Positions 1 to 64,000 of a stretch of 64,000 nt of DNA are shown in pieces. The notes under the pieces were generated by a model, which was given only the letters and a program-made list of their open reading frames with translations, made no database searches and was not told the DNA's origin. How positions within the stretch are numbered: the first letter of the stretch is position 1; each line of letters opens with the position of its first letter. Position numbers and translations under genes: made by a program. Source of the DNA: Enorma massiliensis phI (GTDB lineage Bacteria; Actinomycetota; Coriobacteriia; Coriobacteriales; Coriobacteriaceae). The stretch spans positions 1,021,248-1,085,247 of the forward strand of contig NZ_HE978574.1 in assembly GCF_000311845.1 (NCBI RefSeq), read 5' to 3'.

Positions 1-1394
1 GCACCGCTAGGCAGGCAGGAGCGTCCCGTCTTGCTCCCAAGCCTGCGGCGAAGGCTTCGTCGCGGCCTGTTGCGGGGTCCGTCTCGTCGCGCCCTGCCGC
101 GGGGCGCAAACCGCTGCGCCAGCCGGCGGCCGCGTCTCCCGCATCTCGTTCCAAGCTCGGCGCTTCGGGCGCCTCCCGTTTGAAACCCTCACCGAAGCCT
201 TCTGGTGTTGCGAAACGCGGCGCCGTGCGCGCTTCCGGCGGTGCGGGCGAGGGGCGCGCAGGCCTTGCCTCCGTGCTCAGTCGCATCAAGCTTCCCGCTG
301 TCGCGATTCCGGGGCGCATCGTGGCGGTGGTCGCTGCGGTGCTCCTGGTGCTGGTCGTTGGCGGGGTGGTCGTTACCAACTCGCCGATCTTCTCGGTGAC
401 GGAGGTCGTCGTGAACGGCAGCGAGCATGTTACGCAGGATACGGTCGAGCGTTTGGTGGACGTTCCCGAGGGTTCGACGCTCTTCAATTACGACGCATCG
501 GCGATCGAGGCGTCGCTCAAACAGAATCCCTGGGTCGAGAGCGTGCAGATCGAGCGTACGTTCCCGCATACGATTACCATTACCCCGGTTGAGTACAAGG
601 TCGCTGCAATCGCCTACATCACCTCGAGCGACGTTGCCTGGGCAATCGATGCGAGCGGCACCTGGATCGCGCCCATCTCGCTGTCGGTCGCGGTAGACGC
701 CGAGGGGAGCGTCGTTTCGGGCACGGCGGGCACGCAGGCAAGCCTGCAGCAGGGTAGTGATGGCTCGGAGGATGCCTCTGCTTCTTCTGACGGTGCGGGC
801 GGCGATGCAGCTTCCTCTGACAGCACGGATGGCGACGCTTCGTCGTCCGGTGACGGCGCGGACACCTCGGGTGCATCTTCTGATTCAGATGCAGCCGGTG
901 ATGCCGAGGGCGGCTCCTCCGCAGATTCCGATACGGCTCCAGCCGATGGCGGCTCGGGCTCCGACACAGCTTCGGCGGATAACGCTTCGAGCTCCGATGG
1001 CAGTGCCGCCGACGGTACGCAAACCTTAACAGGCATCAACGCCGCGCTGGCGCTTGCACGCCAGGACGGTGCGGTGCTGTTCACCGACATAGCATCCGAT
1101 GTCGAACCCTCCGAAGGCAGTAAGGTTTCTTCGGATGTCATCACGGCGGGGCTGGAGTACGTAAGCGGCTTCTCAAGCGACTTCCTCGCGCAGGTCGATT
1201 ACCTGTCGCTCGAGTCGGTCGATGCCATCTCCGTCTTCCTTTCGAATGGCATCGAGGTCGCGCTCGGGGAGCCTACCGACGTCTCGCTCAAGGAACGGGT
1301 CGTTACCGGGCTTCTCGACCAGGTGCAGGGCATCACGTATATCGATGTCCGCAACCCCGAGAGCCCGACATACCGTAGCGCGCCGAGCGCTTAG
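1..1394 (+). CDS. ftsQ: Cell division protein FtsQ/DivIB, 5' end outside the window
   Basis: Single-pass divisome protein that links FtsB/FtsL with septal wall synthesis. The frame ending at 1394 is open without a stop all the way to base 1, and the first 60 codons are Ala/Pro/Arg/Ser-rich, as expected of a basic cytoplasmic tail, so the true start is probably upstream. A TTG at 180 is the first start-like codon of a shorter reading. A hydrophobic segment lies at about 315-380 (GRIVAVVAAVLLVLVVGGVV), followed by a POTRA domain at about 393-600 (FSVTEVVVNGSEH, NPWVESVQIERTFP) and the beta domain. At about 720-1020 the beta domain is split by roughly 100 residues made almost only of Ser, Asp, Gly and Ala. 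It sits directly upstream of ftsZ, the usual dcw order. Confidence 0.88.
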   Translation, partial: TARQAGASRLAPKPAAKASSRPVAGSVSSRPAAGRKPLRQPAAASPASRSKLGASGASRLKPSPKPSGVAKRGAVRASGGAGEGRAGLASVLSRIKLPAVAIPGRIVAVVAAVLLVLVVGGVVVTNSPIFSVTEVVVNGSEHVTQDTVERLVDVPEGSTLFNYDASAIEASLKQNPWVESVQIERTFPHTITITPVEYKVAAIAYITSSDVAWAIDASGTWIAPISLSVAVDAEGSVVSGTAGTQASLQQGSDGSEDASASSDGAGGDAASSDSTDGDASSSGDGADTSGASSDSDAAGDAEGGSSADSDTAPADGGSGSDTASADNASSSDGSAADGTQTLTGINAALALARQDGAVLFTDIASDVEPSEGSKVSSDVITAGLEYVSGFSSDFLAQVDYLSLESVDAISVFLSNGIEVALGEPTDVSLKERVVTGLLDQVQGITYIDVRNPESPTYRSAPSA

Positions 1395-1831
1395 GGAGGA
1401 GCCGCGCGTCCGTGTGCGCTCTGGGAGCGCTGGGCTACTGCGGTGCGTGCGGGGTGCGCCGGGCTGCCGCAGCACGCCCGGGGAGGAGCCGGGTGTCCGT
1501 GCGGGGCGCAAGAAACGCCCAGCAGGTGCGAAGGGCGTCTATCAAAGCTCTGAACGCTCTCCTGTGACCCGCGCTGCGCCCAGGCCCGTCCGTGTCTCCG
1601 TGGTGTTCTGTGAGAGGGGCGTTGCGCGTCGAGCACGCACCCTGAAATCCGCGTTGCATGATGTCACCCCGCCCGACCTGCGAATATGCAGCGAGCTTCA
1701 TATTTTCGCCTCCGTCCATTTGACTCCAACTGCATTTTTGTGCAAAGATATGCCGATTTACCTCGACGTTTAATGTAAACTTGAACGTTAGAGTTTAACC
1801 CGGAACCGCAGTCCGAATTCGGAGGACCGAC
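1395..1831. other. ftsQ-ftsZ intergenic region, promoter-like
   Basis: This 437-bp stretch has no coding frame I can support. An imperfect direct repeat (19 of 21 identical) lies at 1394-1414 and 1481-1501 (GGAGGAGCCG then GTCCGTG). From about 1680 the sequence becomes clearly AT-rich, ending in the inverted repeat GTTTAATGTAAAC at 1768-1780 and the ftsZ Shine-Dalgarno GGAGGA near 1820. The AT-rich part is the likely site of an ftsZ promoter, but I could not assign -35/-10 boxes with normal spacing. Confidence 0.5.
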
Positions 1832-2965
1832 ATGCACGAGAGCGAGATCAGCAACTACCTTGCCGTCATCAAAGTGGTGGGCGTCGGCGGCGGCGGAACC
1901 AACGCGGTCAACCGCATGATCGAGGAGGGTATCCGCGGCGTCGAGTTCGTGGCCATCAACACGGACGCGCAGGCGCTCGCGATCTCGGATGCGGACATCA
2001 AGGTCCACATCGGTACCGATCTTACGCGTGGCCTGGGCGCCGGCGCGAACCCCGAGATCGGCCGCAAGGCTGCCGACGAGAGCCGTGACGATATCCAGGA
2101 GGCGCTCGAAGGCGCCGACATGGTGTTCATCACGTGCGGCGAAGGCGGCGGCACCGGAACCGGCGCTGCTCCCATCGTGGCCGACATCGCCATGAACGAC
2201 ATCGGCGCGCTGACCGTGGCCGTCGTGACGAAGCCCTTCACCTTCGAGGGCCGCAAGCGCAAGGCGAGCGCCGAGGAGGGCATCCGTACCCTGGCCGACT
2301 GCGTCGACACTATGATTGTCATCCCGAATGACAAGCTGCTCGACATCGCCGAGAAGAAGACCACCATGCTCGAGGCCTTCGCCACGGCCGATGGCGTGCT
2401 TTCCCAGGGCACCCAGGGCATCACGGACCTCATCACCGTGCCCGGCATCATCAACCTCGACTTCGCCGACGTGAAGACCATCATGAAGCAGGCCGGTACC
2501 GCCATGATGGGCATCGGCACCGCCTCTGGCGACAACCGCGCCGTGGACGCTGCCCAACAGGCCATCTCGAGCCGCCTGCTCGAGAGCTCCATCGATGGTG
2601 CCACGCGCGTGCTGCTCTCCATCGCCGGCTCCAAGGACCTCGGCATCCAGGAGATCAACGACGCCGCCGACCTCGTGGCGAACGCCGTCGACCCCGAGGC
2701 GAACATCATCTTCGGTACCGTGGTGGACGAGTCGCTCGGCGATCAGGTGCGCATCACCGTCATCGCCACCGGCTTCTCCGATGCCAACGTGGGCCGTCAG
2801 GATCAGCTCTTCCAGGCGAGCACCCAGAAGAGCGAGCCTGTTTCCGCGCCCGCTCAGCAGAGCAAGCAGTCTTCTTCGACGCGCACCATCGGTGGCACCG
2901 AGGTTCCGAACTTCGGTAACGACCAGTTCGAGCTTCCCGATTTCCTGAAGCGCGGCAACTTCTAG
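1832..2965 (+). CDS. ftsZ: Cell division GTPase FtsZ
   Basis: Tubulin-like GTPase that polymerises into the Z ring at midcell. The 377-residue length is normal. The nucleotide-binding glycine run GGGGTN is at residues 19-24, the tubulin signature [10 protein letters not shown] at 105-114, and the catalytic T7 loop NLDFADV at 208-214. A variable Ser/Gln-rich linker from about 325 leads to the conserved C-terminal peptide ([10 protein letters not shown]) that binds FtsA/SepF-type membrane anchors. The ATG has a good GGAGGA upstream. No ftsA is visible; sepF at 6.4 kb is the probable membrane tether. Confidence 0.98.
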
Positions 2966-3024
2966 CCTGCATCGCGGATGCGGACGGATTCGCCTGCATC
3001 GGCACAATTGGTTGCATTGCATGA

Positions 3025-3053
3025 GCGCCGGGGCTGATTGCCTCGGCGCTTCT
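3025..3053 (+). terminator. Candidate ftsZ terminator
   Basis: A GC-rich stem (GCGCCGGGGC, TGATT loop, GCCTCGGCGC; one G-U pair) is followed by TTCTC. The T run is short, so termination may be partial. Confidence 0.5.
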
Positions 3054-3106
3054 CGTATCGAGCGAACGAGCCAAGCGGGCACTCCCGTGAGCCCTTTTCA
3101 AAGTTG

Positions 3107-3164
3107 CATGCCGAATTACGCAATAAGAGCCGATATTTTTCTCCTTATTGCGTAATTCGGCATG
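3107..3164. repeat. Perfect 21-bp inverted repeat with 16-nt loop
   Basis: Arms at 3107-3127 and 3144-3164 are perfectly complementary (they begin CATGCCGAATTACGC and end GCGTAATTCGGCATG). The arms are AT-richer than the surroundings. There is no T tract next to the stem, so this does not look like an ordinary terminator. The right arm runs straight into the 36-bp tandem array. It may be a mobile palindromic unit or a stable RNA hairpin. Confidence 0.85.
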
Positions 3165-3335
3165 TAAGATGCCGTGTGGGCCGCCGCATAAGGTGCCATG
3201 CAGGATGCCTCGTGGGCCGCCGCATAAGATGCCATGCAGGCTACCTCGTAGGTCGCCGCAAGAGATGTCGTGTGAGCTGCCTTGTAGAAGGCCGCGTGGG
3301 ATGTCGTATGGGCCGCCGCGCTGGATGGCATGTAG
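3165..3335. repeat. Degenerate 36-bp tandem repeat array, about 4.5 units
   Basis: Units begin near 3176, 3212, 3248 and 3284 with an exact 36-bp spacing. The first two are nearly identical (GTGGGCCGCCGCATAAG, then GTGCCATGCAG); later ones drift. Because 36 is a multiple of 3, all frames on both strands stay open and give spurious 12-residue peptide repeats. There are no spacers between units. The array lies between ftsZ and pgeF, 40 bp from the pgeF start, and its function is unknown. Confidence 0.8.
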
Positions 3336-3374
3336 AATGAACAGAACACATGGACTCGCGCTTGGGGAGGCGCT

Positions 3375-4166
3375 ATGCAGGAGCTTGAACGTTTGGTAAA
3401 CGATACGGGCGTTGCGTTGGTGGGGTCCCTCGAAGGCCCGGTTGCATTCGGATTCACCGAGCGGACGGGCGGAGTTTCGAAGCCCCCTTACGCCTCGTTG
3501 AATCTGGGAAGCCATGTGGGTGATGAGCCCGAGGCGGTCCAGGAGAACCGGCGCCGCGTGCTTGCAGCGCTCGGATGCGAGGAGGCGCTCGGCCGCCTTA
3601 TCGTTCCCAACCAGGTCCACGGCGACCATGTCGTGACCGTGTCCTCTTCGGATGCGGCAGCGCTTGGTGGGGCTCGCGCTGAGGCAACTGCGGGCGCCGA
3701 TGCCGTCGTGTGCACCGTTCCGGGCGTACCGGTGCTGCTGTGCTTTGCCGACTGCGTTCCCGTGATCGTTGTCTGCCCGGGCGGTTTCGCCGTCGTCCAT
3801 TCGGGCTGGCGGGGCACGTATGCGGAAATCGCCGGAACGGCGGCGCGTGCATTGGGTGAGGCCACGGGCTGCGCGCCGAGCGATATGCGTGCATATATTG
3901 GCCCGCACGTCCTGGGTGATGAATACGAGGTCTCCGCTGAGCTCATCGAGCAGTTCTCCCAGCGGTTCACCGATACCAACCCGTCGGGCCCGCGGATGCT
4001 CGACCTTGCGCGCGCCATCACGCAGGCACTCGTTCGCGCCGGTTTGGCGGAAGGGTCAGTTCTTGATACGTGTCTTTCCACCGTTCGCCACAACGACCGC
4101 TTCTACTCCTATCGTGCCGAGAACGGCTCCTGCGGGCGTCATGCTGCGGTCGCGGTGATGCGCTGA
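3375..4166 (+). CDS. pgeF: Peptidoglycan editing factor PgeF/YlmD (multicopper polyphenol oxidase family)
   Basis: Member of the DUF152/YfiH/laccase-domain family, found beside ftsZ in many Gram-positive bacteria. E. coli PgeF (YfiH) prevents mis-incorporation of L-Ser into muropeptide precursors; some homologues oxidise phenols or act on nucleosides in vitro. The family's metal ligands are visible: His82 in PNQVHG, Cys127 in CFADC, and His142 in HSGWRG. The 263-residue length is typical. The ATG follows GGGAGG. The position after ftsZ supports a role linked to wall synthesis; the exact substrate cannot be read from sequence. Confidence 0.9.
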   Translation: MQELERLVNDTGVALVGSLEGPVAFGFTERTGGVSKPPYASLNLGSHVGDEPEAVQENRRRVLAALGCEEALGRLIVPNQVHGDHVVTVSSSDAAALGGARAEATAGADAVVCTVPGVPVLLCFADCVPVIVVCPGGFAVVHSGWRGTYAEIAGTAARALGEATGCAPSDMRAYIGPHVLGDEYEVSAELIEQFSQRFTDTNPSGPRMLDLARAITQALVRAGLAEGSVLDTCLSTVRHNDRFYSYRAENGSCGRHAAVAVMR

Positions 4167-4355
4167 CCCGGTACCCCCGACCGTTTGCCGGGTGACGAAC
4201 GGCTCCTTACACATTCCTTACATGCGCCACGTAGAGTGAGGTGGGGGCGTTGCACCCTGCCCGCCTGCGGCGATTCGCTGTGCGAGCCGGGCCGCGCTGC
4301 CGCCCCTGGTGTATTTGACCTGCTTGTATTCGGTTTGGCTTGTAAGGAGTAGACC

Positions 4356-5207
4356 ATGCGAAAGCTGTACCATCGCCAGCTCGTGGAGGCACGCCACGAG
4401 ATGCTCTCGATCTACGAGACGATCGACCTCGCCCTCCACGATGCCGTGCGCGCATTCATCTCGGGAGACAAGAAGCTCGCGGGCGCTACGCGGGAGAAGA
4501 CGTACCAAATCGATGCGCGCTGCGCGAACCTCGAAGCGGTCTGCTACAACCTCATCGCTACCCAAGGGCCGGTCGCATCGGATTTCAGGCTTCTCCAGAC
4601 CATCATCTATACCGATTTCTGCCTGCAGCGCATGTGCGATAAGGTCCGTCGCACCGCACGTGCGGCAAAGCTGCGGGTCTCGGCCGATATCGAGCTTCCG
4701 GCAGAGCTTATCGAGCTCGTTGAGGAAGAGGCGAAGACCGTCTATAGGGTCATGGGAACGGCCGCCTCGGTGCTCGTGCTGAACGACCTCGGTCTTTTGC
4801 GCGAGCTGAGCGAGCAGGAGGAGTCTGCTCACGGCGTCTACGAAGAGTTCTTCCGTTCGTACAATCGCATGGCGGCCATCGATCTCGGCGAGGGGAGCGA
4901 CGATAGCTCATACGACGACCTGCGCCGTGTAATCATGGCGTCGCGCTATCTCGACCGGTGCGCGCAGTACAGCATCGACGCAGCCGCGCGCGTCCTGTTC
5001 CTGCTCACCGGCCAGCGGTGGAACCAGATGGAAATCGCTACCTTCGATGAGGACGAGCTCGAGGGAATGAGGGTTCCGGCGGGAGAGGGCGCGTTTCTCG
5101 ACCCAGCATCCGATGCGCTCTGCGTGGCGCGCATCCCGCGCGACGAGCTCGATCAACGCGTGTGCGAGCTCATCGAGGGCACCGCGGGGGTCTCGCCCGC
5201 TGAGTAA
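4356..5207 (+). CDS. PhoU-domain protein
   Basis: A PhoU-type helical-bundle protein of 283 residues; two PhoU-like repeats can be seen, the first starting near residue 5 (VEARHEMLSIYETIDLALHD) and the second near 120. PhoU proteins bind metal clusters and control phosphate uptake and PhoR signalling. Here no pst genes are adjacent: the gene sits inside the division cluster between pgeF and yggS. The C-terminal 60 residues (after LLTGQRWNQMEIATFDEDE) are longer than in classical PhoU. The ATG follows TAAGGAG. Whether it regulates phosphate or has been recruited elsewhere is open. Confidence 0.8.
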   Translation: MRKLYHRQLVEARHEMLSIYETIDLALHDAVRAFISGDKKLAGATREKTYQIDARCANLEAVCYNLIATQGPVASDFRLLQTIIYTDFCLQRMCDKVRRTARAAKLRVSADIELPAELIELVEEEAKTVYRVMGTAASVLVLNDLGLLRELSEQEESAHGVYEEFFRSYNRMAAIDLGEGSDDSSYDDLRRVIMASRYLDRCAQYSIDAAARVLFLLTGQRWNQMEIATFDEDELEGMRVPAGEGAFLDPASDALCVARIPRDELDQRVCELIEGTAGVSPAE

Positions 5208-5264
5208 GCGCCGCAGGAACCATGCCGGCTGAGTAAGCACCCGAGTGCCTCGCCCGCCGACCAG

Positions 5265-5296
5265 GCGCCGCGCGCACCTCCATGCGGAGGCGGCGC
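5265..5296. other. GC-rich hairpin between phoU-like gene and yggS
   Basis: GCGCCG...CGGCGC enclose an inner CCTCC/GGAGG stem. There is no T run, so it is a weak terminator candidate. An 11-bp direct repeat (GCTGAGTAAGC) covers the phoU-like stop codon and recurs about 30 bp downstream. Confidence 0.35.
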
Positions 5297-5397
5297 TCAT
5301 CAAAACCGTAAACATTGCGCGTTCGAGCGCGATCCTCTTCGCAGGGTCGCGCTCTGCGGTAGTATGGGGAGGTTATCGACGACAAGAGGTGCATGGT

Positions 5398-6171
5398 ATG
5401 TCTGAGCTAGATGCGTATCGCGAGGCTGTCGCACGTCGGCGCGAGGCGATCATGGAGCGGGTCGATGCGGCGCTTGCGCGGAGCGGGCGCAAGGCCGGCT
5501 CGGTTAAGGTGATGGCCGTCTCCAAGACGGTCGACGTGCCGCAGGTGGTCGCTGCCATCGATGCGGGGTATCGCTTCTTTGGCGAGAACCGGCCGCAGGA
5601 ACTCGTGCGTAAGCTCGAGGGACTTTCCGTGCTCGCCGGCGAGGACGGGTGCGTTGCCGGTGCCGATGCTCGCGATCTTAGATTCGATATGATCGGCAAC
5701 TTGCAGACCAACAAGATCAACGCCGTGCTCGGTCGCGCCGCGTGCATCCATTCCATCAGCTCGCTTCACCTTGCCGAGGCGGTTTCCTCCCGTGCCGCAC
5801 GCCGCGTCGAGGCGGGGGAGCTGGCCGGCCCGCAGCCGGTTCTCATCGAGGTGAACGTCTCGGGCGAGGCCTCGAAGTCAGGGTTTGCCCCCGATGACCT
5901 GCGAAATGCATTCTCCCAGCTCGCGCAGCTCCCGGGTATTCGCATCACCGGTCTCATGACGATGGCTCCCCGTGGGGATGTTCGCTGCGCTCACGAGACG
6001 TTTGCCGGCCTACGCGATCTGCGCGACGAGTTGGCCGCATCCTACCCCTCGGTCGACCTTGCCGAGCTCTCCTGTGGTATGAGCGAGGACTTCGAGGCGG
6101 CTATCGAGGAAGGGTCCACGCTCATCAGGCTCGGTAGGGTCGCGTTCGATCCGTCCTTCGCGCTCGCCTAG
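5398..6171 (+). CDS. yggS: PLP homeostasis protein YggS/YlmE (COG0325)
   Basis: Pyridoxal-phosphate-binding TIM-barrel protein that buffers PLP and affects amino-acid and vitamin B6 balance; it has no known catalytic activity. The PLP lysine is Lys43 in MAVSKTV, followed by the family motif FGENRPQEL. Further conserved parts are HFIGxLQ-like FDMIGNLQTNK and the C-terminal SCGMSEDFEAAIEEGSTLIRLG. I chose ATG 5398 (257 residues) over an earlier in-frame start because AAGAGG precedes it and homology starts there. This gene is the usual upstream partner of sepF in Gram-positive division clusters. Confidence 0.95.
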   Translation: MSELDAYREAVARRREAIMERVDAALARSGRKAGSVKVMAVSKTVDVPQVVAAIDAGYRFFGENRPQELVRKLEGLSVLAGEDGCVAGADARDLRFDMIGNLQTNKINAVLGRAACIHSISSLHLAEAVSSRAARRVEAGELAGPQPVLIEVNVSGEASKSGFAPDDLRNAFSQLAQLPGIRITGLMTMAPRGDVRCAHETFAGLRDLRDELAASYPSVDLAELSCGMSEDFEAAIEEGSTLIRLGRVAFDPSFALA

Positions 6172-6377
6172 GCGCATAGCCGCTCCTTGCACGCTGGCGC
6201 ATGCGCATGTGGCAAGCATGAGTGTGAACATTGCATTGGGAGGGGTATTTTAGGAATCGTTGCCGCATCTTGCGGGGTACAAGGGCCTAGAATAGGGCAG
6301 TTCTGGTACGATAAGCAGGTCAGGCCAACTCAGACCTGCAACCGTACACGAATCGCAGCATGCAGAGAGGTTGAGAG

Positions 6378-7112
6378 ATGGGCTTCTTAGACGACATCAA
6401 GAGTCGGCTCCCCTTCGGCCAAGGTCAAGCTTCCTACGGCCAAGACGGCTATGACGAGGGTGACGGCTATAACGATTACTATGACGGCGATTATCAGGAC
6501 GACTACCAGACCACGGAAGACGCCTATGGTGCGCAGGGCTATAGCGGCGGTTATGCCGCGCAGCCCGCAGAGCCTTCGAACGGCATGCTCGGGCAGACCC
6601 GTCGCGGCGAGGCGGAGTCCGTCGCGGTCTACACGCGCTCAGGCCAGCTCGTGGGCGATGCGGACCGTCATGCCACCACGTACAATCCTCCCGCCCGGAG
6701 CCAGGATTCCTATCGTCCCGGGGCCTACGATACGCCCTCGAGCTATGCTGCCTCGGTGCGCGAGCACGCTGCGGCCGCCCCGGCCCCTGAGGCTGCAGCC
6801 ATCGACCGGCATGCAAGCTCTATCCTGAACGCGACTCCCCAGCTGCCGGCATACGTGCTGCGCCCGGAGAGCTACGACGACGTCGAGACCGTCGTGCGTC
6901 GCGTGCGCACCAAGCAGCCCGTGGCGCTTGTCTTCGTGGGCGTGCGCACAGAGGTAGCCAAGCGCGTTCTCGACTTCAGCTATGGTTTCGCCTGCGGCCT
7001 CGGCGCTTCCGTCAAAGAGGTGGGCGACCGCGTGTTCATGGTGCTTCCCCAGGGTTGTGAGGTTAAAGACTCCGATCTTGCAAAGCTCCGCGACGACGGT
7101 TTCCTCAAATAG
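6378..7112 (+). CDS. sepF: Cell division protein SepF
   Basis: SepF binds the FtsZ C-terminal peptide and the membrane, and anchors the Z ring in bacteria without FtsA. The N terminus MGFLDDIKSRLPFG is the expected amphipathic membrane-binding helix. Residues about 15-150 are a long, Gly/Tyr/Asp then Ala/Pro-rich linker. The compact SepF domain covers about 155-244 (SYDDVETVVRRVRTKQPVAL, RVLDFSYGFACGL). At 244 residues it is longer than Bacillus SepF, as is common in actinobacteria. The ATG follows AGAGAGG. It lies between yggS and yggT, the conserved order. Confidence 0.95.
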   Translation: MGFLDDIKSRLPFGQGQASYGQDGYDEGDGYNDYYDGDYQDDYQTTEDAYGAQGYSGGYAAQPAEPSNGMLGQTRRGEAESVAVYTRSGQLVGDADRHATTYNPPARSQDSYRPGAYDTPSSYAASVREHAAAAPAPEAAAIDRHASSILNATPQLPAYVLRPESYDDVETVVRRVRTKQPVALVFVGVRTEVAKRVLDFSYGFACGLGASVKEVGDRVFMVLPQGCEVKDSDLAKLRDDGFLK

Positions 7113-7122
7113 GCGGGGGTGC

Positions 7123-7413
7123 TTGACGATTCCGACTTTCACCTTGAACGCCTACTCGGTCGCTCAGCTCGTCGTTACGCTCGTCGATTTCTACGAGATG
7201 CTCATCATCGTCTACATCCTGCTCTCGTGGTTCCCGATCCGCGAGGGTAGCTTGGTGCACGATATCGGCATGGTGCTTCAATCGCTTTGCGAGCCCTATC
7301 TGGGCCTCTTCCGTCGGTTTATCCCTCCGATGGGCGGCCTCGATTTCTCTCCCGTTATTGCGGTTCTTGCGTTGAATCTCGTGTCGCGGCTGGTAATAGG
7401 TATAATCGTTTAG
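7123..7413 (+). CDS. yggT: YggT/YlmG family membrane protein
   Basis: Small integral membrane protein with two hydrophobic helices (residues about 12-35 and 72-96) separated by the family motif SWFPIREGS...LCEPYLGLFRRFIPP. YlmG homologues affect division and membrane organisation; the mechanism is not known. I place the start at TTG 7123 (96 residues), which has GGCGGGGG just upstream and only 10 nt after the sepF stop. The longer frame starting at 6982 would lie inside sepF. Confidence 0.88.
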   Translation: MTIPTFTLNAYSVAQLVVTLVDFYEMLIIVYILLSWFPIREGSLVHDIGMVLQSLCEPYLGLFRRFIPPMGGLDFSPVIAVLALNLVSRLVIGIIV

Positions 7414-7471
7414 GATGCAGTGTCTAGGCGCAAGCGGGGCAAGGTCCTGCGTGCGATGAAAAGGAGTGCTC

Positions 7472-8155
7472 ATGGCAATCACACCCGCCGACATTCAGGC
7501 TCAGACGTTTTCCGAGGCCAAGCGCGGCTACGATCCCGCTGAGGTCGATGTCTTCCTCGAGCAGCTTGCTACCGAGGTCGACGCGATGCTTGCCAAGATC
7601 GTCGATCTCAAGAATCGCCTGACGGCGACCGAGCAGCAGCTCGCCGATGCTCAGGACCAGCTTGCGAACGCGCAGGCTCAGACGATTGCCGCGCCCGCGC
7701 CGGTGCAGCAGCCGTCGAGCATGGGCGCCTCCGAGCGTCAGATTTCCGCGGCCCTCATCGCTGCTCAGCAGACGGCGGACGCCATCGTTGCCGAGGCTCA
7801 GCAGAATGCCGACCACATCTGCAACGAGGCCGATGCCAAGGCGCGCGACGTCATCCGCCAGGCCCTGCAGGAGAAGCAGGAGGAGCTGAAGGAGATCGAT
7901 CGTCTCAAGGCTTCCCGCGAGGAGTTCAAGGAGGAGTACCTGAAGCTGCTCCAGCACTTCATGGACGATGCTCAGAACTCCTTCCCGCCCGAGCTCATGG
8001 TTTCTTCGCTGCCCGTTGGCTCCGCCGCTGCGGGTGCCGCTCCGGTGCTCCAGTCTGCCCCGGTGGCTACCCCGGCTCCCGAGCCCGCGCCCGTCACCCC
8101 GGTCGCCGATCCCTTCGCCCCGCTCGACAACTTCGGCGTGGACGATCTGGACTAG
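7472..8155 (+). CDS. divIVA: DivIVA/Wag31-family polar coiled-coil protein
   Basis: Scaffold that recognises negatively curved membrane and places division or polar growth machinery. The N-terminal domain ITPADIQAQTFSEAKRGYDP is diagnostic. A coiled coil follows to about residue 65, then an Ala/Gln/Pro-rich linker, a second coiled coil (about 85-165), and a Pro/Ala tail. Its length is 227 residues from ATG 7472, which has AAAAGGAG upstream; an ATG two codons earlier has poorer spacing. It closes the division cluster, followed by a strong terminator. Confidence 0.95.
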   Translation: MAITPADIQAQTFSEAKRGYDPAEVDVFLEQLATEVDAMLAKIVDLKNRLTATEQQLADAQDQLANAQAQTIAAPAPVQQPSSMGASERQISAALIAAQQTADAIVAEAQQNADHICNEADAKARDVIRQALQEKQEELKEIDRLKASREEFKEEYLKLLQHFMDDAQNSFPPELMVSSLPVGSAAAGAAPVLQSAPVATPAPEPAPVTPVADPFAPLDNFGVDDLD

Positions 8156-8195
8156 CATATGCTTCAACTTGCGAGGTAAGCGCTTCGCAGACGAA

Positions 8196-8226
8196 AGGCA
8201 CCGCCCATCGGACGGTGCCTTTTTTC
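8196..8226 (+). terminator. Rho-independent terminator after divIVA
   Basis: Perfect 8-bp stem AGGCACCG/CGGTGCCT with a 9-nt loop followed by six T residues. It marks the end of the division operon. Confidence 0.93.
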
Positions 8227-8373
8227 ATGTCGAGGGGCGCGAGCGTTCCATGTCGTGGCCAGGGGTGCTTTGCCTGCCAAAAGGGGGTGCACGTTCGATT
8301 GCGCCTTTCCCGCTCCCTTTGGGCATAATGGAACCAATGACATTGCATGAAGAATGACGGCGAAGGGATGCGT

Positions 8374-9438
8374 ATGGGCAGGTCTGGCGGCAGGTCGGGA
8401 GGCGGTGGCCGCAGCGGAGGGTTCTCCGGCGGAGGCAGATCTTCGGGAGGCTTCTCCGGGGGAGGCGGTCACGGCAGGAGCGGTCGTTCGGGCGGCCCCC
8501 GCTTCGGCGGATTCGGGGGCGGTTTCGGCGCGCCGCGTTGGCATGGCCCGCGCTCTTACGGTGGCGGTAGCTTCTGGCCGTTCATGGCCGGCTACGGCAT
8601 GGGGCGCGGTTCCGGGGGCTCCGGGAGGGGTTCTGGCGGGGATTCGGGTGGTTCGGGATGCGGTTGCGCTTCGATCATCGTGGCGGCGCTCGCCGCCGTC
8701 GTGCTCATGGCGCTTCTCGGTACCGTTGCGACTCGCTTGACATCGTGCACGTCTACCGCCATGAGCGCAGACATCTCCGCATCAACGGTTGATCGCGAGG
8801 CGCTGCCCGCAAGCGCGGTCACCACCCAGCTCTCTCAGCATTATCGCGATGAAGATGGGGGCTGGATCTATAGCTCGGGAACGATTGAGCGCGGGCTTGA
8901 CGCCTTCCAGGATGAGACGGGCGTGCAACCGTTCGTGTGGATCCTCCCCAATGGGAGCGAGACCTCGACCGAGGCGCTCTCCCAACGCGCTGACGAGCTG
9001 TACGATGAGGTCTTCGACGACGAAGCGGGCTTCCTCCTCGTGTTCTGCGACGATGGCAACGGGTCGTTCAACTGCGGCTATACGGTTGGTAGCCAGGCCA
9101 AGACCGTGATGGATGACGAAGCGATCGGGATTCTCGCCGATTACCTCGATAGGTACTACCAAGACTATTCGATATCCGAAGACGAGATCTTCGCGCGGGC
9201 TTTCGAGGACACGGGAGCGCGCATCATGAGCCGCACGACATCGCCTGTGGTGTATGTCGCCGTTTGCGCAGCGGTAGTCATCGTGGCCGGGCTCGTGTTC
9301 TTTGGGGTGAAGAGCTACCGAGCATCGAAGGAGCGGGAAGCCAAGCGCATGGAAGAGGTGCTCAACACGCCGCTCGAGACGTTCGGCGATCAGGACCTCG
9401 AAGATTTGGAGAAGAAGTACCAGGGCCCGAAAGACTGA
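8374..9438 (+). CDS. Gly-rich TPM-domain membrane protein
   Basis: About 100 N-terminal residues are Gly/Ser/Arg/Phe-rich, followed by a transmembrane helix (ASIIVAALAAVVLMALLGTV), an extracytoplasmic TPM (YgcG/Psb32-like) domain (about 135-280; ALSQRADELYDEVF, ILADYLDRYYQDY), a second helix (VVYVAVCAAVVIVAGLVFF), and a charged tail. TPM domains occur in membrane-stress proteins and in photosystem II repair; a phosphatase activity was proposed for the plant relative. I chose ATG 8374 because GAAGGG precedes it by a good distance; ATG 8347 lacks such a site. It lies about 100 bp upstream of pspA, suggesting a shared envelope-stress role. Confidence 0.78.
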   Translation: MGRSGGRSGGGGRSGGFSGGGRSSGGFSGGGGHGRSGRSGGPRFGGFGGGFGAPRWHGPRSYGGGSFWPFMAGYGMGRGSGGSGRGSGGDSGGSGCGCASIIVAALAAVVLMALLGTVATRLTSCTSTAMSADISASTVDREALPASAVTTQLSQHYRDEDGGWIYSSGTIERGLDAFQDETGVQPFVWILPNGSETSTEALSQRADELYDEVFDDEAGFLLVFCDDGNGSFNCGYTVGSQAKTVMDDEAIGILADYLDRYYQDYSISEDEIFARAFEDTGARIMSRTTSPVVYVAVCAAVVIVAGLVFFGVKSYRASKEREAKRMEEVLNTPLETFGDQDLEDLEKKYQGPKD

Positions 9439-9543
9439 GACGGCGCGTGATGCTGTACCCGCTCTGGGGGTAGAAGGTACAAGACGGCGTCCATGGGCGC
9501 CGAAGCGCCGGGGTGGGCCCGGCGAAGAGTCAAAGGAGTGCAC

Positions 9544-10224
9544 ATGGGCATGCTCGACCGCTTTACCGATATCATCAAGGCAAATGTGAACGATTTGCTC
9601 GACCGAGCCGAGGATCCATCCAAGATGGTCGACCAGTACCTCCGCGACCTCACCGAGTCGCTTGCCGAGGTCAAGCAGGAGACTGCCGGCGTCATGGCGG
9701 AGGAGGCGCGCACCGAGCGGCAGGTCAAGGAGAACGAGGCCGACATCTCGAAGTACGACGGCCTCGCCCGTGCGGCACTCGAGGCGGGCAATGAAGACGA
9801 TGCTCGAACGTTCTTGGCAAAGAAGCAGCAGCTCGTAACGAAGGGCGAGGGGCTGCGCGCTGCCGCGGAGGCCGCGCACGAGAATGCAACCAAGATGCGC
9901 GAGATGCACGACAAGCTCGTGGGAGATATCGAGCAGCTGAAGAGTCGGCGCGAGGCCATCAAGGCGAAGGTCGCCGTGGCGAAGACCCAGGACAAGGTCA
10001 ACAAGATGTCCTCCGCAGGCGACCGCGCGGCCGGTGCCATGAGCGCGTTCGACCGCATGGAGGCGAAGGCCGATGAGATGCTCGACCGCTCCAACGCCAT
10101 GAGCGAGCTCTCTTCGGAGCCGGAGGACGCTGCCGCCGAGCTGGAGAAGAAGTATGCCGATTCCGCATCGACGGCGGCCGTTGACGCGGAGCTCGCCCGT
10201 CTCAAGGAAGAGATGGGTCTCTAG
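9544..10224 (+). CDS. pspA: Phage shock protein A (PspA/IM30/Vipp1 family)
   Basis: Coiled-coil ESCRT-III-like protein that coats and protects stressed inner membrane. The N-terminal amphipathic helix is MGMLDRFTDIIKANVNDLLD, followed by the family sequence AEDPSKMVDQYLRDL and long heptad-rich helices to about residue 190. Start ATG 9544 (226 residues) has AAAGGAG at 9532-9538. No pspBC or pspF is present; the upstream TPM-domain membrane protein is the likely partner. Confidence 0.93.
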   Translation: MGMLDRFTDIIKANVNDLLDRAEDPSKMVDQYLRDLTESLAEVKQETAGVMAEEARTERQVKENEADISKYDGLARAALEAGNEDDARTFLAKKQQLVTKGEGLRAAAEAAHENATKMREMHDKLVGDIEQLKSRREAIKAKVAVAKTQDKVNKMSSAGDRAAGAMSAFDRMEAKADEMLDRSNAMSELSSEPEDAAAELEKKYADSASTAAVDAELARLKEEMGL

Positions 10225-10231
10225 GCCCACA

Positions 10232-10272
10232 GGCAGGGGGCGGAGCGCCGGCGGCTTTCTCCGGCCCCTGCC
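10232..10272. terminator. Bidirectional hairpin between pspA and nitroreductase
   Basis: Perfect 8-bp arms GGCAGGGG/CCCCTGCC enclose a GC-rich inner region in the 62-bp gap between convergent genes. There is no clear T run on either strand. Confidence 0.5.
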
Positions 10273-10286
10273 AGGCTTCGTCTACG

Positions 10287-10823
10287 CTAGCGCGTCACGT
10301 CGCAGAACTGCTCTAGGGAGATGCAACGGGCTTCTCGCTTCTCGGGTTCGGCGATTTCGTCCGCTGGATAGCCCATGGTGAGCATCGATACCGGCTCGAC
10401 CCCTTCGGGAAGGCCGAACTCCTGGCGTGCGATCTCAGGGTCGAACATGCAAACCCAGCAGGTTCCCAAGCCGAGCTCGGTTGCCTGCATCATCATCTCG
10501 TCGACCACGATCGAGGTATCGATGAGCGACGAGTTCATGCCGTCGTTTCGGCGTACCCAGGCATCTTCGGTGCGCGCGCAGGCGAGGATGACCACGGGCG
10601 CACCGAAGACGCTGCCGTCTTTGGCGAACCTGTTGGCCGCGTGCGCCGCCTTCTCCTTTAGCTCGGAAGTGTCGCAAATAACGATTCGGGTAGGGTGGTT
10701 GTTGTGGGCGGAAGGGGCGATGCGACCCGCTTCCACCACTGCAGCGAGCTTCTCGGGCTCGGTGGCGCGGTCCTCGTAGGAGCGGCACGAATAGCGCGCG
10801 CGGGTGAGGTCGGCGAAGGACAT
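10287..10823 (-). CDS. Nitroreductase family protein
   Basis: FMN-dependent oxidoreductase of the nitroreductase fold, 178 residues. The N-terminal RARYSCRSYEDR provides the FMN phosphate-binding Arg/Ser pair, PSAHNNHPTRIVIC follows, and GLGTCWVCMFDP is the usual flavin-site loop. Substrate is unknown; such proteins reduce nitro compounds, quinones or flavins with NAD(P)H. The ATG is preceded by AGGAGGT on the minus strand. It is transcribed divergently from the alcohol dehydrogenase gene. Confidence 0.88.
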   Translation of the reverse strand: MSFADLTRARYSCRSYEDRATEPEKLAAVVEAGRIAPSAHNNHPTRIVICDTSELKEKAAHAANRFAKDGSVFGAPVVILACARTEDAWVRRNDGMNSSLIDTSIVVDEMMMQATELGLGTCWVCMFDPEIARQEFGLPEGVEPVSMLTMGYPADEIAEPEKREARCISLEQFCDVTR

Positions 10824-10994
10824 GGATACCTCCTATGAACGCGTTTCCAACGGCCCCATTGTAGCGCTCGTGGCCCGGAGCGGCAGAATAGGCGAAGGGG
10901 CGTTCGGGTAGATTGAAATCGTATTCGGGGCGTGGGTACGCCCTGAGGTTTGCCGGCGCGGCGTATCGCACGTCGGCGTAGAGAGGAGACTCCA

Positions 10995-12155
10995 ATGGTT
11001 CAGCGCATCATGCTCAACGAGACGTCGTATCACGGATCGGGTGCAATCACCGAGATCCCGAACGAGATCGCGGCCCGCGGCTTCAAGAAAGCCTTCGTTG
11101 CCTCCGACCCCGACCTCGTGAAGTTCGGCATCACGGCCAAGGTGACCGACCTCCTCGATGCCGCCCAGGTTCCCTATGAGGTCTATTCCGATATCAAGCC
11201 CAACCCCACGATCGAGAACGTTCAGCATGGCGTCGAGGCCTTCAAGGCTTCGGGCGCCGATTGCATCGTCGCCATCGGTGGCGGGTCGTCCATGGACACC
11301 TCGAAGGCCATCGGCATCATCATCGCAAACCCCGAGTTCGAGGACGTGCGCTCGCTCGAGGGCGTTGCTCCCACCAAGAACCCGTGCACGCCGATCATTG
11401 CCGTTCCCACCACGGCGGGTACCGCGGCCGAGGTCACGATCAACTACGTCATCACCGACGTTGAGCGCAAGCGCAAGTTCGTCTGCGTTGACCCGCATGA
11501 CATGCCCGTGGTTGCCGTGGTCGATCCCGACATGATGGCCACCATGCCTGTGGGCCTTACGGCTGCGACCGGTATGGACGCGCTCACCCATGCCATCGAG
11601 GGCTACACCACGAAGGCGGCATGGGCGATGACGGACATGTTCCACCTCGAGGCCATCCGCTTGATCGCTCAGAACCTGCGCGACGCCGTGGCCGAGGCCA
11701 AGAGCGGCGAACCGGGCAGCGGCCGCGAGGGCATGGCCCTTGCCGAGTACATTGCGGGCATGGGCTTCTCCAACGTCGGGCTTGGCATCGCGCATTCCAT
11801 GGCCCATACCCTCGGCGCGGTCTACGACACGCCGCATGGTGTTGCCTGCGCCATGGCGCTGCCCATCGTGATGGAGTACAACGCTTCCGAAACGGGCGAG
11901 AAGTATCGCGAGATCGCTCGCGCTATGGGCGTTGCGGGCGTTGACGACATGTCGCAGGACGAGTACCGCGCTGCCGCTGTGGCTGCCGTGGCCAAGCTCG
12001 GGCAGGATGTGGGCATCCCCACGAAGGTGGACGGTCTCAAGGAAGAGGACCTCGACTTCCTCTCTGAGTCCGCTCATGCCGACGCCTGCGCACCCGGCAA
12101 TCCGCGCGATGCGAGCGTCGAGGATATCAAGAACCTCTTCCGCAAGCTGATGTAG
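10995..12155 (+). CDS. fucO: Iron-containing alcohol dehydrogenase, lactaldehyde reductase (FucO) type
   Basis: NAD-dependent group III alcohol dehydrogenase, 386 residues. Much of the sequence aligns by eye with E. coli FucO (ILNET, KVTDLLDAA, NPTIENV, AIPTTAGTAAEVTINYVITD, FVCVDPHD). Iron ligands match Asp195, His199, His267 and His281 (E. coli D196, H200, H263, H277); the nucleotide-binding GGGSSMDTSKAIG is at 95-107. FucO reduces L-lactaldehyde to 1,2-propanediol in fucose/rhamnose fermentation. No other fucose genes are nearby, so another short aldehyde is possible. Start ATG 10995 follows GAGAGGAGA. Confidence 0.88.
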   Translation: MVQRIMLNETSYHGSGAITEIPNEIAARGFKKAFVASDPDLVKFGITAKVTDLLDAAQVPYEVYSDIKPNPTIENVQHGVEAFKASGADCIVAIGGGSSMDTSKAIGIIIANPEFEDVRSLEGVAPTKNPCTPIIAVPTTAGTAAEVTINYVITDVERKRKFVCVDPHDMPVVAVVDPDMMATMPVGLTAATGMDALTHAIEGYTTKAAWAMTDMFHLEAIRLIAQNLRDAVAEAKSGEPGSGREGMALAEYIAGMGFSNVGLGIAHSMAHTLGAVYDTPHGVACAMALPIVMEYNASETGEKYREIARAMGVAGVDDMSQDEYRAAAVAAVAKLGQDVGIPTKVDGLKEEDLDFLSESAHADACAPGNPRDASVEDIKNLFRKLM

Positions 12156-12169
12156 CGCATCGTTTGGGC

Positions 12170-12201
12170 GGGGCCGTTGCTTTGGCAGCGGCCCCGATTT
12201 T
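12170..12201 (+). terminator. Terminator after fucO
   Basis: Stem GGGGCCGTTGC/GCAGCGGCCCC (11 bp, one G-U) with a TTTG loop followed by GATTTT. Confidence 0.85.
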
Positions 12202-12832
12202 GTGTGGGTTGCCGCCGCCGTAGCGCGTTGTCGTGCAGGCCGCCGCCGTAGCGCGTGGCTCGTTTCTCGCGCCTGCGGCTGGATGGAATGCCCGTCCGAT
12301 TTTGCGCGGGTTGGGGGGTGTGGAACGGTAGATTTCGCGATGCCGGCGCACTCGCGCGGCGCCGGGGGCAAATCTTGCGTCAAAGGATCGAATTTTCGAA
12401 GACCTTCCGAGTACACCCGCTAGATGCAACATAAAAACTGCTGGTAGACGCGATGGGCTTGTAGCGGATAGTTTGAAGGTATCCCAAAATCAAGTCCTTT
12501 GACGGAAGTTTTGTTCCGGCTAAGAGATCACGAGGGTATTTCGAGCTACAACGAAGGCATTGCGCACGCAGTTGCGTGCGGTGACAGGGCTATTCTTGCT
12601 ATGCGGCAGTAAAAATGCCGAGGGAGTAGCTCGAGCCTCGATCCAGTGCCTTTTTGTGATCCGCTGAGCAGGCCATTCCGCATCGAATGCATTTCCGCAG
12701 GGAATGCAGGGGGTATAGTAATTCAGATACTATGCCGGGCTTAACAAAAGTGCTGATTCGAGACTCGAACTATGTGATTGCAGCGCTTTGTTGCGTACAG
12801 TAGGGCATGTTCGCGTACAAGTTGGAAGGGTC
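12202..12832. other. 630-bp gap with repeats and a possible gene remnant
   Basis: No intact gene is seen. An 18-bp direct repeat (GCCGCCGCCGTAGCGCGT) lies at 12211-12228 and 12239-12256. From about 12420 base composition becomes more AT-rich. A 47-codon open stretch at 12472-12612 reads like protein (LTEVLFRLRDHEGISSYNEG continuing to a TAA) but lacks a convincing start; it may be the tail of a decayed gene. Small inverted repeats occur at 12563-12580 (CGCACGCA/TGCGTGCG) and 12712-12736 (ATAGTA/TACTAT core). Confidence 0.4.
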
Positions 12833-13465
12833 ATGATGGTGGAGCGGCTCATATTCTTCGACATCGACGGGACGCTCGTGCCGGATACGAGTACGGGTTC
12901 GTTTATCGCAAAGCGCTTGGGGTCTCTCGAGCAGATGGCGGCTGCCGAGCGCGCCTACGAGGAGGGGCGCATCGATAACGGCGAGGTTTGCGCGATCGAT
13001 GCAGCCTCATGGCGCGGTTACCGCCGTGCCGAGGTCGAGTCGTGGCTAGACGAGCTGCCTTTGATCGCGGACATCCGTGAAACGGTTGACGCATGCCGCG
13101 GTGCTGGCATGGAGCCGCATCTCGCTTCGCTGGCTTGGACGGTCGTGGGGGAGTATCTTTGTCGCCGGTTTGGGTTCGCGGGGTGCTGTGGCCCGGTGCT
13201 CGAAGAGGAAGATGGCGTCTTTACCGGCCGGGTGAAGCGCGTTTTCGATGAATACGACAAGCGCGACTACGCTCTTAGGGTCTGTGCCGAGCGCGGCATC
13301 GACCCTGCGCGGTGCATCGCCGTAGGAGACAGCCGCTCGGATCTGCCGCTCTTCGCTGCGGTGGGCGAAAGCATCGCTTTCAACGGGTCGTCCGCTGCGC
13401 GTGCGGCTGCCACCCGATGCGTCGACGGCTCCTCGCTTACTGCCATCTTGAAAAACCAGGACTGA
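12833..13465 (+). CDS. HAD-superfamily IB phosphatase
   Basis: Haloacid-dehalogenase phosphatase of the PSPase-like subfamily (SerB/CicA-like), 210 residues. Motif I is DIDGT at residues 10-14, with Asp10 as nucleophile and Asp12 as acid/base; motif IV is GDSRSDLPLF near 180. The cap between them is helical (AAERAYEEGRIDNGEVCAID). These enzymes dephosphorylate phosphoserine or small phospho-metabolites; the substrate is not evident. The start is one of two adjacent ATGs (12833/12836) after GGAAGGG. It is immediately followed by a dispersed palindromic element and rnpB. Confidence 0.83.
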   Translation: MMVERLIFFDIDGTLVPDTSTGSFIAKRLGSLEQMAAAERAYEEGRIDNGEVCAIDAASWRGYRRAEVESWLDELPLIADIRETVDACRGAGMEPHLASLAWTVVGEYLCRRFGFAGCCGPVLEEEDGVFTGRVKRVFDEYDKRDYALRVCAERGIDPARCIAVGDSRSDLPLFAAVGESIAFNGSSAARAAATRCVDGSSLTAILKNQD

Positions 13466-13466
13466 G

Positions 13467-13493
13467 TGAGAAATCAGGACAGAGGAAATTTCG
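13467..13493. repeat. Dispersed palindromic element, copy 1
   Basis: GAAATCAGGACAGAGGAAA followed by TTTCGC directly downstream of the HAD stop codon. The GAAAT/ATTTC ends form an inverted repeat around CAGGACAGAGG. The same core recurs at 25991-26017 and, in reverse, at 47652-47693. Confidence 0.75.
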
Positions 13494-13570
13494 CATTCGA
13501 CGGGTCGCTTGCCTCGTGTGGATTTGAGGCCTGCGCGCCGTAACCCGCGCCAGATGCTACAATACCTCGC

Positions 13571-13940
<370 letters not shown>

Positions 13941-14104
13941 TTTTGCTCTCGCGCGCTTGTGGCGGTGGACGTGCCTTCCCACCGTGCCTGTCAACGATGA
14001 TTCGGTGTCCATGAGGCTTACGGTCCCGATGATGCCCTTTGGGCGCGTCACCTGCGATGTGGTGCATCCTGTGTTCATGGCGCAAGCGCTGTATCAGGGA
14101 AATG

Positions 14105-14302
14105 TAAAGCTAACGTAAGGTCTTTTTACAGCCATATATAAAATACCAGTTCAAAGGCGTACTCGTCATGAAACCCGTTTACGTGAGGCTGATAAATCTG
14201 CATAAATGCATCAAGAAACCGTTAAGAAACGGTAAAATGGCGACGTACGTGTCGGGGATGCCCGCTGGAGCGTTCCTGTGAAGCTGAATAGGGAGAATTC
14301 TG
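14105..14302. promoter_or_regulatory. AT-rich leader of the pit operon with inverted repeats
   Basis: The 200 bp upstream of the phosphate permease are AT-rich and contain the perfect inverted repeat ACCGTT-AAGA-AACGGT at 14218-14233 and a TGCA-TAAA-TGCA palindrome at 14199-14210. A phosphate-responsive operator here is plausible from the gene's role, but I see no textbook Pho box. Confidence 0.4.
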
Positions 14303-15355
14303 TTGGATGTCTCGCTCGCGCAATTTGTCGCGCAGGTGGTCTCGAACCCCATCTTGGCCGTTACCGTTCTGCTCACCTTGGGCGTCATTTTCGTCAATGG
14401 CTGGACCGACGCCCCCAATGCGATCGCGACGGCAGTCACGACCCGAAGCATCAATATCCGCCCCGCCATCATCATGAGCGCCGTCTTCAACTTCTTGGGC
14501 GTACTACTCATGACGATGATCAATTCGTCGGTGGCGTCGACCATCTCGAACATGGTCGATTTCGGTACGGACACGCAGATGGCCCTCGTCGCCCTGTGTG
14601 CCGCGCTCTTCTCGATCGTCGTCTACAGCGTGGGCGCCTCGATCTTTGGCATCCCCACCAGTGAGAGCCACAGCCTCATCGCGGGCCTCACCGGTGCTGC
14701 GCTTGCCGTCCAGGGCGGCCTCGACGGCGTAAACGGCCAGGAGTGGATCAAGGTCATCTACGGCTTGGTGCTCAGCCTTGCCCTCGGTTTCGCGCTGGGC
14801 TGGGGCATCTGCAAGGCGTTGACCATCATCTGCGCGAATATGGACCGGCGACGCACCAACAAGGCATTCAAGTACGCACAGATTTTCGGTGCTGCCGCCA
14901 TGAGCTTCATGCACGGCGCCCAAGACGGTCAGAAATTCATCGGCGTGCTGCTGCTGGGCGTGGCCTTCTGCAATGGCCAACCCGATCTTGTGAACGCCGC
15001 CATCCCCATCTGGCTCATGATGCTCTGCAGCATCACCATGGGCGTCGGCACGAGCGTGGGCGGCGAGAAGATCATCAAGTCCGTCGGCATGGATATGGTC
15101 AAGCTCGAGACCTTCCAGGGCTTCTCGGCCGACCTCGCCGGTGCGGTGTGCATCCTGCTTTCGACCCTCACGGGCATTCCCGTTTCCACGACGCATACCA
15201 AGACGAGCGCCATCATGGGTGTCGGCGCGGTCAAGCGTCTGTCCGCCATCAACTTCTCGGTGGTGAAGGACATGATGCTCACATGGGTGTTTACGTTTCC
15301 CGGTTGCGGCCTCATCAGCTTCGTGATGGCGAAGGTCTTCATGATGGTGTTCTAA
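14303..15355 (+). CDS. pit: PiT-family inorganic phosphate transporter
   Basis: Low-affinity cation-coupled phosphate permease, 350 residues and about ten membrane helices. Two inverted PD001131-type signatures are visible: GWTDAPNAIATAV near residue 35 and the GIPTSESHSLIAGLTGAAL and GIPVSTTHTKTSAIMG segments, plus MHGAQDGQKFIG. The reading starts at TTG 14303, after GGGAGA; no better ATG exists upstream in frame. The next gene encodes its usual DUF47 partner. Confidence 0.92.
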   Translation: MDVSLAQFVAQVVSNPILAVTVLLTLGVIFVNGWTDAPNAIATAVTTRSINIRPAIIMSAVFNFLGVLLMTMINSSVASTISNMVDFGTDTQMALVALCAALFSIVVYSVGASIFGIPTSESHSLIAGLTGAALAVQGGLDGVNGQEWIKVIYGLVLSLALGFALGWGICKALTIICANMDRRRTNKAFKYAQIFGAAAMSFMHGAQDGQKFIGVLLLGVAFCNGQPDLVNAAIPIWLMMLCSITMGVGTSVGGEKIIKSVGMDMVKLETFQGFSADLAGAVCILLSTLTGIPVSTTHTKTSAIMGVGAVKRLSAINFSVVKDMMLTWVFTFPGCGLISFVMAKVFMMVF

Positions 15356-15467
15356 CGGCCGTTTGACGGCTGCACCCCTCGGCGCAGCCAGGGTGTTCGG
15401 TATGATCGCGCGGCTGGTTCCGCGCTGAGATCGCAAACGCGATGCACAACGAGAATCGGAGGATTCC

Positions 15468-16091
15468 ATGGCAAGGAAAAACGACGCGTTCTACTTCGAA
15501 GCGTTCTGCGCAAGCGCGGACTATTCGTATCAGGCCGCGCAGCTGCTCTCGAAGATCATGCACAATTTCGATCCCGACCGCCTGGAAGAGGCGATCGATG
15601 AGATGCACGCTATCGAGCAGGCGGCCGACGAGCGGCGCCACGAGGTGCTCGACGCGCTGGTGACGGCGTTCGTGACGCCCATCGAGCGCGAGGACATCGC
15701 TGAGCTCAGCGAGTACCTGGACACCGTGACCGACCGTATCGAGGGCGTGCTGCATCGGCTGTACTTCAACAACATTCGCGAGATGCGCCCAGATGCGCTC
15801 GAGCTTGTGGACATCGTGGTCCGCAGCTGCGAGCTCATGCGCTCGCTCGTGGGCGAGCTCTCCCAGTTCAAGAAGTCGAAGAAGCTGCGCCAGTACGTCG
15901 TTGAGCTCAACACCATCGAGCAGGAGGCCGACGACTGCTACATGAGGTCTATGCGCAACCTGCATACGACCTGCACGGACCCGATCGTTGTCTTCACGTG
16001 GCACGAAACCTACTCGTTCCTCGAGTACTGCGTCGACTATTGCGAGCAGGTTGCCGACACGATCGACACGATCGTAATGAAGAACTCGTAA
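15468..16091 (+). CDS. DUF47/PhoU-like Pit accessory protein
   Basis: PhoU-related helical protein (TIGR00153/DUF47, 207 residues) that usually accompanies Pit transporters and modulates phosphate uptake. Features include FYFEAFCASADYSYQAAQLL at the N terminus, the acidic metal-binding pattern EQAADERRHEVLDAL near 47-60, and the repeat EQEADDCYMRSMRNL near 150. The ATG follows GGAGG at 15459-15463. It lies 112 bp after pit on the same strand, almost surely the same operon. This is the second PhoU-type protein in the window. Confidence 0.9.
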   Translation: MARKNDAFYFEAFCASADYSYQAAQLLSKIMHNFDPDRLEEAIDEMHAIEQAADERRHEVLDALVTAFVTPIEREDIAELSEYLDTVTDRIEGVLHRLYFNNIREMRPDALELVDIVVRSCELMRSLVGELSQFKKSKKLRQYVVELNTIEQEADDCYMRSMRNLHTTCTDPIVVFTWHETYSFLEYCVDYCEQVADTIDTIVMKNS

Positions 16092-16116
16092 GCGCACGGT
16101 ATCTTCGTTCTCTTAG

Positions 16117-16157
16117 CGCGCCCGCCGACGCAGCTCCTTGCTGCGGGCGGGCGCGCT
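16117..16157. terminator. Hairpin after pit operon
   Basis: A long GC stem (GCGCGCCCGCC-GA-CGCAGC with GCTGCGGGCGGGCGCGC, 2-nt bulge) lies in the gap before yigZ. The T run is weak. Confidence 0.6.
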
Positions 16158-16218
16158 CGTCGTATTCCTGATAGGATAGCCTGGAAGCGAATGGCAAGAT
16201 GGCGTAGGGCAGGCGAGC

Positions 16219-16854
16219 ATGGAGAGCTATCGTACGGTGCGCGCGGGCGAAGAGGCGGTTGGCGAGGTCGTCGATCGCAAGAGCCGTTTCATCGCGCAAC
16301 TCGTGCATGTGGAGTGTGAGGAGGATGCCGCGGAACACATCGCGGCGGTTCGCTCGCGTCACTTCGATGCGCGCCACAACGTGCCAGCATGGATTCTGGC
16401 CGACGGCCGCGAGCGGGCGAGCGATGACGGCGAGCCGCAGCGCACAAGCGGCATGCCCTCCCTTGAGGTGCTGCGCGGTGCCAACCTACGCGATGTGTGC
16501 TGCGTGACCACTCGCTATTTCGGTGGCACGCTCTTGGGCCCCGGCGGCCTGGTGCGCGCCTACGGTGCGGCGGTGCAGGCTGCGATCGATGCGGCGCGCG
16601 AGGCGGGCAAGCTGGTGGAGATGACTTCAGTCGTCTCGGTTGTCGTGACCGTCGCGTACCCCCAGTACGAGCAGGTTCTTCATATGGTCGAACAGGCGGG
16701 CGGAAAGGTTTCCGACACCGCGTATACCGACGAGGTTGCTCTTTCGATCGTGTTTAAGACGGGCGATGAGCAGCCGTTCCTCACCGCGCTCCGTGAGCGC
16801 TTAGCCGGACGGGAGCGCGTGGAGGTTTCGGGCCCGCGGTTCGATGAGTTTTAA
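16219..16854 (+). CDS. yigZ: YigZ/IMPACT family protein
   Basis: Member of UPF0029, 211 residues. The N-terminal Impact domain carries KSRFIAQLVHV, DDGEPQRTSGMPSLEVLRG and RYFGGTLLGPGGLVRAYG; a smaller C-terminal DUF1949 domain follows from about 140. Eukaryotic IMPACT regulates translation through GCN1; the bacterial role is not established, although ribosome-related functions have been proposed. The gene ends four bases into the convergent downstream gene. Confidence 0.92.
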   Translation: MESYRTVRAGEEAVGEVVDRKSRFIAQLVHVECEEDAAEHIAAVRSRHFDARHNVPAWILADGRERASDDGEPQRTSGMPSLEVLRGANLRDVCCVTTRYFGGTLLGPGGLVRAYGAAVQAAIDAAREAGKLVEMTSVVSVVVTVAYPQYEQVLHMVEQAGGKVSDTAYTDEVALSIVFKTGDEQPFLTALRERLAGRERVEVSGPRFDEF

Positions 16855-17315
16855 GCGGCGTTTTCCGGAGCGCTTTGGCGCGCGATGATTTCGGCCGTGA
16901 TCTTCACCGCGTCCTCGATGCACCCCGGGCAGCTACGAAGCGGTCCGTGCTCGCATCCCGCGCCCTTCAGCTCGCAGCAGATGGTGGAGCCGTTTTTTGC
17001 GCCGAAGCGCTCGACGAGCTCCCGGGTTAGTTCGTACGTGCGCTTCTTCGTGGTTCCAGAAAGCGCCGTGCCCCCGCTGCTCACCTGACCGAGCGCCATG
17101 ACGCCGCCCGAGATGGCGCCGCAGGTCTCCGTATGGCCTCCCATGCCGCCGCCGAACCCCTCGGAAAGCACGTAGCAGGCTTCCGTGTCCGCGCCGATCT
17201 CTGGGGCGAGCGCGCATGCGACCGCCTGGGCGCAGTTGTAGCCGCGCTCGGCGCGCAGCGCGACCGCGCGGGCAGCGAGCTCGTCTGACCGGGTTGTGAG
17301 GTCGCAGGAGGGCAT
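16851..17315 (-). CDS. C_GCAxxG_C_C family cysteine-rich protein
   Basis: Member of the Cys-rich family defined by spaced motifs (TIGR01909-like), 154 residues. Visible parts are RGYNCAQAVACALAPEIG, GFGGGMGGHTETCGAISGG and the C-terminal CCELKGAGCEHGPLRSCPGC. These proteins are common in anaerobes, often near redox or selenium genes, and may bind metal; the function is unproven. I start at ATG 17315 with AAGGA upstream on the minus strand rather than at an upstream ATG. Its stop overlaps yigZ tail-to-tail by 4 bp. Confidence 0.85.
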   Translation of the reverse strand: MPSCDLTTRSDELAARAVALRAERGYNCAQAVACALAPEIGADTEACYVLSEGFGGGMGGHTETCGAISGGVMALGQVSSGGTALSGTTKKRTYELTRELVERFGAKNGSTICCELKGAGCEHGPLRSCPGCIEDAVKITAEIIARQSAPENAA

Positions 17316-17552
17316 GGGGTTCCTTTCTCTCGGGCGCCTGTAAGCGTTCGCTGCTGGGTGCGAGCGTGCGGAGTCGGGCGCTAGCTTTCGCACCTATGAT
17401 AGCGCCGCCTCGCCGGAGCGCGCCTGCTGACTCTCTGTAAAAACTAGATGCAGGCATACGCGGGAGCGCGAAGGCGAGTAAGCTTATGAACGTATGCGCG
17501 GCGCCCAGCGGCGTTTCGCGCCCATCGAAACGAACGTGCAAAGGAGCTTCAT

Positions 17553-18836
17553 ATGGCAGAGCATCTCGGCACCACCTGCGTCCAGGGCGGCTATCGTCCC
17601 GGTGATGCGGAACCGCGCCAGGTCCCCATCTATCAGTCGACGACATGGAAATACGATACGTCCGAGCACATGGGGCGGCTCTTCGACCTCGACGAGTCGG
17701 GCTATTTCTACACGCGCCTGCAAAACCCCACGAACGACGCCGTGGCGGCGAAGATCTGCGAGCTCGAGGGCGGTACCGCCGCCATGCTTACGAGCTCCGG
17801 CCAGGCTGCCAACTTCTTTGCGCTCTTCAACATCGTCGGTGCGGGCGACCATGTGGTGGCAAGCTCCGCCATCTATGGAGGCACGTACAACCTTATCGCC
17901 CACACCATGGGGCGCATGGGCATCGAGAGCACGTTCGTCTCGCCCGATTGCACCGATGAGGAGCTCGAGGCGGCGTTCCGTCCCAACACGAAGGCGGTGT
18001 TCGGGGAGACCATCGCGAACCCCGCTCTCGACGTCCTCGACATCGAGCGCTTCGCTTCGGCCGCCCATGCCCATGGTGTTCCGCTCATCGTGGATAACAC
18101 CTTCCCGACGCCCGTGCTCTGCCGCCCCTTCGAGTGGGGAGCCGATATCGTGACGCACTCCACCACCAAGTACATGGACGGTCACGGAGCTGCGGTGGGC
18201 GGTGCCATCGTGGACTCCGGCAACTTTGACTGGGAGGCGCATGCGGACAAGTTCCCCGGCCTCACCACGCCGGACGAGACGTATCACGGGGTCGTCTACA
18301 CCCAGAAGTTCGGCCAGGGCGCGGCCTACATCACGAAGGCGACCTCCCAGCTCATGCGCGACCTGGGCTGCATCCAGAGTCCGCAGAACGCCTTCTTGCT
18401 CAACCTCGGCCTCGAGAGCCTGCACGTTCGCATGCCGCAGCATGTGAAGAACGGCCAGGCCATGGCGGAGTTCCTGCATGATCATCCCAAGGTTCGCTTC
18501 GTGAAGTATCCGGGCCTCCCCGACGACCCGTGGCATGAGCTCGCCCAGAAGTATCTGCCGAATGGCTGCTGCGGTGTGGTGAGCTTCGGCTTTACCGGTG
18601 GCCGAGCGGCGGCGGAGCAGTTCATGAAGAGCCTCCATGTGGCGCAGATCGCGACGCACGTGGCCGATGCCCGCACCTGCGTGCTGCACCCGGCCAACGC
18701 CACGCATCGCCAGATGACGGATGAGGAGCTCGCCGCTGCGGGCATCGCACCCGATATGGTGCGCCTGTCTTGCGGCATCGAGGATACCGACGACCTGATC
18801 GCCGATGTTGCCCAGGCCCTTGACGCGCTGCAGTAG
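17553..18836 (+). CDS. metY: O-acetylhomoserine sulfhydrylase (MetY) / Cys-Met PLP enzyme
   Basis: PLP-dependent gamma-replacement enzyme that makes homocysteine from O-acetylhomoserine and sulfide, 427 residues. The PLP lysine is Lys206 in HSTTKYMDGHG; YTRLQNPTNDAVAAKICELE and SSGQAANFFALFNIVGAGDH are the cofactor-binding loops. The length and the GTTCVQGGYRP N terminus fit MetY better than MetB/MetC, which are shorter. A methionine gamma-lyase activity cannot be excluded. The ATG follows AAAGGAG. An alpha/beta hydrolase gene follows 30 bp later. Confidence 0.88.
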   Translation: MAEHLGTTCVQGGYRPGDAEPRQVPIYQSTTWKYDTSEHMGRLFDLDESGYFYTRLQNPTNDAVAAKICELEGGTAAMLTSSGQAANFFALFNIVGAGDHVVASSAIYGGTYNLIAHTMGRMGIESTFVSPDCTDEELEAAFRPNTKAVFGETIANPALDVLDIERFASAAHAHGVPLIVDNTFPTPVLCRPFEWGADIVTHSTTKYMDGHGAAVGGAIVDSGNFDWEAHADKFPGLTTPDETYHGVVYTQKFGQGAAYITKATSQLMRDLGCIQSPQNAFLLNLGLESLHVRMPQHVKNGQAMAEFLHDHPKVRFVKYPGLPDDPWHELAQKYLPNGCCGVVSFGFTGGRAAAEQFMKSLHVAQIATHVADARTCVLHPANATHRQMTDEELAAAGIAPDMVRLSCGIEDTDDLIADVAQALDALQ

Positions 18837-18866
18837 CGCCGCTTGATACTTGGGGAAGGAGGCGCG

Positions 18867-19844
18867 GTGCGCACGGAGACGTTGACCTACCCGAGTGCAG
18901 ATGGGCGCTCGACCGTTCGGGCGCTTGTCTGGGCGCCCGCGTCTTCCGGCAGCGCCGCGCCGCGAGGCGTGGTGCAGCTCGTGCACGGCATGTCCGAGCA
19001 CGCCGAGCGCTATGCATCCTTTGCCGAGGCGCTCTGCGCAGCGGGATACCTCGTCTGCGCGAACGACCATGTGGGTCACGGGCGCACCGCCGCCGCTACT
19101 TGCGACCTCGGCCACATTCCGCTCACAGGCGGCGTGGACATCCTGCTTGCCGATGTCCACGCCCTGCGTAGCCGCGTCATCGGGCGCTTGCGTGCGCAGG
19201 GCGTTTCTGCCCGCATCCCGTACATCTTCTTCGGCCACTCACTCGGGAGCTTTATCGTTCGTGTGTACCTCACCCAGCATGCCGAGGGCGTCTCGGCGGC
19301 CGTCGTCTGTGGAACGGGCCAGCAGCCGCCGGCGCTCGCCCGGGCGGGCAACGCGTTCTGCCGTGTGCTTGCGCGCCTGCGGGGCGAGCATTTCAGAAGC
19401 CGCCTTATCCACGAGCTCGTGGTGGGCGCATACGGTCGAGCGATCAAGGGCGCCCGTACGCCGTATGACTGGCTCTCGACCGATCCTGCGGTGGTCGAGG
19501 CGTACCGGCGCGACCCGCTCTGCGGCCAGATGTTTACCGTGGGCGGCTACGCGGCGGTGACGGAGCTCGCCGCAACATCGCAGCGGCGCAACCTTGCCCG
19601 TGGGATTCCGCGCGGGCTGCCGCTCCTTTTCATCGCGGGCTCGAACGATCCGGTGGGGGATTGTGGGCGCGGCGTGCGCGCGGCCGCAAAGCAGTACCGC
19701 GATCTTGGCATGGTCCATGTGGATGAGATGATCTACCAGGGCATGCGCCATGAGGTTCTCAACGAGCCCGACCGTGCGCAGGTTTATCGCGACGTGCTCG
19801 CGTGGTTCGATGCCGCGTTGGGCAATGCCGACGGCTCGCGATGA
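18867..19844 (+). CDS. Alpha/beta hydrolase, monoacylglycerol lipase/lysophospholipase-like
   Basis: Serine hydrolase of the Hydrolase_4 group, 325 residues. The nucleophile elbow is GHSLGS; oxyanion motif VHGMSEHAERY; general acid in GSNDPVGD; His in GMRHEVLNE. These place it with bacterial monoacylglycerol lipases and lysophospholipases; no signal peptide is seen, so it is cytoplasmic. I chose GTG 18867, preceded by GGAAGGA, over a TTG 24 nt earlier. It is probably cotranscribed with metY. Confidence 0.85.
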   Translation: MRTETLTYPSADGRSTVRALVWAPASSGSAAPRGVVQLVHGMSEHAERYASFAEALCAAGYLVCANDHVGHGRTAAATCDLGHIPLTGGVDILLADVHALRSRVIGRLRAQGVSARIPYIFFGHSLGSFIVRVYLTQHAEGVSAAVVCGTGQQPPALARAGNAFCRVLARLRGEHFRSRLIHELVVGAYGRAIKGARTPYDWLSTDPAVVEAYRRDPLCGQMFTVGGYAAVTELAATSQRRNLARGIPRGLPLLFIAGSNDPVGDCGRGVRAAAKQYRDLGMVHVDEMIYQGMRHEVLNEPDRAQVYRDVLAWFDAALGNADGSR

Positions 19845-19912
19845 TCTCCGAGCACGCATCGGTGCGGCCGGCGACGGGGTCTGCCTCGCGCGCAGGGCGG
19901 AATGATTCCTGA

Positions 19913-20320
19913 GCGGGTATCGGCATCGCGTGCGTTGCGGCACGCCACTTTGGGAACGTGCCGGTGGTGTTCGCCAAGAAGGCGCAGTCAATCAATCTTG
20001 ATGGCGAGCAGTACGCAACATCGATTTACTCCTTCACCAAGCAGCGCGAGTTTCCCGTTATCGTGGGGAAGCGCTTCCTCGGGCCTAATGACCATGTGCT
20101 CATTCTCGATGACTTTCTTGCAAACGGCAAAGCGCTCGAGGGCTTGCTTGAAATCTGTGAGCTCGCAGGGGCCCAGGTGCAGGGCATTGGCATCGCGATC
20201 GAGAAGGCGTTTCAGGGCGGGGGAGACCGCCTGCGCGCCCGCGGCTACCGTGTCGAATCGCTCGCGCGCGTGGGGTCGATGGATGCCGGTGCCGGAACGA
20301 TAGAGTTCCTTCCCGCATAA
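19913..20320 (+). pseudogene. xpt: 5'-truncated xanthine phosphoribosyltransferase remnant
   Basis: The frame gives the C-terminal 135 or so residues of Xpt: [23 protein letters not shown], the PRPP-binding motif [28 protein letters not shown] and [10 protein letters not shown]. Family members have about 190 residues. Homology continues upstream of the only start-like GTG (19958) as [14 protein letters not shown], then meets a TGA at 19910-19912. The N-terminal 55-60 residues are not found in any nearby frame, and no purine riboswitch is visible. It is most likely a dead fragment. Confidence 0.82.
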
Positions 20321-20358
20321 GATGGCATTCTTGGCACGTTGATCGCGGAGGGTGCCGT

Positions 20359-21471
20359 CTAGAGCGGCTGCAGCACCGTGAGTTCTCCGGGGAGAAGGTC
20401 GACCGTCATGCTGCGAGCGCGTATGCGTTCCCCGTCGGCTTGGATGGGGTAGTCGTCGCGCTCGAATGAGAGCTCAAGATGCCGAGCGGTGGCGGTGTGG
20501 ATGAGGGGCGAGCTCAGGTGATGGCCGTTTTTCGCGCGCAGAAGCAGGGCGAGCGCATGCGCGCGGGTGGCCTTGCCGCTGGCGTAGCAAAGATCGAAGC
20601 ATCCGTCTGCAGGGTCTGCCTCAGGGCAGATGAGGAAGCCCGAGCCATAGGTGGGCCCCAGCTGTATGGCCATGAGGAACGTGCGTAGCTCCTGGGCTGC
20701 TCCTCCGTCGATGGACACGCGGGCGGGGTAGGACCTGAAGGAACGAAGGAAAACGCCTGCGCCGCTCATGAGGTAGAGCGGTGCCCCGGTGAGCGCCACC
20801 GTGGCTCGCAGGTCGACGGTGCCGATCGCGACCGCCGCGTCGAGCCCGAAAGAGAGCGTTTGGACGAAGTATTCGGTCGCCGTATCGTTGGTGGTGCCTG
20901 TGGTTTCTCCCGCAGGTAGGATGTCCGGCGGCATGGGTGCTGGGGAGCTTTCGGCTGGGCTGGGGGTGCGATGCCGCCCCGCTCGCCCGCAGCTCTGGGG
21001 CTCGGCGCCTTCAATTCCCGTTGCCGGAACGTAGGTTACGCGTCCCACGTCGAGGGAGACGCGCTCGCATGTGAGAAGGCGAGCGAAATCCTTTCCGCCA
21101 TAATCGTCGAGGCCGAGCGTTCGCGCGAAGTCGTTGCCCGAGCCCACGGGCACCACGCCGAGCGCGGGCCGATGCTCCGCGTCGATGCGCATGATGCCGT
21201 TTGCGACCTCGTGCACCACGCCGTCACCGCCGAGGGCGAGCACCGAGTCGTAGTTCCGTGCCGCTTCGGCAAGCTCGACGGCATGGCCCATGTGCTCGGT
21301 ATACACGAGCTCGAACGAGGCGTTGTCGTGGTGATAGAGCGCGAGAAAACGCTGCAGCTGGCCAGCGATGCGCTTTCCCGCGCCAGATTGCGCGACGGGG
21401 TTGGCGATGATGAGCGTGCGGCCGAGCGCCGCTCCCGGCGCGTTCCGACGGTTGCTGTCGTGTTCGCTCAT
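20359..21471 (-). CDS. Diacylglycerol/lipid kinase family protein (DagK/YegS-like)
   Basis: Lipid kinase of the DAGK catalytic family, 370 residues. The nucleotide-binding signature LALGGDGVVHEVANG and GVVPVGSGNDFARTLG are clear, with TLIIANPVAQSGAG at the N terminus. It phosphorylates a lipid (diacylglycerol, undecaprenol or sphingoid base; not resolvable here). A Pro/Ser/Thr-rich insertion of about 40 residues between RVTYVPATG and YFVQTLSFGLD is unusual. Start ATG 21471 has AAGGAGC upstream on the minus strand; the longer frame adds 15 unlikely residues. Confidence 0.88.
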   Translation of the reverse strand: MSEHDSNRRNAPGAALGRTLIIANPVAQSGAGKRIAGQLQRFLALYHHDNASFELVYTEHMGHAVELAEAARNYDSVLALGGDGVVHEVANGIMRIDAEHRPALGVVPVGSGNDFARTLGLDDYGGKDFARLLTCERVSLDVGRVTYVPATGIEGAEPQSCGRAGRHRTPSPAESSPAPMPPDILPAGETTGTTNDTATEYFVQTLSFGLDAAVAIGTVDLRATVALTGAPLYLMSGAGVFLRSFRSYPARVSIDGGAAQELRTFLMAIQLGPTYGSGFLICPEADPADGCFDLCYASGKATRAHALALLLRAKNGHHLSSPLIHTATARHLELSFERDDYPIQADGERIRARSMTVDLLPGELTVLQPL

Positions 21472-21582
21472 GGTGCTCCTTAGCCGCGCGGTAGGCGGTC
21501 TCGGGGTTGGTTGCATTCACAGTATACGTCCGAGCGACTCATGTACACCGCGTGCGTTCCTTGGGGTAGCGCGAACCGGGCG

Positions 21583-21611
21583 TTGCCCAGATGAAGAGAA
21601 ACCTCTATAAT
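21583..21611 (+). promoter_or_regulatory. Promoter of the tRNA-Pro/tRNA-Gly unit
   Basis: TTGCCC (21583-21588) and TATAAT (21606-21611) are separated by 17 bp and lie 16 bp before tRNA-Pro. Confidence 0.75.
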
Positions 21612-21626
21612 GCTTGCTCTGGACGT

Positions 21627-21703
21627 CGGGACGTGGCGCAGTCTGGTAGCGCGCGTGCTTTGGGAGCACGATGCCGCAGGTTCGAATCCTGTCGTCCCGA
21701 CCA
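21627..21703 (+). tRNA. tRNA-Pro (anticodon TGG)
   Basis: Acceptor arms CGGGACG/CGTCCCG, T loop GGTTCGAATCC, anticodon stem-loop GTGCTTTGGGAGCAC with TGG, and an encoded CCA end. Confidence 0.97.
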
Positions 21704-21707
21704 TATC

Positions 21708-21781
21708 GCGGGCGTAGTTCAATGGTAGAACCCCAGCCTTCCAAGCTGATGACGCGGGTTCGATTCCCGTCGCCCGCTCCA
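21708..21781 (+). tRNA. tRNA-Gly (anticodon TCC)
   Basis: Acceptor arms GCGGGCG/CGCCCGC, anticodon loop CTTCCAA with TCC, T loop GGTTCGATTCC, encoded CCA. It starts four bases after tRNA-Pro, so they are cotranscribed. Confidence 0.97.
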
Positions 21782-21791
21782 GCAATCGCTC

Positions 21792-21828
21792 GAACCCGGC
21801 ATCTTTTTGGTGCCGGGTTCGTCTTTTT
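21792..21828 (+). terminator. Terminator after the tRNA pair
   Basis: Perfect 10-bp stem GAACCCGGCA/TGCCGGGTTC followed by GTCTTTTT. Confidence 0.93.
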
Positions 21829-22056
21829 CGTCGCCTTCGTGGATTCTTGATGAACGGCGGTGCGGCCTTTGTTTCCTGCTTTGCATTCGGTGCTGTACGA
21901 AAAGTAGAAGGGCGCCCGGTTCGCGTCGGTGCTGAGCGTGTTGCGGGCACGTTACGATTCAGCGCGTTGACCGTACGGCAACCCGATTGAAGTACAATTC
22001 CTGCGGCCACAACGTTGCCGTTGCTTGCAACGGTAGCGAGGGAAACACATCGATAG

Positions 22057-23421
<1,365 letters not shown>

Positions 23422-23453
23422 AGGTCTAGGTTTTCGACACGCTTTTCGTTTCG

Positions 23454-23486
23454 GCTGGCATCCCGAAAGGGGTGCCAGCTTTTTTC
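23454..23486 (+). terminator. Terminator after gdhA
   Basis: Stem GCTGGCATCCC/GGGGTGCCAGC around a GAAA-type loop followed by TTTTTTC. Confidence 0.93.
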
Positions 23487-23631
23487 TTCGGCACCTCGCA
23501 TCCGGGGAGGCAAAGCGAGCATCGGTTATAACGGACATGCCTCAATCTGGGCCTCGCGTCGTATAATGGGCCATGCGTTCGCTCGTTTGCCTGCTCCGAT
23601 CGCGTTCGGTTCGGCACAGAGGAAGGTTGCT

Positions 23632-23892
23632 ATGCGAAAAGACATCGCCTCGATCGTTATCGGAGTTGCCGCGATGGCCGTCTCCTTTTGCCCGTTCATT
23701 CCGATCCAGCTCATCGGTGCCGTTGCCGCCGTTGTCGGATTCCGGCTCGCGCGGGAGGCGCGACGCGAGGACTATCGGCGCGACCTGACGTGCTCCATCG
23801 GAACGGTGGCGTCCATCGCCGGAGTGGTTCTGTGTCTTCTTACGCCCGTCGTCTATCTCGTTGGGCAAATCATCTTGCTCGTCGCGGGCTAA
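23632..23892 (+). CDS. Small membrane protein of unknown function
   Basis: 86 residues with a hydrophobic hairpin (IASIVIGVAAMAVSFCPFIP and LIGAVAAVVGFRLA) and a third helix (ASIAGVVLCLLTPVVYLVGQ), separated by a basic/acidic stretch REARREDYRRD. It resembles DUF4190-type small membrane proteins in layout but I do not recognise the family. ATG 23632 follows GGAAGG; the longer frame from 23566 lacks a ribosome-binding site. Confidence 0.68.
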   Translation: MRKDIASIVIGVAAMAVSFCPFIPIQLIGAVAAVVGFRLAREARREDYRRDLTCSIGTVASIAGVVLCLLTPVVYLVGQIILLVAG

Positions 23893-23898
23893 GGGCGC

Positions 23899-23943
23899 TA
23901 TAGTAATTAGCGGCGACAAACATACGCGTTCGAAAGCTCGAAC
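23899..23943 (+). promoter_or_regulatory. Candidate promoter and operator for amylosucrase
   Basis: A TATAGT -10-like box (23899-23904) is followed by the perfect palindrome GTTCGA-AAGC-TCGAAC (23928-23943). Its position just past the expected transcription start suits a repressor site. The binding protein is unknown. Confidence 0.4.
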
Positions 23944-24004
23944 CGCTTCGGCGTTGTAACCGGCGGCACGCTCAGGCCGCCCTGTCTCGTTTTCGAGGGA
24001 GCGT

Positions 24005-25948
24005 ATGTCGTCATCATCGAAGAAATCCATTGCCGCACCGAAATCCATGACCGCATCGAATGCGCCCGCCGCACGCGGCAAGGCGGCGCCCACGAAGTCG
24101 CCCGCGCGGCCCGCGCGCGATTCCGTGTTCGAATCCCGGCTCGCGCGCCACCATGATGAGCTTCGCTGGCTCTACATGGAGCTTTACGACAACGGCGACA
24201 TGTTCGCTGAGCTCATCGACCGCATGCGACGCTTCTCGGACGAGCGCTCAGAAGCGCTCCGGAAGCTCGATATCGTGCGCGAGCAGGAGGGCGCGTGGTA
24301 CCGGAGCCAAGACATGCTCGGCATGCAGATGTATATCGACAACTTCGCCGGCACCATCAAGGGCGTCGAGGACAAGCTTTCCTATCTCGAGCGTTGCCAT
24401 GTGAACTACATCCACCTCATGCCGTTCCTCGATACCCCGTCCGACAAGAGCCGTTCCGATGGCGGCTATGCGGTAAAGGATTTCCGCCGCGTGCAGCCGG
24501 GGCTCGGCACGATGGACGAGCTCGCGCACCTCGCCTCCGCCTGTCATGAGCGGGGCATGAGCCTGTGCATGGACTTCGTGATGAACCATACGTCCGAAGA
24601 GCACGAATGGGCCCGCCGCGCGCGGGCGGGCGAGGGCGAGTACATGAGCAGGTACTTCTTCGAATCCAATCAAGAGGTGATCGACCAGTACTCTCGCGAT
24701 GTGCCGCAGGTGTTCCCCACCACGGCGCCGGGTCACTGGACCTATCTGCCCGAGCTTGGGCAATGCGTCATGACGCAGTTCTACCCGTACCAATGGGACC
24801 TCAACTACAGGAACCCCCGCGTCTTCAACGAGATGATGTACAACTTCCTGTATCTGGCGAATCAGGGCATCGATATCATGCGCCTCGATGCGGTTCCCTA
24901 TATCTGGAAGCAGCTTGGCACCAACTGCCGCAACCTTCCGCAGGTCCATACGCTCGTGCGCATGATGCGTATGATCGGAGAGGTCGTGTGCCCCGGGGTT
25001 GCGTTGTTGGGCGAGGTCGTGATGGCTCCCGTCGAGGTTGTTCCGTACTTCGGTACCGTTGAAAAGCCTGAGTGCCACATGCTGTACAACGTGACGACCA
25101 TGGCGACTACCTGGCATACCGTAGCCACAGAAGATACGCGCCTCCTGCGCCAGCAGCTCGATGCGGTCTGCACCCTGCCCAAGGAGTACACCTTCCTTAA
25201 CTACCTGCGCTGTCACGACGACATAGGGTGGGGCCTCGATTACCAGACGCTTAGAGGTTGGGGCCAAGAGGAGGTGCCGCATAAGCGGTACCTGAACGAC
25301 TACTTCTTGGGCAACATCCCCGGAAGCCCGAGCCGTGGGGCGCTCTACAACGCCGATCCGGTTACGGGGGACGCGCGCTTCTGCGCCACGACGGCTTCCA
25401 TGTGCGGCATCGAGGCCGCGGGCTTCGAGGGCAATGCCGAGGCTATGGAAGTTGCCGTGCGCAAGGACCTCATGCTCCACGCCTATATGTTCACGCAATC
25501 GGGTTTGCCGATCATCTACAGCGGAGACGAGGTCGGCCAGGTCAACGACTATGCTTATCGGGACGATCCCGAGAAAGCGGATGATTCGCGCTATATCCAT
25601 CGCGGACAGTTTTCGTGGGAGCTGGTTGCGAACATCGAGCAGGCGGGAACGGTTCAGAGCCAAATCTTCGCCGGGCTCGACGAGCTCGAACGCATCCGGC
25701 GCGAGGACCCCGTCTTCGGGTCTGAGGCAGCATGGTATCCGAAGGACTATAGCGATCCGGCGGTACTTTGGATCGTGCGCGAGCGCGGCGAGGAAACGCT
25801 TCATGCCGTGTTCAACTTCAGTGGTTCGAGCAAGACCATCTGGATGCCCGAGCGCGCGCGGTATAGGAACCTCATATCCGGCGAACAGGCGGAGCTCGAG
25901 ACATTCGAGCTTCCAGCCTGGGAGTTTGCCTGGTACGAGCGCCAATAG
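24005..25948 (+). CDS. Amylosucrase (GH13 subfamily 4)
   Basis: Transfers glucose from sucrose onto alpha-1,4-glucan, releasing fructose. Identity is supported by DGGYAVKDFRRVQPGLGTM, CMDFVMNHTSEEHEWA, FYPYQWDLNYRNPRVFNEM, DIMRLDAVPYIWKQLGTNC and YLRCHDDIGWG, which follow Neisseria/Deinococcus amylosucrases. Asp295 is the nucleophile, Glu337 (LLGEVVM) the acid/base, and His404-Asp405 the transition-state pair. The 647-residue length fits. The first 40 residues are a Lys/Ala/Pro-rich low-complexity tail. No signal peptide is seen, so it acts on imported or internally released sucrose. Sucrose hydrolase activity is an alternative. Confidence 0.88.
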   Translation: MSSSSKKSIAAPKSMTASNAPAARGKAAPTKSPARPARDSVFESRLARHHDELRWLYMELYDNGDMFAELIDRMRRFSDERSEALRKLDIVREQEGAWYRSQDMLGMQMYIDNFAGTIKGVEDKLSYLERCHVNYIHLMPFLDTPSDKSRSDGGYAVKDFRRVQPGLGTMDELAHLASACHERGMSLCMDFVMNHTSEEHEWARRARAGEGEYMSRYFFESNQEVIDQYSRDVPQVFPTTAPGHWTYLPELGQCVMTQFYPYQWDLNYRNPRVFNEMMYNFLYLANQGIDIMRLDAVPYIWKQLGTNCRNLPQVHTLVRMMRMIGEVVCPGVALLGEVVMAPVEVVPYFGTVEKPECHMLYNVTTMATTWHTVATEDTRLLRQQLDAVCTLPKEYTFLNYLRCHDDIGWGLDYQTLRGWGQEEVPHKRYLNDYFLGNIPGSPSRGALYNADPVTGDARFCATTASMCGIEAAGFEGNAEAMEVAVRKDLMLHAYMFTQSGLPIIYSGDEVGQVNDYAYRDDPEKADDSRYIHRGQFSWELVANIEQAGTVQSQIFAGLDELERIRREDPVFGSEAAWYPKDYSDPAVLWIVRERGEETLHAVFNFSGSSKTIWMPERARYRNLISGEQAELETFELPAWEFAWYERQ

Positions 25949-25958
25949 GCAGCATGCA

Positions 25959-25987
25959 GCGGGGCGAGAGGTCTTCTCCCGCCCCGC
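25959..25987. terminator. Bidirectional hairpin between amylosucrase and AraC gene
   Basis: Stem GCGGGGCGAGAG/CTCCCGCCCCGC (one mismatch) with a 5-nt loop in a convergent gap. There is no long T run. Confidence 0.55.
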
Positions 25988-25990
25988 CAT

Positions 25991-26017
25991 GTGAAATCAG
26001 GACAGAGGGAATTTCAC
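25991..26017. repeat. Dispersed palindromic element, copy 2
   Basis: GTGAAAT at 25991-25997 and ATTTCAC at 26011-26017 frame CAGGACAGAGGGA. This is the cleanest of three copies; it abuts the stop codon of the minus-strand AraC gene. Confidence 0.8.
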
Positions 26018-26018
26018 C

Positions 26019-26873
26019 TTAGCGAACGGTGTGCTGCTGGCGCCAGGTGCGCGGGGATGTGCCGTAGGTGTTGCGGAACGCCCGCGAGAAGTGCAGCTGG
26101 TTTGGATAGCCCACAGAGCGCCCGACCTCTCCGATGGAAAGCGATGAGAGCTTAAGGAGCTCGCATGCTTTTTCCATGCGGTATCCGATGAGGAACTGCT
26201 GCGGCGACACGCCCATGCCCTCTTTGAAGACCTTGCCGAAGTAGCTTCGATTGAGCCCGATATACCGGGCGATGTCTTCGATGCTCACATCTGCCTGGTA
26301 GTTCTTCTCGATAAAGGAAAGGGCGCTGTCGATATAGAAGCCATGCAGCTTGGTGGTTTGAGGGATGCGATGCGACTCTGCGGACCGCAAGAATGCGTCG
26401 AAGAAGAGGTACGTGCACCCCACGAGATATAGGGGGGAGTCGTTTCTGTGCTCGAGTATGCGCCTCATGGTGCCGAGCATCTCGTCGCGAGCTTCCGGGT
26501 CGACCATTCGATAGATGGGGCTCGTAGGGGAGAACCCGATGTGGTCAAGCGAAGCTTTTACATGCGAGCCGTCAAATTCAATCCAGATGTATTCCCATGG
26601 GTCGATGAGGTCGGCAACGTAGGTCGTGGTCTGCCCGGGAAAGATAAGGAACCCTTCGCCGGCCTTGATGTCGTAGAATGCCTGGCTCCCCGATTCGTTG
26701 ATTGCGGTAAGCGAGCCGGATCCTTGGATGATGTAATGAAAGAGATAGTGGCTCCGGCGCGCGGGACCGAAGGCGTGGCCGGCTACGCAGACTTCGCGTC
26801 CGTACTGATACGGGACGAGATCGGTAAAAATACCGCCTTCAAACGTCGAGAACTCGACTTCATGTGCTCTCAC
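26019..26873 (-). CDS. AraC-family transcriptional regulator (MsmR-like)
   Basis: 284 residues: an N-terminal cupin sensor (YLFHYIIQGSGSLTA, GEGFLIFPGQTTTYVAD) and a C-terminal double helix-turn-helix (about 185-284; DVSIEDIARYIGLNRSYFGK, SIGEVGRSVGYPNQLHFSRA). It starts with GTG at 26873, preceded by AGGAGG. It is divergent from the sugar ABC operon and convergent with amylosucrase, so it probably activates one or both in response to an alpha-galactoside or sucrose, as MsmR does in streptococci (inference). Confidence 0.9.
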   Translation of the reverse strand: MRAHEVEFSTFEGGIFTDLVPYQYGREVCVAGHAFGPARRSHYLFHYIIQGSGSLTAINESGSQAFYDIKAGEGFLIFPGQTTTYVADLIDPWEYIWIEFDGSHVKASLDHIGFSPTSPIYRMVDPEARDEMLGTMRRILEHRNDSPLYLVGCTYLFFDAFLRSAESHRIPQTTKLHGFYIDSALSFIEKNYQADVSIEDIARYIGLNRSYFGKVFKEGMGVSPQQFLIGYRMEKACELLKLSSLSIGEVGRSVGYPNQLHFSRAFRNTYGTSPRTWRQQHTVR

Positions 26874-27289
26874 GGTCTCGCCTCCTGGCTCACGGTCTTG
26901 CTTAGTAATATATCATAATGCTAAACAGTATGTACTATGATATATAATATCGCAATATAAACTGTTTTTTGGTATACGGCCTTATATTGAGATACTCCAT
27001 CCCCATCATAGACGGTTTTATCTCGATAGGATAGATGACCTGCTGAAATTCTTTGCGCTAAATCTTACTGCCATGCCGTTCACGTAATAATAGCTACCAT
27101 TTAACGAAAACTTAGCATATTATCAATAATTCATCAGTGCGATATACCTGCGCGAACAATAAGATTGTATATAAATATACCTAAATACATGGACTTCCTA
27201 GCAAAAAGATAATTTTTTACCATGCTGCATGGAACGCTTTGTCTGTCGCCATGTACAAAGCAAGGACTTGCGATGGAAGGGGTCGCTCG
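26874..27289. promoter_or_regulatory. AT-rich divergent control region between AraC gene and ABC operon
   Basis: About 400 bp that are strikingly AT-rich against the high-GC genome. It holds the perfect 10-bp inverted repeat ATATATCATA (26908-26917)/TATGATATAT (26936-26945) just upstream of the AraC start, many TATA-like boxes, and the Shine-Dalgarno GGAAGGGG near 27274. No coding frame is credible. It likely carries both divergent promoters and AraC sites. Confidence 0.65.
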
Positions 27290-28399
27290 ATGGCTGGACT
27301 TTCACTCGAACACATTGGCAAGACGTACCCAAATGGCTTTGAGGGGGTGAAGGACTTCAATCTCGAGATCGAGGACAAGGAGTTTATCATCTTCGTCGGT
27401 CCCTCGGGCTGCGGCAAATCCACGACGCTCCGCATGATTGCCGGCTTGGAAGACATCACCTCCGGCACGCTGAAGATCGATGGCAGGGTGGTGAACGACG
27501 TTGAGCCGGCCGACCGAGACATCGCCATGGTCTTCCAGACCTACGCGCTTTACCCGCATATGACGGTCTACGACAACATGGCTTTCCCGTTGAAGCTCCG
27601 CAAGGTCCCGCAGGCCGACATCGACAAGGCCGTGCACGAGGCCGCGCGCATCCTTGACCTTGAGAAGCTTCTCGATCGCAAGCCGTCTGCCCTTTCCGGT
27701 GGCCAGCGCCAGCGTGTCGCCATGGGCCGCGCCATCGTGCGTCGTCCCAAGGTTTACCTCATGGACGAGCCGCTCTCCAACCTCGATGCGAAGCTCCGCG
27801 TGCAGATGCGCGCCGAGATCTCGAAGCTGCATGATCGCCTGGGCGCCACCATCATCTACGTCACGCACGACCAGACCGAGGCCATGACGCTCGGCACCCG
27901 CATCGTCGTGATGAAGGACGGCGTGATGCAGCAGGTCGATACCCCGTCCAAGCTGTATAGCGAGCCCTGCAACCTGTTTGTGGCCGGTTTCATCGGCTCC
28001 CCGCAGATGAACTTCATCGACGCCACGGTGGTCGAGAAGGACGGCGCGGTGGCCCTTACCTTTGGATCGAACGCTGTCACCCTGCCCGATGCCAAGGCGG
28101 CCGCGCTCAAGCCGTACGCGGGCAAGGTCGTCGTCATGGGCATCCGCCCCGAGGACGTGGTGGAGGAGCACGAGTACGCCGAGGGCAAGGCGCTCTCCGA
28201 GCAGATCGACGCGACGGTGACCGTCTACGAGCTCCTGGGCTCCGAGGCCATGATCTACGGCGACGTGGACGGCGGCCAGATCTCCGCCCATATCTCGGCG
28301 AGCAACCCCGTCCGCACCGGCAACCGCATCAAGGTCGCCTTCGATGTCGACAAGCTGCACGTGTTCGACAAGGACACCGAGCTCGCCATCGTTCACTAG
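27290..28399 (+). CDS. msmK: Sugar ABC transporter ATP-binding protein (MsmK/UgpC type)
   Basis: Cytoplasmic ATPase of a CUT1 carbohydrate importer, 369 residues. Walker A GPSGCGKST, Q loop FQTYALYPHMTV, signature LSGGQRQRVAMGRAI, Walker B VYLMDEPLSNLDAKLR and switch His in VTHDQTEAMT are all intact. The C-terminal regulatory TOBE-type domain (from about 240) is typical of MsmK/MalK. ATG 27290 has GGAAGGGG upstream. Having the ATPase gene first is unusual; MsmK proteins often serve several importers. Confidence 0.93.
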   Translation: MAGLSLEHIGKTYPNGFEGVKDFNLEIEDKEFIIFVGPSGCGKSTTLRMIAGLEDITSGTLKIDGRVVNDVEPADRDIAMVFQTYALYPHMTVYDNMAFPLKLRKVPQADIDKAVHEAARILDLEKLLDRKPSALSGGQRQRVAMGRAIVRRPKVYLMDEPLSNLDAKLRVQMRAEISKLHDRLGATIIYVTHDQTEAMTLGTRIVVMKDGVMQQVDTPSKLYSEPCNLFVAGFIGSPQMNFIDATVVEKDGAVALTFGSNAVTLPDAKAAALKPYAGKVVVMGIRPEDVVEEHEYAEGKALSEQIDATVTVYELLGSEAMIYGDVDGGQISAHISASNPVRTGNRIKVAFDVDKLHVFDKDTELAIVH

Positions 28400-28420
28400 C
28401 ATTCGGGAGGAGGGCAAAGC

Positions 28421-29704
28421 ATGCTTACCAAGCCAATTTCGCGCCGCTCGCTCCTGGGGCTCTCGGCTGCGGGGGCGGCGTCGCTCATGCTCGGCGGCTG
28501 TTCCGAGACACGCTCGGACGGCAAGACCGAGGTTGAATTCGTCTCGTACAAGCGCGAGGCGGTCAGCATCTTCGAGGCGCTCATGGCGGAGTTCAACGAG
28601 TCGAACGACCATATCTACCTCAACTTCACCAGCCCCAACGATGCCGTGACCATCATGAAGACGCGCTTCGTGCGCGAGGACTACCCCGACGTGGTGGCCA
28701 TCGGCGGCGACGCCTCGTACGCCGACTTCGTGGACTCGAACATCCTAGCCGACATGACCGAGTATCCGGGCATGGCGCAGGTGCAGCAGGCCTATCAGGA
28801 CATCATGAAGAGCGTCACCTACGTGCCCATGGACGGCATCTACGGCGTGCCCTACATCGCCAACGCCGCGGGCATGCTCTACAACAAGGACATGTTCGCC
28901 GAGAAGGGCTGGGACATCCCCGAGACCTGGGACGAGTTCATCGCGCTGTGCGAAGAGATCAAGGCGGAGGGCGAGGTGCTGCCGCTGTATCTCGGATTCC
29001 TCGATACGTGGACCATCCTCTCGCCGTGGAACTCCATCTTGGTCGACCTGGTGCCGCAAGACCATATCCGCAAGGTGAACGCTGGCGAGGCGAAGTTCGC
29101 CGACTACTATCGCGAGCCCGCCGAGAAGCTCTACCAGCTGCTGCAGTATGGTGAGGAAGGCCCGTTCGCCTACAGCTATGAGGACGCCTGCACCGCGTTC
29201 GCGCGCGGCCAGAGCGCCATGTTCCCCTGCGGCTCGTTCGCGGTTCCCCAGATCCTCTCGGCCAACCCCGACATGAACGTGGGCCTCTTCGCCATGCCCG
29301 CCGCCGACGATCCCGAGGACCGTCTCGTCGTTTCCGGCGTGGACCTATGCTGGAACATGACGGTGGCGAACGAGGATCACCGCGAGCTGGTCTATGAGGT
29401 CATCGACTTCTTGAACGAGCCCGACAACCTCCAGACCTATTGCGACGACCAGAAGGCCATTCCCTGCATCGAGGGCGATTTCACACTCGACCCGCTCTTC
29501 GACGACATCCAGGAGTTCCTCGATGCGGGCAAGGTCATCGACTATCCCGACCACTCGTATCCCTCCGGCATGGCGTGCGACGGACGGCTCCAGGCCTTCC
29601 TCATGGACGGCGACGTGGACGCGTTCCTGGAGAACTGGGACTCGCTGTGGCAGCGCTACAACAAGACGGTCATCCGCAAGGTGCAGGAAGCCGCGCAGGA
29701 GTAA
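28421..29704 (+). CDS. Sugar ABC transporter substrate-binding lipoprotein
   Basis: Family 1 extracellular solute-binding protein, 427 residues. The N terminus SRRSLLGLSAAGAASLMLGG plus Cys27 gives both a twin-arginine-like motif and a lipobox, so it may be a Tat-exported lipoprotein. Typical motifs are YPDVVAIGGDASYADFVDSN, GVPYIANAAGMLYNKDMFAE and GWDIPETWDEFIALC. Substrate is probably an oligosaccharide such as raffinose or a maltodextrin, judged from neighbours. Codons are 22 nt after msmK. Confidence 0.92.
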   Translation: MLTKPISRRSLLGLSAAGAASLMLGGCSETRSDGKTEVEFVSYKREAVSIFEALMAEFNESNDHIYLNFTSPNDAVTIMKTRFVREDYPDVVAIGGDASYADFVDSNILADMTEYPGMAQVQQAYQDIMKSVTYVPMDGIYGVPYIANAAGMLYNKDMFAEKGWDIPETWDEFIALCEEIKAEGEVLPLYLGFLDTWTILSPWNSILVDLVPQDHIRKVNAGEAKFADYYREPAEKLYQLLQYGEEGPFAYSYEDACTAFARGQSAMFPCGSFAVPQILSANPDMNVGLFAMPAADDPEDRLVVSGVDLCWNMTVANEDHRELVYEVIDFLNEPDNLQTYCDDQKAIPCIEGDFTLDPLFDDIQEFLDAGKVIDYPDHSYPSGMACDGRLQAFLMDGDVDAFLENWDSLWQRYNKTVIRKVQEAAQE

Positions 29705-29716
29705 GGGGGTATACAC

Positions 29717-30586
29717 ATGGCTCAAACCGCAAAGGCCAAGATCGGGTCGGCACGCAATCGCACGTTCATGGCGATTCTCATCCCCGTCTTGGTGATCTTC
29801 GTTCTCTTCAATACGATCCCGCTCATCACGGGCTTCTTCTACAGCTTCACGGACTCCAAGGGCTATGGCTCGTTCAGCATCGTGGGCATCCAGAACTACA
29901 TCGACCTGTTCACCGATACGCGCGTGCTCAACTCGTATCTCTTCACGTTCAAGGTCGCTGTCGTTGCCACGATCCTCACGAACGTGATCAGCCTGACGCT
30001 CGCGATAGGCCTCTCGAGCAAGATCAAGTTCAAGAGCGCGCTCCGCGGCGTGTACTTCGTGCCCCGCATTCTCGGCGGCCTGGTCGTGGGCTACGTCTTC
30101 AGCTACTTCTTCACCTACATCCTGCCGGCCCTCACCGGTACCGCCTCGATGCTCGCGAGCACCGAGTGGGCCTGGGTCGCGATCGTGGTCGTGCTGGTGT
30201 GGCAGGCGTGCGCGCAGACGACCATCATCTACATCACCGGGCTTTCCTCCGTTCCCGAGGACGTCTACGAGGCGGGCGCGCTTGACGGCGCGACCGGCTG
30301 GGATAAGTTCCGCTACATCACGTTCCCGCTCATCATGCCCTCTATTACCACCAACATGGTGCTCGTCATGAAGGACATGCTCATGGTGTTCGACCAGATC
30401 GTGTCCATGACCTCCGGCGGCCCGGCGCAGTCCACCGAGTCCATCTCGTACCTTATCTACCAGAACGGTCTCAACAACAGCCAGTTCGGGTTCCAGTGCG
30501 CCAACGCGGTGATCTTCTTCATCCTCATCGCTGTGGTCTCGATCCTGCAGACCAAATTCTTGAACAGTAAGGAGGAGCAGCTCTAA
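29717..30586 (+). CDS. Sugar ABC transporter permease (MalF/UgpA/MsmF type)
   Basis: 289 residues with six membrane helices and the EAA loop (EDVYEAGALDGATGWDKFRY) that contacts the ATPase. It has the short N terminus of CUT1 permeases rather than MalF's long one. ATG 29717 lies 12 nt after the lipoprotein stop. Its last base overlaps the next gene's start. Confidence 0.93.
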   Translation: MAQTAKAKIGSARNRTFMAILIPVLVIFVLFNTIPLITGFFYSFTDSKGYGSFSIVGIQNYIDLFTDTRVLNSYLFTFKVAVVATILTNVISLTLAIGLSSKIKFKSALRGVYFVPRILGGLVVGYVFSYFFTYILPALTGTASMLASTEWAWVAIVVVLVWQACAQTTIIYITGLSSVPEDVYEAGALDGATGWDKFRYITFPLIMPSITTNMVLVMKDMLMVFDQIVSMTSGGPAQSTESISYLIYQNGLNNSQFGFQCANAVIFFILIAVVSILQTKFLNSKEEQL

Positions 30587-31431
30587 TGGCAAAGGCAAAA
30601 GTCAAGGAGCGGGTCAACTGGCCTGTGACCATCCTGCTCATCGTGGGTCTCATCACCATCGTCTTCCCGCTGTACATGGCGGTCGTCATCGCGTTCAAAG
30701 ATCCGTCCGAGATGACCAACGACATCGCGGGAATCCTGTCGCTGCCGAGCACGTGGAGCCTCGACAACTTCATCGAGGCCATGCGGGTCACCGACTTCTT
30801 CCGGTCGTTCATGAACTCGCTCATCATCACGGTTGCCGCCGTGGTCGTGTCGATCCTCGTGCACAGCCTCGCGGCATACGCCATCGGGCGCAACATGGAT
30901 CGCAAGAAGATCTTCAAGGTTTCCTACTACTTCATCATCGCCGGCATGTACGTGCCGTTCGCGATCCTCATGATGCCGCTCGTCAAGCAGACCGCCGTGA
31001 TGCACCTCGACAACATGGTGGGCGTCATGGTGCTCTACGTGGTCTTCTACATGCCCATGAACATGATGCTCTACACGGGCTACCTGCGTAACGTCCCCGT
31101 TGCGCTCGAGGAGGCCGCGCGCGTGGACGGCGCGAGCACCTGGACGACGTATTGGAAGATCATCTTCCCGCTCATGAAGCCCATGCATGCGACCGTCGCC
31201 GTTATCACCGGCCTGGCCGTGTGGAACGACGTCATGACCCCGCTCGTCATCATGGGCGGCTCGGGCGTGAACACCCTGCCGCTCGCGCAGATGAACTTCC
31301 AGACCGCGTTCGCGACGAACTACAACCTGGCGTTCGCTTCGTACCTGCTTGCCATGCTCCCCATGATCATCTTCTACATCGTGGCGCAGAAGCAGATTAT
31401 CGGCGGCGTCACCAACGGTGCCGTGAAGTAG
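30586..31431 (+). CDS. Sugar ABC transporter permease (MalG/UgpE/MsmG type)
   Basis: 281 residues, six helices, EAA loop VALEEAARVDGASTWTTYWK. TAATGG overlap with the preceding permease implies translational coupling. A C-terminal VAQKQIIGGVTNGAVK is the usual MsmG/MalG ending. It completes a four-gene importer. Confidence 0.94.
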   Translation: MAKAKVKERVNWPVTILLIVGLITIVFPLYMAVVIAFKDPSEMTNDIAGILSLPSTWSLDNFIEAMRVTDFFRSFMNSLIITVAAVVVSILVHSLAAYAIGRNMDRKKIFKVSYYFIIAGMYVPFAILMMPLVKQTAVMHLDNMVGVMVLYVVFYMPMNMMLYTGYLRNVPVALEEAARVDGASTWTTYWKIIFPLMKPMHATVAVITGLAVWNDVMTPLVIMGGSGVNTLPLAQMNFQTAFATNYNLAFASYLLAMLPMIIFYIVAQKQIIGGVTNGAVK

Positions 31432-31458
31432 CGCTTACAGATTCGCTCGCTTCATGCA

Positions 31459-31495
31459 GCGCGCCCGCAGCTCCGAGAAGCTGCGGGCGCGCTTT
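31459..31495 (+). terminator. Terminator of the sugar ABC operon
   Basis: Perfect 14-bp stem GCGCGCCCGCAGCT/AGCTGCGGGCGCGC with a 6-nt loop, followed by TTTG. Confidence 0.8.
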
Positions 31496-31506
31496 GCGTT
31501 GGGCAG

Positions 31507-31551
31507 AAAAAACCGGGCTGCGAGCCACATGGATAGCGGCTTGCAGCCCGG
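31507..31551 (-). terminator. Terminator of the alpha-glucosidase gene
   Basis: On the minus strand, CCGGGCTGC/GCAGCCCGG (with further inner pairing) is followed by six T residues. Confidence 0.82.
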
Positions 31552-31604
31552 GGCTGAGCGCGCCTGTGCTATGCCTGCCGGCGCGCGGCGTATCGTCTGC
31601 GTCT

Positions 31605-33308
31605 CTAGGCGCAGGCGATCCAAGCGGAAGCGTCTTGGGGAAGCTTGCCATCGACGAGCTCAGCGGAGGCGATGAGCACCTCTCCTGCGGGCAGTGCTGC
31701 AGGCGCCGCTCCGAAGTTCGTCATGCTCACGAGTGTGCGGCCGTCGGCAAGCGGGCGCTGGTAGGCAACCACGTCGCCTGCGTTGGCTTCGTCCCACGCG
31801 AGCGATGTATCGCCCGTGGGCACGATCAGCGCGCGACGAAGCGCGAGGGCGGCACGGTAGAAGCTGAGCATCGAAGCCTCGTCGCCCTCTTCGACGTCGA
31901 CGGCGAACTGGGCGAACCACGCCGGTTGCGGAAGGTGCGGGGCGGCGTGGTCGGCAGGGCCGGAGAAGCCGAAGTCGCCTGTCGCATCGAGCGATGTCCA
32001 CGGGAGCGGAACGCGGCACCCGTCGCGCCCCTTGATGGCGTCACCGTGAGCGGTCATCTGCGCCTGAGGGTCCTCGAGCGCCCCCCACGGGATATCGGCG
32101 ACCTCAAAGAGGCCGAGCTCCTCGCCCTGATAGAGATAGACCGATCCAGGGAGCCCGAGCTCCATGAGGAGCGCCGCGCGAGAGCGCCGGGTGCCCGCCT
32201 CGCGGTCCTCGTAGTAGGTCGTGCCGTCGCGCAGCAGCCAGTCGGTTGCAATCTGGTGGTGGGTGCTCGAAGGCACCTGCGGAAGGGCGAACCGGGTTGC
32301 GTGGCGCGGGACATCGTGGTTGGAGAGGACCCATGTGGTCGTCGACTTCGAGCGCTCGGCAGCATCGAGGCCCTCCTCGATGGCGAGCCGGAAGTCGGCG
32401 GCGAACCAGTTCTTCTTGGCGAATTCGAAGTTGAAGACCTGGCCAAGCTCATCGGTGGAGGCGTACATCCACTGATGCTCGGGCGCTACCCATGCTTCGC
32501 CGACTGCAAAGCGCGCCGGCTCGTACTCGTTGAACACCTGGCGCCACTCGCGGTAGATGTCGTGGACCTCCGGGCGATCCCAGAGCGGGTTCTCGTCGTC
32601 GCTGCCGCTCTGAGCGAGGCTCGATTGGCCGGGGTCGTCGGGCCAGTCTTCAAGCGGGCGGCTGTCGATATCCTTGGCAAGCGCATGGGCCACATCGATG
32701 CGGAAGCCGTCGGCGCCGCGGTCGCTCCAGAAGCGCAGAGTGGTTTTGAAGTCCTCGTGGACCTCGGGGTTCTTCCAGTTGAGGTCGGCCTGCTCTACAG
32801 CGAAGAGGTGCAGATACCATTCGCCGTCGCCAACCGGCTCCCATGCAGGGCCGCCGAAGGTCGACTTCCAGCCGTTGGGGGGCAGCTCCCCATGCTCGCC
32901 CCGACCCGGACGGAAGATGAAGCGGTCGCGCTCCGGAGAGCCGGGGCCCGCTGCGAGCGCCGCGCGGAACCATTCGTGCTCGGTGGACGTATGGTTGGGC
33001 ACGATGTCCACGATCACCTTCATGCCGGCGGCGTGGGCGGCTTCAGCCATCTTGTCGAAGTCTTCGAGCGTGCCCAGGCGCGGGTCCACGTCGCGGTAGT
33101 TCGCCACATCGTATCCGCCATCGATAAGGGGAGACGGGTAGAACGGCGAGAGCCAGATGGCATCGACGCCAAGCGCGGCCAGGTAATCGATCTTTGCCGT
33201 GACGCCTGCGATGTCGCCTAGGCCGTCCCCGTTGGCGTCGTAGAAGCTGCGCGGGTACACCTGGTACACTACCGCCTGCTTCCACCAATCAGCATGTGCG
33301 TTGGTCAT
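31605..33308 (-). CDS. Alpha-glucosidase, GH13 (oligo-1,6-glucosidase/maltase type)
   Basis: Cytoplasmic exo-acting enzyme of 567 residues. The N terminus WWKQAVVYQVYPRSFYDANG and GDIAGVTAKIDYLAALGVDA are typical. Nucleophile Asp205 (GFRIDVAH), acid/base Glu271 (AVGEAWV) and His331-Asp332 (SNHDVPRHATRF) are present. The sequence resembles actinobacterial GH13_30 maltases more than Bacillus MalL. It would trim maltodextrins or isomaltose to glucose, but sucrose or trehalulose cleavage is possible. ATG 33308 follows AAGGAGC. Confidence 0.88.
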   Translation of the reverse strand: MTNAHADWWKQAVVYQVYPRSFYDANGDGLGDIAGVTAKIDYLAALGVDAIWLSPFYPSPLIDGGYDVANYRDVDPRLGTLEDFDKMAEAAHAAGMKVIVDIVPNHTSTEHEWFRAALAAGPGSPERDRFIFRPGRGEHGELPPNGWKSTFGGPAWEPVGDGEWYLHLFAVEQADLNWKNPEVHEDFKTTLRFWSDRGADGFRIDVAHALAKDIDSRPLEDWPDDPGQSSLAQSGSDDENPLWDRPEVHDIYREWRQVFNEYEPARFAVGEAWVAPEHQWMYASTDELGQVFNFEFAKKNWFAADFRLAIEEGLDAAERSKSTTTWVLSNHDVPRHATRFALPQVPSSTHHQIATDWLLRDGTTYYEDREAGTRRSRAALLMELGLPGSVYLYQGEELGLFEVADIPWGALEDPQAQMTAHGDAIKGRDGCRVPLPWTSLDATGDFGFSGPADHAAPHLPQPAWFAQFAVDVEEGDEASMLSFYRAALALRRALIVPTGDTSLAWDEANAGDVVAYQRPLADGRTLVSMTNFGAAPAALPAGEVLIASAELVDGKLPQDASAWIACA

Positions 33309-33344
33309 GAAAAGCTCCTTTCAACCGTTGGGCGCACGCCCCAG

Positions 33345-35609
33345 CTAACCCAGATGCCAGATCTCGTCGTTGTATTCGCGAATCGTTCGGTCCGACGAGA
33401 AGAAACCTGATGTCGCGATGTTCACGAGCATCTTGCGCCCCCATGCCGCTCGGTCTTCGTAGTCGGCGAGGCAGCGCTCCTTGGTGGCCGCGTAGTCCCG
33501 AGCATCGAGCAGGGCCATGAAGTAGTCCTTCGCCACGAAGTCTCTGTACACGCGAGCGAGTGCGGCGGCATTGCCGCATGCGAGAAGCTCGGGCGAGACG
33601 ATGAAGTCGATCGCCTCGGCCATCTCGGGATCGTGTTGCCAGAGGTCCCATGGGTGGTAGCCACCCGTCTCGTAGAGCTCAATGACCTCTTCGGACGAGC
33701 GGCCGAAGAGATAGATGTTCTCTGCGCCCACGAGGTTGGCGATCTCGACGTTCGCGCCGTCGAGCGTGCCGAGCGTCACGGCGCCGTTTGCCATGAACTT
33801 CATGTTCGAGGTGCCGCTGGCCTCCTTTGATGCGAGCGAGATCTGCTCGGAGATGTCTGCGGCGGGAATGAGGTGCTCGGCAGCGGTGACGTTGTAGTTC
33901 TCGACCATCACAAGGCGCAGCCAGGGCGAGACCGCGGGGTCGCGCTCGATGAGGCGCGAGAGTGCGAGCAGCAGCGCGATGGTGTCTTTGGCGAGCTCGT
34001 AGGCGGGTGCGGCCTTCGCGGCGAATATCATGGTGACGGGGCGCGTGGGAACGTTTCCACGTTTGATGCGCAGATACTTCCAGATGGCGTAGAGGGCGTT
34101 CATCTGCTGGCGCTTGTACTGGTGCATGCGCTTGATCTGGATATCGAAGACGGATTCGGGATCGACCTTGATGCCCTGCGTCCGCTGCAGCCAGGATGCG
34201 AGCGCGCGCTTGTTGTGCTGCTTGATCGCTTCGAGCTCGCCGGTAAGCGCGTCGGCATCGGCTACCGAGAGCAGGCCGCTCAGCCGCTGGGCGTCAGTTA
34301 CCCAGCCATCGCCGATTCGCTCGGTGATGCAGCGGGCGAGTGCGGGGTTGGCGTCGAGGAGCCAACGCCTGAAGGTGATGCCGTTGGTCTTGTTGGAGAA
34401 CTTGTCGGGGTAGAGCTCTGCGAAGGGGCGCATCTCGGAGCTCGTGAGGATATGGGTGTGGAGCGCCGCCACGCCGTTCACCGCATGGCAGAAGTGAACG
34501 TCCATATGGGCCATGTGCACGCAGTCGCTCGAATCGATGACGGCAACGCGCTCGTCGTTGCTGCGGGATCGGGCGCGCTCATCGAGCTTGCGGATGATGG
34601 GCACGATGCCGGGGGCCACTTGCTCGATGAAGCGCATGGGCCATGTTTCGAGCGCCTCGGCGAGGATGGTGTGGTTCGTGTAGGCGCAGGTGCGCTCGAT
34701 CACATCGGCCGCCTGGTCGAATGGCATGCCGTCTTCCATGAGAAGCCTGATCATCTCGGGGATGACCATCGAGGGGTGCGTGTCGTTGATGTGGATTGCC
34801 GCGTAGCGGTCAAGCTCCGAAGGCTGGTGCCCGCGCTCCGCAAGCTCGCTCAATATGAGCTGTGCCCCTGCCGAGATCATGAAGTACTGCTGGTATACGC
34901 GCAAAAGACGCCCTTCCTCGGTGGAATCGTCGGGGTAGAGGAACGAGGTGAGCTGATGCGCCACATCGGATGCATCGAACGCGATGCCGTTTTCGGGTGC
35001 GGGCGCAGGGTCGATGACATCGAAGAGATGCAGGCGGTTGCACACGCCGTTCTTGTAGCCGGGAATCTGGATGTCGAACATGCGGGCCGAAAGGTCGCCC
35101 GAGCCGAAGGGCACCGTGAACGAGGAGCCCGTCTCGATGAGCCAGGAATCCGGCTCGATCCAGGGATTCGGCTTTTCGAGCTGCACGCCCTGCGAAAGGT
35201 CCTGGCGGAAGAGGCCGAAGTGGTAGTTGAGCCCCATGCCGTCGCCGGGAAGGCCAAGCGAGGCGATGGAGTCGAGAAAGCATGCCGCTAGGCGCCCCAG
35301 CCCGCCGTTGCCGAGCGAGGGTTCGGGCTCGCGGTCCTCGACCTCGGCGAGTGAGGTCCCGTGCTCGGCGAGTATGCGCTCGGCATCGTCGAGCAGGCCG
35401 AGGTTCTGCAGGTTTGCCCGGAGGAGCCTGCCGATGAGGAACTCAGCGGAGAAGTAGTAGAGCTTTCGGTCGCCCTGCGCCGGTTTCTGCTTGAGCTCGA
35501 CGTCGCGGGTAACGCGCAGAAGCGCGCAAAACAGCTGTTCCGGGCTTGCTTGGTCGAGGTTCGTCCCCATGGCGTCGAGCGTGCTTGCCAGGCTGGTTTC
35601 GAGGTCCAT
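33345..35609 (-). CDS. glgP: Glycogen/maltodextrin phosphorylase
   Basis: PLP-dependent GT35 enzyme releasing glucose-1-phosphate from alpha-1,4-glucan, 754 residues. The PLP-lysine region SGTSNMKFMANGAVTLGTLD, the substrate loop SLGNGGLGRLAACFLDS and HINDTHPSMVIPEMIRLLM are clear. ATG 35609 has AAGGAGG upstream; an earlier frame start would overlap malQ. It begins one base after the malQ stop, so the two are translationally linked, as in classical malPQ operons. The length is slightly short of E. coli GlgP (815), closer to Gram-positive forms. Confidence 0.94.
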   Translation of the reverse strand: MDLETSLASTLDAMGTNLDQASPEQLFCALLRVTRDVELKQKPAQGDRKLYYFSAEFLIGRLLRANLQNLGLLDDAERILAEHGTSLAEVEDREPEPSLGNGGLGRLAACFLDSIASLGLPGDGMGLNYHFGLFRQDLSQGVQLEKPNPWIEPDSWLIETGSSFTVPFGSGDLSARMFDIQIPGYKNGVCNRLHLFDVIDPAPAPENGIAFDASDVAHQLTSFLYPDDSTEEGRLLRVYQQYFMISAGAQLILSELAERGHQPSELDRYAAIHINDTHPSMVIPEMIRLLMEDGMPFDQAADVIERTCAYTNHTILAEALETWPMRFIEQVAPGIVPIIRKLDERARSRSNDERVAVIDSSDCVHMAHMDVHFCHAVNGVAALHTHILTSSEMRPFAELYPDKFSNKTNGITFRRWLLDANPALARCITERIGDGWVTDAQRLSGLLSVADADALTGELEAIKQHNKRALASWLQRTQGIKVDPESVFDIQIKRMHQYKRQQMNALYAIWKYLRIKRGNVPTRPVTMIFAAKAAPAYELAKDTIALLLALSRLIERDPAVSPWLRLVMVENYNVTAAEHLIPAADISEQISLASKEASGTSNMKFMANGAVTLGTLDGANVEIANLVGAENIYLFGRSSEEVIELYETGGYHPWDLWQHDPEMAEAIDFIVSPELLACGNAAALARVYRDFVAKDYFMALLDARDYAATKERCLADYEDRAAWGRKMLVNIATSGFFSSDRTIREYNDEIWHLG

Positions 35610-35610
35610 G

Positions 35611-37164
35611 TTAGTCCTCCTTGCTCGTGGGTTCTGCGGCGCCGTTCGCGGCGGTTGCCACGCGCGCCTCATCGGCTGGAATGCGGTGATAGAGGTGGAG
35701 TTGGTGGCGCAGGCGCGCTGCGAGCGATCTGCTCGCAAAGCCGGGACGCGCCCGCCAAGTCCAATTGCCTCCAAGGGTTGAAGGGGTGTTGATGCGCGCC
35801 TCGCTGCCGAGTTCCAGCACGTCTTGCATCTGCACGACGGCGAGTTCCGAGGCGCTCGCCCAGATGCCGCGCATCATGCCCCAGCCCTCGCCCTCGCGGT
35901 CGTCGAGACGGAGGTACTCGCGTGCCGTGCGGGTATCGGGCGCGGGTGCGTTGGCAAGCCATCCGAGCGCGGTGTCGTTATCGTGGGTGCCAACGTAGGC
36001 CACGCTGTTTTCGGGATACGCGAACGGAAGATAGGTGTCGTCTCCGGCCTCGGAATCGCGCGTGTCGAAGGCGAATTCGAGCACCTTCATGCCGGGGAAC
36101 CCGGTGTCGTCGAGGAGTTGGCGCACCGACGGGGTGAGGTATCCCAGGTCTTCTGCCACGATGCTCACATCGCCCACGGCAAACCTCAGCGCTTGGAAGA
36201 GCGCCTTGCCCGGGCCTTTCCGCCAGCGTCCTCCCGCAGCGGTTGCCGCCCCGGTGGGGATGGCGAAATAGGAGTCGAAGCCGCGGAAATGGTCGATGCG
36301 CAGGATGTCGTAGAGGCGCAGCTGGAACGAGATTCGGTCGATCCACCAAGCGTAGCCTTCCGCTTTCATGCGGTCCCATGCGAAGAGTGGGTTCCCCCAG
36401 ATCTGCCCGATGGCCGAGAACCCGTCGGGGGGAACGCCGGCGATCTCGGTGGGGCGCAGCTCTTCGTCGAGCTGGAACTGCTCGGGGTGCGCCCAGACGT
36501 CCGCGCTGTCGAGGGCTACATAGAAGGGGAGGTCTCCCATGATGCGGATGCCTGCAGTCCTGGCGTAGATGCGCAGGCTCTCCCACTGGCGGAAGAACAG
36601 GCACTGGACCGCCTGCCAGAAACGCACGCGGTCGGCGAGCTCCATGCGCGCGCGAGCGAGCTCGACGGGCTGGCGATGACGGAGCGCTGCCTCCCAGGTG
36701 TTCCACGAGGCACCGCCATGGGCTTCCTTGAGGGCCATGAAGAGGGCATAGTCATCCAGCCAGGAGGCCTCACGCTTGCAGAAGGCGTAGAACTCGTCGG
36801 GGTGCATGCTGGCAAGCCGCCGCGCTGCGCGGGCGAGCACATCGAAGCGCGCCTCGTATAGCGCGCCGTAGTCTACGCGGTCGGCCTGGGAGCTCCAGGT
36901 GCGGCCGGCGTACTCCGTGCGGTCGAGAAGGCCTTCGGCGGCGAGGTCGTCGAGGTCGATGAGGTAGGGATTGCCCGCATACGTGGAAAACGATTGGTAG
37001 GGCGAATCGCCGTAGCTCGTGGGCACGATGGGTAGAACCTGCCAGACCGATACGCCTGCCTCGGCGAGGAAATCGATAAACGAGCGCGCTTCTGCACCCA
37101 TGGTGCCCACGCCCCACGGCGAGGGAAGCGCGGTGATGGGCATGAGGATTCCGGCTCTTCTCAT
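35611..37164 (-). CDS. malQ: 4-alpha-glucanotransferase (amylomaltase)
   Basis: GH77 disproportionating enzyme, 517 residues, that lengthens short maltodextrins so the phosphorylase can use them. Typical sequences are RRAGILMPITALPSPWGVGT, SYGDSPYQSFSTYAGNPYLI, RIDHFRGFDSYFAIP (catalytic Asp), IVAEDLGYLTPSV (catalytic Glu) and GTHDNDTALGW. It is the first structural gene of the malQ-glgP operon, lying 18 bp downstream of the LacI regulator gene on the same strand. Confidence 0.95.
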   Translation of the reverse strand: MRRAGILMPITALPSPWGVGTMGAEARSFIDFLAEAGVSVWQVLPIVPTSYGDSPYQSFSTYAGNPYLIDLDDLAAEGLLDRTEYAGRTWSSQADRVDYGALYEARFDVLARAARRLASMHPDEFYAFCKREASWLDDYALFMALKEAHGGASWNTWEAALRHRQPVELARARMELADRVRFWQAVQCLFFRQWESLRIYARTAGIRIMGDLPFYVALDSADVWAHPEQFQLDEELRPTEIAGVPPDGFSAIGQIWGNPLFAWDRMKAEGYAWWIDRISFQLRLYDILRIDHFRGFDSYFAIPTGAATAAGGRWRKGPGKALFQALRFAVGDVSIVAEDLGYLTPSVRQLLDDTGFPGMKVLEFAFDTRDSEAGDDTYLPFAYPENSVAYVGTHDNDTALGWLANAPAPDTRTAREYLRLDDREGEGWGMMRGIWASASELAVVQMQDVLELGSEARINTPSTLGGNWTWRARPGFASRSLAARLRHQLHLYHRIPADEARVATAANGAAEPTSKED

Positions 37165-37182
37165 GAGGACGGTTCCCTTCTC

Positions 37183-38247
37183 TTAGCGGTGCAGCCGGTG
37201 CGTATCGTGGGCGGCGGCGAGAAGGTTCGCGACGCCGCTGGTGTTGGGTGCGCCCACGCTCTCCTGCTCGAGGATGTCGAAGGGGGCAAGCTCGTGCAGG
37301 GCTTGCGCGGGCCCCTGCATGCCTTGGAGGAGCAGGTCCACGCTGTGGTCTGCGAGGGCATCGGTATCCTGGCGCACGGTGGTGATGCGAGGGACGGAGT
37401 AGCGCGAGAGCGCGGTGCCGTCGAAGCCCATGATGGAGAGGGTGCCGGGAACGCTGCCCCCTCGGTCGTAGATGGCGCGGATGGCGCCAAAGGCGATGAC
37501 GTCTCCAAGCGCAAGGACGGCGGTAAGGTCCGGGGAGCGCCAGAGAAGCCTTCCGATGGCGCGGTATCCCGCCTCTTCGGTGAAGTCGCAGGGCTCATAA
37601 TCCTGGTCGCGGCTGAAGACGATGCCGTGGGCCATGAGCGCGCTCTCCGCGCCCTCGAGGCGGCGCCCGCCGATCTGTTCCGGGGAGCGCGTGCCGCCGA
37701 GGATGCCGATGCGGCGGTGGCCGGCGGCATGGAGGTAATCGATCGCGCGCGCGGCGGCTGCCTCGTTATCGATCGTAACGCTCGAGAGATTCTCGAAGCC
37801 AAGGCCCTCTGCGGTGTTGGTGATAAGCACGCTCGGCACCGTAATCTGGCCGAAGGCCTCGCGGAAGTAGGTGCGCTCGCCACCAAGGAACAGCATCGCC
37901 TTGGGATGGCGCGTCTGCTGGTAGCCGATGGCGAACTGGACCTCGTTGGCATCGTCTTCCAGGTGCGTGACGGCCACCTCTTCGCCCAGGGCCCAGAATC
38001 GCGCCTGGATGCGGGTGAGAATGTCACCGAAGAGCCGGTTGCTCGTTCCCATGACGAAGACGGCGACGGGGGAGGGCGAGCGCATCTTGAGGTAGCGCGC
38101 ATTGGTGTTGGGCTCGTACCCGCAGGCGTCCATCACGGCGAGGATGCGCTCGCGTGCTTGGTCGCTCACGTTGGATTGGCCGTTGATGACGCGCGAAACC
38201 GTGCTGACGCCGTAGCCGGCACGCTCCGCGATGTCCCTGATGTTCAT
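37183..38247 (-). CDS. LacI-family transcriptional regulator
   Basis: 354 residues. N-terminal helix-turn-helix MNIRDIAERAGYGVSTVSRV and hinge ERILAVMDACGYEPNTNARY, then a periplasmic-binding-protein-like sensor domain (VTIDNEAAAARAIDYLHAAG, AVLALGDVIAFGAIRAIYD). ATG follows GGAGG. As the promoter-proximal gene of the malQ-glgP operon, with two matching operators upstream, it should repress itself and the operon until a maltodextrin-type signal binds. Confidence 0.94.
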   Translation of the reverse strand: MNIRDIAERAGYGVSTVSRVINGQSNVSDQARERILAVMDACGYEPNTNARYLKMRSPSPVAVFVMGTSNRLFGDILTRIQARFWALGEEVAVTHLEDDANEVQFAIGYQQTRHPKAMLFLGGERTYFREAFGQITVPSVLITNTAEGLGFENLSSVTIDNEAAAARAIDYLHAAGHRRIGILGGTRSPEQIGGRRLEGAESALMAHGIVFSRDQDYEPCDFTEEAGYRAIGRLLWRSPDLTAVLALGDVIAFGAIRAIYDRGGSVPGTLSIMGFDGTALSRYSVPRITTVRQDTDALADHSVDLLLQGMQGPAQALHELAPFDILEQESVGAPNTSGVANLLAAAHDTHRLHR

Positions 38248-38266
38248 GCCCCTCCTTATGCCTGTG

Positions 38267-38286
38267 TTATGGAAACGGTTCCATAA
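38267..38286. promoter_or_regulatory. LacI-type operator O1
   Basis: TTATGGAAACGGTTCCATAA, palindromic around a central CG, 20 bp upstream of the LacI start codon. It matches the LacI/CcpA-type core TGGAAACGGTTCCA. Confidence 0.88.
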
Positions 38287-38322
38287 ATCTGTACTATAGG
38301 CTAAATAACGTTGGTAGATAGT

Positions 38323-38342
38323 TCATGGAAACGGTTCCATAA
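38323..38342. promoter_or_regulatory. LacI-type operator O2
   Basis: TCATGGAAACGGTTCCATAA, with the 14-bp core identical to O1. Centre-to-centre spacing is 56 bp, with an AT-rich promoter-like segment between the sites. Confidence 0.88.
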
Positions 38343-38766
38343 CTTAGTCACAGTTTCATCACATATCGAGTGACGGGGCTGGATTGCCGCGCTGCGACCC
38401 GCGGTTTTCCGCACGTTGTCAAGCGCTGCCCTCGCGCTGCACGCTGCGACCCGCTCGATTCTGCCTCACTGAATGCTGCGCTCCGAGAGGCGCCAAGCTA
38501 TTTCGCATGCCACGCCCTGCCCAACATCGCCTCTCGCCGGACGCCGGGCCCTCCGAGCCGCACCTCGCCGAACGCTGGGCCGCGCCAGCCCGATAAGTTT
38601 GCTAAGCTTGTGTTGGTTCACTCTGCGATTTATTGCGAGGTATGCGCGTTTATAATGCAACGGGCAGGGTTTTGCCTGCTTGACCGAGGTGTCGTTCGGG
38701 TGGCGGCTGCGGCTGCTTCCCCTTGGGCGCCCACACCGCGTGAGCATCAACTAAAGGGGAGGTATC
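38343..38766. other. Gap upstream of alpha-galactosidase
   Basis: 424 bp without a credible gene. It contains two imperfect short direct repeats: CGCTGCGACCCGC (near 38391 and 38443) and CTCGCCGRACGCYGGGCC (near 38531 and 38567). A TATAAT box at 38651-38656 is a candidate -10 for the downstream gene, without a convincing -35. The Shine-Dalgarno AGGGGAGG is near 38753. Confidence 0.45.
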
Positions 38767-40962
38767 ATGCCGATCGTCGTTGACGAAGAGACAAAGATCT
38801 TCACCATCAAAACCAAGAACTCGACGTACCAGATGCAGGCCGATTCGTACGGCTTTTTGCTGCATCTGTATTACGGGGCACGCACGGACGGCTATATGGC
38901 CTATTTGGTGACCTACGCCGACCGGAGCGGAATGTGCGGCTGCCCCTACGATGTTCACGACCGCACGTACTCGCTCGACGTGCTGCCCCAGGAGTACCCC
39001 TTCCAAGGCGCGGGAGACATGAGGAGCCCCTTGCTGGTCGTTCGCGACGACCACGGCGCGTTCGGCTGCGACCTTCGCTACCGCGATTACGAGATTCGGC
39101 CCGGCAAGTACGACCTTCCCGGGCTTCCCGCGGTCTATAGCGAGGATGAGTCGGATGGAGCTGAGACGCTCGTCATCCGCCTTGCCGACGAGCGCGTGGG
39201 CATTACCGTTGAGTTGCTATACGGCGTGCTCCCCGAGATAGATATCATCACGCGCGCCGCGATCATCAAGAACGAAGGCACCGGCGTCGTAACGGTCGAC
39301 CGTGCCCAGACGGCATGCCTCGACTTCGTGCACGGTGAGTACGACGTTATCTCCTTCTACGGGCGCCATGCCATGGAGCGCACCCCGGATCGCCACCATG
39401 TTGGCCATGGGACCTTCTCGGTGGGAAGCCGTCGCGGCATGTCTTCCAACCAGTACAGCCCGGTGATGGTGCTCTGCGATGAGCGGGCAACGGAATCTAC
39501 GGGTCGTGCTTGGGGCATGAACTTCGTCTATAGTGGTGGGTTCGAGGCCGAGGTCACATGCGAGCAGTACAACCAGACGCGCATGCAGATGGGCCTTTCC
39601 GACGACCGGTTCTCCTATCCGCTTGCTCCGGGCGAGCAGCTGGTCGCGCCCGAGGTCATCATGACCTACTCGAATGCGGGCATCGAGCGCGTCTCCCAAA
39701 ACTTCCACCGCTGCATCCGCAAGCACGTATGCCGCGGTACGTGGCGCGACCGTCCGCGTCCGGTGCTGCTCAACAGCTGGGAGGCCTTCTATTTCGATTT
39801 CACGGGCGAGAGCCTGGTGCGCCTCGCCGAACAGGCCGCAAGCCTGGGTATCGAGATGCTCGTCATGGACGATGGCTGGTTCTCCACGCGGCGCGATGAT
39901 TTCCGGGCGCTCGGCGACTGGACGGTGAATGAGGGGAAGCTCGGCGGCACCCTGAAGGATCTCGTTGACCGCGTGAACGATTTGGGGCTCAAGTTCGGCA
40001 TCTGGGTGGAGCCGGAGATGGTGAGCGAGGACAGCGAGCTCTACCGCGAACATCCCGACTGGGTGCTCGCGGTGCCGGGGAAGGGCCCCGTGCTCGGTCG
40101 CGACCAGCTCGTGCTCGACCTCTCGCGCGAGGAGGTGCGCGACAACCTTTATGCGCAGCTTTGCGCTGTGCTCGATCAGGCCAACATCGAGTACGTGAAG
40201 TGGGATTACAATCGCAGCATCGTGGACACCTATTCCCGCGCATCGAACGATCAGGGCAAGGTGCTCTACGACTACATGCTCGGCCTGTACGACCTGCTCG
40301 AGCGTCTCGTCCAGCGCTATCCCCGGATTCTCTTCGAGGGTTGCTCTGCGGGCGGCGGCCGGTTCGATGCGGGCATGCTCTACTACACGCCGCAGATCTG
40401 GACGAGCGACAACACCGATGCCATCAATCGCCTGACCATCCAGTACGGCACCTCGTTCGGCTTCCCGGCGTCTGCCATGGGCGCGCACGTCTCGGCATGC
40501 CCCAACGAGGTCAACGGGCGCGAGACGCCCATCACGACGCGCGGCATCGTTGCCATGCAGGGGGGCGGCTTCGGCTACGAGCTCGATCTGCTCAAGCTTC
40601 CTGAGCGCGCCTGCGAGCACATCCGCAATCAGGTGAAGCGCTATCACGAGGTCGAGGACCTGGTGCGCGAGGGCCTGTTCTTCCGCCTGAGCTCCCCGCT
40701 TACGGATGCCGTGTGCGCGTGGGAGTACGTTGCCGAGGACGGGTCCCGTGCCGTGGTGAGCGCAGTGCTGCTCTCGGTTAACGGGTACGGCGTAGCGAAC
40801 TATGTCGTTCCGCGCGGCCTCACCCCGGGGGCGCTCTATCGGAATCTGGACACGGGCGTGGTCTATCCGGCCGACGCCCTCATGGATGCTGGATTCCCCT
40901 TGCCGGTGGGGCTCGACGCGAATGCTGCGGTGATGTATCGCTTCGAGCGTGTCGACGTCTAG
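38767..40962 (+). CDS. Alpha-galactosidase, GH36
   Basis: Releases galactose from raffinose-family sugars or melibiose. It has 731 residues, the tetrameric GH36 length: an N-terminal beta-sandwich, then a (beta/alpha)8 barrel from about 330 (PVLLNSWEAFYFDFTGESL, MLVMDDGWFSTRRDDFRALG). Asp480 in VKWDYNR is the nucleophile and Asp534 in GGGRFDAGM the acid/base. No signal peptide is present, so substrates must be imported, presumably by the ABC system at 27-31 kb. The ATG has GGGGAGG upstream. Confidence 0.95.
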   Translation: MPIVVDEETKIFTIKTKNSTYQMQADSYGFLLHLYYGARTDGYMAYLVTYADRSGMCGCPYDVHDRTYSLDVLPQEYPFQGAGDMRSPLLVVRDDHGAFGCDLRYRDYEIRPGKYDLPGLPAVYSEDESDGAETLVIRLADERVGITVELLYGVLPEIDIITRAAIIKNEGTGVVTVDRAQTACLDFVHGEYDVISFYGRHAMERTPDRHHVGHGTFSVGSRRGMSSNQYSPVMVLCDERATESTGRAWGMNFVYSGGFEAEVTCEQYNQTRMQMGLSDDRFSYPLAPGEQLVAPEVIMTYSNAGIERVSQNFHRCIRKHVCRGTWRDRPRPVLLNSWEAFYFDFTGESLVRLAEQAASLGIEMLVMDDGWFSTRRDDFRALGDWTVNEGKLGGTLKDLVDRVNDLGLKFGIWVEPEMVSEDSELYREHPDWVLAVPGKGPVLGRDQLVLDLSREEVRDNLYAQLCAVLDQANIEYVKWDYNRSIVDTYSRASNDQGKVLYDYMLGLYDLLERLVQRYPRILFEGCSAGGGRFDAGMLYYTPQIWTSDNTDAINRLTIQYGTSFGFPASAMGAHVSACPNEVNGRETPITTRGIVAMQGGGFGYELDLLKLPERACEHIRNQVKRYHEVEDLVREGLFFRLSSPLTDAVCAWEYVAEDGSRAVVSAVLLSVNGYGVANYVVPRGLTPGALYRNLDTGVVYPADALMDAGFPLPVGLDANAAVMYRFERVDV

Positions 40963-41068
40963 CAGGGGATGGTTGCGCGCCGTCTGCCTGCGGGCTGTTC
41001 GAGCACGCTGATCGGTAGGGGCGCTGCCGCCGGTGGTGCCGGACCGCGAAACGAGTGAGGTGGGGAAG

Positions 41069-43030
41069 ATGCTCGACGATTATCGCCGTGCGCGCAAGCT
41101 CGGCCATAAGCAGCTTCAGACGGACGTTTCTGCGGGCCGCTACCCGTACCTGCCCGCCCTCGACGATATCCTCAAGGGCGAGGGGTACCAGGGCGAGGTT
41201 CCCATGGGCACGATGGAGATCGATATCGACCTCATCGCGGGCACGCGCACGCGCGGGCGTCAGAACACCTTCGCGACGAACTTCATGCCCCTGCCCGAGA
41301 GCGGCTCAGAGTTCTCGATGAAGTGGAGCGACCTCATCGACTCGCAGCGCGCTGAGGGCATACGCGACCCCATCGTCGTCTATGAGTTCATGCAGCGCTT
41401 CTACGTGCAGGAGGGCAATAAGCGCGTTTCCGTTTTGCGCTATCTGGGGCAGCCGACGATTCTCGCGTCCGTTACGCGCGTGGTGCCCATGCCCTCCGAT
41501 ACCGAGGCCTATCGCATCTACCAGGAGTTCATGCGCTTCTTCAACGTAGCGCCCATCTACGGCATCGTGTTCACCCGCGAGGGCGACTACGTGCGGCTGG
41601 CGGCGTTTGCTGGGCAGGACCTCGATCATGCCTGGCCGCAGGAGGTCGTGCGCGATTTCCGCTCCGCGTTCGAGACGTTCCTCGGCGCCTTCCGCAAACG
41701 CGGGGGTGAGCATCTGGGGCTCACGGCGGGGGAGGCCTTCCTTGCCTACCTTGTCGTCTTCGGCTATGAGGAGGCGGTGCGCGCGCTGCCGAGCGAGGTC
41801 GATCAGAACGTTGAGCGCATGTGGGGCGAGTTCGTCGTCAAGCGCGACGGCGGCAAGGTGGCCTATCTGGAAGACCCGCGCTCGAGCCGCGCTGCCATCA
41901 TTCCCGAGCTCAAGAACCTCTATAAGGATGTCGTGCGCTCGAAGCCGTTCCGGGCTTCGTTCATTTACGGGGAAAACCCACTCGTTGACGGCTGGACGGC
42001 CCTCCATGAGCAGGGGCGCTTCGAGCTTGAGCGGCGCCTGGGGGCGACCATCTCGACCCGAGCCTACCGCGATTGCGTCGATGCGACCGATTTCGACCTT
42101 GCCGTGGACGACGCGCTGGCCGAGGGGTCCGATCTCATCGTGACCATCGCGCCCACCCAGATGCGCGACAGCCTGCGTGCCGCGGTAGCGCATCCGGAAT
42201 GCACGTTCATCAACTGCTCGGTGAGCCTCTCGCATAGCGCGGTGCGCACGTTCAGCATCCGCTTGTACGAGGCGAAGTTCCTACTCGGAGCGCTCGCAGC
42301 GAGCATGGCGGAAAACCATAAGGTCGGCTATGTTGCCGAGACCCCAGTCTTCGGCAGCGTGTCTGAGATCAACGCCTTCGCCATCGGCGCGGCCATGGTC
42401 GACCCGCTCGTGACCGTCTATCTCAAGTGGTTCTCGGCGAAGGATTACGATTGGAAGCGAGAGCTTGCCGAGGAAGAGGTGCGGATCGTCTCGGCGCGAG
42501 ACTATCCCAACCCGGCGGACCCGGGCGAGGCATGGGGGCTCTACCGCGTGGAGGAGGACGGTACGACCACGCACCTTGCCGAGCCCGTGCTGAAATGGGG
42601 GCGCTACTACCAGCTCATCGTGCAGTCTATCCGCAGCGAGACGTGGCACAAAGAGCAGAGCGAGCTTTCGGGCCTTGCGCTCAATTACTGGTGGGGAATG
42701 TCTTCCGGCGTGCTCGATGTGGGGCTCTCGGACGGGCTGCCCTATGGCCAGCGAGCGCTCATCGAGGTGCTGCGGCAGTCGGTGCTCACGCGGCGCATCG
42801 ATCCCTTTGCCGGCGAGCTTGCAAGCCAAGAGGGCCCGGTGAAGGCCGCCGAGGCGGGCCGCCTTTCGAGCGAAGAGATCGTGCGCATGAGCTGGCTCAA
42901 TGCGAACGTGGTGGGCCGTTTGCCCGAGCAGCGCGAGCTTTCCGAGGAGGGCCTTGAGAAGGTGGAGGTCAGCGGGCTCATTCCCGTCGATGTCGCGAAG
43001 CTTCCGCATAAGGGGACGACGCTCGCATGA
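41069..43030 (+). CDS. Cytoplasmic fusion of a ParB-like domain and a BMP (nucleoside-binding) domain
   Basis: 653 residues with no signal peptide or lipobox. Residues about 45-140 look like a ParB/sulfiredoxin-fold domain: SDLIDSQRAEGIRDPIVVYE, then FYVQEGNKRVSVLRYLG, where GNKR occupies the position of the ParB nucleotide motif. Residues about 300-470 match Bmp/PnrA-type binding proteins (ENPLVDGWTALHEQGRFELE, LIVTIAPTQMRDSLRAAVAH, AKFLLGALAASMAENHKVGY). The final 180 residues are unrecognised. Bmp domains normally bind nucleosides outside the membrane; here one is probably an internal sensor. ATG 41069 follows GAGG. Its stop overlaps the next start (ATGA). Confidence 0.75.
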   Translation: MLDDYRRARKLGHKQLQTDVSAGRYPYLPALDDILKGEGYQGEVPMGTMEIDIDLIAGTRTRGRQNTFATNFMPLPESGSEFSMKWSDLIDSQRAEGIRDPIVVYEFMQRFYVQEGNKRVSVLRYLGQPTILASVTRVVPMPSDTEAYRIYQEFMRFFNVAPIYGIVFTREGDYVRLAAFAGQDLDHAWPQEVVRDFRSAFETFLGAFRKRGGEHLGLTAGEAFLAYLVVFGYEEAVRALPSEVDQNVERMWGEFVVKRDGGKVAYLEDPRSSRAAIIPELKNLYKDVVRSKPFRASFIYGENPLVDGWTALHEQGRFELERRLGATISTRAYRDCVDATDFDLAVDDALAEGSDLIVTIAPTQMRDSLRAAVAHPECTFINCSVSLSHSAVRTFSIRLYEAKFLLGALAASMAENHKVGYVAETPVFGSVSEINAFAIGAAMVDPLVTVYLKWFSAKDYDWKRELAEEEVRIVSARDYPNPADPGEAWGLYRVEEDGTTTHLAEPVLKWGRYYQLIVQSIRSETWHKEQSELSGLALNYWWGMSSGVLDVGLSDGLPYGQRALIEVLRQSVLTRRIDPFAGELASQEGPVKAAEAGRLSSEEIVRMSWLNANVVGRLPEQRELSEEGLEKVEVSGLIPVDVAKLPHKGTTLA

Positions 43031-43617
43031 AGATCCTCGCCATCGCAGACGTTGAGCAGAGCTGGCTGACGACGGGCTTTGATCCGGAGCGCCTGCGCGG
43101 CGTGAACATGATCATCTCGTGCGGCGATCTGCCGGCGCGCTACCTCGAGCACGTGGTCACGATGGCCAACCTCCCGCTCCTCTATGTTCCGGGAAACCAC
43201 GACACCGCCTATCGTTCGCACGCGCCGGAGGGTTGCGATAGCATCGACGGCCGCATTCGCGAGGTGGCCGGCGTGCGCATCATGGGGTTCGGCGGGTCCA
43301 TGCGCTATAACGAGCGCGTCTACGGGTTTACCGAGCAGGAGATGCGCAGGCGCGTGATGCGCCTTGCGTTTCAGGCGAAGCTCACCGGCGGCGTGGATAT
43401 CGTGGTGACCCATGCGCCGCCGTACGGCTATGGCGACATGGACGATTACGCGCACACCGGTTTCGATGCCTTCAACACCGCGATCGAGATTCTGCGGCCA
43501 GCCTATCTCGTTCACGGGCACATCCATATGGAGTACGGGCGCATCGATCGCGTGATCGAGCATCCCGCCGGCACGCGTATCGTCAACGCGTGCGGCTCCT
43601 ATATGTTCGACCTGTAG
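43027..43617 (+). CDS. Calcineurin-like metallophosphoesterase
   Basis: 196-residue minimal phosphoesterase. Metal motifs are GD (33-34), GNHD (56-59), His129 (VVTHAPPYG) and HGHIH (163-167). The first motif, normally DxH, reads D8-V-E10, so one metal ligand is changed. It overlaps the ParB/BMP gene by 4 bp (ATGA), which means tight translational coupling and suggests joint action. The substrate may be a nucleotide or cyclic nucleotide (inference). Confidence 0.85.
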   Translation: MKILAIADVEQSWLTTGFDPERLRGVNMIISCGDLPARYLEHVVTMANLPLLYVPGNHDTAYRSHAPEGCDSIDGRIREVAGVRIMGFGGSMRYNERVYGFTEQEMRRRVMRLAFQAKLTGGVDIVVTHAPPYGYGDMDDYAHTGFDAFNTAIEILRPAYLVHGHIHMEYGRIDRVIEHPAGTRIVNACGSYMFDL

Positions 43618-43669
43618 CGCTGCCCAGCGGCATGTCCCCGTGTGGAAGCCCTTGTGTGATACGTCCCTG

Positions 43670-43736
43670 CGTTCGGGCGCTCTTTCGCATCTAGGGCCGA
43701 AACATGCGGCGAACATGCGTGAAGGGCGCCCGAACG
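43670..43736. other. Long-range hairpin after phosphoesterase gene
   Basis: Perfect 11-bp arms CGTTCGGGCGC (43670-43680) and GCGCCCGAACG (43726-43736) enclose 45 nt with extra short complementarity. It could end the ParB/BMP operon, although no T run follows. Confidence 0.5.
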
Positions 43737-43846
43737 GGGGAGCGGCGGTTGAACGCGCGCCCCGCAACCGTCTCATTTGTGCAGCTTCACGTTCATCAGT
43801 TGCAAGCAGGCGTTATCTGGTATCATGCTAAGGCTGTGCGCACATT

Positions 43847-43930
<84 letters not shown>

Positions 43931-44029
43931 GCGCGCAGGCGCTCCGCGCTTTGGCCGCAATCGGCTTATTTTAGGTATACCAGGGTTTCCAGCACCCAAC
44001 GATACGCTGGCAAGGTAAGAGGAGGAACG

Positions 44030-45364
44030 TTGAACATCTCTGCATCTGATGTCGAGAACGGCAAGCTCACCGCTACGGTCACCATCGCCGCCGAAGACGT
44101 CGACCGCGCGATCAAGCAGGCGTACAAGGAAGCTGCCAAGCAGTATCGCTTCCCGGGCTTCCGCAAGGGCAAGGCCCCGCGTCCCGTCATCGACAGTACG
44201 CTTGGCGCGCAGTTTGCCCTGGCCAACGCTACCGAGTCCGTTGTTAACGAGGCGGCTCCCGCCATCCTGAACGAGCTCGATATCGTGCCCGTCAAGGACG
44301 GCGACTTCAAGGTCGAGGAGATCGTGAAGGACGGCGAGGAGTACACCTTCTCCGTTGAGTACACGCTCCGTCCCACGCCCGAGCTCAGCTCCTATGAGCC
44401 CGTCGCGATCGAGATGCCCCCTGCGGAGGTCACCGAGTCCGAGATTGACGCGCAGGTCGAGATGCTCATGGGCTATCAGACCCGCTTCGAGGACGTCGAG
44501 GACCGCGGCATCGATGCCGAGGACTTCATCACCCTTTCCGTCAAGGACGTGAAGGGTGCCGAGAAGCTTGCCGGCGATGATCGCATGTTCGCCATGGGCT
44601 CCGGCGTGCTTCCCGAGGCTGTCGAGGAGGCCCTCAAGGGCATGAAGGTTGACGAGGTCAAGGAGGTCAGCTGGACGCCTGAGGCCGAGGGCGATGAAGA
44701 GCCCGAGGAGGCCAGCGCCGAGTTCACCGTCAAGAACATCAAGGCCCGCGTGGTGCCCGAGCTCACTGATGAGCTCGCCAAGAGCGCGTTCGGCTTCGAT
44801 GACATCGCTGCCATGCGCGATGCCGTGAAGATCGAGATCGAGCAGGACAAGGCTTCCCGCCTGCCGTCCCTCAAGGAGAACCGCGCCGTCGCCGCGCTCG
44901 CCGAGCGCCTTGAGCTCGAGGAGATGGACGCCGACTACGAGCAGTCCGTCTTCCAGGAGCTCGGCCAGACCTTCCTGAACAACCTTGCCCAGCGCGGCAT
45001 GAGCCTTGACCAGTGGCTCCAGGCCTCGCAGATCACCTCCGACCAGTTCATTGCCGACCTGCATCGTCAGGCCAACGACGTGGCCCGCGAGTCCCTCGCG
45101 CTCGACGCTCTGGCCCGCGAGCTCAAGGTCGAGGTCACCGACGAGGACGTGGACAAGGAGTTCGAGAACGCCGGCGTCGAGGACGTGGAGGCCTCGAAGG
45201 CGAGCTTCATCGCCGAGGGCCGCATGCCCGCCATCCGCGACTCCATCCGTCGCTCCAAGGCTTGCGACTGGCTGGTCGAGAATGCCCAGGTTACCGAGGT
45301 CGACGAGAGCGCGAAGCAGGACGAGGGCGATACCGCCGACGAGTCCGAGAGCGCTGCCGAGTAG
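44030..45364 (+). CDS. tig: Trigger factor
   Basis: Ribosome-bound chaperone with prolyl isomerase activity, 444 residues. The ribosome-binding signature is FPGFRKGKAPRPVI near residues 44-57; a degenerate FKBP domain covers about 150-245 (FITLSVKDVKG, MFAMGSGVLPEAVEEAL), followed by the helical substrate-binding domain and an acidic tail. Start TTG 44030 has GAGGAGG at 44019-44025. A longer frame opens inside tRNA-Leu and is rejected. It lies upstream of clpP-clpX, the common order. Confidence 0.95.
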   Translation: MNISASDVENGKLTATVTIAAEDVDRAIKQAYKEAAKQYRFPGFRKGKAPRPVIDSTLGAQFALANATESVVNEAAPAILNELDIVPVKDGDFKVEEIVKDGEEYTFSVEYTLRPTPELSSYEPVAIEMPPAEVTESEIDAQVEMLMGYQTRFEDVEDRGIDAEDFITLSVKDVKGAEKLAGDDRMFAMGSGVLPEAVEEALKGMKVDEVKEVSWTPEAEGDEEPEEASAEFTVKNIKARVVPELTDELAKSAFGFDDIAAMRDAVKIEIEQDKASRLPSLKENRAVAALAERLELEEMDADYEQSVFQELGQTFLNNLAQRGMSLDQWLQASQITSDQFIADLHRQANDVARESLALDALARELKVEVTDEDVDKEFENAGVEDVEASKASFIAEGRMPAIRDSIRRSKACDWLVENAQVTEVDESAKQDEGDTADESESAAE

Positions 45365-45470
45365 CTCGCTTCCGCTGCCGGGGCGTTTGCCGATGTTTTT
45401 CGGCGAGCCGCCCGTTGGTGTAGCCGCCCGTGTTCTGGGTACAGTATCATACCGGTAAACCGGCGTCTTC

Positions 45471-45510
45471 CGTACGGTGCCAGGCCCGCAAGCAGGCCGG
45501 GCACCGTACG
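45471..45510 (+). other. Stable hairpin in the clpP leader
   Basis: Perfect 11-bp arms CGTACGGTGCC/GGCACCGTACG with an inner GGCC/GGCC stem, followed by TCTTT, 30 bp before the clpP start. It could be a leaky terminator between tig and clpP or a leader control structure. Confidence 0.65.
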
Positions 45511-45539
45511 TCTTTGAAACGCATGAAGAAAGGAGCCCC

Positions 45540-46166
45540 ATGGCGCTACTTCGAACCGATTCCGCGCTCGTGCCCTATGTCATCGAGCAGACCCCGCGCG
45601 GCGAGCGCAGCTACGACATCTATTCCCGCCTCTTGAATGACCGTATCGTCTTTCTGGGCGAAGAGATCAACTCCGTGACCGCGAACCTCGTGATCGCCCA
45701 GCTTTTGCACTTGGAGAGCCAGGATGCCGAGAAGGACATCTCGCTCTACATCAACTCTCCCGGCGGCGAGGTGTACTCCGGTCTCGCCATTCTCGACACC
45801 ATGAACTTCATCAAGCCCGACGTCTCCACCATCTGCGTGGGCATGGCCGCTTCCATGGCGGCGGTGCTGCTCGCGTGCGGCGCCAAGGGCAAGCGCTTCT
45901 GCCTGCCGAATTCCATGGTGATGATTCACCAGCCGAGCGGCGGCGCTCAGGGGCAGCAGACCGAGATCGAGATTGCGGCTGAGGAGATCAAGAGCATCCG
46001 CAAAAACTTGAACCAGATTCTCGCCGATGCTACCGGCCAGCCGTTCGACAAGGTCAAGCAGGACACCGAGCGCGACCATTACCTGCGCGCCACCGACGCC
46101 CTCGAGTACGGCCTCGTTGACCGGATTATCGCGAACCGCTCCGAGGCTGCGAAGGGTGCAGAGTAA
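45540..46166 (+). CDS. clpP: ATP-dependent Clp protease proteolytic subunit
   Basis: Serine peptidase forming the ClpP tetradecamer, 208 residues. The catalytic triad is Ser105 ([20 protein letters not shown]), His130 ([13 protein letters not shown]) and Asp179 ([20 protein letters not shown]). ATG 45540 follows AAAGGAGC. The N-terminal [20 protein letters not shown] matches mature actinobacterial/firmicute forms. It overlaps clpX by one base. Confidence 0.97.
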
Positions 46167-47623
46167 TGGCCATGGATCCCCGCTCCGGCATGACCGGCAA
46201 CCAGGGCGAATCGCAAGGCGGCACCATCCGCTGCTCCTTCTGTGGGAAGGAGCAGGGACAGGTGCGCAAGCTCGTGAAGGGGCCCAACAACACCTTTATC
46301 TGCGATGAGTGCGTCTCGGCATGCGTCGAGATCCTCGAGGAATCGCTCGCCCACGATTTCATGCAGCAGAACCCCGGCTATCCCTACATGATGGGGGAGA
46401 ACGCCTTCGGCGCGGATGCCTTCGCGACGCCTGAGGTCGAGGCGGTTGATGAGGAGGCGGAGGATTCGTGCCGCCAGGTCATCACCCGCGTGCCCACCCC
46501 GCACGAGATCTACGATGAGCTCTCGCAGTACGTGATGGGCCAGGAGGACGCGAAGCGCGCCATGTCGGTGGCGGTCTATAACCACTACCGTCGCGTGCTC
46601 GAGGGCGGGGCGGCCGAGGGGGCGTTCGACTCGAGCGATGGGCGCACCCCCCAGGCGCCGCTCGGAAAGCATGCTGCTCCGGCGGACGATCTGGCCGATG
46701 TCGAGCTCGCCAAGTCGAATATCCTGCTTCTGGGCCCCACGGGTACGGGCAAGACGCTTTTGGCGCAGACGCTCGCGCGCATCCTTGAGGTGCCCTTCGC
46801 CATTGCGGACGCCACGGCGCTCACCGAGGCAGGCTACGTGGGCGAGGACGTGGAGAACATCCTCCTGAAGCTCATCACCGCAGCCGACGGCGACATCGAG
46901 CGCGCCCAGGTGGGCATCATCTACATCGACGAGATCGACAAGGTGGCGCGCAAGGCGGAGAACCTCTCCATCACGCGCGACGTGTCCGGCGAGGGCGTGC
47001 AGCAGGCGCTCCTCAAGATCCTCGAGGGTACCGTGGCGAGCGTGCCGCCCCAGGGCGGGCGCAAGCACCCGCAGCAGGAGCTCCTGGAGATCGATACCAC
47101 GAACATCCTCTTCATCTGCGGTGGCGCGTTCGTGGGACTCGACAAGATCATCGCGGACCGCGTGGGCAACAAGGGCATCGGTTTCAACTCCGAGCTCGCC
47201 GGCCCCACTTCCACCGACGAGAACGACCTCTTGAGCCAGGTTCTGCCGCAGGACCTCAACAGCTTCGGCATGATCCCGGAGTTCATCGGACGCACGCCGG
47301 TGATCACGCATACCGAGGCGCTTGACGAGGATGACCTGGTCTCGATTTTGACCGAGCCCAAGAACGCCATCGTGAAGCAGTACCGCCGCATGTTCCAGCT
47401 CGAGGACTGCGAGCTCGAGTTTGAGCCCGAGGCGCTGCGCGCCGTGGCCAAGCTTGCGCTCGAGCGGAAGACCGGTGCCCGCGGCTTGCGTTCCATCTGC
47501 GAGGACGTTCTGCAGCGCACGATGTTCGACCTTCCGAGCGAGCAGGGCGTAGCCAAGGTCGTGGTGACCGCCGCCGCCGTCCGTGGCGAGGAACAGCCCC
47601 GCCGCGTGTATCGCGCCGCATAG
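46166..47623 (+). CDS. clpX: ATP-dependent Clp protease ATPase subunit ClpX
   Basis: AAA+ unfoldase that feeds ClpP, 485 residues, longer than the typical 420. The zinc-binding domain has Cys23, Cys26, Cys46 and Cys49 (CSFCGKEQ...CDECV). Walker A GPTGTGKT is at 190-197 and Walker [10 protein letters not shown] near 250. Extra length comes from acidic/aromatic linker residues 68-105 and an insertion at 146-178 before the first AAA strand. TAATGG links it to clpP. Confidence 0.97.
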
Positions 47624-47651
47624 GTAGCTGGCCTGCCCGGGTAAAATATCT

Positions 47652-47693
47652 TCTGTCCTCATTTTGCGAAATTCCCTCTGTCCTCATTTTGCG
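47652..47693. repeat. Dispersed palindromic element, copy 3 (reverse, partly duplicated)
   Basis: TCTGTCCTCATTTTGCG occurs twice (47652-47668 and 47677-47693) around AAATTCCC. Read on the minus strand it gives AGGACAGAGGGAATTTCGC, the same core as copies 1 and 2. It is 28 bp after the clpX stop. Confidence 0.8.
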
Positions 47694-47768
47694 TAGGACG
47701 AAGTTTCTGGACCTCCCGTTATCCGCGCTATACTGGGAAACCGTATGGCTCGGGTAACGGGAGGTTTC

Positions 47769-48557
47769 ATGTACGCCCTGTTCTTCATCATCAGCTTCGG
47801 CGCCTCGATTATCGGGGCCATTTGCGGCATCGGCGGCGGCGTGATCATCAAGCCCGTGCTCGATGCCTCGGGTGCGCTCTTGCCCGGTACCATCAACTTC
47901 CTCTCGGGCTGCACGGTCTTGGCCATGACCTGCTATTCGGTGCTGCGCAACCGCCTCTCGGGCGCAACTTCCATCGAGGGCAAGACGGCGGTGCCCCTGG
48001 CGGTTGGAGCAGCGGTGGGCGGCCTCGCGGGCAAGCAGCTCTTCGATATCGTGGAGGGGCTGTTTCCCACGCCCGAGCTCGCAGGTGCCGTTCAGGCGGT
48101 CGCCCTCGGCATCATCACGATCGGGACGCTCGTCTATAACCTCAACAAGAGCCGTATCTCCACGCTCAACATCTCGGGTGCTGCGGCGTGTGTGGTCATC
48201 GGTTTCGCACTCGGCGTCATGTCGTCGTTCCTTGGCATCGGCGGAGGCCCCATCAACCTCGTCGTGCTCTATTTCTTCTTCAGCATGGGCACCAAGCAGG
48301 CGGCGCAGAATTCGCTCTTCATCATCCTGTGCTCGCAGGCGACGAGCACCGTCACGAGCATTCCTACCGTCGATTTCTCCGTCATCGATCCCTTGCTCAT
48401 CGCGGGCATGATCTGCTGCGGCATCCTGGGAGGTATCTGCGGCCGCGCCATCAACAAGCACATCGACGAGCGCCACGTGGACAAGCTCTTCAGCGGGCTC
48501 ATGGTCGTCATCGTGCTCATCTGCGTGTACAACGCAGCCAAGCACCTCGTTTTCTAG
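47769..48557 (+). CDS. TSUP family membrane transporter (TauE/SafE)
   Basis: 262 residues, about eight helices, with the family's paired glycine motifs GAICGIGGGVIIKPVLD near the N terminus and GVMSSFLGIGGGPINLVVLY at mid-protein. TSUP proteins export sulfite, sulfoacetate or related organosulfonates, but many have unknown substrates. I chose ATG 47769 after GGGAGG. It lies 10 bp upstream of the ClC gene, so the two are likely one operon. Confidence 0.88.
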   Translation: MYALFFIISFGASIIGAICGIGGGVIIKPVLDASGALLPGTINFLSGCTVLAMTCYSVLRNRLSGATSIEGKTAVPLAVGAAVGGLAGKQLFDIVEGLFPTPELAGAVQAVALGIITIGTLVYNLNKSRISTLNISGAAACVVIGFALGVMSSFLGIGGGPINLVVLYFFFSMGTKQAAQNSLFIILCSQATSTVTSIPTVDFSVIDPLLIAGMICCGILGGICGRAINKHIDERHVDKLFSGLMVVIVLICVYNAAKHLVF

Positions 48558-48567
48558 GGGTGCTTCA

Positions 48568-49998
48568 ATGAAGGAGAGCGACACCGCGGTCGGTATGGAA
48601 GAGCGATCCGTCTCTGAGCTCGACGGAGCCGGGGCACCTGCTCGGACATCTGCCGCTATCGGTGGCTACCTGCGAGCTCGCGAGCATGTGTTCGCCGAGG
48701 ATACGATTCGAGGGGCTCGCAACGCATGGCAGAGCCTGCGTCTCTTCTCGCTCGTTGCGCTTGTCGCAGCGCTCATGGGCGTTGCTGCTTGGGCGTTTCT
48801 CACGTGTCTTGACGCGGTTACGGGTTTTCGCGAAGCCCATCTCATCTGCTTCGCGCTGCTGCCGGCGGTTGGCGTCTTCACGGCGTGGCTCTATCGCAGG
48901 TACGGCAAGGATGCTGCGCGCGGCAATAACCTGGTGATTGATTGCACGGTCTCTGGCAGGCACATTCCGCCCGTTATGGCACCGTTCACCTTTGTGTGCT
49001 CGGTTGCCACGCATCTTGCCGGCGGTTCGGCGGGCCGAGAGGGCACGGCGGTCCAGATCGGCGGGACGATTGCCGATGCCGTTTCGCGTCTCTTCAAGCT
49101 TGGCGAATACGATCATCAAGATCTCCTCATGGCGGGCATTTCCGCTGCGTTCGGCGGGGTGTTCGGCACGCCGCTTGCGGGTGCTTTCTTCGGTATGGAG
49201 ATGTGCTTCGTGGGCAAGCTGCAATATCGCGCTGGCGTGTACTGTTTGCTCGCCTCGTTTGTCGGCGATGCCGTGACGACGGCGCTCGGATCCCCGCGCG
49301 AGAGCTACGCCATCGGCATGGTCCCGCAGCTCGGGCCTTCCTCGCTTGCGTTCGCGGTGCTGGCCGCGGTGGTCTTCGGTATCGCGGCGCGCATGTTCTC
49401 GGGGGCGATTCGCGTCGTCAAGCGATTCTATGCCGCCCATATCACGAACTACTTGGTAGCGGCGCTGGTTGGCGCGTTCGTGGTGCTCGGGACCTATGTG
49501 GTCTTTGGCTTATACGATTACGGCGGACTTTCCTCGTGGCTTGTGGAGGCTGGGTTCACGGGGGCCGCGACGCCCGTAGATGCGTTGCTCAAGCTCGCCA
49601 TGACGGCGCTTACGCTGGGGGCGGGCTTTCAGGGCGGCGAGGTCACGCCCATCTTCGGCATCGGGGCCTCGCTCGGTGGTTGGCTCGGCGCGGCGCTTGG
49701 CTACTCGCTTGGCGTTACGCCGGCGTTCGGTGCGGCGCTCGGTATGGTGGGCGTGTTCGGCTCGGCGCTCAACGTGCCCATGACGACGATCTTGCTCGGT
49801 GTGGACCTCTTCGGGGGTTTGGCGGCTCCGTACTTCGTTATCGTCTCGTTTGTGAGCTATCTGGTGGCGGGGCACCGCGGCGTGTACCCGGCGCAGCGCA
49901 TCGTAACGCCCAAGTGGCGCTCTCTCGAGGCGGACCAAGGGCATACCGTCAACGAGGTCATCGCGGACCATCACGAGAAGGCCACCAGGGCAAGCTGA
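48568..49998 (+). CDS. ClC-family anion channel/antiporter
   Basis: 476 residues with a 50-residue cytoplasmic N terminus and ClC core. The gating-glutamate motif is GGSAGREGTAVQIGG and the C-terminal half has AGFQGGEVTPIFGIGASLGG. The usual GSGIP chloride motif is not obvious, and GREGT replaces GREGP, hinting at the fluoride-exporting branch (inference, weak). Chloride/proton exchange for acid resistance is the alternative. No CBS domains are present. Confidence 0.86.
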   Translation: MKESDTAVGMEERSVSELDGAGAPARTSAAIGGYLRAREHVFAEDTIRGARNAWQSLRLFSLVALVAALMGVAAWAFLTCLDAVTGFREAHLICFALLPAVGVFTAWLYRRYGKDAARGNNLVIDCTVSGRHIPPVMAPFTFVCSVATHLAGGSAGREGTAVQIGGTIADAVSRLFKLGEYDHQDLLMAGISAAFGGVFGTPLAGAFFGMEMCFVGKLQYRAGVYCLLASFVGDAVTTALGSPRESYAIGMVPQLGPSSLAFAVLAAVVFGIAARMFSGAIRVVKRFYAAHITNYLVAALVGAFVVLGTYVVFGLYDYGGLSSWLVEAGFTGAATPVDALLKLAMTALTLGAGFQGGEVTPIFGIGASLGGWLGAALGYSLGVTPAFGAALGMVGVFGSALNVPMTTILLGVDLFGGLAAPYFVIVSFVSYLVAGHRGVYPAQRIVTPKWRSLEADQGHTVNEVIADHHEKATRAS

Positions 49999-50080
49999 GG
50001 GCGGGAAGAGGCGGTCTCCAATACCCGAATCCGAGGCTCCGACCGTGCTTTAGGGTAGTCGGCGTCTGCATGCGCGAGTG

Positions 50081-50215
50081 TTTTCAACTTTTGGGCACTC
50101 CATGTGCGTGATGCCCAGTAGCACGTTTGTCCGCGATGGTATCCTGCCTGGTAGACCGCTTGTGGCTTGCAGCTATAATCGAGGGGAACGGCGTTAAGTG
50201 CCCAAAACTTGAAAA
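50081..50215. mobile_element. 135-bp MITE-like element
   Basis: Terminal inverted repeats of 19 bp (18 identical) lie at 50081-50099 (TTTTCAACTTTTGGGCACT) and 50197-50215 (AGTGCCCAAAACTTGAAAA). They are flanked on both sides by the tetranucleotide AGTG (50077-50080, 50216-50219), which looks like a target-site duplication. The 97-bp interior has no coding frame. The gap 49999-50255 holds nothing else. An autonomous partner is not in the window. Confidence 0.65.
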
Positions 50216-50255
50216 AGTGGCTGACAAGACCCCACAATGCTTCGCGTTGGCGTCT

Positions 50256-51347
50256 CTAGCGCCGGATCGTGCGCGCGATGGCGGCCATCTGCGGGGCGGC
50301 CTCTTCTAGGAAGTCGCGATAGCCGCAATAATCCTCGCGGTAATAGGCGATATTCAAGCGCTTGCAGTTCCTATGGCAGATGCGCTCAAAGGGGCAGTCG
50401 GCGCATCGCGAGCACGCGCGCCGGGGCTCGGCGAGGAAGGCGCGCACGGCATCGCAGGTTGCGAGCTCTTCGAGGGTGTTATCCACGATGTTCCCGCAGC
50501 GGTAGCGGTCGAGCACGTAGAAATCGCACGGATACACATCGCCCGAGCTCTCCACTACGAATTGCGGCGCGCACCGCCCGAGCATGCCGCACTGCTGCGG
50601 GGCCACGCCGGCAAAGAGCGGGATCACGTTGTCGAAGAGCGTGACGGAGCGGTAGCGCCCCTGGCGGTACTCATCGAGCCAGAGTCGGAAGAACACCTTG
50701 TAGAACGAGGCGAACGCTTCGGGCGTGAGTGAGAACTCATCGGCATCGTCGTCAAGTCCCGGGAGGCAGGGGATGAGCTGGACGTAGTCAAGACCGTGGT
50801 CGCGGTAGAAGCGATAGAGCCTCTGCGGGTGCTTGGCAAGTTGCGCGGTGAGCACCGTGAGCACGTTGAACTCCACGTGTGCGTCGCGCAATACGTCGAT
50901 GGCACGCATGACGCGCGCAAAGGTGCCCGTACTCTCAGCATCGGGACGCAGCCAGTCGTGCAGCTCGCGGTAGCCGTCGAGCGAGATGCCCACCAAGAAG
51001 CGGTGCTCGTGGAAGAATGCCGCCCATTCCTCGTTGATAAGGTAGCCGTTCGTCTGGATGGCGTAGCTCACCTGCTGATGCGTGCGCCCGGCCTCCACGC
51101 GCGCAACGAACGCGCGGAAGAAGTCGAGTCCCGCGAGCGTGGGTTCGCCGCCTTGGAAGGCGAAGGCGATCCGCGCGCTGTCGTCGAGCCCGAGTGCACG
51201 GTCGATGAGCGCCTCCATCACATCGGTGCCCATGATGCCGTGCGAGCGCACCGCGCGGTGCTCGGCGACGTCCGCATAGAAGCAGTATCGGCACCGCATG
51301 TTGCACGAGGCCGAAGCAGGCTTGATGAGAAAGCTGATGTACTTCAT
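50256..51347 (-). CDS. Anaerobic sulfatase-maturating enzyme (radical SAM)
   Basis: Radical SAM/SPASM protein, 363 residues, that oxidises the sulfatase active-site Cys or Ser to formylglycine without oxygen. The AdoMet cluster motif is Cys15-Cys19-Cys22 in CNMRCRYCF; auxiliary-cluster cysteines include QQCGMLGRC, VYPCDFY and CSRCADCPFERICHRNC. The family motifs AFQGGEPTL and YAIQTNGYLIN are present. Two sulfatases with CxPxR sites lie downstream in the locus and are the obvious substrates. ATG follows GAGGAGC. Confidence 0.93.
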   Translation of the reverse strand: MKYISFLIKPASASCNMRCRYCFYADVAEHRAVRSHGIMGTDVMEALIDRALGLDDSARIAFAFQGGEPTLAGLDFFRAFVARVEAGRTHQQVSYAIQTNGYLINEEWAAFFHEHRFLVGISLDGYRELHDWLRPDAESTGTFARVMRAIDVLRDAHVEFNVLTVLTAQLAKHPQRLYRFYRDHGLDYVQLIPCLPGLDDDADEFSLTPEAFASFYKVFFRLWLDEYRQGRYRSVTLFDNVIPLFAGVAPQQCGMLGRCAPQFVVESSGDVYPCDFYVLDRYRCGNIVDNTLEELATCDAVRAFLAEPRRACSRCADCPFERICHRNCKRLNIAYYREDYCGYRDFLEEAAPQMAAIARTIRR

Positions 51348-51461
51348 GGGGCTCCTCGAACGGATGAGATGTTGGAGGCGGTCCGGTCGGACTCGCCGTT
51401 GGCAGGGAGACGACTCGGTCGCGCCCGCCGCCAGCAGAAAGATGTCCCGCCCGACCCGTCG

Positions 51462-52220
51462 CTAGCAGATCACCTGCGTGTACTGTTCGCAGGAGGCGCG
51501 TTGTTCGGCGGTGATGCCCGGATCGGTGATCACGGCGTCGATCTGGTCGAGGGTGTAGAACGTGAACAGGTCTTTTCGGAAGAACTTCGAGGAATCCGCC
51601 ACGATGTAGCGTTTGCGTCCCTTGTCGAGCGCCATGCGCTGGAGGTTCGAGATATCGACGTTGTGCCCCATCACGTCGGGCGCGCAGATGCCGTTCACCC
51701 CGAAGAACACCTTGTCTACGCTCATGGACGAGAGGGCCTCTTCGGTGAGATGTCCGTAGAGCACGCTCGTCTTGCGGCGATAGAGGCCGCCGAGCAGATA
51801 GAGCTCGATGTTGGGATTCTCTCTGAGCAGCTCGAAGGCGGAGATGCTGTTGGTGACCACGCTGAGCGACTTCTCGCCCAGATTCTGGGCGATGAGCTCG
51901 CAGGTGGTGCCCGCGCCGAGGAACACGGCATCGCCGTCTCTCAGAAGCCCCACCGCCAGCTTCGCGATATGCTGCTTCTCTGCATAGTGCTGCGATCTCT
52001 TTTTATCGTGCGGGAACTCGCGTACCATCTGCGGCACGGTGACAACGCTTTTAGCGCCGCCGCGCACGCGTTCGATGCGATGTTCCTGGGCGAGCTCCTC
52101 CATATCGCGCCTGATGGTCATCGGCGAGGTGCCGAGAAGCTCCGCGACCTCGTTCACCGTGACGAGCCCCGATGAGTTGCATAGGCGTACGATTTCTTCC
52201 TGTCGTTGAACCTTGAGCAT
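51462..52220 (-). CDS. DeoR-family transcriptional regulator
   Basis: 252 residues. N-terminal helix-turn-helix LVTVNEVAELLGTSPMTIRR followed by the DeoR linker ERVRGGAKSV and a C-terminal sugar-phosphate-sensing domain (DAVFLGAGTTCELIAQNLGE, RYIVADSSKFFRKDLFTFYT). It is divergent from the PTS operon, with shared operator-like repeats in between, and so is the likely repressor responding to a phosphorylated sugar made by that PTS. Confidence 0.93.
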   Translation of the reverse strand: MLKVQRQEEIVRLCNSSGLVTVNEVAELLGTSPMTIRRDMEELAQEHRIERVRGGAKSVVTVPQMVREFPHDKKRSQHYAEKQHIAKLAVGLLRDGDAVFLGAGTTCELIAQNLGEKSLSVVTNSISAFELLRENPNIELYLLGGLYRRKTSVLYGHLTEEALSSMSVDKVFFGVNGICAPDVMGHNVDISNLQRMALDKGRKRYIVADSSKFFRKDLFTFYTLDQIDAVITDPGITAEQRASCEQYTQVIC

Positions 52221-52555
52221 TTCTACCTCCCTTAGGCTTCTTTAAAATAACAGAAATGAACAAATAGAATCAAAAAATTACGTAGACGGTCAAATATTCG
52301 CGCCAAACGGTATTTTCTACACGATTGACGTTTGGGCTTTAAAGTCCTGCTAAGATATGTTCGTCCACGAAACCACGAGTTGTATCGGTATATATGTAAG
52401 GCTAGCGGTTTCGTAATGTGTTCATTTGCTACGTTATCTAATGTTCAATAAAGAACAAATTAGAACAACAGCTTCACGGAACACCGACAAGGGGAGGAGC
52501 CCGGCTGCGCATGGAAACGACGCGCGCGGGCGAAGACGATTCGTCAGGAGGAAGC
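52221..52555. promoter_or_regulatory. DeoR-PTS divergent control region with repeated motifs
   Basis: 335 bp, AT-rich, no gene. AAATGAACA occurs near 52254 and, in reverse complement, near 52419 (TGTTCATTT). GAACAAAT occurs at 52258-52265 and 52453-52460, and TGTTC-AATAAA-GAACA forms a palindrome at 52442-52457. A TTGACG box near 52325 could be a -35. These repeats are the best candidates for DeoR binding. Confidence 0.6.
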
Positions 52556-52987
52556 ATGTCGTTTGGAATCATCCTTGCGACGCACGCGCACATCGGCGAG
52601 GCATTGCTCGAGGGCACCGAGATGCTCGCGGGCAAGCAGACGCGCGTCTGCGCGCTCTCGCTCACCGAGAACAAGAGCGCCGAGGAGTTCGAGGCGGAGT
52701 TTTCCGAGGTCTACTCAGAGCTCGACGAGGCATATGACCATGTGGTCGCGCTCTGTGACATCTACGGCGGCACGCCGTTCAACGTCATCTCGCGCGCGTT
52801 GCTGCGCGGTGCCGAGATGGTCGCCTTTACCGGCGTGAACCTGCCCGTGCTCATCGATCTCGTGTTCTCGGCCGACCTTACGCCCGACGAGGTGCGCGAG
52901 CATGTGCTCGCCACCAATGCCGAGGCGCTCAAGGAGGTCAAAGTCCAGCTGGCGGAAGAAGAGGACGAGGACGACCTCGACCTCTAG
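52556..52987 (+). CDS. PTS mannose-family IIA component
   Basis: 143-residue EIIA of the mannose/fructose/sorbose family. His10 in FGIILATHAHIGEALLEG is the phosphorylation site; YGGTPFNVISRALLRG is conserved. It takes phosphate from HPr and passes it to IIB. ATG 52556 follows CAGGAGG. The highly acidic tail EEEDEDDLDL is notable. It is the first gene of the PTS operon. Confidence 0.93.
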   Translation: MSFGIILATHAHIGEALLEGTEMLAGKQTRVCALSLTENKSAEEFEAEFSEVYSELDEAYDHVVALCDIYGGTPFNVISRALLRGAEMVAFTGVNLPVLIDLVFSADLTPDEVREHVLATNAEALKEVKVQLAEEEDEDDLDL

Positions 52988-53002
52988 AAAGGAGTGAGCG
53001 AT

Positions 53003-53485
53003 ATGCCCCTCAAGCTTGTAGACATTGACGACCGTCTCATCCATGGCCAGGTTGCCACGACGTGGATTCCTGATTTCGGGATCGAGTCGGTGATCATCGT
53101 GAACGATGCCTGCGCGAACGACCCCGTGCAGCGCTCGGTCGCCGGACTCGCGGTGCCGAACATCAAGGTGTCGGTCTTCACCGTCGAGAAGTTCATCGAC
53201 GTGCTCAAGAAGACCACGCTCAAAAAGGTCACGCTCGTGCTCTTCGGCAACCCCATCGACGCCCTCGCCCTGAAGAAGAACGGGCTTGACTTCACCTATC
53301 TCAACGTCTCGGGTATGCGCTTCAACGACGAGCGCCAGCGCATCCATAAGAACATGTCCATCACCGCGGACGAGAAGCGCGCCTTCGAGGAGCTCGAGTC
53401 GCTCGGTGTGGAGTGCTGGATGCAGACGACGACCCGCGACACCAAGGAACGCGTGCCCGACCTGCTCAAGAACTTCAAGGGCTAG
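53003..53485 (+). CDS. PTS mannose-family IIB component
   Basis: 160 residues. Phosphorylated His14 lies in IDDRLIHGQVATTWIPDF, the hallmark of this family. ATG 53003 has AAAGGAG with normal spacing; a GTG 9 nt earlier overlaps that site. The sugar specificity cannot be read, but neighbours suggest an N-acetylhexosamine or sulfated derivative. Confidence 0.94.
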   Translation: MPLKLVDIDDRLIHGQVATTWIPDFGIESVIIVNDACANDPVQRSVAGLAVPNIKVSVFTVEKFIDVLKKTTLKKVTLVLFGNPIDALALKKNGLDFTYLNVSGMRFNDERQRIHKNMSITADEKRAFEELESLGVECWMQTTTRDTKERVPDLLKNFKG

Positions 53486-53657
53486 GCGCTCCGTTTCCGC
53501 CCGGTGACGTATCGCCGCCGGGCGCACCCCGCGCTCGTCCCGCCGCGCCTTCAGGTGTCCGGTTTCTTGGCCAGGCGAGCGCGATCGTTTCAGCGGCACT
53601 GCGGGCCGCATGCCAGCGACCCGTTGCAATTTCCATACTTGTAAAGGAGGAAACGGT

Positions 53658-54470
53658 ATGGTTCAAGCACTGCTCCTCGCCATCTGGGCGGGCCTGTGCG
53701 AGTGGGACCAGTTGGGCCCGCATCTCGGGTTCCGCAAGCCCTTGCTCGCGTCGGTCGGTGTCGGCATCATCTTGGGCGACATGACCACCGCGATCATCAT
53801 CGGCGCAACCATGGAGCTCATGTGGCTTGGCGTCAACAACATCGGCGCGTACGTTCCGCCCGATGTCATCTCCGGCACCATCGTGGGCGCGTCGCTGGGC
53901 ATCATGTCCGGCGGCAGCGTGACCGAGGCCACGGCGCTCGCCGTCGCCATCGGCGTCCCCACCGCCACGTTGGTCCAGCAGCTCAACATCCTGGTCATGA
54001 CCACGAACGCCACCTTCCTGCACGGTGCCGACAAGGCTGCCGAGTCCGGTGAGTTCAAGGCGGTCAACAAGTTCTTCTGGGGTGGCGCGATCTGCTTCTT
54101 CCTGACGCGCGCCGTGCCGGTGTTCATCGCCACCGGCATCGGTTCCTACGTCATCGAGAACATCATGGCCTTCCTGCAGAACGATGTGCCCTGGGTGCTT
54201 TCCGGTATGAGCGCTGCCGGCGGCATGATGCCCGCCGTGGGCCTCGCGATGCTGCTCACCATGATGATGAAGAAGAACATGTGGATCTTCCTGCTCATCG
54301 GTTTCGTGCTCAACGCGTATGTGGGCATCCCCACCCTTGGCTGCGCGATCATCGCTGCCGCCATCGCCGGCTTCTACGACTTCGTCGTCGAGGGCCAGAA
54401 GAACACGCAGGCCGCTCCGGCCATCGCCTCCGCTGAAGGCGCTGATGATGGAGAGGAGTATGATCTGTAA
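53658..54470 (+). CDS. PTS mannose-family IIC component
   Basis: Membrane transport subunit of 270 residues (EII-Sor). It has seven or so hydrophobic segments and the family motif GATMELMWLGVNNIGAYVPP near 52-71. ATG 53658 follows AAAGGAGG. The preceding 172-bp gap contains no gene. The last base of its stop is the first base of the IID start. Confidence 0.93.
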   Translation: MVQALLLAIWAGLCEWDQLGPHLGFRKPLLASVGVGIILGDMTTAIIIGATMELMWLGVNNIGAYVPPDVISGTIVGASLGIMSGGSVTEATALAVAIGVPTATLVQQLNILVMTTNATFLHGADKAAESGEFKAVNKFFWGGAICFFLTRAVPVFIATGIGSYVIENIMAFLQNDVPWVLSGMSAAGGMMPAVGLAMLLTMMMKKNMWIFLLIGFVLNAYVGIPTLGCAIIAAAIAGFYDFVVEGQKNTQAAPAIASAEGADDGEEYDL

Positions 54471-55297
54471 TGGCTCACGTCAGCAATCACGCCCTGAACA
54501 AGGTTCTTCTGCGCACCCAGGGCTGCCAGTTCGCGCATAACTACGAGCGCATGCAGTCGCTCTCGCTCACCTACTGCTTCTCGCCGGTCCTTGAGGAGCT
54601 CTACAAGGACCGCCCCAAGGAGGAGCGCGTCACGGCGATGAAGCGCTATCTCGAGTACTTCAACACCCATCCGCTCGCGATCCCGTTCATCCTGGGCATC
54701 TGCGCCGCGCTCGAGGAGACCACCGACGAGGACCACAAGGATGCCGTGACCGGCATCAAGACCTCGCTCATGGGTCCGTTCGCCGGCCTCGGTGACTCGA
54801 TGCTGAACCTCACGTGGTACCCCATCGCCGGTTCCATCGGCGCGTCGCTCTGCGTCAGCAACGGCTCGCTCATCGGCCCGCTCGTCATGTTCCTGCTCAT
54901 CAACGTGCTCTACTGGCCGCTGAAGTACTTCGGCATCCACATGGGCTACACCAAGGGCATGGAGCTCATCGAGCAGGGCGGCGTCGCGCTCATCGAGCGC
55001 CTCGGCAACCTCGCCAACGTCCTCGGCGTCATCGTCGTGGGCTGCTTGATCCCGCAGACGGTCAAGCTCACCACGGGGCTGCAGTTCGCCTTCTCCGAGG
55101 GCGATCCGCTCGTCATCCAGACCCAGCTCGACGCGGTCATGCCGTACATGCTGCCGGTCATCCTCACCTTGATCTGCTATAAGCTCATCAAGAAGGGTCA
55201 GGGCAAGAACACCGCCCAGGTGATCATCGGCATCATCGTGTTCGCGCTTGTCTTCGCTGCCATCGGCTATTACACCGGCGTCAGCATCTTCGCGTAA
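54470..55297 (+). CDS. PTS mannose-family IID component
   Basis: 275-residue EIID subunit. The N-terminal cytoplasmic part (GCQFAHNYERMQSLSLTYCF, FNTHPLAIPFILGICAALEE) and GIKTSLMGPFAGLGDSMLNL are diagnostic, followed by membrane helices. It overlaps IIC by one base. It completes a full transporter whose product is a 6-phosphorylated sugar. Confidence 0.94.
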   Translation: MAHVSNHALNKVLLRTQGCQFAHNYERMQSLSLTYCFSPVLEELYKDRPKEERVTAMKRYLEYFNTHPLAIPFILGICAALEETTDEDHKDAVTGIKTSLMGPFAGLGDSMLNLTWYPIAGSIGASLCVSNGSLIGPLVMFLLINVLYWPLKYFGIHMGYTKGMELIEQGGVALIERLGNLANVLGVIVVGCLIPQTVKLTTGLQFAFSEGDPLVIQTQLDAVMPYMLPVILTLICYKLIKKGQGKNTAQVIIGIIVFALVFAAIGYYTGVSIFA

Positions 55298-55625
55298 GGA
55301 CGGTCGGCCTCTCGGCGCCGCGCCTACCGGCTTCATGATGCCGGGCGCGTGGCACCGCATGTACGACGTCATCGCAACGTAATCGCGTGACCGGCGTTCG
55401 CACCGTTGTCACGCAAAGGGCATGGGGCGCCCGAAGCATCACCGAGGCGCCCCATGCGAGCGGTCCGGACCCGCTGCTTGCCGCACGGCGGGTCCGGACA
55501 CCCGTGTCCCTCAACATGCCCGGACTTCATCGCATATTCCGGGCATCTTGTGGAACATGAGCGTTATACCCACAAACGCGAGCGGGCGATCACCGTGCCC
55601 GCCATCATAGAGAAAGGGCGCTTGC
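55298..55625. other. PTS-sulfatase spacer with three hairpins
   Basis: 328 bp without a gene. A GCGTGA...TCACGC element (55385-55414) is shared with the second sulfatase leader. Two perfect stems follow: ATGGGGCGCC/GGCGCCCCAT (55422-55455) and GTCCGGACCCGC/GCGGGTCCGGAC (55463-55499). None has a T run, so they may tune mRNA processing or partial termination rather than end the operon. Confidence 0.65.
55385..55414 (+). repeat. Sulfatase-leader element, copy 1
   Basis: GCGTGA and TCACGC ends frame a loop that contains GCACCGTTG. The same design (GCACCGCTG) is found at 58270-58302 before the second sulfatase. Confidence 0.6.
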
Positions 55626-57125
55626 ATGAGAACGATCCTGGTGCTGATGGACACCCTTCGCAGGGATGCGCTGGGGTGTTACAACCCCGAGGGAGCCGCC
55701 CATACGCCGCATCTCGACGCGTTCGCTGAGGACTCGCTGGTCTTCGACAACCATTGGATCGGCTCCGCGCCGTGCATGCCCGCGCGCCGCGACATCATGT
55801 GCGGGCGCTACAACTTCCTCGAGCGGCCCTGGGGCCCCATCGAGCCCTTCGACGCCACGCTCGTGGACGGTCTGCGGGCGGGCGGTACCTATACCTGCAT
55901 CAAGACGGACCATTGCCACTATGCTCGCACGGGCGGCGAGGGCTATCTCCAGCTGTTCAACAGCTGGGAGCTCTTCCGCGGCCAGGAGGGCGACCCGTGG
56001 GTGAGTCGCATCGACGAGCCCGACAACATGCCCGAGACCTTCTACGGCCGTGTGCGCGAGCAGTATCAGAAGAATCGGGCGAAGTGGCCGCGCGAGGAGG
56101 ACATGCCGAGCCCGCGCACCTTCCGGGCGGCCTGCGACTTCATCGAGGAAAATGCCGAGAACGATGACTTCTTCCTCATGGTCGAGGCGTTCGACCCGCA
56201 TGAGCCCTTCGATGTGCCCGACCGCTACATGGACATGTACGGCGGTGCCGAGGGACTCGATCGCGATTACTTCGAGATCCCGCCCTATCGTCGCGTGAGC
56301 GAGACGGATATTCCCGAGAGCGCCATCGAGTACGTGCAGCGTCGCTATAAGGCGCTGGTGACGTGCACGGACCATTGGTTCGGCACGCTCATCGACGCGC
56401 TCAAGGCGCGTGGCATCTACGACGACACGATGATTCTCGTGACCACCGATCACGGGTACTTCCTCGGCGATCGCGACTATCTGGGCAAGAATTACATGCA
56501 TCTGTATAACGAGCTCGCCCATCTGCCGTTTATCGTGCACTTCCCGGGGGGTGCTCGGGCAGGCGAGCGCGCCGGGCAGCTGACCCAGGCGATCGATATC
56601 ATGCCTACGCTGCTCGATGCATACGGTTGCGAGGTGCCATCGACCGTGCGCGGCACATCGCTCATGCCGTTGATGACCGATGCGACCGCCCCGACGCGCG
56701 ATTATGCGCTCTATGGCGTGCACGCCATGACGGTGAACGTGACGGATGGCCGCTACACCTACTTCCGTGCTCCCGTGCCGGGAAACCGCCCGTGCTACGA
56801 GTACGCGGCCATTCCCCATACCATCCGCAAGAAGATGGGCACCGATTGCGTGGATGATATCGAGATGGGGCGCTTCCTCTCGTGGACGGACTATCCCGTC
56901 TACCGGTTCCCCTGCACGAAGCCGGCGAACATCGATCAGCGAGAGGACTGCCTGGAAGAGGTGCGCGACTCGCTGCTCTTCGATCTGGACGGGGACTATG
57001 CCCAGGTCCATAACCTGGCGGGGGAGGATGCCCCTGCCGAGGATCGCATGGTCGCGCTGCTGCGACGCGGCCTCGTCGAGCACGACGCGCCCGCCGAGCA
57101 ATTCGACCGCCTGGGCCTCTCCTAG
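55626..57125 (+). CDS. Cys-type sulfatase (S1 family), cytoplasmic
   Basis: Sulfate ester hydrolase of the alkaline-phosphatase fold, 499 residues. The formylglycine site is Cys50 in APCMPARRDIMCGRY, matching CxPxR; metal ligands are in LVLMDTLRRDALGCYNPEG and VTTDHGYFLGDRDYLGK. The protein starts directly with the first beta strand (MRTILVLMDT) and has no signal peptide, so it acts inside the cell on imported sugars. ATG follows AGAAAGGG. Maturation would need the radical SAM enzyme at 50.3 kb. Confidence 0.9.
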   Translation: MRTILVLMDTLRRDALGCYNPEGAAHTPHLDAFAEDSLVFDNHWIGSAPCMPARRDIMCGRYNFLERPWGPIEPFDATLVDGLRAGGTYTCIKTDHCHYARTGGEGYLQLFNSWELFRGQEGDPWVSRIDEPDNMPETFYGRVREQYQKNRAKWPREEDMPSPRTFRAACDFIEENAENDDFFLMVEAFDPHEPFDVPDRYMDMYGGAEGLDRDYFEIPPYRRVSETDIPESAIEYVQRRYKALVTCTDHWFGTLIDALKARGIYDDTMILVTTDHGYFLGDRDYLGKNYMHLYNELAHLPFIVHFPGGARAGERAGQLTQAIDIMPTLLDAYGCEVPSTVRGTSLMPLMTDATAPTRDYALYGVHAMTVNVTDGRYTYFRAPVPGNRPCYEYAAIPHTIRKKMGTDCVDDIEMGRFLSWTDYPVYRFPCTKPANIDQREDCLEEVRDSLLFDLDGDYAQVHNLAGEDAPAEDRMVALLRRGLVEHDAPAEQFDRLGLS

Positions 57126-57172
57126 GTTCGCGCGGCCTTACCGGACAGGCTCCTACACGACAGGGAGGCTTC

Positions 57173-57781
57173 GTGGACATCCGCATCATCGGCGCCGTGA
57201 TACTCATCGCCGCGACGGCGCTTTTGATCCTCACTGAAGTGGCGAAGCGCGCATATACCCATGAGCTCGCTTCGCTTCTCGAGCAGGGGGAGGTGCGCGC
57301 GTACCTCGCCTTGCTCGAGAAACCGCTCGTGAAGCTCGTCTTCCCTGCCTGGAATCGCTCGTTTATGCAGCTCAACGGGTATCTTGCGCTCGATGCGTAC
57401 GGCGAGGCGGATTCCGTGATCGAGCGAATGCTCTCCATGAGGCAGAATGACCGCCAGCGCCGCGAGCTCGTGGGGAAGGCCTTCAACTACTATCTCGAGC
57501 GCGGCAATGCCGAAGGGGCGACGAGGCTTCTCGCCGAGATTGAGGCCTGGGAAGACGCCGACGCCGTCGCGGAGGCGCGCATGATGCACGACATCTACAT
57601 CAAGAAGGGCTGGGGATATATCGAGGACATGGAGCGCCGCGTCGAGGGGCTCCACGGGGTCGATCGAGGCTTCCTCGAGCTCTTGCTGGCCCTGCAATAC
57701 GAGAACAAGGGCGATGGCGCGGCAAGTGAGCGCTATCTCAAGCGCTCCGAGAAGCACATGCGCACGCCCGTGAAGGGATGA
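57173..57781 (+). CDS. Membrane-anchored helical (TPR-like) protein of unknown function
   Basis: 202 residues. An N-terminal membrane helix (IIGAVILIAATALLILTEVA) precedes about 170 residues of predicted alpha-helix with TPR-like pairs (YLALDAYGEADSVIERML, AFNYYLERGNAEGATRLLAE, LALQYENKGDGAASERYLKR). GTG 57173 has GGGAGG upstream. It sits between two sulfatases in the same orientation. The family is unrecognised. Confidence 0.72.
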   Translation: MDIRIIGAVILIAATALLILTEVAKRAYTHELASLLEQGEVRAYLALLEKPLVKLVFPAWNRSFMQLNGYLALDAYGEADSVIERMLSMRQNDRQRRELVGKAFNYYLERGNAEGATRLLAEIEAWEDADAVAEARMMHDIYIKKGWGYIEDMERRVEGLHGVDRGFLELLLALQYENKGDGAASERYLKRSEKHMRTPVKG

Positions 57782-57785
57782 GTTC

Positions 57786-58253
57786 ATGCCCGCGTTTTTC
57801 TCAAGCTTCGGCGTTCTCGAGTGGACTCTTGTCATCGTGGCCGCCCTGCTGGTCTGCTATAGCGTGTACCTCGCCATCGACCAGCGGGGCTCGTTGAGGT
57901 TCGCGGTACCCCGCGCGCCGGTTAACGCGGTCGTCGCGGCTGCGGTTGCCGTCCTCGGTATCGGGTACTTCGTCGTGCGGGGCGCGCAGCCCGACGACTT
58001 CTCCGCGTGCTGCGTCCTCGTCGCGGTGGGTGCTTCGCTTGCCCTCGTGCGCTCCGGCATGGGGCCGCACGGGATCTATCAGGGCGGCATGCGCGTGGGC
58101 TGGGATCGCATCGAGCGGGTCGAATCCGTTGCGGTCGCGGGCGGCGTGTCCGTGCGCTACACGATGCGCGGTGCCGAGCGCGAGCTCGTTCTGCTCGGGG
58201 CCGATGCTGGCGCGGTCGAGGCTTTTCTCGCCGATATGCGCAAGATTCACTGA
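57786..58253 (+). CDS. Small membrane protein with C-terminal PH-like domain
   Basis: 155 residues. Two or three hydrophobic segments (WTLVIVAALLVCYSVYLAI, VNAVVAAAVAVLGIGYFVV, CCVLVAVGASLALVRSGMG) precede GIYQGGMRVGWDRIERVES, which resembles the DUF5673/bacterial PH fold. ATG 57786 follows GATGAG and lies 4 bp after the preceding gene, so the pair is cotranscribed. Function unknown. Confidence 0.7.
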   Translation: MPAFFSSFGVLEWTLVIVAALLVCYSVYLAIDQRGSLRFAVPRAPVNAVVAAAVAVLGIGYFVVRGAQPDDFSACCVLVAVGASLALVRSGMGPHGIYQGGMRVGWDRIERVESVAVAGGVSVRYTMRGAERELVLLGADAGAVEAFLADMRKIH

Positions 58254-58269
58254 ACGGTTCCGGCTCCCT

Positions 58270-58302
58270 GCGTGAGAGCTTCCCCTGGCACCGCTGTCAC
58301 GC
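58270..58302 (+). repeat. Sulfatase-leader element, copy 2
   Basis: GCGTGA/TCACGC ends (8 bp when flanking C/T-G/A pairs are counted, CTGCGTGA/TCACGCAG) frame a loop ending in GCACCGCTG. It lies 33 bp before the second sulfatase. Confidence 0.6.
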
Positions 58303-58334
58303 AGGGCGGTTGGCGCATCTAGGGAAGGAGAGCC

Positions 58335-59825
58335 ATGGCTCGTCCGATTGCTCAACCTAATATCGTTCTCATCGTCTGCGACCAGCTGCGCGGCGATTGC
58401 CTGGGAGCCGCCGGGCATCCGGACGTGAAGACGCCCTACCTCGATACGCTTGCTGCGGAGGGAACGCTCTTCGAGAACGCCTACTCCGCCTGTCCGAGCT
58501 GTATTCCGGCGCGCGCAGGGCTCCTCACCGGCCAGGCCCCTTCCTCCCATGGCCGTGTGGGCTATCAGGATGGCGTAGATTGGGAGTACGACCATTATCT
58601 TGCCGAGGAACTCGGTTGCGCCGGCTATCAGACGGCATGCGTGGGCAAGATGCACGTGCATCCGCCCCGTCTCGCCTGCGGCTTCCAGACGCTCAAGCTG
58701 CATGACGGATACATCGGCCACTATCGCCATGCCGATACGCCGTATTGGCAGCATCAAGCGGTTTCCGATGACTACATGCGCGACATGCGCGACCGCTTGG
58801 GCGCTTCATTCGATGTGAACGGCTCGGGCGTCGAGAACAATTCCTGGATCACGCATCCCTGGATCTACGAGGAGCGCTACCATCCCACGAACTGGGTGGT
58901 CGATGAGTCCATCCGCTTCCTCGAGACGCGCGACCGCACGCGGCCGTTCTTCCTCACCGCAAGCTTCGTGCGCCCGCATCCGCCATTCGATGCCCCCCAG
59001 AGCTACTTTGACCTCTATGACGGGTGCGACCTGCGCCCGCCCGCTTCGGGAGACTGGGACGACGTCGAGGCGACCGAGCGCGACGGCATGGTCCTCGACA
59101 GCGTTCACGGTTGTCGCGATGCGGAGCTTCGTCGTCAGGCGATGGCAGGGTACTATGCATGCATCACGCACATCGATCATCAGGTGGGACGCCTCATCAC
59201 TGCCCTCGAGAACGACGGGACCTATGGCAACACGATCGTGGTGTTCACCTCGGATCACGGGGAGATGCTCTTCGACCACTCCCTGTTCCGCAAGGTGCTG
59301 CCCTATGAGGGGTCCGCGCACATACCGTTTATCGTCCGCGCTGGCAAGCAGGCGGCAGCGGCGATGGGCGCAGGGGAGGGCTATGCCGGGCGGCGCTCCG
59401 AGCAGGTGGTCGAACTCATGGACATCATGCCGACGCTTTTGGAGTTCGCGGGTGCGGGCGTGCCCGACACGGTCGATGGCTCGTCCCTTGCGAGCGAGGT
59501 GCTGGGGCGGGGGAGCCTGCAGCGCACCTACATCCACGGAGAGCATGCGCGGGATCGCGAGCAATCGAACCACTATATCGTGACGTCGCGCGATAAGTAC
59601 ATCTGGTTCAGCCAGACGGGACGCGAGCAGTACTTCGACCTCGCCGCCGATCCGCGCGAGTCGCATGATGCCATCGACGACCCTGCCTGCGCGCAGCGCG
59701 TGGCGGAGCTGCGCTCCGTGCTCATCGCCGAGCTTGCGGGGCGCGAGGAGGGCTTCGTGAAGGACGGGGAACTCGTCGCAGGCCGCCGGCTCACGAACCT
59801 GTTCCAATGCCGGTGGGAGCGGTAG
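58335..59825 (+). CDS. Cys-type sulfatase (S1 family), cytoplasmic
   Basis: 496 residues. Formylglycine site Cys56 in SCIPARAGLLTG; metal-binding VLIVCDQLRGDCLG and FTSDHGEMLFDHSLFRK. VGKMHVHPPRLACGF is the conserved KxH region. No signal peptide is present. It is clearly diverged from the first sulfatase, so the two probably remove sulfate from different positions or sugars. ATG follows GGAAGGAG. Last gene of the sulfated-glycan locus. Confidence 0.92.
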   Translation: MARPIAQPNIVLIVCDQLRGDCLGAAGHPDVKTPYLDTLAAEGTLFENAYSACPSCIPARAGLLTGQAPSSHGRVGYQDGVDWEYDHYLAEELGCAGYQTACVGKMHVHPPRLACGFQTLKLHDGYIGHYRHADTPYWQHQAVSDDYMRDMRDRLGASFDVNGSGVENNSWITHPWIYEERYHPTNWVVDESIRFLETRDRTRPFFLTASFVRPHPPFDAPQSYFDLYDGCDLRPPASGDWDDVEATERDGMVLDSVHGCRDAELRRQAMAGYYACITHIDHQVGRLITALENDGTYGNTIVVFTSDHGEMLFDHSLFRKVLPYEGSAHIPFIVRAGKQAAAAMGAGEGYAGRRSEQVVELMDIMPTLLEFAGAGVPDTVDGSSLASEVLGRGSLQRTYIHGEHARDREQSNHYIVTSRDKYIWFSQTGREQYFDLAADPRESHDAIDDPACAQRVAELRSVLIAELAGREEGFVKDGELVAGRRLTNLFQCRWER

Positions 59826-60196
59826 CACGGCCGCCTGTCCGGTCATGGGTGCGTTCTCGCCGTACCAATCACGACGAGGACGCGCTCATTGCTGCGTCCG
59901 CCGAGACGGGGAACGAACTTCTCTCTGCGTCGGCTGCGACGTGGCGCGCCGTCATGGCAAGGCCGGCGGATGGGTCCTGCCGCGCCCCGTGTGGCGTTCT
60001 CGGGCGAAATATGGACGCCCAGATGCCTAATCCTGTACACATCTTGCCCGAGAACGCCCGCCGTGTTCAAATATCGCCCGTAAACAAAGAGCGTCCTCGT
60101 GGCGGCCTGCGTCTTGCGGTCGCACCTCCTGTGCTATCCTCTTGCAATACGTGTATCGCGTGAAATCCGAGTAGAGATGCAAGCATAGAGGTGCCC
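59826..60196. promoter_or_regulatory. valS leader with competing inverted repeats
   Basis: 371 bp without a gene. Perfect 13-bp arms GGCGTTCTCGGGC (59993-60005) and GCCCGAGAACGCC (60046-60058) can pair; the first arm can instead form a local GGGCG/CGCCC stem (60002-60020). ATATCGCCC at 60071-60079 is another partial complement. No T-box signature was found. This may be a structured leader or a terminator for the sulfatase operon. Confidence 0.5.
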
Positions 60197-62908
<2,712 letters not shown>

Positions 62909-62937
62909 GTGACAGCCCCTCATTTGATGTTCTAGGA

Positions 62938-63003
62938 AAGCGTCGCATAGCTCGATGGCGGAGGCTTGAATGCCGCTCCACCGTCGAGTTGTGCGACGCT
63001 TTT
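62938..63003 (+). terminator. Long hairpin terminator after valS
   Basis: 25-bp arms at 62938-62962 and 62977-63001 pair completely if G-U pairs are allowed (outer stem AAGCGTCGCA/TGCGACGCTT), followed by a short TTTT. Confidence 0.75.
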
Positions 63004-63121
63004 GCTTGCAGCGTTTCGGAGGGCGGCCTGGCACGCCAATCCGCGTCGACGCGTGCTAGTATGGTGGAGCGGCTGAGCACCGAACACGAACCACTGATGC
63101 CGTTGAGCGATGGAGGCTTCC

Positions 63122-64000
63122 ATGGCTAATCTCGAAGCGATGCGCACCTTTCAGAGGCATTGGACGAGCTACTGCGCTGAAGAGCGCACCCTCGCCCGAT
63201 TGTGCACGCAGCTCCCCCTCGATATCTCGGGCCTGGGCGCAAGGGAACGTCGGCTCCCGCCGTTCGCGTTTTCCACCGCCGCCGTCTACGATCGTCGTGC
63301 GCTCGCTGGGGCGCTCGGGCCGGACGGCGCGCATCTCGGCTATCGCGTCGATGAGGGCATCCAATGGAACTGGTGGCTCGCCTATGACGCTTGGCGCGCC
63401 GTCATCGACGAGCGGTCGTTGCTCGACGAGCGCGCCGCATGCATCGCCGAGCTCGCAGCCGTCGCGGCCGATACGCAGCGGGCGCTGGATGGGGACGAGG
63501 AACTTGCGCGCGACCGCTCGACCTTAAGGGACTATGCTGCCGCCGACGCCGAGGAGCGCTCAGAGCTCGCCCGCATGAACGAGCAGCGCAAGAAGTTCGT
63601 GGAACCCTACGAGCAGGATGAGGCGCGCCGGGCGCCATGGATCGCGCACCCCTGGAGGCGCTTGAAGCTCTGGTTTTTCAAGAGCTTTCGGATGAGGGAC
63701 GAGCTGGACAAGATCGATCAGAAGATCGCCGACATCCAAGCTAAGCTCGACGTGCGGGAACGCAAGATCGGTGAGCTTGGGGATGCGGTAGCCGCGCGCA
63801 CGGCATTGCTTGAAGAGCCCTTCGCGCCGCAGCGCAAGCGGTCGCTCGAAGCGATTCTGTCGACCGAGCGCGAACTGCTTTCGCTCCTCGATCACGATCT
63901 CGCTGCGCGGGACGAGACCTATGAGCAGGGGTCCGTGCTCGCAGAATCGTTCGAGGACGGCCTCGCTCATGCGAACGAGCGCGAATGGGCGCTGCTGGGG
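63122..64000 (+). CDS. Coiled-coil protein of unknown function, 3' end outside the window
   Basis: ATG 63122, preceded by GGAGG, opens a frame without a stop for 293 codons to the window edge. It begins MANLEAMRTFQRHWTSYCAE; residues about 95-270 are charged and helical with heptads (DKIDQKIADIQAKLDVRERK). A single Trp/Phe-rich patch (HPWRRLKLWFFKSFRMRDEL) might touch a membrane. I do not recognise the family. Codon use matches the neighbours, supporting a real gene. Confidence 0.72.
   Translation, partial: MANLEAMRTFQRHWTSYCAEERTLARLCTQLPLDISGLGARERRLPPFAFSTAAVYDRRALAGALGPDGAHLGYRVDEGIQWNWWLAYDAWRAVIDERSLLDERAACIAELAAVAADTQRALDGDEELARDRSTLRDYAAADAEERSELARMNEQRKKFVEPYEQDEARRAPWIAHPWRRLKLWFFKSFRMRDELDKIDQKIADIQAKLDVRERKIGELGDAVAARTALLEEPFAPQRKRSLEAILSTERELLSLLDHDLAARDETYEQGSVLAESFEDGLAHANEREWALLG

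Follow-up and report, generated by a model that had tools for sequence, protein, structure and literature searches.

A ParB/sulfiredoxin-like–BMP fusion paired with a phosphoesterase in Enorma massiliensis: the version, found in Coriobacteriia and Bacillota, of a widespread two-gene module with a lineage-specific sugar link

The DNA analysed here, called the window throughout, is a stretch of 64,000 nucleotides of the gut bacterium Enorma massiliensis phI (contig NZ_HE978574.1, positions 1,021,248 to 1,085,247), and our interest lies in two overlapping genes within it (Table 1). The first encodes a fusion protein of a ParB/sulfiredoxin (Srx)-like domain, a helical region and a BMP domain, and the second a predicted metallophosphoesterase. 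The fusion ORF opens with the ATG at 41069, 5' of which stands a Shine-Dalgarno-like sequence (GAGGTGGGG); scans for promoters and terminators around the gene pair gave nothing above chance. The pair follows a GH36 alpha-galactosidase gene at 106 bp on the same strand, its neighbours being malQ, lacI, the alpha-galactosidase gene, tig, clpP and clpX, and upstream of it the window holds genes for the LacI regulator, malQ, a glycogen phosphorylase, alpha-amylases and a sugar ABC transporter. A carbohydrate cluster as a whole extends over 24005-40962, with two GH13 enzymes, an AraC regulator, the sugar ABC transporter, glycogen phosphorylase, 4-alpha-glucanotransferase (malQ), LacI and the GH36 alpha-galactosidase.

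Table 1. Features of the gene pair and its surroundings, in window coordinates
Feature	Position	Strand	Basis or remark
Sugar ABC transporter (SBP and two PF00528 permeases)	28421..31431	+	Homologues just upstream of alpha-galactosidase in related loci
LacI-family regulator, divergent	37183..38247	-	Upstream of the gene pair
GH36 alpha-galactosidase, directly upstream	38767..40962	+	Only copy of its family in the genome
ParB/Srx-like, helical DUF4032-like and BMP fusion protein, 653 aa, cytoplasmic (predicted)	41069..43030	+	ORF, domain models, hydropathy
ParB/sulfiredoxin-like domain, residues ~46-140	41204..41488	+	Family alignment, PDB profile matches, SerK/ParB models, hhalign
EGNKR, residues 115-119	41411..41425	+	Position of DGHHR/DGNHR in standalone relatives and of GERR in canonical ParB
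Helical region, residues ~146-250	41504..41818	+	Homologous to C-terminal part of standalone ParB-like proteins
BMP/PnrA-type ligand-binding domain (predicted), residues ~292-620	41942..42928	+	Purine contacts mostly lost
4-bp ATGA overlap (stop TGA, start ATG)	43027..43030	+	Kept in most relatives, including Bacillota
Calcineurin-like metallophosphoesterase (predicted), 196 aa	43027..43617	+	D8, GD34, GNH58, H129 and GHxH165-167 kept; motif-I His replaced by Glu10

Automatic annotation names the relatives of these two proteins 'BMP family ABC transporter substrate-binding protein' and 'metallophosphoesterase', which would suit a typical exported BMP lipoprotein whose start has been called wrongly and whose neighbour is unrelated. 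That reading is extremely improbable. A hydropathy scan of the 653-residue protein found no signal peptide or transmembrane segment (the highest 19-residue value in the first 60 residues is 0.28), in agreement with the first-pass annotation, which had described a cytoplasmic protein lacking any export signal. The hydrophobic N-terminus and the adjoining BMP-type ABC genes of a BMP transporter substrate-binding protein are both missing. Furthermore, conservation of the N-terminal region reaches residue 1, this region is homologous to a family of standalone proteins, and the gene pair is kept across phyla; because both the N-terminus and the pair are conserved, a secreted lipoprotein with a wrong start is ruled out. 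A search of the genome found no BMP protein besides the fusion, and its true ParB is encoded elsewhere (C1:87478).

The N-terminal domain probably has the ParB/Srx fold, as judged from profile matches that are weak but concordant, and the placing of such a domain ahead of the BMP part in the first reading holds. A single-sequence search of the domain gave nothing significant (sulfiredoxin 6ky4 at E 0.87), and the top four PDB matches of the family profile were a ParB, a sulfiredoxin and two SbnI entries, all weak (E 0.11-0.92). Among 21 family members, the NCBIfam models for SerK, ParB and SbnI matched seven (best 0.0029, in one member), three and one, respectively, and PF02195 and ParBc_2 match members weakly; PF02195 does not detect the window fusion. 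An hhalign comparison of the family profile with 20 aligned canonical ParB domains showed the two to be colinear, with EGNKR/DGHHR on GERR, at P 9e-4 and a probability of only 22% (control comparisons gave P 0.17 and 0.29); GNKR stands, as first proposed, where ParB and SerK have their nucleotide motif. The family pattern reads I-V-G-[ST] ... F-D-x-x-F-x-P ... R-W ... P-I ... D-G-[HN]-H-R, ending in E-G-N-K-R in the fusions, and within this last stretch G116 and R119 alone are invariant across the wider family. AlphaFold2 models built from shallow alignments reached a pLDDT of 55 for the N-terminal domain and 49 at full length, mostly below 50 over residues 1-141, and Foldseek returned no match with the low-pLDDT model.

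The protein is not a canonical ParB: it carries EGNKR for GERR and does not match the NCBIfam ParB model (TIGR00180). Its sequence leans instead to the SerK-type relatives of ParB; one standalone actinobacterial relative is annotated 'chromosome partitioning protein ParB'. SerK (TK0378) is an ADP-dependent free-serine kinase that was itself first annotated as ParB (PMC5120207). SerK and SbnI are ParB-fold proteins, the former giving the best NCBIfam match and the latter being among the best, though weak, PDB profile matches; they differ from the window fusion, with its EGNKR, in having no BMP or DUF4032-like part. The catalytic Glu of SerK could not be traced in the family alignment.

CTP- or ATP-dependent switching of the fusion, suggested at the outset, is possible. 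In its fuller form this alternative, which we consider rather unlikely, holds that the protein is an NTP-dependent conformational switch that transfers no phosphate: CTP, ATP or GTP would be bound, the BMP ligand would set the open or closed state, a partner would be controlled, and the phosphoesterase would reset the system by removing nucleotide or product. The alignment of EGNKR with GERR agrees with it, and ParB-fold proteins with non-CTP NTP binding and with fused sensor domains such as CBS are documented in a recent survey (Kaljevic et al. 2025, PMC12704722). However, no HTH or ParB dimerisation domain was found in the protein, more family members are matched by SerK than by ParB, and an NTPase switch needs no dedicated phosphoesterase.

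ParB-fold domain fusions as such are already known. The same survey describes fusion proteins of the ParB-CTPase fold that include ligand-binding CBS domains, and it resembles our case in that the fold is recruited to new functions by domain fusion (PMC12704722). Its search used PF02195 (PMC12704722), and a search of this kind misses the window fusion; its main text makes no mention of BMP, of phosphoesterases or of sugar terms (PMC12704722). Our literature search found no published description of the fusion-phosphoesterase pair, in keeping with the first-pass annotation, which had called it uncharacterised.

Two aspects had escaped that annotation. The first is that the N-terminal part belongs to a family of its own, extended by a DUF4032-like helical region: residues 1 to ~240 of the fusion are homologous end to end with standalone proteins (hhalign probability 99.5%, E 6e-22, against a profile of actinobacterial proteins and the Cetobacterium protein P0003), and AlphaFold2 models the helices of residues ~146-250 at high pLDDT. 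The second is that the standalone relatives carry the same phosphoesterase and that the neighbourhood points to galactose or sugar metabolism.

The phosphoesterase is above the cut-off of both PF12850 and PF00149. The 11 diverse members compared all keep Asp8, Gly33-Asp34, Gly56-Asn57-His58, His129 and His165/His167; the D-x-H of motif I is incomplete, Asp8 being invariant and the His replaced by Glu, Val or other residues. Since the core motifs are invariant and the closest solved proteins are Dbr1, MPPED2 and Rv0805, the protein could well be an active enzyme whose metal binding is altered. It shares the calcineurin-like core with these three proteins but forms a separate, ParB-like-linked subfamily, with DxE for DxH in motif I. 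We know of no dedicated phosphoesterase for SerK or SbnI.

The pairing of the ParB-like gene with this phosphoesterase is real and extends across several phyla. The 4-bp overlap reported at first (TGA/ATG) recurs in Bacillota, and an exact 4-bp overlap was present in 12 of the 17 loci checked, Bacillota included. A phosphoesterase gene adjoins every full-length fusion found, and a truncated faecal scaffold that starts inside the BMP part (L047) shows none. The Collinsella aerofaciens pair is 41% identical in the fusion and 49% in the phosphoesterase, and the pair of Subdoligranulum (Bacillota) 37% and 50%, respectively. A profile of the phosphoesterase subfamily, run over 296 Actinomycetota genomes, retrieved 65 copies in 64 genomes, and 63 of the 65 adjoin a ParB-like gene on the same strand; rare co-occurrence of the two genes, which the first-pass annotation had named as counter-evidence to its reading, is clearly not what is seen. 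Standalone ParB-like genes account for most partners: 54 copies lie upstream of one, at distances of up to 201 bp (51 copies) or up to 1.3 kb (three copies), and the other nine follow a fusion gene directly; the strand is the same in every case. Of the two unpaired copies, one is a weak hit, and the genome of the other has its ParB-like gene close to the edge of a different contig. Counted by genome, both genes occur in 63, only the ParB-like gene in 9, only the phosphoesterase in 1 and neither in 223 (p 2.6e-53, ignoring phylogeny), several of the standalone ParB-like genes linked to sugar ABC transporters being without a phosphoesterase.

The BMP fusion is the version found in Coriobacteriia and Bacillota. 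The phosphoesterase is also paired in Tsukamurella, and in Cetobacterium (Fusobacteriota) with a ParB-like protein of 562 aa that has another C-terminal part (L048:5001-7294). The window pair is thus the Coriobacteriia/Bacillota form of a widespread two-gene ParB-like/phosphoesterase module, and the BMP domain a lineage-specific add-on, because standalone ParB-like proteins carry the same phosphoesterase. As a side observation, the C-terminal part of the Cetobacterium protein has no Pfam match and is possibly another sensor domain.

That the add-on is a BMP domain, as first annotated, is borne out by PF02608 (E 1e-11, 44.6 bits against a cut-off of 24.1) and by matches to AtzT (6pi5, E 1.3e-30 over 329 residues) and Brucella Bmp (3s99, E 7e-25). 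These two purine-binding solute-binding proteins have the same domain at full length, yet they are exported, and their purine contacts are not conserved in the window fusion. The nucleoside- or purine-sensing pair that was proposed initially, and that we now find quite improbable, draws on the guanine or adenine binding of the most similar solved BMP proteins (PMC6834077) and on the two contacts that persist in the fusions, Trp309 and Asp478. We followed the contacts of AtzT, namely Tyr/Trp45, Ser97, Phe98, Glu165, Trp194 and Asn/Asp220 (PMC6834077), the residue numbers mapping cleanly in 9/9 cases with an offset of 5. Across nine periplasmic relatives, AtzT and 3s99, there is no variation at Ser97, Phe98 and Glu165 and almost none at Trp194. 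The fusions have varying residues in place of Ser97, mostly Pro for Phe98 and Gly or Ser for Glu165, and Trp194 falls inside a deletion, so that only Trp309 (Tyr45) and Asp478 (Asn220) persist throughout. The proposed nucleoside or purine ligand was therefore not borne out, as the equivalents of Glu165, Phe98 and Trp194, purine contacts in AtzT (PMC6834077), are gone; additionally, no nucleotide-metabolism genes were seen adjoining the pair in the window. Because most purine contacts are lost, such a ligand is not the default; a putative sugar-derived ligand would fit the neighbourhood.

This leads us to the genomic context. Among 23 main-type Coriobacteriia loci (those with enough flank, duplicates counted once, the window included), an alpha-galactosidase or galK/galT gene lies within 5 kb of the pair in 22, the exception being L137. 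The E. massiliensis genome encodes a single alpha-galactosidase of the family and a single galactokinase, and the chance of an adjoining alpha-galactosidase was gauged from copy number only. There are about five arrangements of the galactose genes among these loci, and in one clade galK/galT share only 38-47% identity with their counterparts in the other loci; the galactose link has survived rearrangement, with related species being non-independent observations. In other actinobacteria, the standalone ParB-like gene ends an SBP-permease-permease-UgpC operon, often with GH13 (L081-L087, L049), and the Cetobacterium locus has sugar ABC permeases, a TrmB-family regulator and a glycogen phosphorylase as neighbours. 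The recurrence of galactose or sugar genes in Coriobacteriia is, like the protein family and its dedicated pairing, a direct observation, as is the sugar neighbourhood in the sugar-ABC-linked clade of other actinobacteria.

The sugar link is nevertheless lineage-specific. It is absent from C. aerofaciens-type loci (L139-L141), from L137 and from Bacillota loci L045 and L046, and in families f5, f8, f11 and f15 the neighbours are pyruvate dehydrogenase E1, S49 peptidase or cell-wall genes; a universal sugar link was rejected after the neighbour scan of these families. We note separately that a pyruvate dehydrogenase E1 gene is near the pair in several high-GC actinobacteria (L094 and others). 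The presence of the pair beside central-metabolism or unrelated genes in several lineages, together with Dbr1, MPPED2 and Rv0805 as the closest solved phosphoesterases, would agree with a metabolite-repair or housekeeping role, in which the phosphoesterase cuts a phosphomonoester or a cyclic/2'-5' phosphodiester side product that the ParB-like protein delivers or modifies, the sugar link being secondary. Given that gal and sugar-ABC neighbourhoods recur in separate lineages, and that the fusion has a BMP ligand-binding domain, we regard this role as unlikely.

A further line of evidence comes from DUF4032. Its model (PF13224) matches 6 of 21 standalone relatives (best E 3.4e-6, one just above the cut-off) and does not match the window fusion, its main home being proteins with a kinase-like N-terminal part; we read the latter as kinase-like by eye from W-G-D-x-S-L-[SA]-N and V-D-A-E-T in L111, L117 and L126. 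These proteins share with the ParB-like relatives the helical region and the place beside UgpC/sugar ABC genes, but have a kinase-like domain and no ParB/Srx, and no member of this phosphoesterase subfamily was found in their genomes. The kinase-like gene comes after UgpC in L111-L113 and L120, and in L117 it precedes an SBP-permF-permG-UgpC-GH13 operon that is 30-57% identical to that of Tsukamurella. Among 119 genomes, 21 have the kinase-like DUF4032 gene, 28 the ParB-like gene and 0 both (p 0.002, ignoring phylogeny). This mutual exclusion suggests that one phosphotransfer fold has been replaced by another, although the exclusivity may be phylogenetic. As the two unrelated, possible phosphotransfer folds have a helper region in common and occur at the same place in the genome, we prefer by inference a kinase/phosphatase reading to a pure CTP switch. 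Kinase-like DUF4032 proteins directly beside UgpC-type sugar ABC genes are apparently undescribed, and our literature search found no mention of DUF4032.

Our best explanation, to which we give a probability of about 40%, is that sugar uptake or metabolism is tuned by two opposed activities under the control of the BMP domain: a ParB/Srx enzyme that resembles SerK and uses NTP, and a phosphoesterase that counteracts it. More broadly, the module is probably a nucleotide- or phosphate-based switch acting on sugar metabolism. The ParB/Srx domain would bind an NTP and transfer phosphate, in the manner of SerK/SbnI, and the acceptor would be a small molecule or a protein with a link to sugar uptake or metabolism; the phosphoesterase would reverse the transfer, and the cytoplasmic BMP domain would bind a metabolite, probably sugar-derived, and thereby set the balance. 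The best named family matches (SerK, SbnI and ParB) and a phosphoesterase core kept bar the motif-I His argue for this explanation; the difference of EGNKR from DGHHR, and SerK catalytic residues with no traced equivalent, argue against it. A bolder version, an undescribed cross-phylum sugar-control system with a reversible ParB/Srx kinase and phosphatase, a protein-kinase-like DUF4032 protein able to stand in for the kinase at the same transporter and BMP as an intracellular sensor of a galactose metabolite, appears doubtful for now. If true, these ideas would provide a testable function for families that in many gut and soil bacteria bear only the labels 'BMP family substrate-binding protein', 'ParB' or 'metallophosphoesterase', and would add metabolic control linked to sugars to the roles of the ParB/Srx fold. 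Since the pairing is strict, knowing what one protein acts on should disclose the substrate of its partner, and the galactose genes nearby hint at a phenotype.

Bacillota were sampled through plasmid and phage collections only, and plasmid-collection matches beyond Collinsella and Subdoligranulum cover the BMP half only. No relative turned up when viral contigs were scanned with the fusion, with its alignment and with the homologue from Subdoligranulum, so that there is no sign of a phage-borne module. Several minor observations concern these collections. The phage-collection matches H61 and H62 are faecal scaffolds of 10-13 kb whose phage label is unconfirmed, and L044 (NZ_OY725717.1), L045 (OY725845.1) and L046 (MT836456.1) bear plasmid or phage labels yet look chromosomal, containing ribosomal-protein, elongation-factor, ClpC-like or peptidase genes. 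The only match of the Tsukamurella ParB-like query among viral contigs is a 2052-aa protein (L050:3976-10134) with a distant DGHHR ParB/Srx-like domain. Finally, genomes of family f15 carry short (~160 aa) extra ParB-like domains, up to three per genome and mostly away from the phosphoesterase, for example at G195:C1:2222418-2222825 and G237:C1:1177082-1177495.

Follow-up and report, generated by a model that had tools for sequence, protein, structure and literature searches.

Predicted import-first use of a sulfated galactose-type sugar by a mannose-family PTS-sulfatase locus of Enorma massiliensis phI

Gene content of the locus

We analyzed a window of 64,000 nucleotides from the Enorma massiliensis phI genome, to which all positions refer. 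A previous sequence-only reading had placed a sulfatase maturase, a DeoR regulator, a complete mannose-family PTS, and two CxPxR sulfatases at 50256-59825, and all of them were found there, with Pfam matches above the curated cut-offs. The minus strand carries the anaerobic sulfatase-maturating enzyme anSME (50256-51347; radical SAM and SPASM) and a DeoR-family regulator (51462-52220; HTH_DeoR and DeoRC) divergent from the PTS operon. On the plus strand lie the mannose-family IIA (52556-52987; PF03610, EIIA-man), the mannose/sorbose-family IIB (52994-53485; PF03830, PTSIIB_sorb), IIC (53658-54470; PF03609, EII-Sor, 228.7 bits), and IID (54470-55297; PF03613, EIID-AGA, 265.2 bits). They are followed on the same strand by SulfA (55626-57125), the conserved accessory protein orf202 (57173-57781), the small accessory protein orf155 (57786-58253), and SulfB (58335-59825). 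The maturase is flanked by a TauE/SafE-family anion exporter, the proposed sulfate exit (47745-48557, plus strand; PF01925, 97.8 bits, cut-off 32.6), and a ClC-type channel with a putative role in the pathway (48568-49998, plus strand; PF00654, 195 bits). The earlier claim that no glycosidase is present holds at the locus and fails genome-wide, since LacG and a GH35 are encoded on another contig, C2.

All four PTS subunits passed the mannose-family Pfam cut-offs, and by inspection the phospho-acceptor histidines are in place within ATHAH (IIA) and RLIHGQ (IIB). The subunits scored below every substrate-specific NCBIfam cut-off. Because these included the GalNAc/galactosamine cut-offs (AgaF 73 versus 130, AgaW 170 versus 300, AgaE 144 versus 500), the PTS was not classed as Aga.

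The anSME has the radical SAM cysteines in a CxxxCxxC motif (Cys 15/19/22) together with a SPASM domain, and it matched the solved anSME 4k36 at 1.5e-86. It scored just under the NCBIfam equivalog TIGR03942 (340.1, cut-off 349.45) and below PRK13758 (352.4, cut-off 441); its relative in the Clostridium cadaveris locus cleared TIGR03942 with 381.4. A candidate operator, the perfect palindrome TGTTC-N6-GAACA (52442-52457, plus strand), lies between DeoR and IIA. With at most one mismatch allowed, 24 of 100 shuffles reached as many matches, which makes the palindrome weak evidence alone. It was not found in the Lac/Aga locus of contig C2, and an operator link between the two loci was dropped. Rfam gave no match at 45000-64000 of the window, and promoter and terminator scans gave matches at about the shuffle level.

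The two sulfatases

SulfA (CMPAR, residues 50-54; PF00884, 118.7 bits) and SulfB (CIPAR, residues 56-60; PF00884, 176.3 bits) carry the CxPxR motif and exceed the Pfam Sulfatase cut-off of 25, which makes both predicted S1 formylglycine sulfatases of the Cys type. The earlier remark that they lack signal peptides was borne out: only five codons (SulfA) and four codons (SulfB) are open upstream of the starts, which rules out a signal peptide and predicts a cytoplasmic location for both.

The structure model of SulfA (pLDDT 92.1) has the S1 fold. In the fold search it matched best with S1 sulfatases and with phosphonate monoester hydrolases, at a TMq of about 0.66; as these were only about 21% identical, SulfA has no close solved relative, and the search pointed to no substrate class. 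SulfB passed the NCBIfam arylsulfatase model PRK13759 (608.7 bits, cut-off 481), and its nearest solved structures were EfAS (9koq) followed by BT1918 (7oz8, 348 bits). The SulfB model was poor around the active-site loops, and reading a substrate from it was abandoned.

Conservation across genomes

The sequence-only reading had suggested looking for this gene order in other Coriobacteriia. The IIA-IIB-IIC-IID genes were found in this order directly 5' of SulfA in each of the 18 distinct genomes examined whose SulfA is at least 53% identical, from Coriobacteriia and also from Bacillota. Two loci that share a contig with another entry (L057 with G031, L058 with G019) were each counted once. This recurrence is far beyond chance. 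The SulfAs linked to a PTS group together in a single clade (support 99/96) that has a Coriobacteriia branch and a Bacillota branch, whereas only 1 of 68 more distant SulfA loci (L065), some on short contigs, had mannose-PTS matches. SulfA is the constant PTS partner; SulfB, in contrast, was missing or fragmentary in 6 of the 18 loci, two of them on contigs ending behind SulfA.

Among 65 genomes of the family, a full-length anSME was present in 11/11 with a SulfA-family gene versus 0/54 of the others (Fisher 1.1e-12). TauE was present in 11/11 versus 5/54 (4.9e-9) and, within genus g3, in 5/5 versus 1/38. Relatives of TauE sit within the sulfatase operon in L054-L058 and L062. TauE also occurs without sulfatases (G058, G055, G056), and the ClC channel also lies at the sulfatase-free site of G058. 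Both genes fall within a recently exchanged block. The exporter link had been overlooked in the earlier reading.

Link to the tagatose-6-phosphate route

In Clostridium cadaveris (L063), the genes downstream of PTS-SulfA, in the same orientation, include LacA (167.8 bits, cut-off 164), LacB (275, cut-off 234), and a tagatose-bisphosphate aldolase (498, cut-off 443.55). The same run of genes has a hexose kinase that scored above the cut-off as 1-phosphofructokinase and below it as LacC. The L058 locus runs AgaS-NagA-DeoR-PTS-SulfA-anSME-SulfB-orf202-TauE-LacA-LacB-LacC-aldolase. LacA lay within the same fetched locus as PTS-SulfA in 10 of the 18 genomes; two of the remaining eight contigs end less than 300 bases from SulfA. 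LacA is common in the family regardless (36/65 genomes), and it was present in 9/9 genomes with a SulfA orthologue versus 27/56 without (p 0.003).

In Enorma massiliensis phI, the Lac/Aga genes lie on contig C2 and not on the contig of the PTS-sulfatase locus. LacA, LacB, LacG, and NagA were above cut-off, accompanied by AgaS-like, LacC-like, and aldolase genes. The LacC-like kinase (355, cut-off 409.55) and the tagatose aldolase (342, cut-off 383) were below their equivalog cut-offs and passed the broader hexose-kinase and ketose-bisphosphate-aldolase cut-offs. Judged by these matches, the genome is predicted to encode the tagatose-6-phosphate pathway (LacA, LacB, LacC, aldolase). This link, which points to galactose or GalNAc, was absent from the earlier reading. 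The C2 locus presumably resembles the gnb/bgaC galacto-N-biose operons of lactobacilli and streptococci, which we take to combine a mannose-family PTS, GH35, AgaS, and NagA and which, to our knowledge, lack a sulfatase, maturase, or TauE. A GH35-dependent disaccharide was rejected as obligatory substrate, as GH35 was found in just 6 of the 9 genomes with a SulfA orthologue.

Proposed pathway and alternative explanations

We consider it probable that these genes form an import-first catabolic cassette for a sulfated Gal or GalNAc sugar that enters the tagatose-6-phosphate route, with sulfate leaving through TauE. A small sulfated sugar whose C6 hydroxyl is free would be imported and phosphorylated by the PTS; the presence of PTS enzyme I was counted in support. 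In the cytoplasm, anSME would mature SulfA, and SulfB where present, and the cytoplasmic location and linkage suggest that SulfA, with or without SulfB, strips sulfate from the sugar phosphate. Galactose 6-phosphate would pass through LacAB, and GalNAc 6-phosphate through NagA and AgaS-like enzymes, both continuing to the LacC-like kinase and aldolase. DeoR is probably the repressor of the PTS-sulfatase operon. Uptake and phosphorylation before cytoplasmic desulfation, and feeding on sugars released by others, both proposed earlier, hold as far as genome evidence goes.

The most probable substrate is galactose or GalNAc in sulfated form, or a short Gal-HexNAc unit, with C6 free. This follows from the C. 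cadaveris operon leading into LacA, LacB, aldolase, and kinase, the LacA genes in 10 of 18 loci, the LacAB, LacG, NagA, and AgaS-like genes of the genome itself, and the failure to find GH88 in it. Gal-3-sulfate of mucin origin, or GalNAc-4-sulfate, would presumably be examples, their sulfate positions being our guess. The previously suggested 6-sulfo-GlcNAc is disfavoured on chemical grounds, because the PTS phosphorylates C6 and, according to passages of a 2017 source, no C6-modified PTS sugar was then known (PMC5430744).

With the same import-first logic, another sulfated GlcNAc, for example 3-O-sulfated GlcNAc, might instead feed NagA, which is present in the genome; we regard this as unlikely. 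BT1918, of family S1_46, is described in excerpts as a sulfatase for 3S-GlcNAc, with the N-acetyl group as a requirement and 6-sulfation of the substrate allowed (PMC10154612, PMC10154620); by the same token a 6-phosphate might also be accepted. This specificity of a characterised SulfB relative does not match galactose. However, the closer relative EfAS is, in the excerpted text, an unspecific arylsulfatase (PMC12421950), SulfB is the variable sulfatase of these loci whereas SulfA is constant, and the LacAB linkage points to galactose.

EfAS is also the point in favour of a second alternative, that the sulfatases scavenge sulfate or cleave aryl, steroid, or phosphonate esters beside an unrelated sugar importer, since the same excerpt lists estrone sulfate among its substrates, along with esters of sulfate, phosphate, and phosphonate (PMC12421950). 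This is improbable given the PTS-SulfA adjacency over two phyla in one SulfA clade and the further mannose-family PTS genes adjoining sulfatases in five loci (L043, L045, L053, L054, L065).

A sulfated GAG disaccharide, also named in the earlier reading, is very unlikely and found no support. Parts of one source describe PTS uptake of unsaturated hyaluronan disaccharides by streptococci and a Proteus vulgaris chondroitin operon in which a putative sulfatase gene occurs together with putative genes for a PTS, but that operon encodes its own unsaturated glycuronyl hydrolase besides two chondroitin lyases (PMC9067506). The GH88 expected of a PTS-dependent GAG disaccharide locus was not found in the Enorma massiliensis phI genome (search control positive in 3 of 14 genomes). 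In the PL8 search no control matched, and it carries no weight here. Finally, uptake of an unsulfated sugar with sulfatases acting outside the cell by non-classical export is highly improbable, as a signal peptide is impossible for either sulfatase, the TauE linkage fits sulfate release inside the cell, and no supporting point was found in this analysis.

Beyond the import-first cassette itself, we put forward a wider reading only tentatively and as a whole: that a phosphorylate-first, desulfate-second route for sulfated galactose is common to gut Actinomycetota and Bacillota, that SulfA is a new sulfatase type acting on sulfated sugar 6-phosphates with TauE as its dedicated sulfate exporter, and that the whole cassette, about 13 kb long, is passed between genera.

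Comparison with known systems

Most descriptions of host-glycan desulfation place it at the surface or in the periplasm of Bacteroides. The import-first order, if true, would reserve the sugar for the importing cell and account for the use of sulfated leftovers by Gram-positive gut bacteria that have neither GAG hydrolases nor exported sulfatases; this unusual order of steps could let a gut-type bacterium use host-mucus leftovers freed by other microbes. The Bacteroides mucin sulfatases S1_4, S1_11, S1_15, S1_16, and S1_20 share the S1 formylglycine chemistry and act on host sulfated glycans, but, as excerpted, they are exported to the surface or periplasm and act ahead of cytoplasmic uptake (PMC10154612, PMC10154620). 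The GAG cluster of Streptobacillus moniliformis, according to parts of its description, likewise imports a sulfated sugar with predicted cytoplasmic desulfation, but through an ABC transporter without phosphorylation on entry and with its own GH88 and lyases (PMC5430744).

The pneumococcal island SPH1922-1929, a precedent overlooked in the earlier reading, also joins a PTS, a sulfatase, a sulfatase-modifying enzyme, and a TauE-family protein; its PTS, however, is of the lactose family and its regulator ROK/MarR (PMC3302838, PMC3283741). The Enorma locus works like this island yet is not a member of it, its PTS being of the mannose family. In the excerpts of those papers, no sulfatase activity was detected, no substrate was assigned, and the joint working of PTS and sulfatase was left undecided (PMC3302838, PMC3283741). 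The C. cadaveris operon, with PTS, SulfA, and galactose-6-phosphate isomerase, supplies a testable substrate hypothesis for the island. Among open-licence papers, we found none on the Coriobacteriia/Bacillota locus, and only the pneumococcal island and the GAG operons matched it in parts.

Accessory proteins

The two small genes between SulfA and SulfB, absent from the earlier reading, are conserved and gave no Pfam or NCBIfam match. The orf202 gene adjoins sulfatases in 13/13 Coriobacteriia genomes, and orf155 is present in five other loci of the PTS-sulfatase kind. By inspection, orf202 appears to have a hydrophobic N-terminus, and orf155 is hydrophobic.

Gene content and location of the sulfatases

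All genes named by the sequence-only reading at 50256-59825 were found, all above the Pfam cut-offs. The locus comprises the anaerobic sulfatase maturase (50256-51347, minus strand), a DeoR regulator (51462-52220, minus strand), a mannose-family PTS (52556-55297, plus strand), and two Cys-type sulfatases, SulfA (55626-57125, motif CMPAR) and SulfB (58335-59825, motif CIPAR). The PTS is complete (IIA, IIB, IIC, and IID), and inspection shows the phospho-acceptor histidines at their expected positions; the gene for enzyme I lies at another site in the genome. The claimed absence of signal peptides from the sulfatases was confirmed, as the open frame upstream of the start reaches only five codons (SulfA) and four codons (SulfB), which makes a signal peptide impossible.

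The two conserved small genes between the sulfatases matched no known family. One of them, orf202 (57173-57781), has a hydrophobic N-terminus and is a neighbour of the sulfatases in every Coriobacteriia locus (13/13); its paralogue on contig C2 (L140:13419-14081, E 3.7e-13) adjoins a second mannose-family PTS. A hairpin with 12-base arms between IID and SulfA (55463-55499), seen in genome G060 too, is a possible processing or attenuation site. A 19-base inverted repeat (50081-50215; 95% complementary, 97 bases apart) lies between the ends of the ClC-type channel and maturase genes. Two more Sulfatase-superfamily matches occur in this genome outside the window (G000:C1:128946-129824 and 1558873-1559190).

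Conservation of the PTS-SulfA arrangement

Eleven of the 65 genomes sampled from the family carry a SulfA-family gene, nine of them a close orthologue (at least 74% identity), and in these nine, window included, IIA-IIB-IIC-IID lies directly upstream of SulfA. The GTDB 220 genome collection was scanned for SulfA, and the best 80 of 547 relatives among the matched stretches resulted in 79 loci. Eleven of these, with SulfA at least 53% identical, all harbor the same four PTS genes upstream: Thermophilibacter mediterraneus, Thermophilibacter provencensis, Olsenella sp. An285, Collinsella intestinalis, a Collinsella MAG, Kribbibacterium absianum, Massilimicrobiota, Dielma fastidiosa, an Erysipelotrichaceae MAG, Clostridium cadaveris, and a Tissierellia MAG. 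As two duplicate genomes already counted, the total is 18 distinct genomes; the gene order, proposed for a search in other Coriobacteriia, thus recurs there and beyond (18/18). Among the same best 80, the 68 more distant loci gave mannose-PTS matches in one, L065 (Dielma).

In a tree of 41 SulfA proteins, the ten sampled PTS-linked rows form one clade (support 99/96), split into a Coriobacteriia and a Bacillota branch, with L065 as sister. Twelve of the 18 loci contain SulfB, and 12 of 18 include the maturase; the core is therefore SulfA plus the PTS. In genome G027, a 35-residue SulfB match is all that follows SulfA and the maturase of this gene (L042:7844-7948), and a SulfB relative lies on another contig (L043).

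Maturase, TauE/SafE-family protein, and probable cassette exchange

A full-length maturase (at least 60% identity) occurs in 11/11 SulfA-family genomes versus 0/54 others (Fisher, 1.1e-12), and a TauE/SafE-family protein related to that of the C. intestinalis operon in 11/11 versus 5/54 (p 4.9e-9; within genus g3, 5/5 versus 1/38), although these tests assume independence among genomes, an assumption that related genomes violate. Decayed maturase remnants persist in two SulfA-less genomes (G049, L136:8654-9100; G047:C2:463542-463721). The former adjoins ClC and TauE, suggesting that G049 lost the cassette. TauE is placed behind the sulfatase genes and orf202 in loci L054-L058 and L062. The window instead has it upstream, next to the ClC channel (47745-49998), and its tie to the sulfatases is looser here because a TauE-ClC pair also occupies a sulfatase-free site in G058.

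From 47669 to about 61000, the window is mostly 95-98% identical to G048, a genome of another genus (9,679 bases at 97.8%), and this block takes in TauE, ClC, maturase, regulator, PTS, and both sulfatases. Identity drops to about 92% at 60-61 kb; the flanks show 86% in clpX on one side and 76-84% in the far part of valS. G058, which belongs to the window's genus, matches it in neighbouring genes but lacks the sulfatase genes. The whole cassette, TauE and ClC included, was probably exchanged horizontally in recent time, with small doubt remaining because the G048 block spans two contigs, overlapping within ClC, of a fragmented assembly.

Substrate and proposed mechanism

In C. cadaveris, the maturase is divergent from a run of genes on a single strand, IIA-IIB-IIC-IID-SulfA-LacA-LacB-aldolase-kinase. 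Scores above curated cut-offs were obtained for LacA, LacB, and the tagatose-bisphosphate aldolase; the kinase reaches such scores as hexose kinase and 1-phosphofructokinase, but not as LacC. The C. intestinalis order is AgaS-NagA-two DeoR-PTS-SulfA-maturase-SulfB-orf202-TauE-LacA-LacB-epimerase-LacC-DeoR-aldolase. LacA falls within the retrieved locus in 10 of 18 genomes, and in the family it occurs in 9/9 genomes with a SulfA orthologue versus 27/56 others. The window's genome encodes Lac/Aga pathway enzymes on C2, with GH35, a LacG glycosidase, the second mannose-family PTS, and the orf202 paralogue. GH88 and GH20 had no match in this genome, in a search whose controls were detected. The PTS phosphorylates at C6, and the available text of PMC5430744 states that no C6-modified PTS sugar was known in 2017, making 6-sulfates poor candidates.

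Together, these observations favour galactose or GalNAc that bears sulfate but leaves C6 free. Counting against this are the kinship of SulfB to BT1918, which removes the 3-sulfate from GlcNAc (PMC10154612, in part), and to the nearer relative EfAS, described in the accessible part of PMC12421950 as an unspecific arylsulfatase; PTS subunits below every substrate-specific cut-off; and eight of 18 loci with no LacA nearby. The 6-sulfo-GlcNAc suggested earlier fares poorly given phosphorylation at C6, and GAG disaccharides were not borne out, GH88 being absent. The suggestion should shift from both to galacto-sugars with a free C6.

Genome-level evidence (gene content, no export signal, order, co-occurrence, and pathway genes) gives good support to the core interpretation, PTS import and phosphorylation followed by cytoplasmic desulfation. 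The PTS would take up and phosphorylate the sulfated sugar, a sulfatase would remove sulfate from the sugar phosphate, freed sulfate would exit via TauE, and DeoR may act as repressor. Since BT1918 accepts a 6-sulfated sugar, tolerance of a 6-phosphate is plausible in a related enzyme.

The pneumococcal island SPH1922-1929 combines a TauE-family gene with a PTS, a sulfatase, and the enzyme that modifies the sulfatase (PMC3302838, in part). Its mutants show reduced fitness in mice, and the accessible portion of PMC3283741 reports no sulfatase activity or substrate found and leaves PTS-sulfatase cooperation open. The present locus would work likewise but is no member, because its PTS is of the mannose family, whereas that of the island is lactose-type. 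In Streptobacillus, sulfated GAG disaccharides enter by an ABC transporter instead of a PTS, with a cytoplasmic sulfatase predicted (PMC5430744, in part), and the Proteus vulgaris chondroitin operon has putative sulfatase and PTS genes (PMC9067506, in part).

Other PTS-sulfatase pairings were observed. Near clpX in three genomes (L045:4709-7976, L043:9491-12689, and L053:8860-12141), a GntR regulator and a SulfB relative accompany a different mannose-family PTS (IIC, IID); in G060 (L045), the TauE-ClC pair separates it from the first system. Thermophilibacter (L054:16322-21209) and Dielma (L065:6518-11464) show yet another order, DeoR-IIB-IIC-IID-IIA, together with a SulfA relative at about 50% identity.
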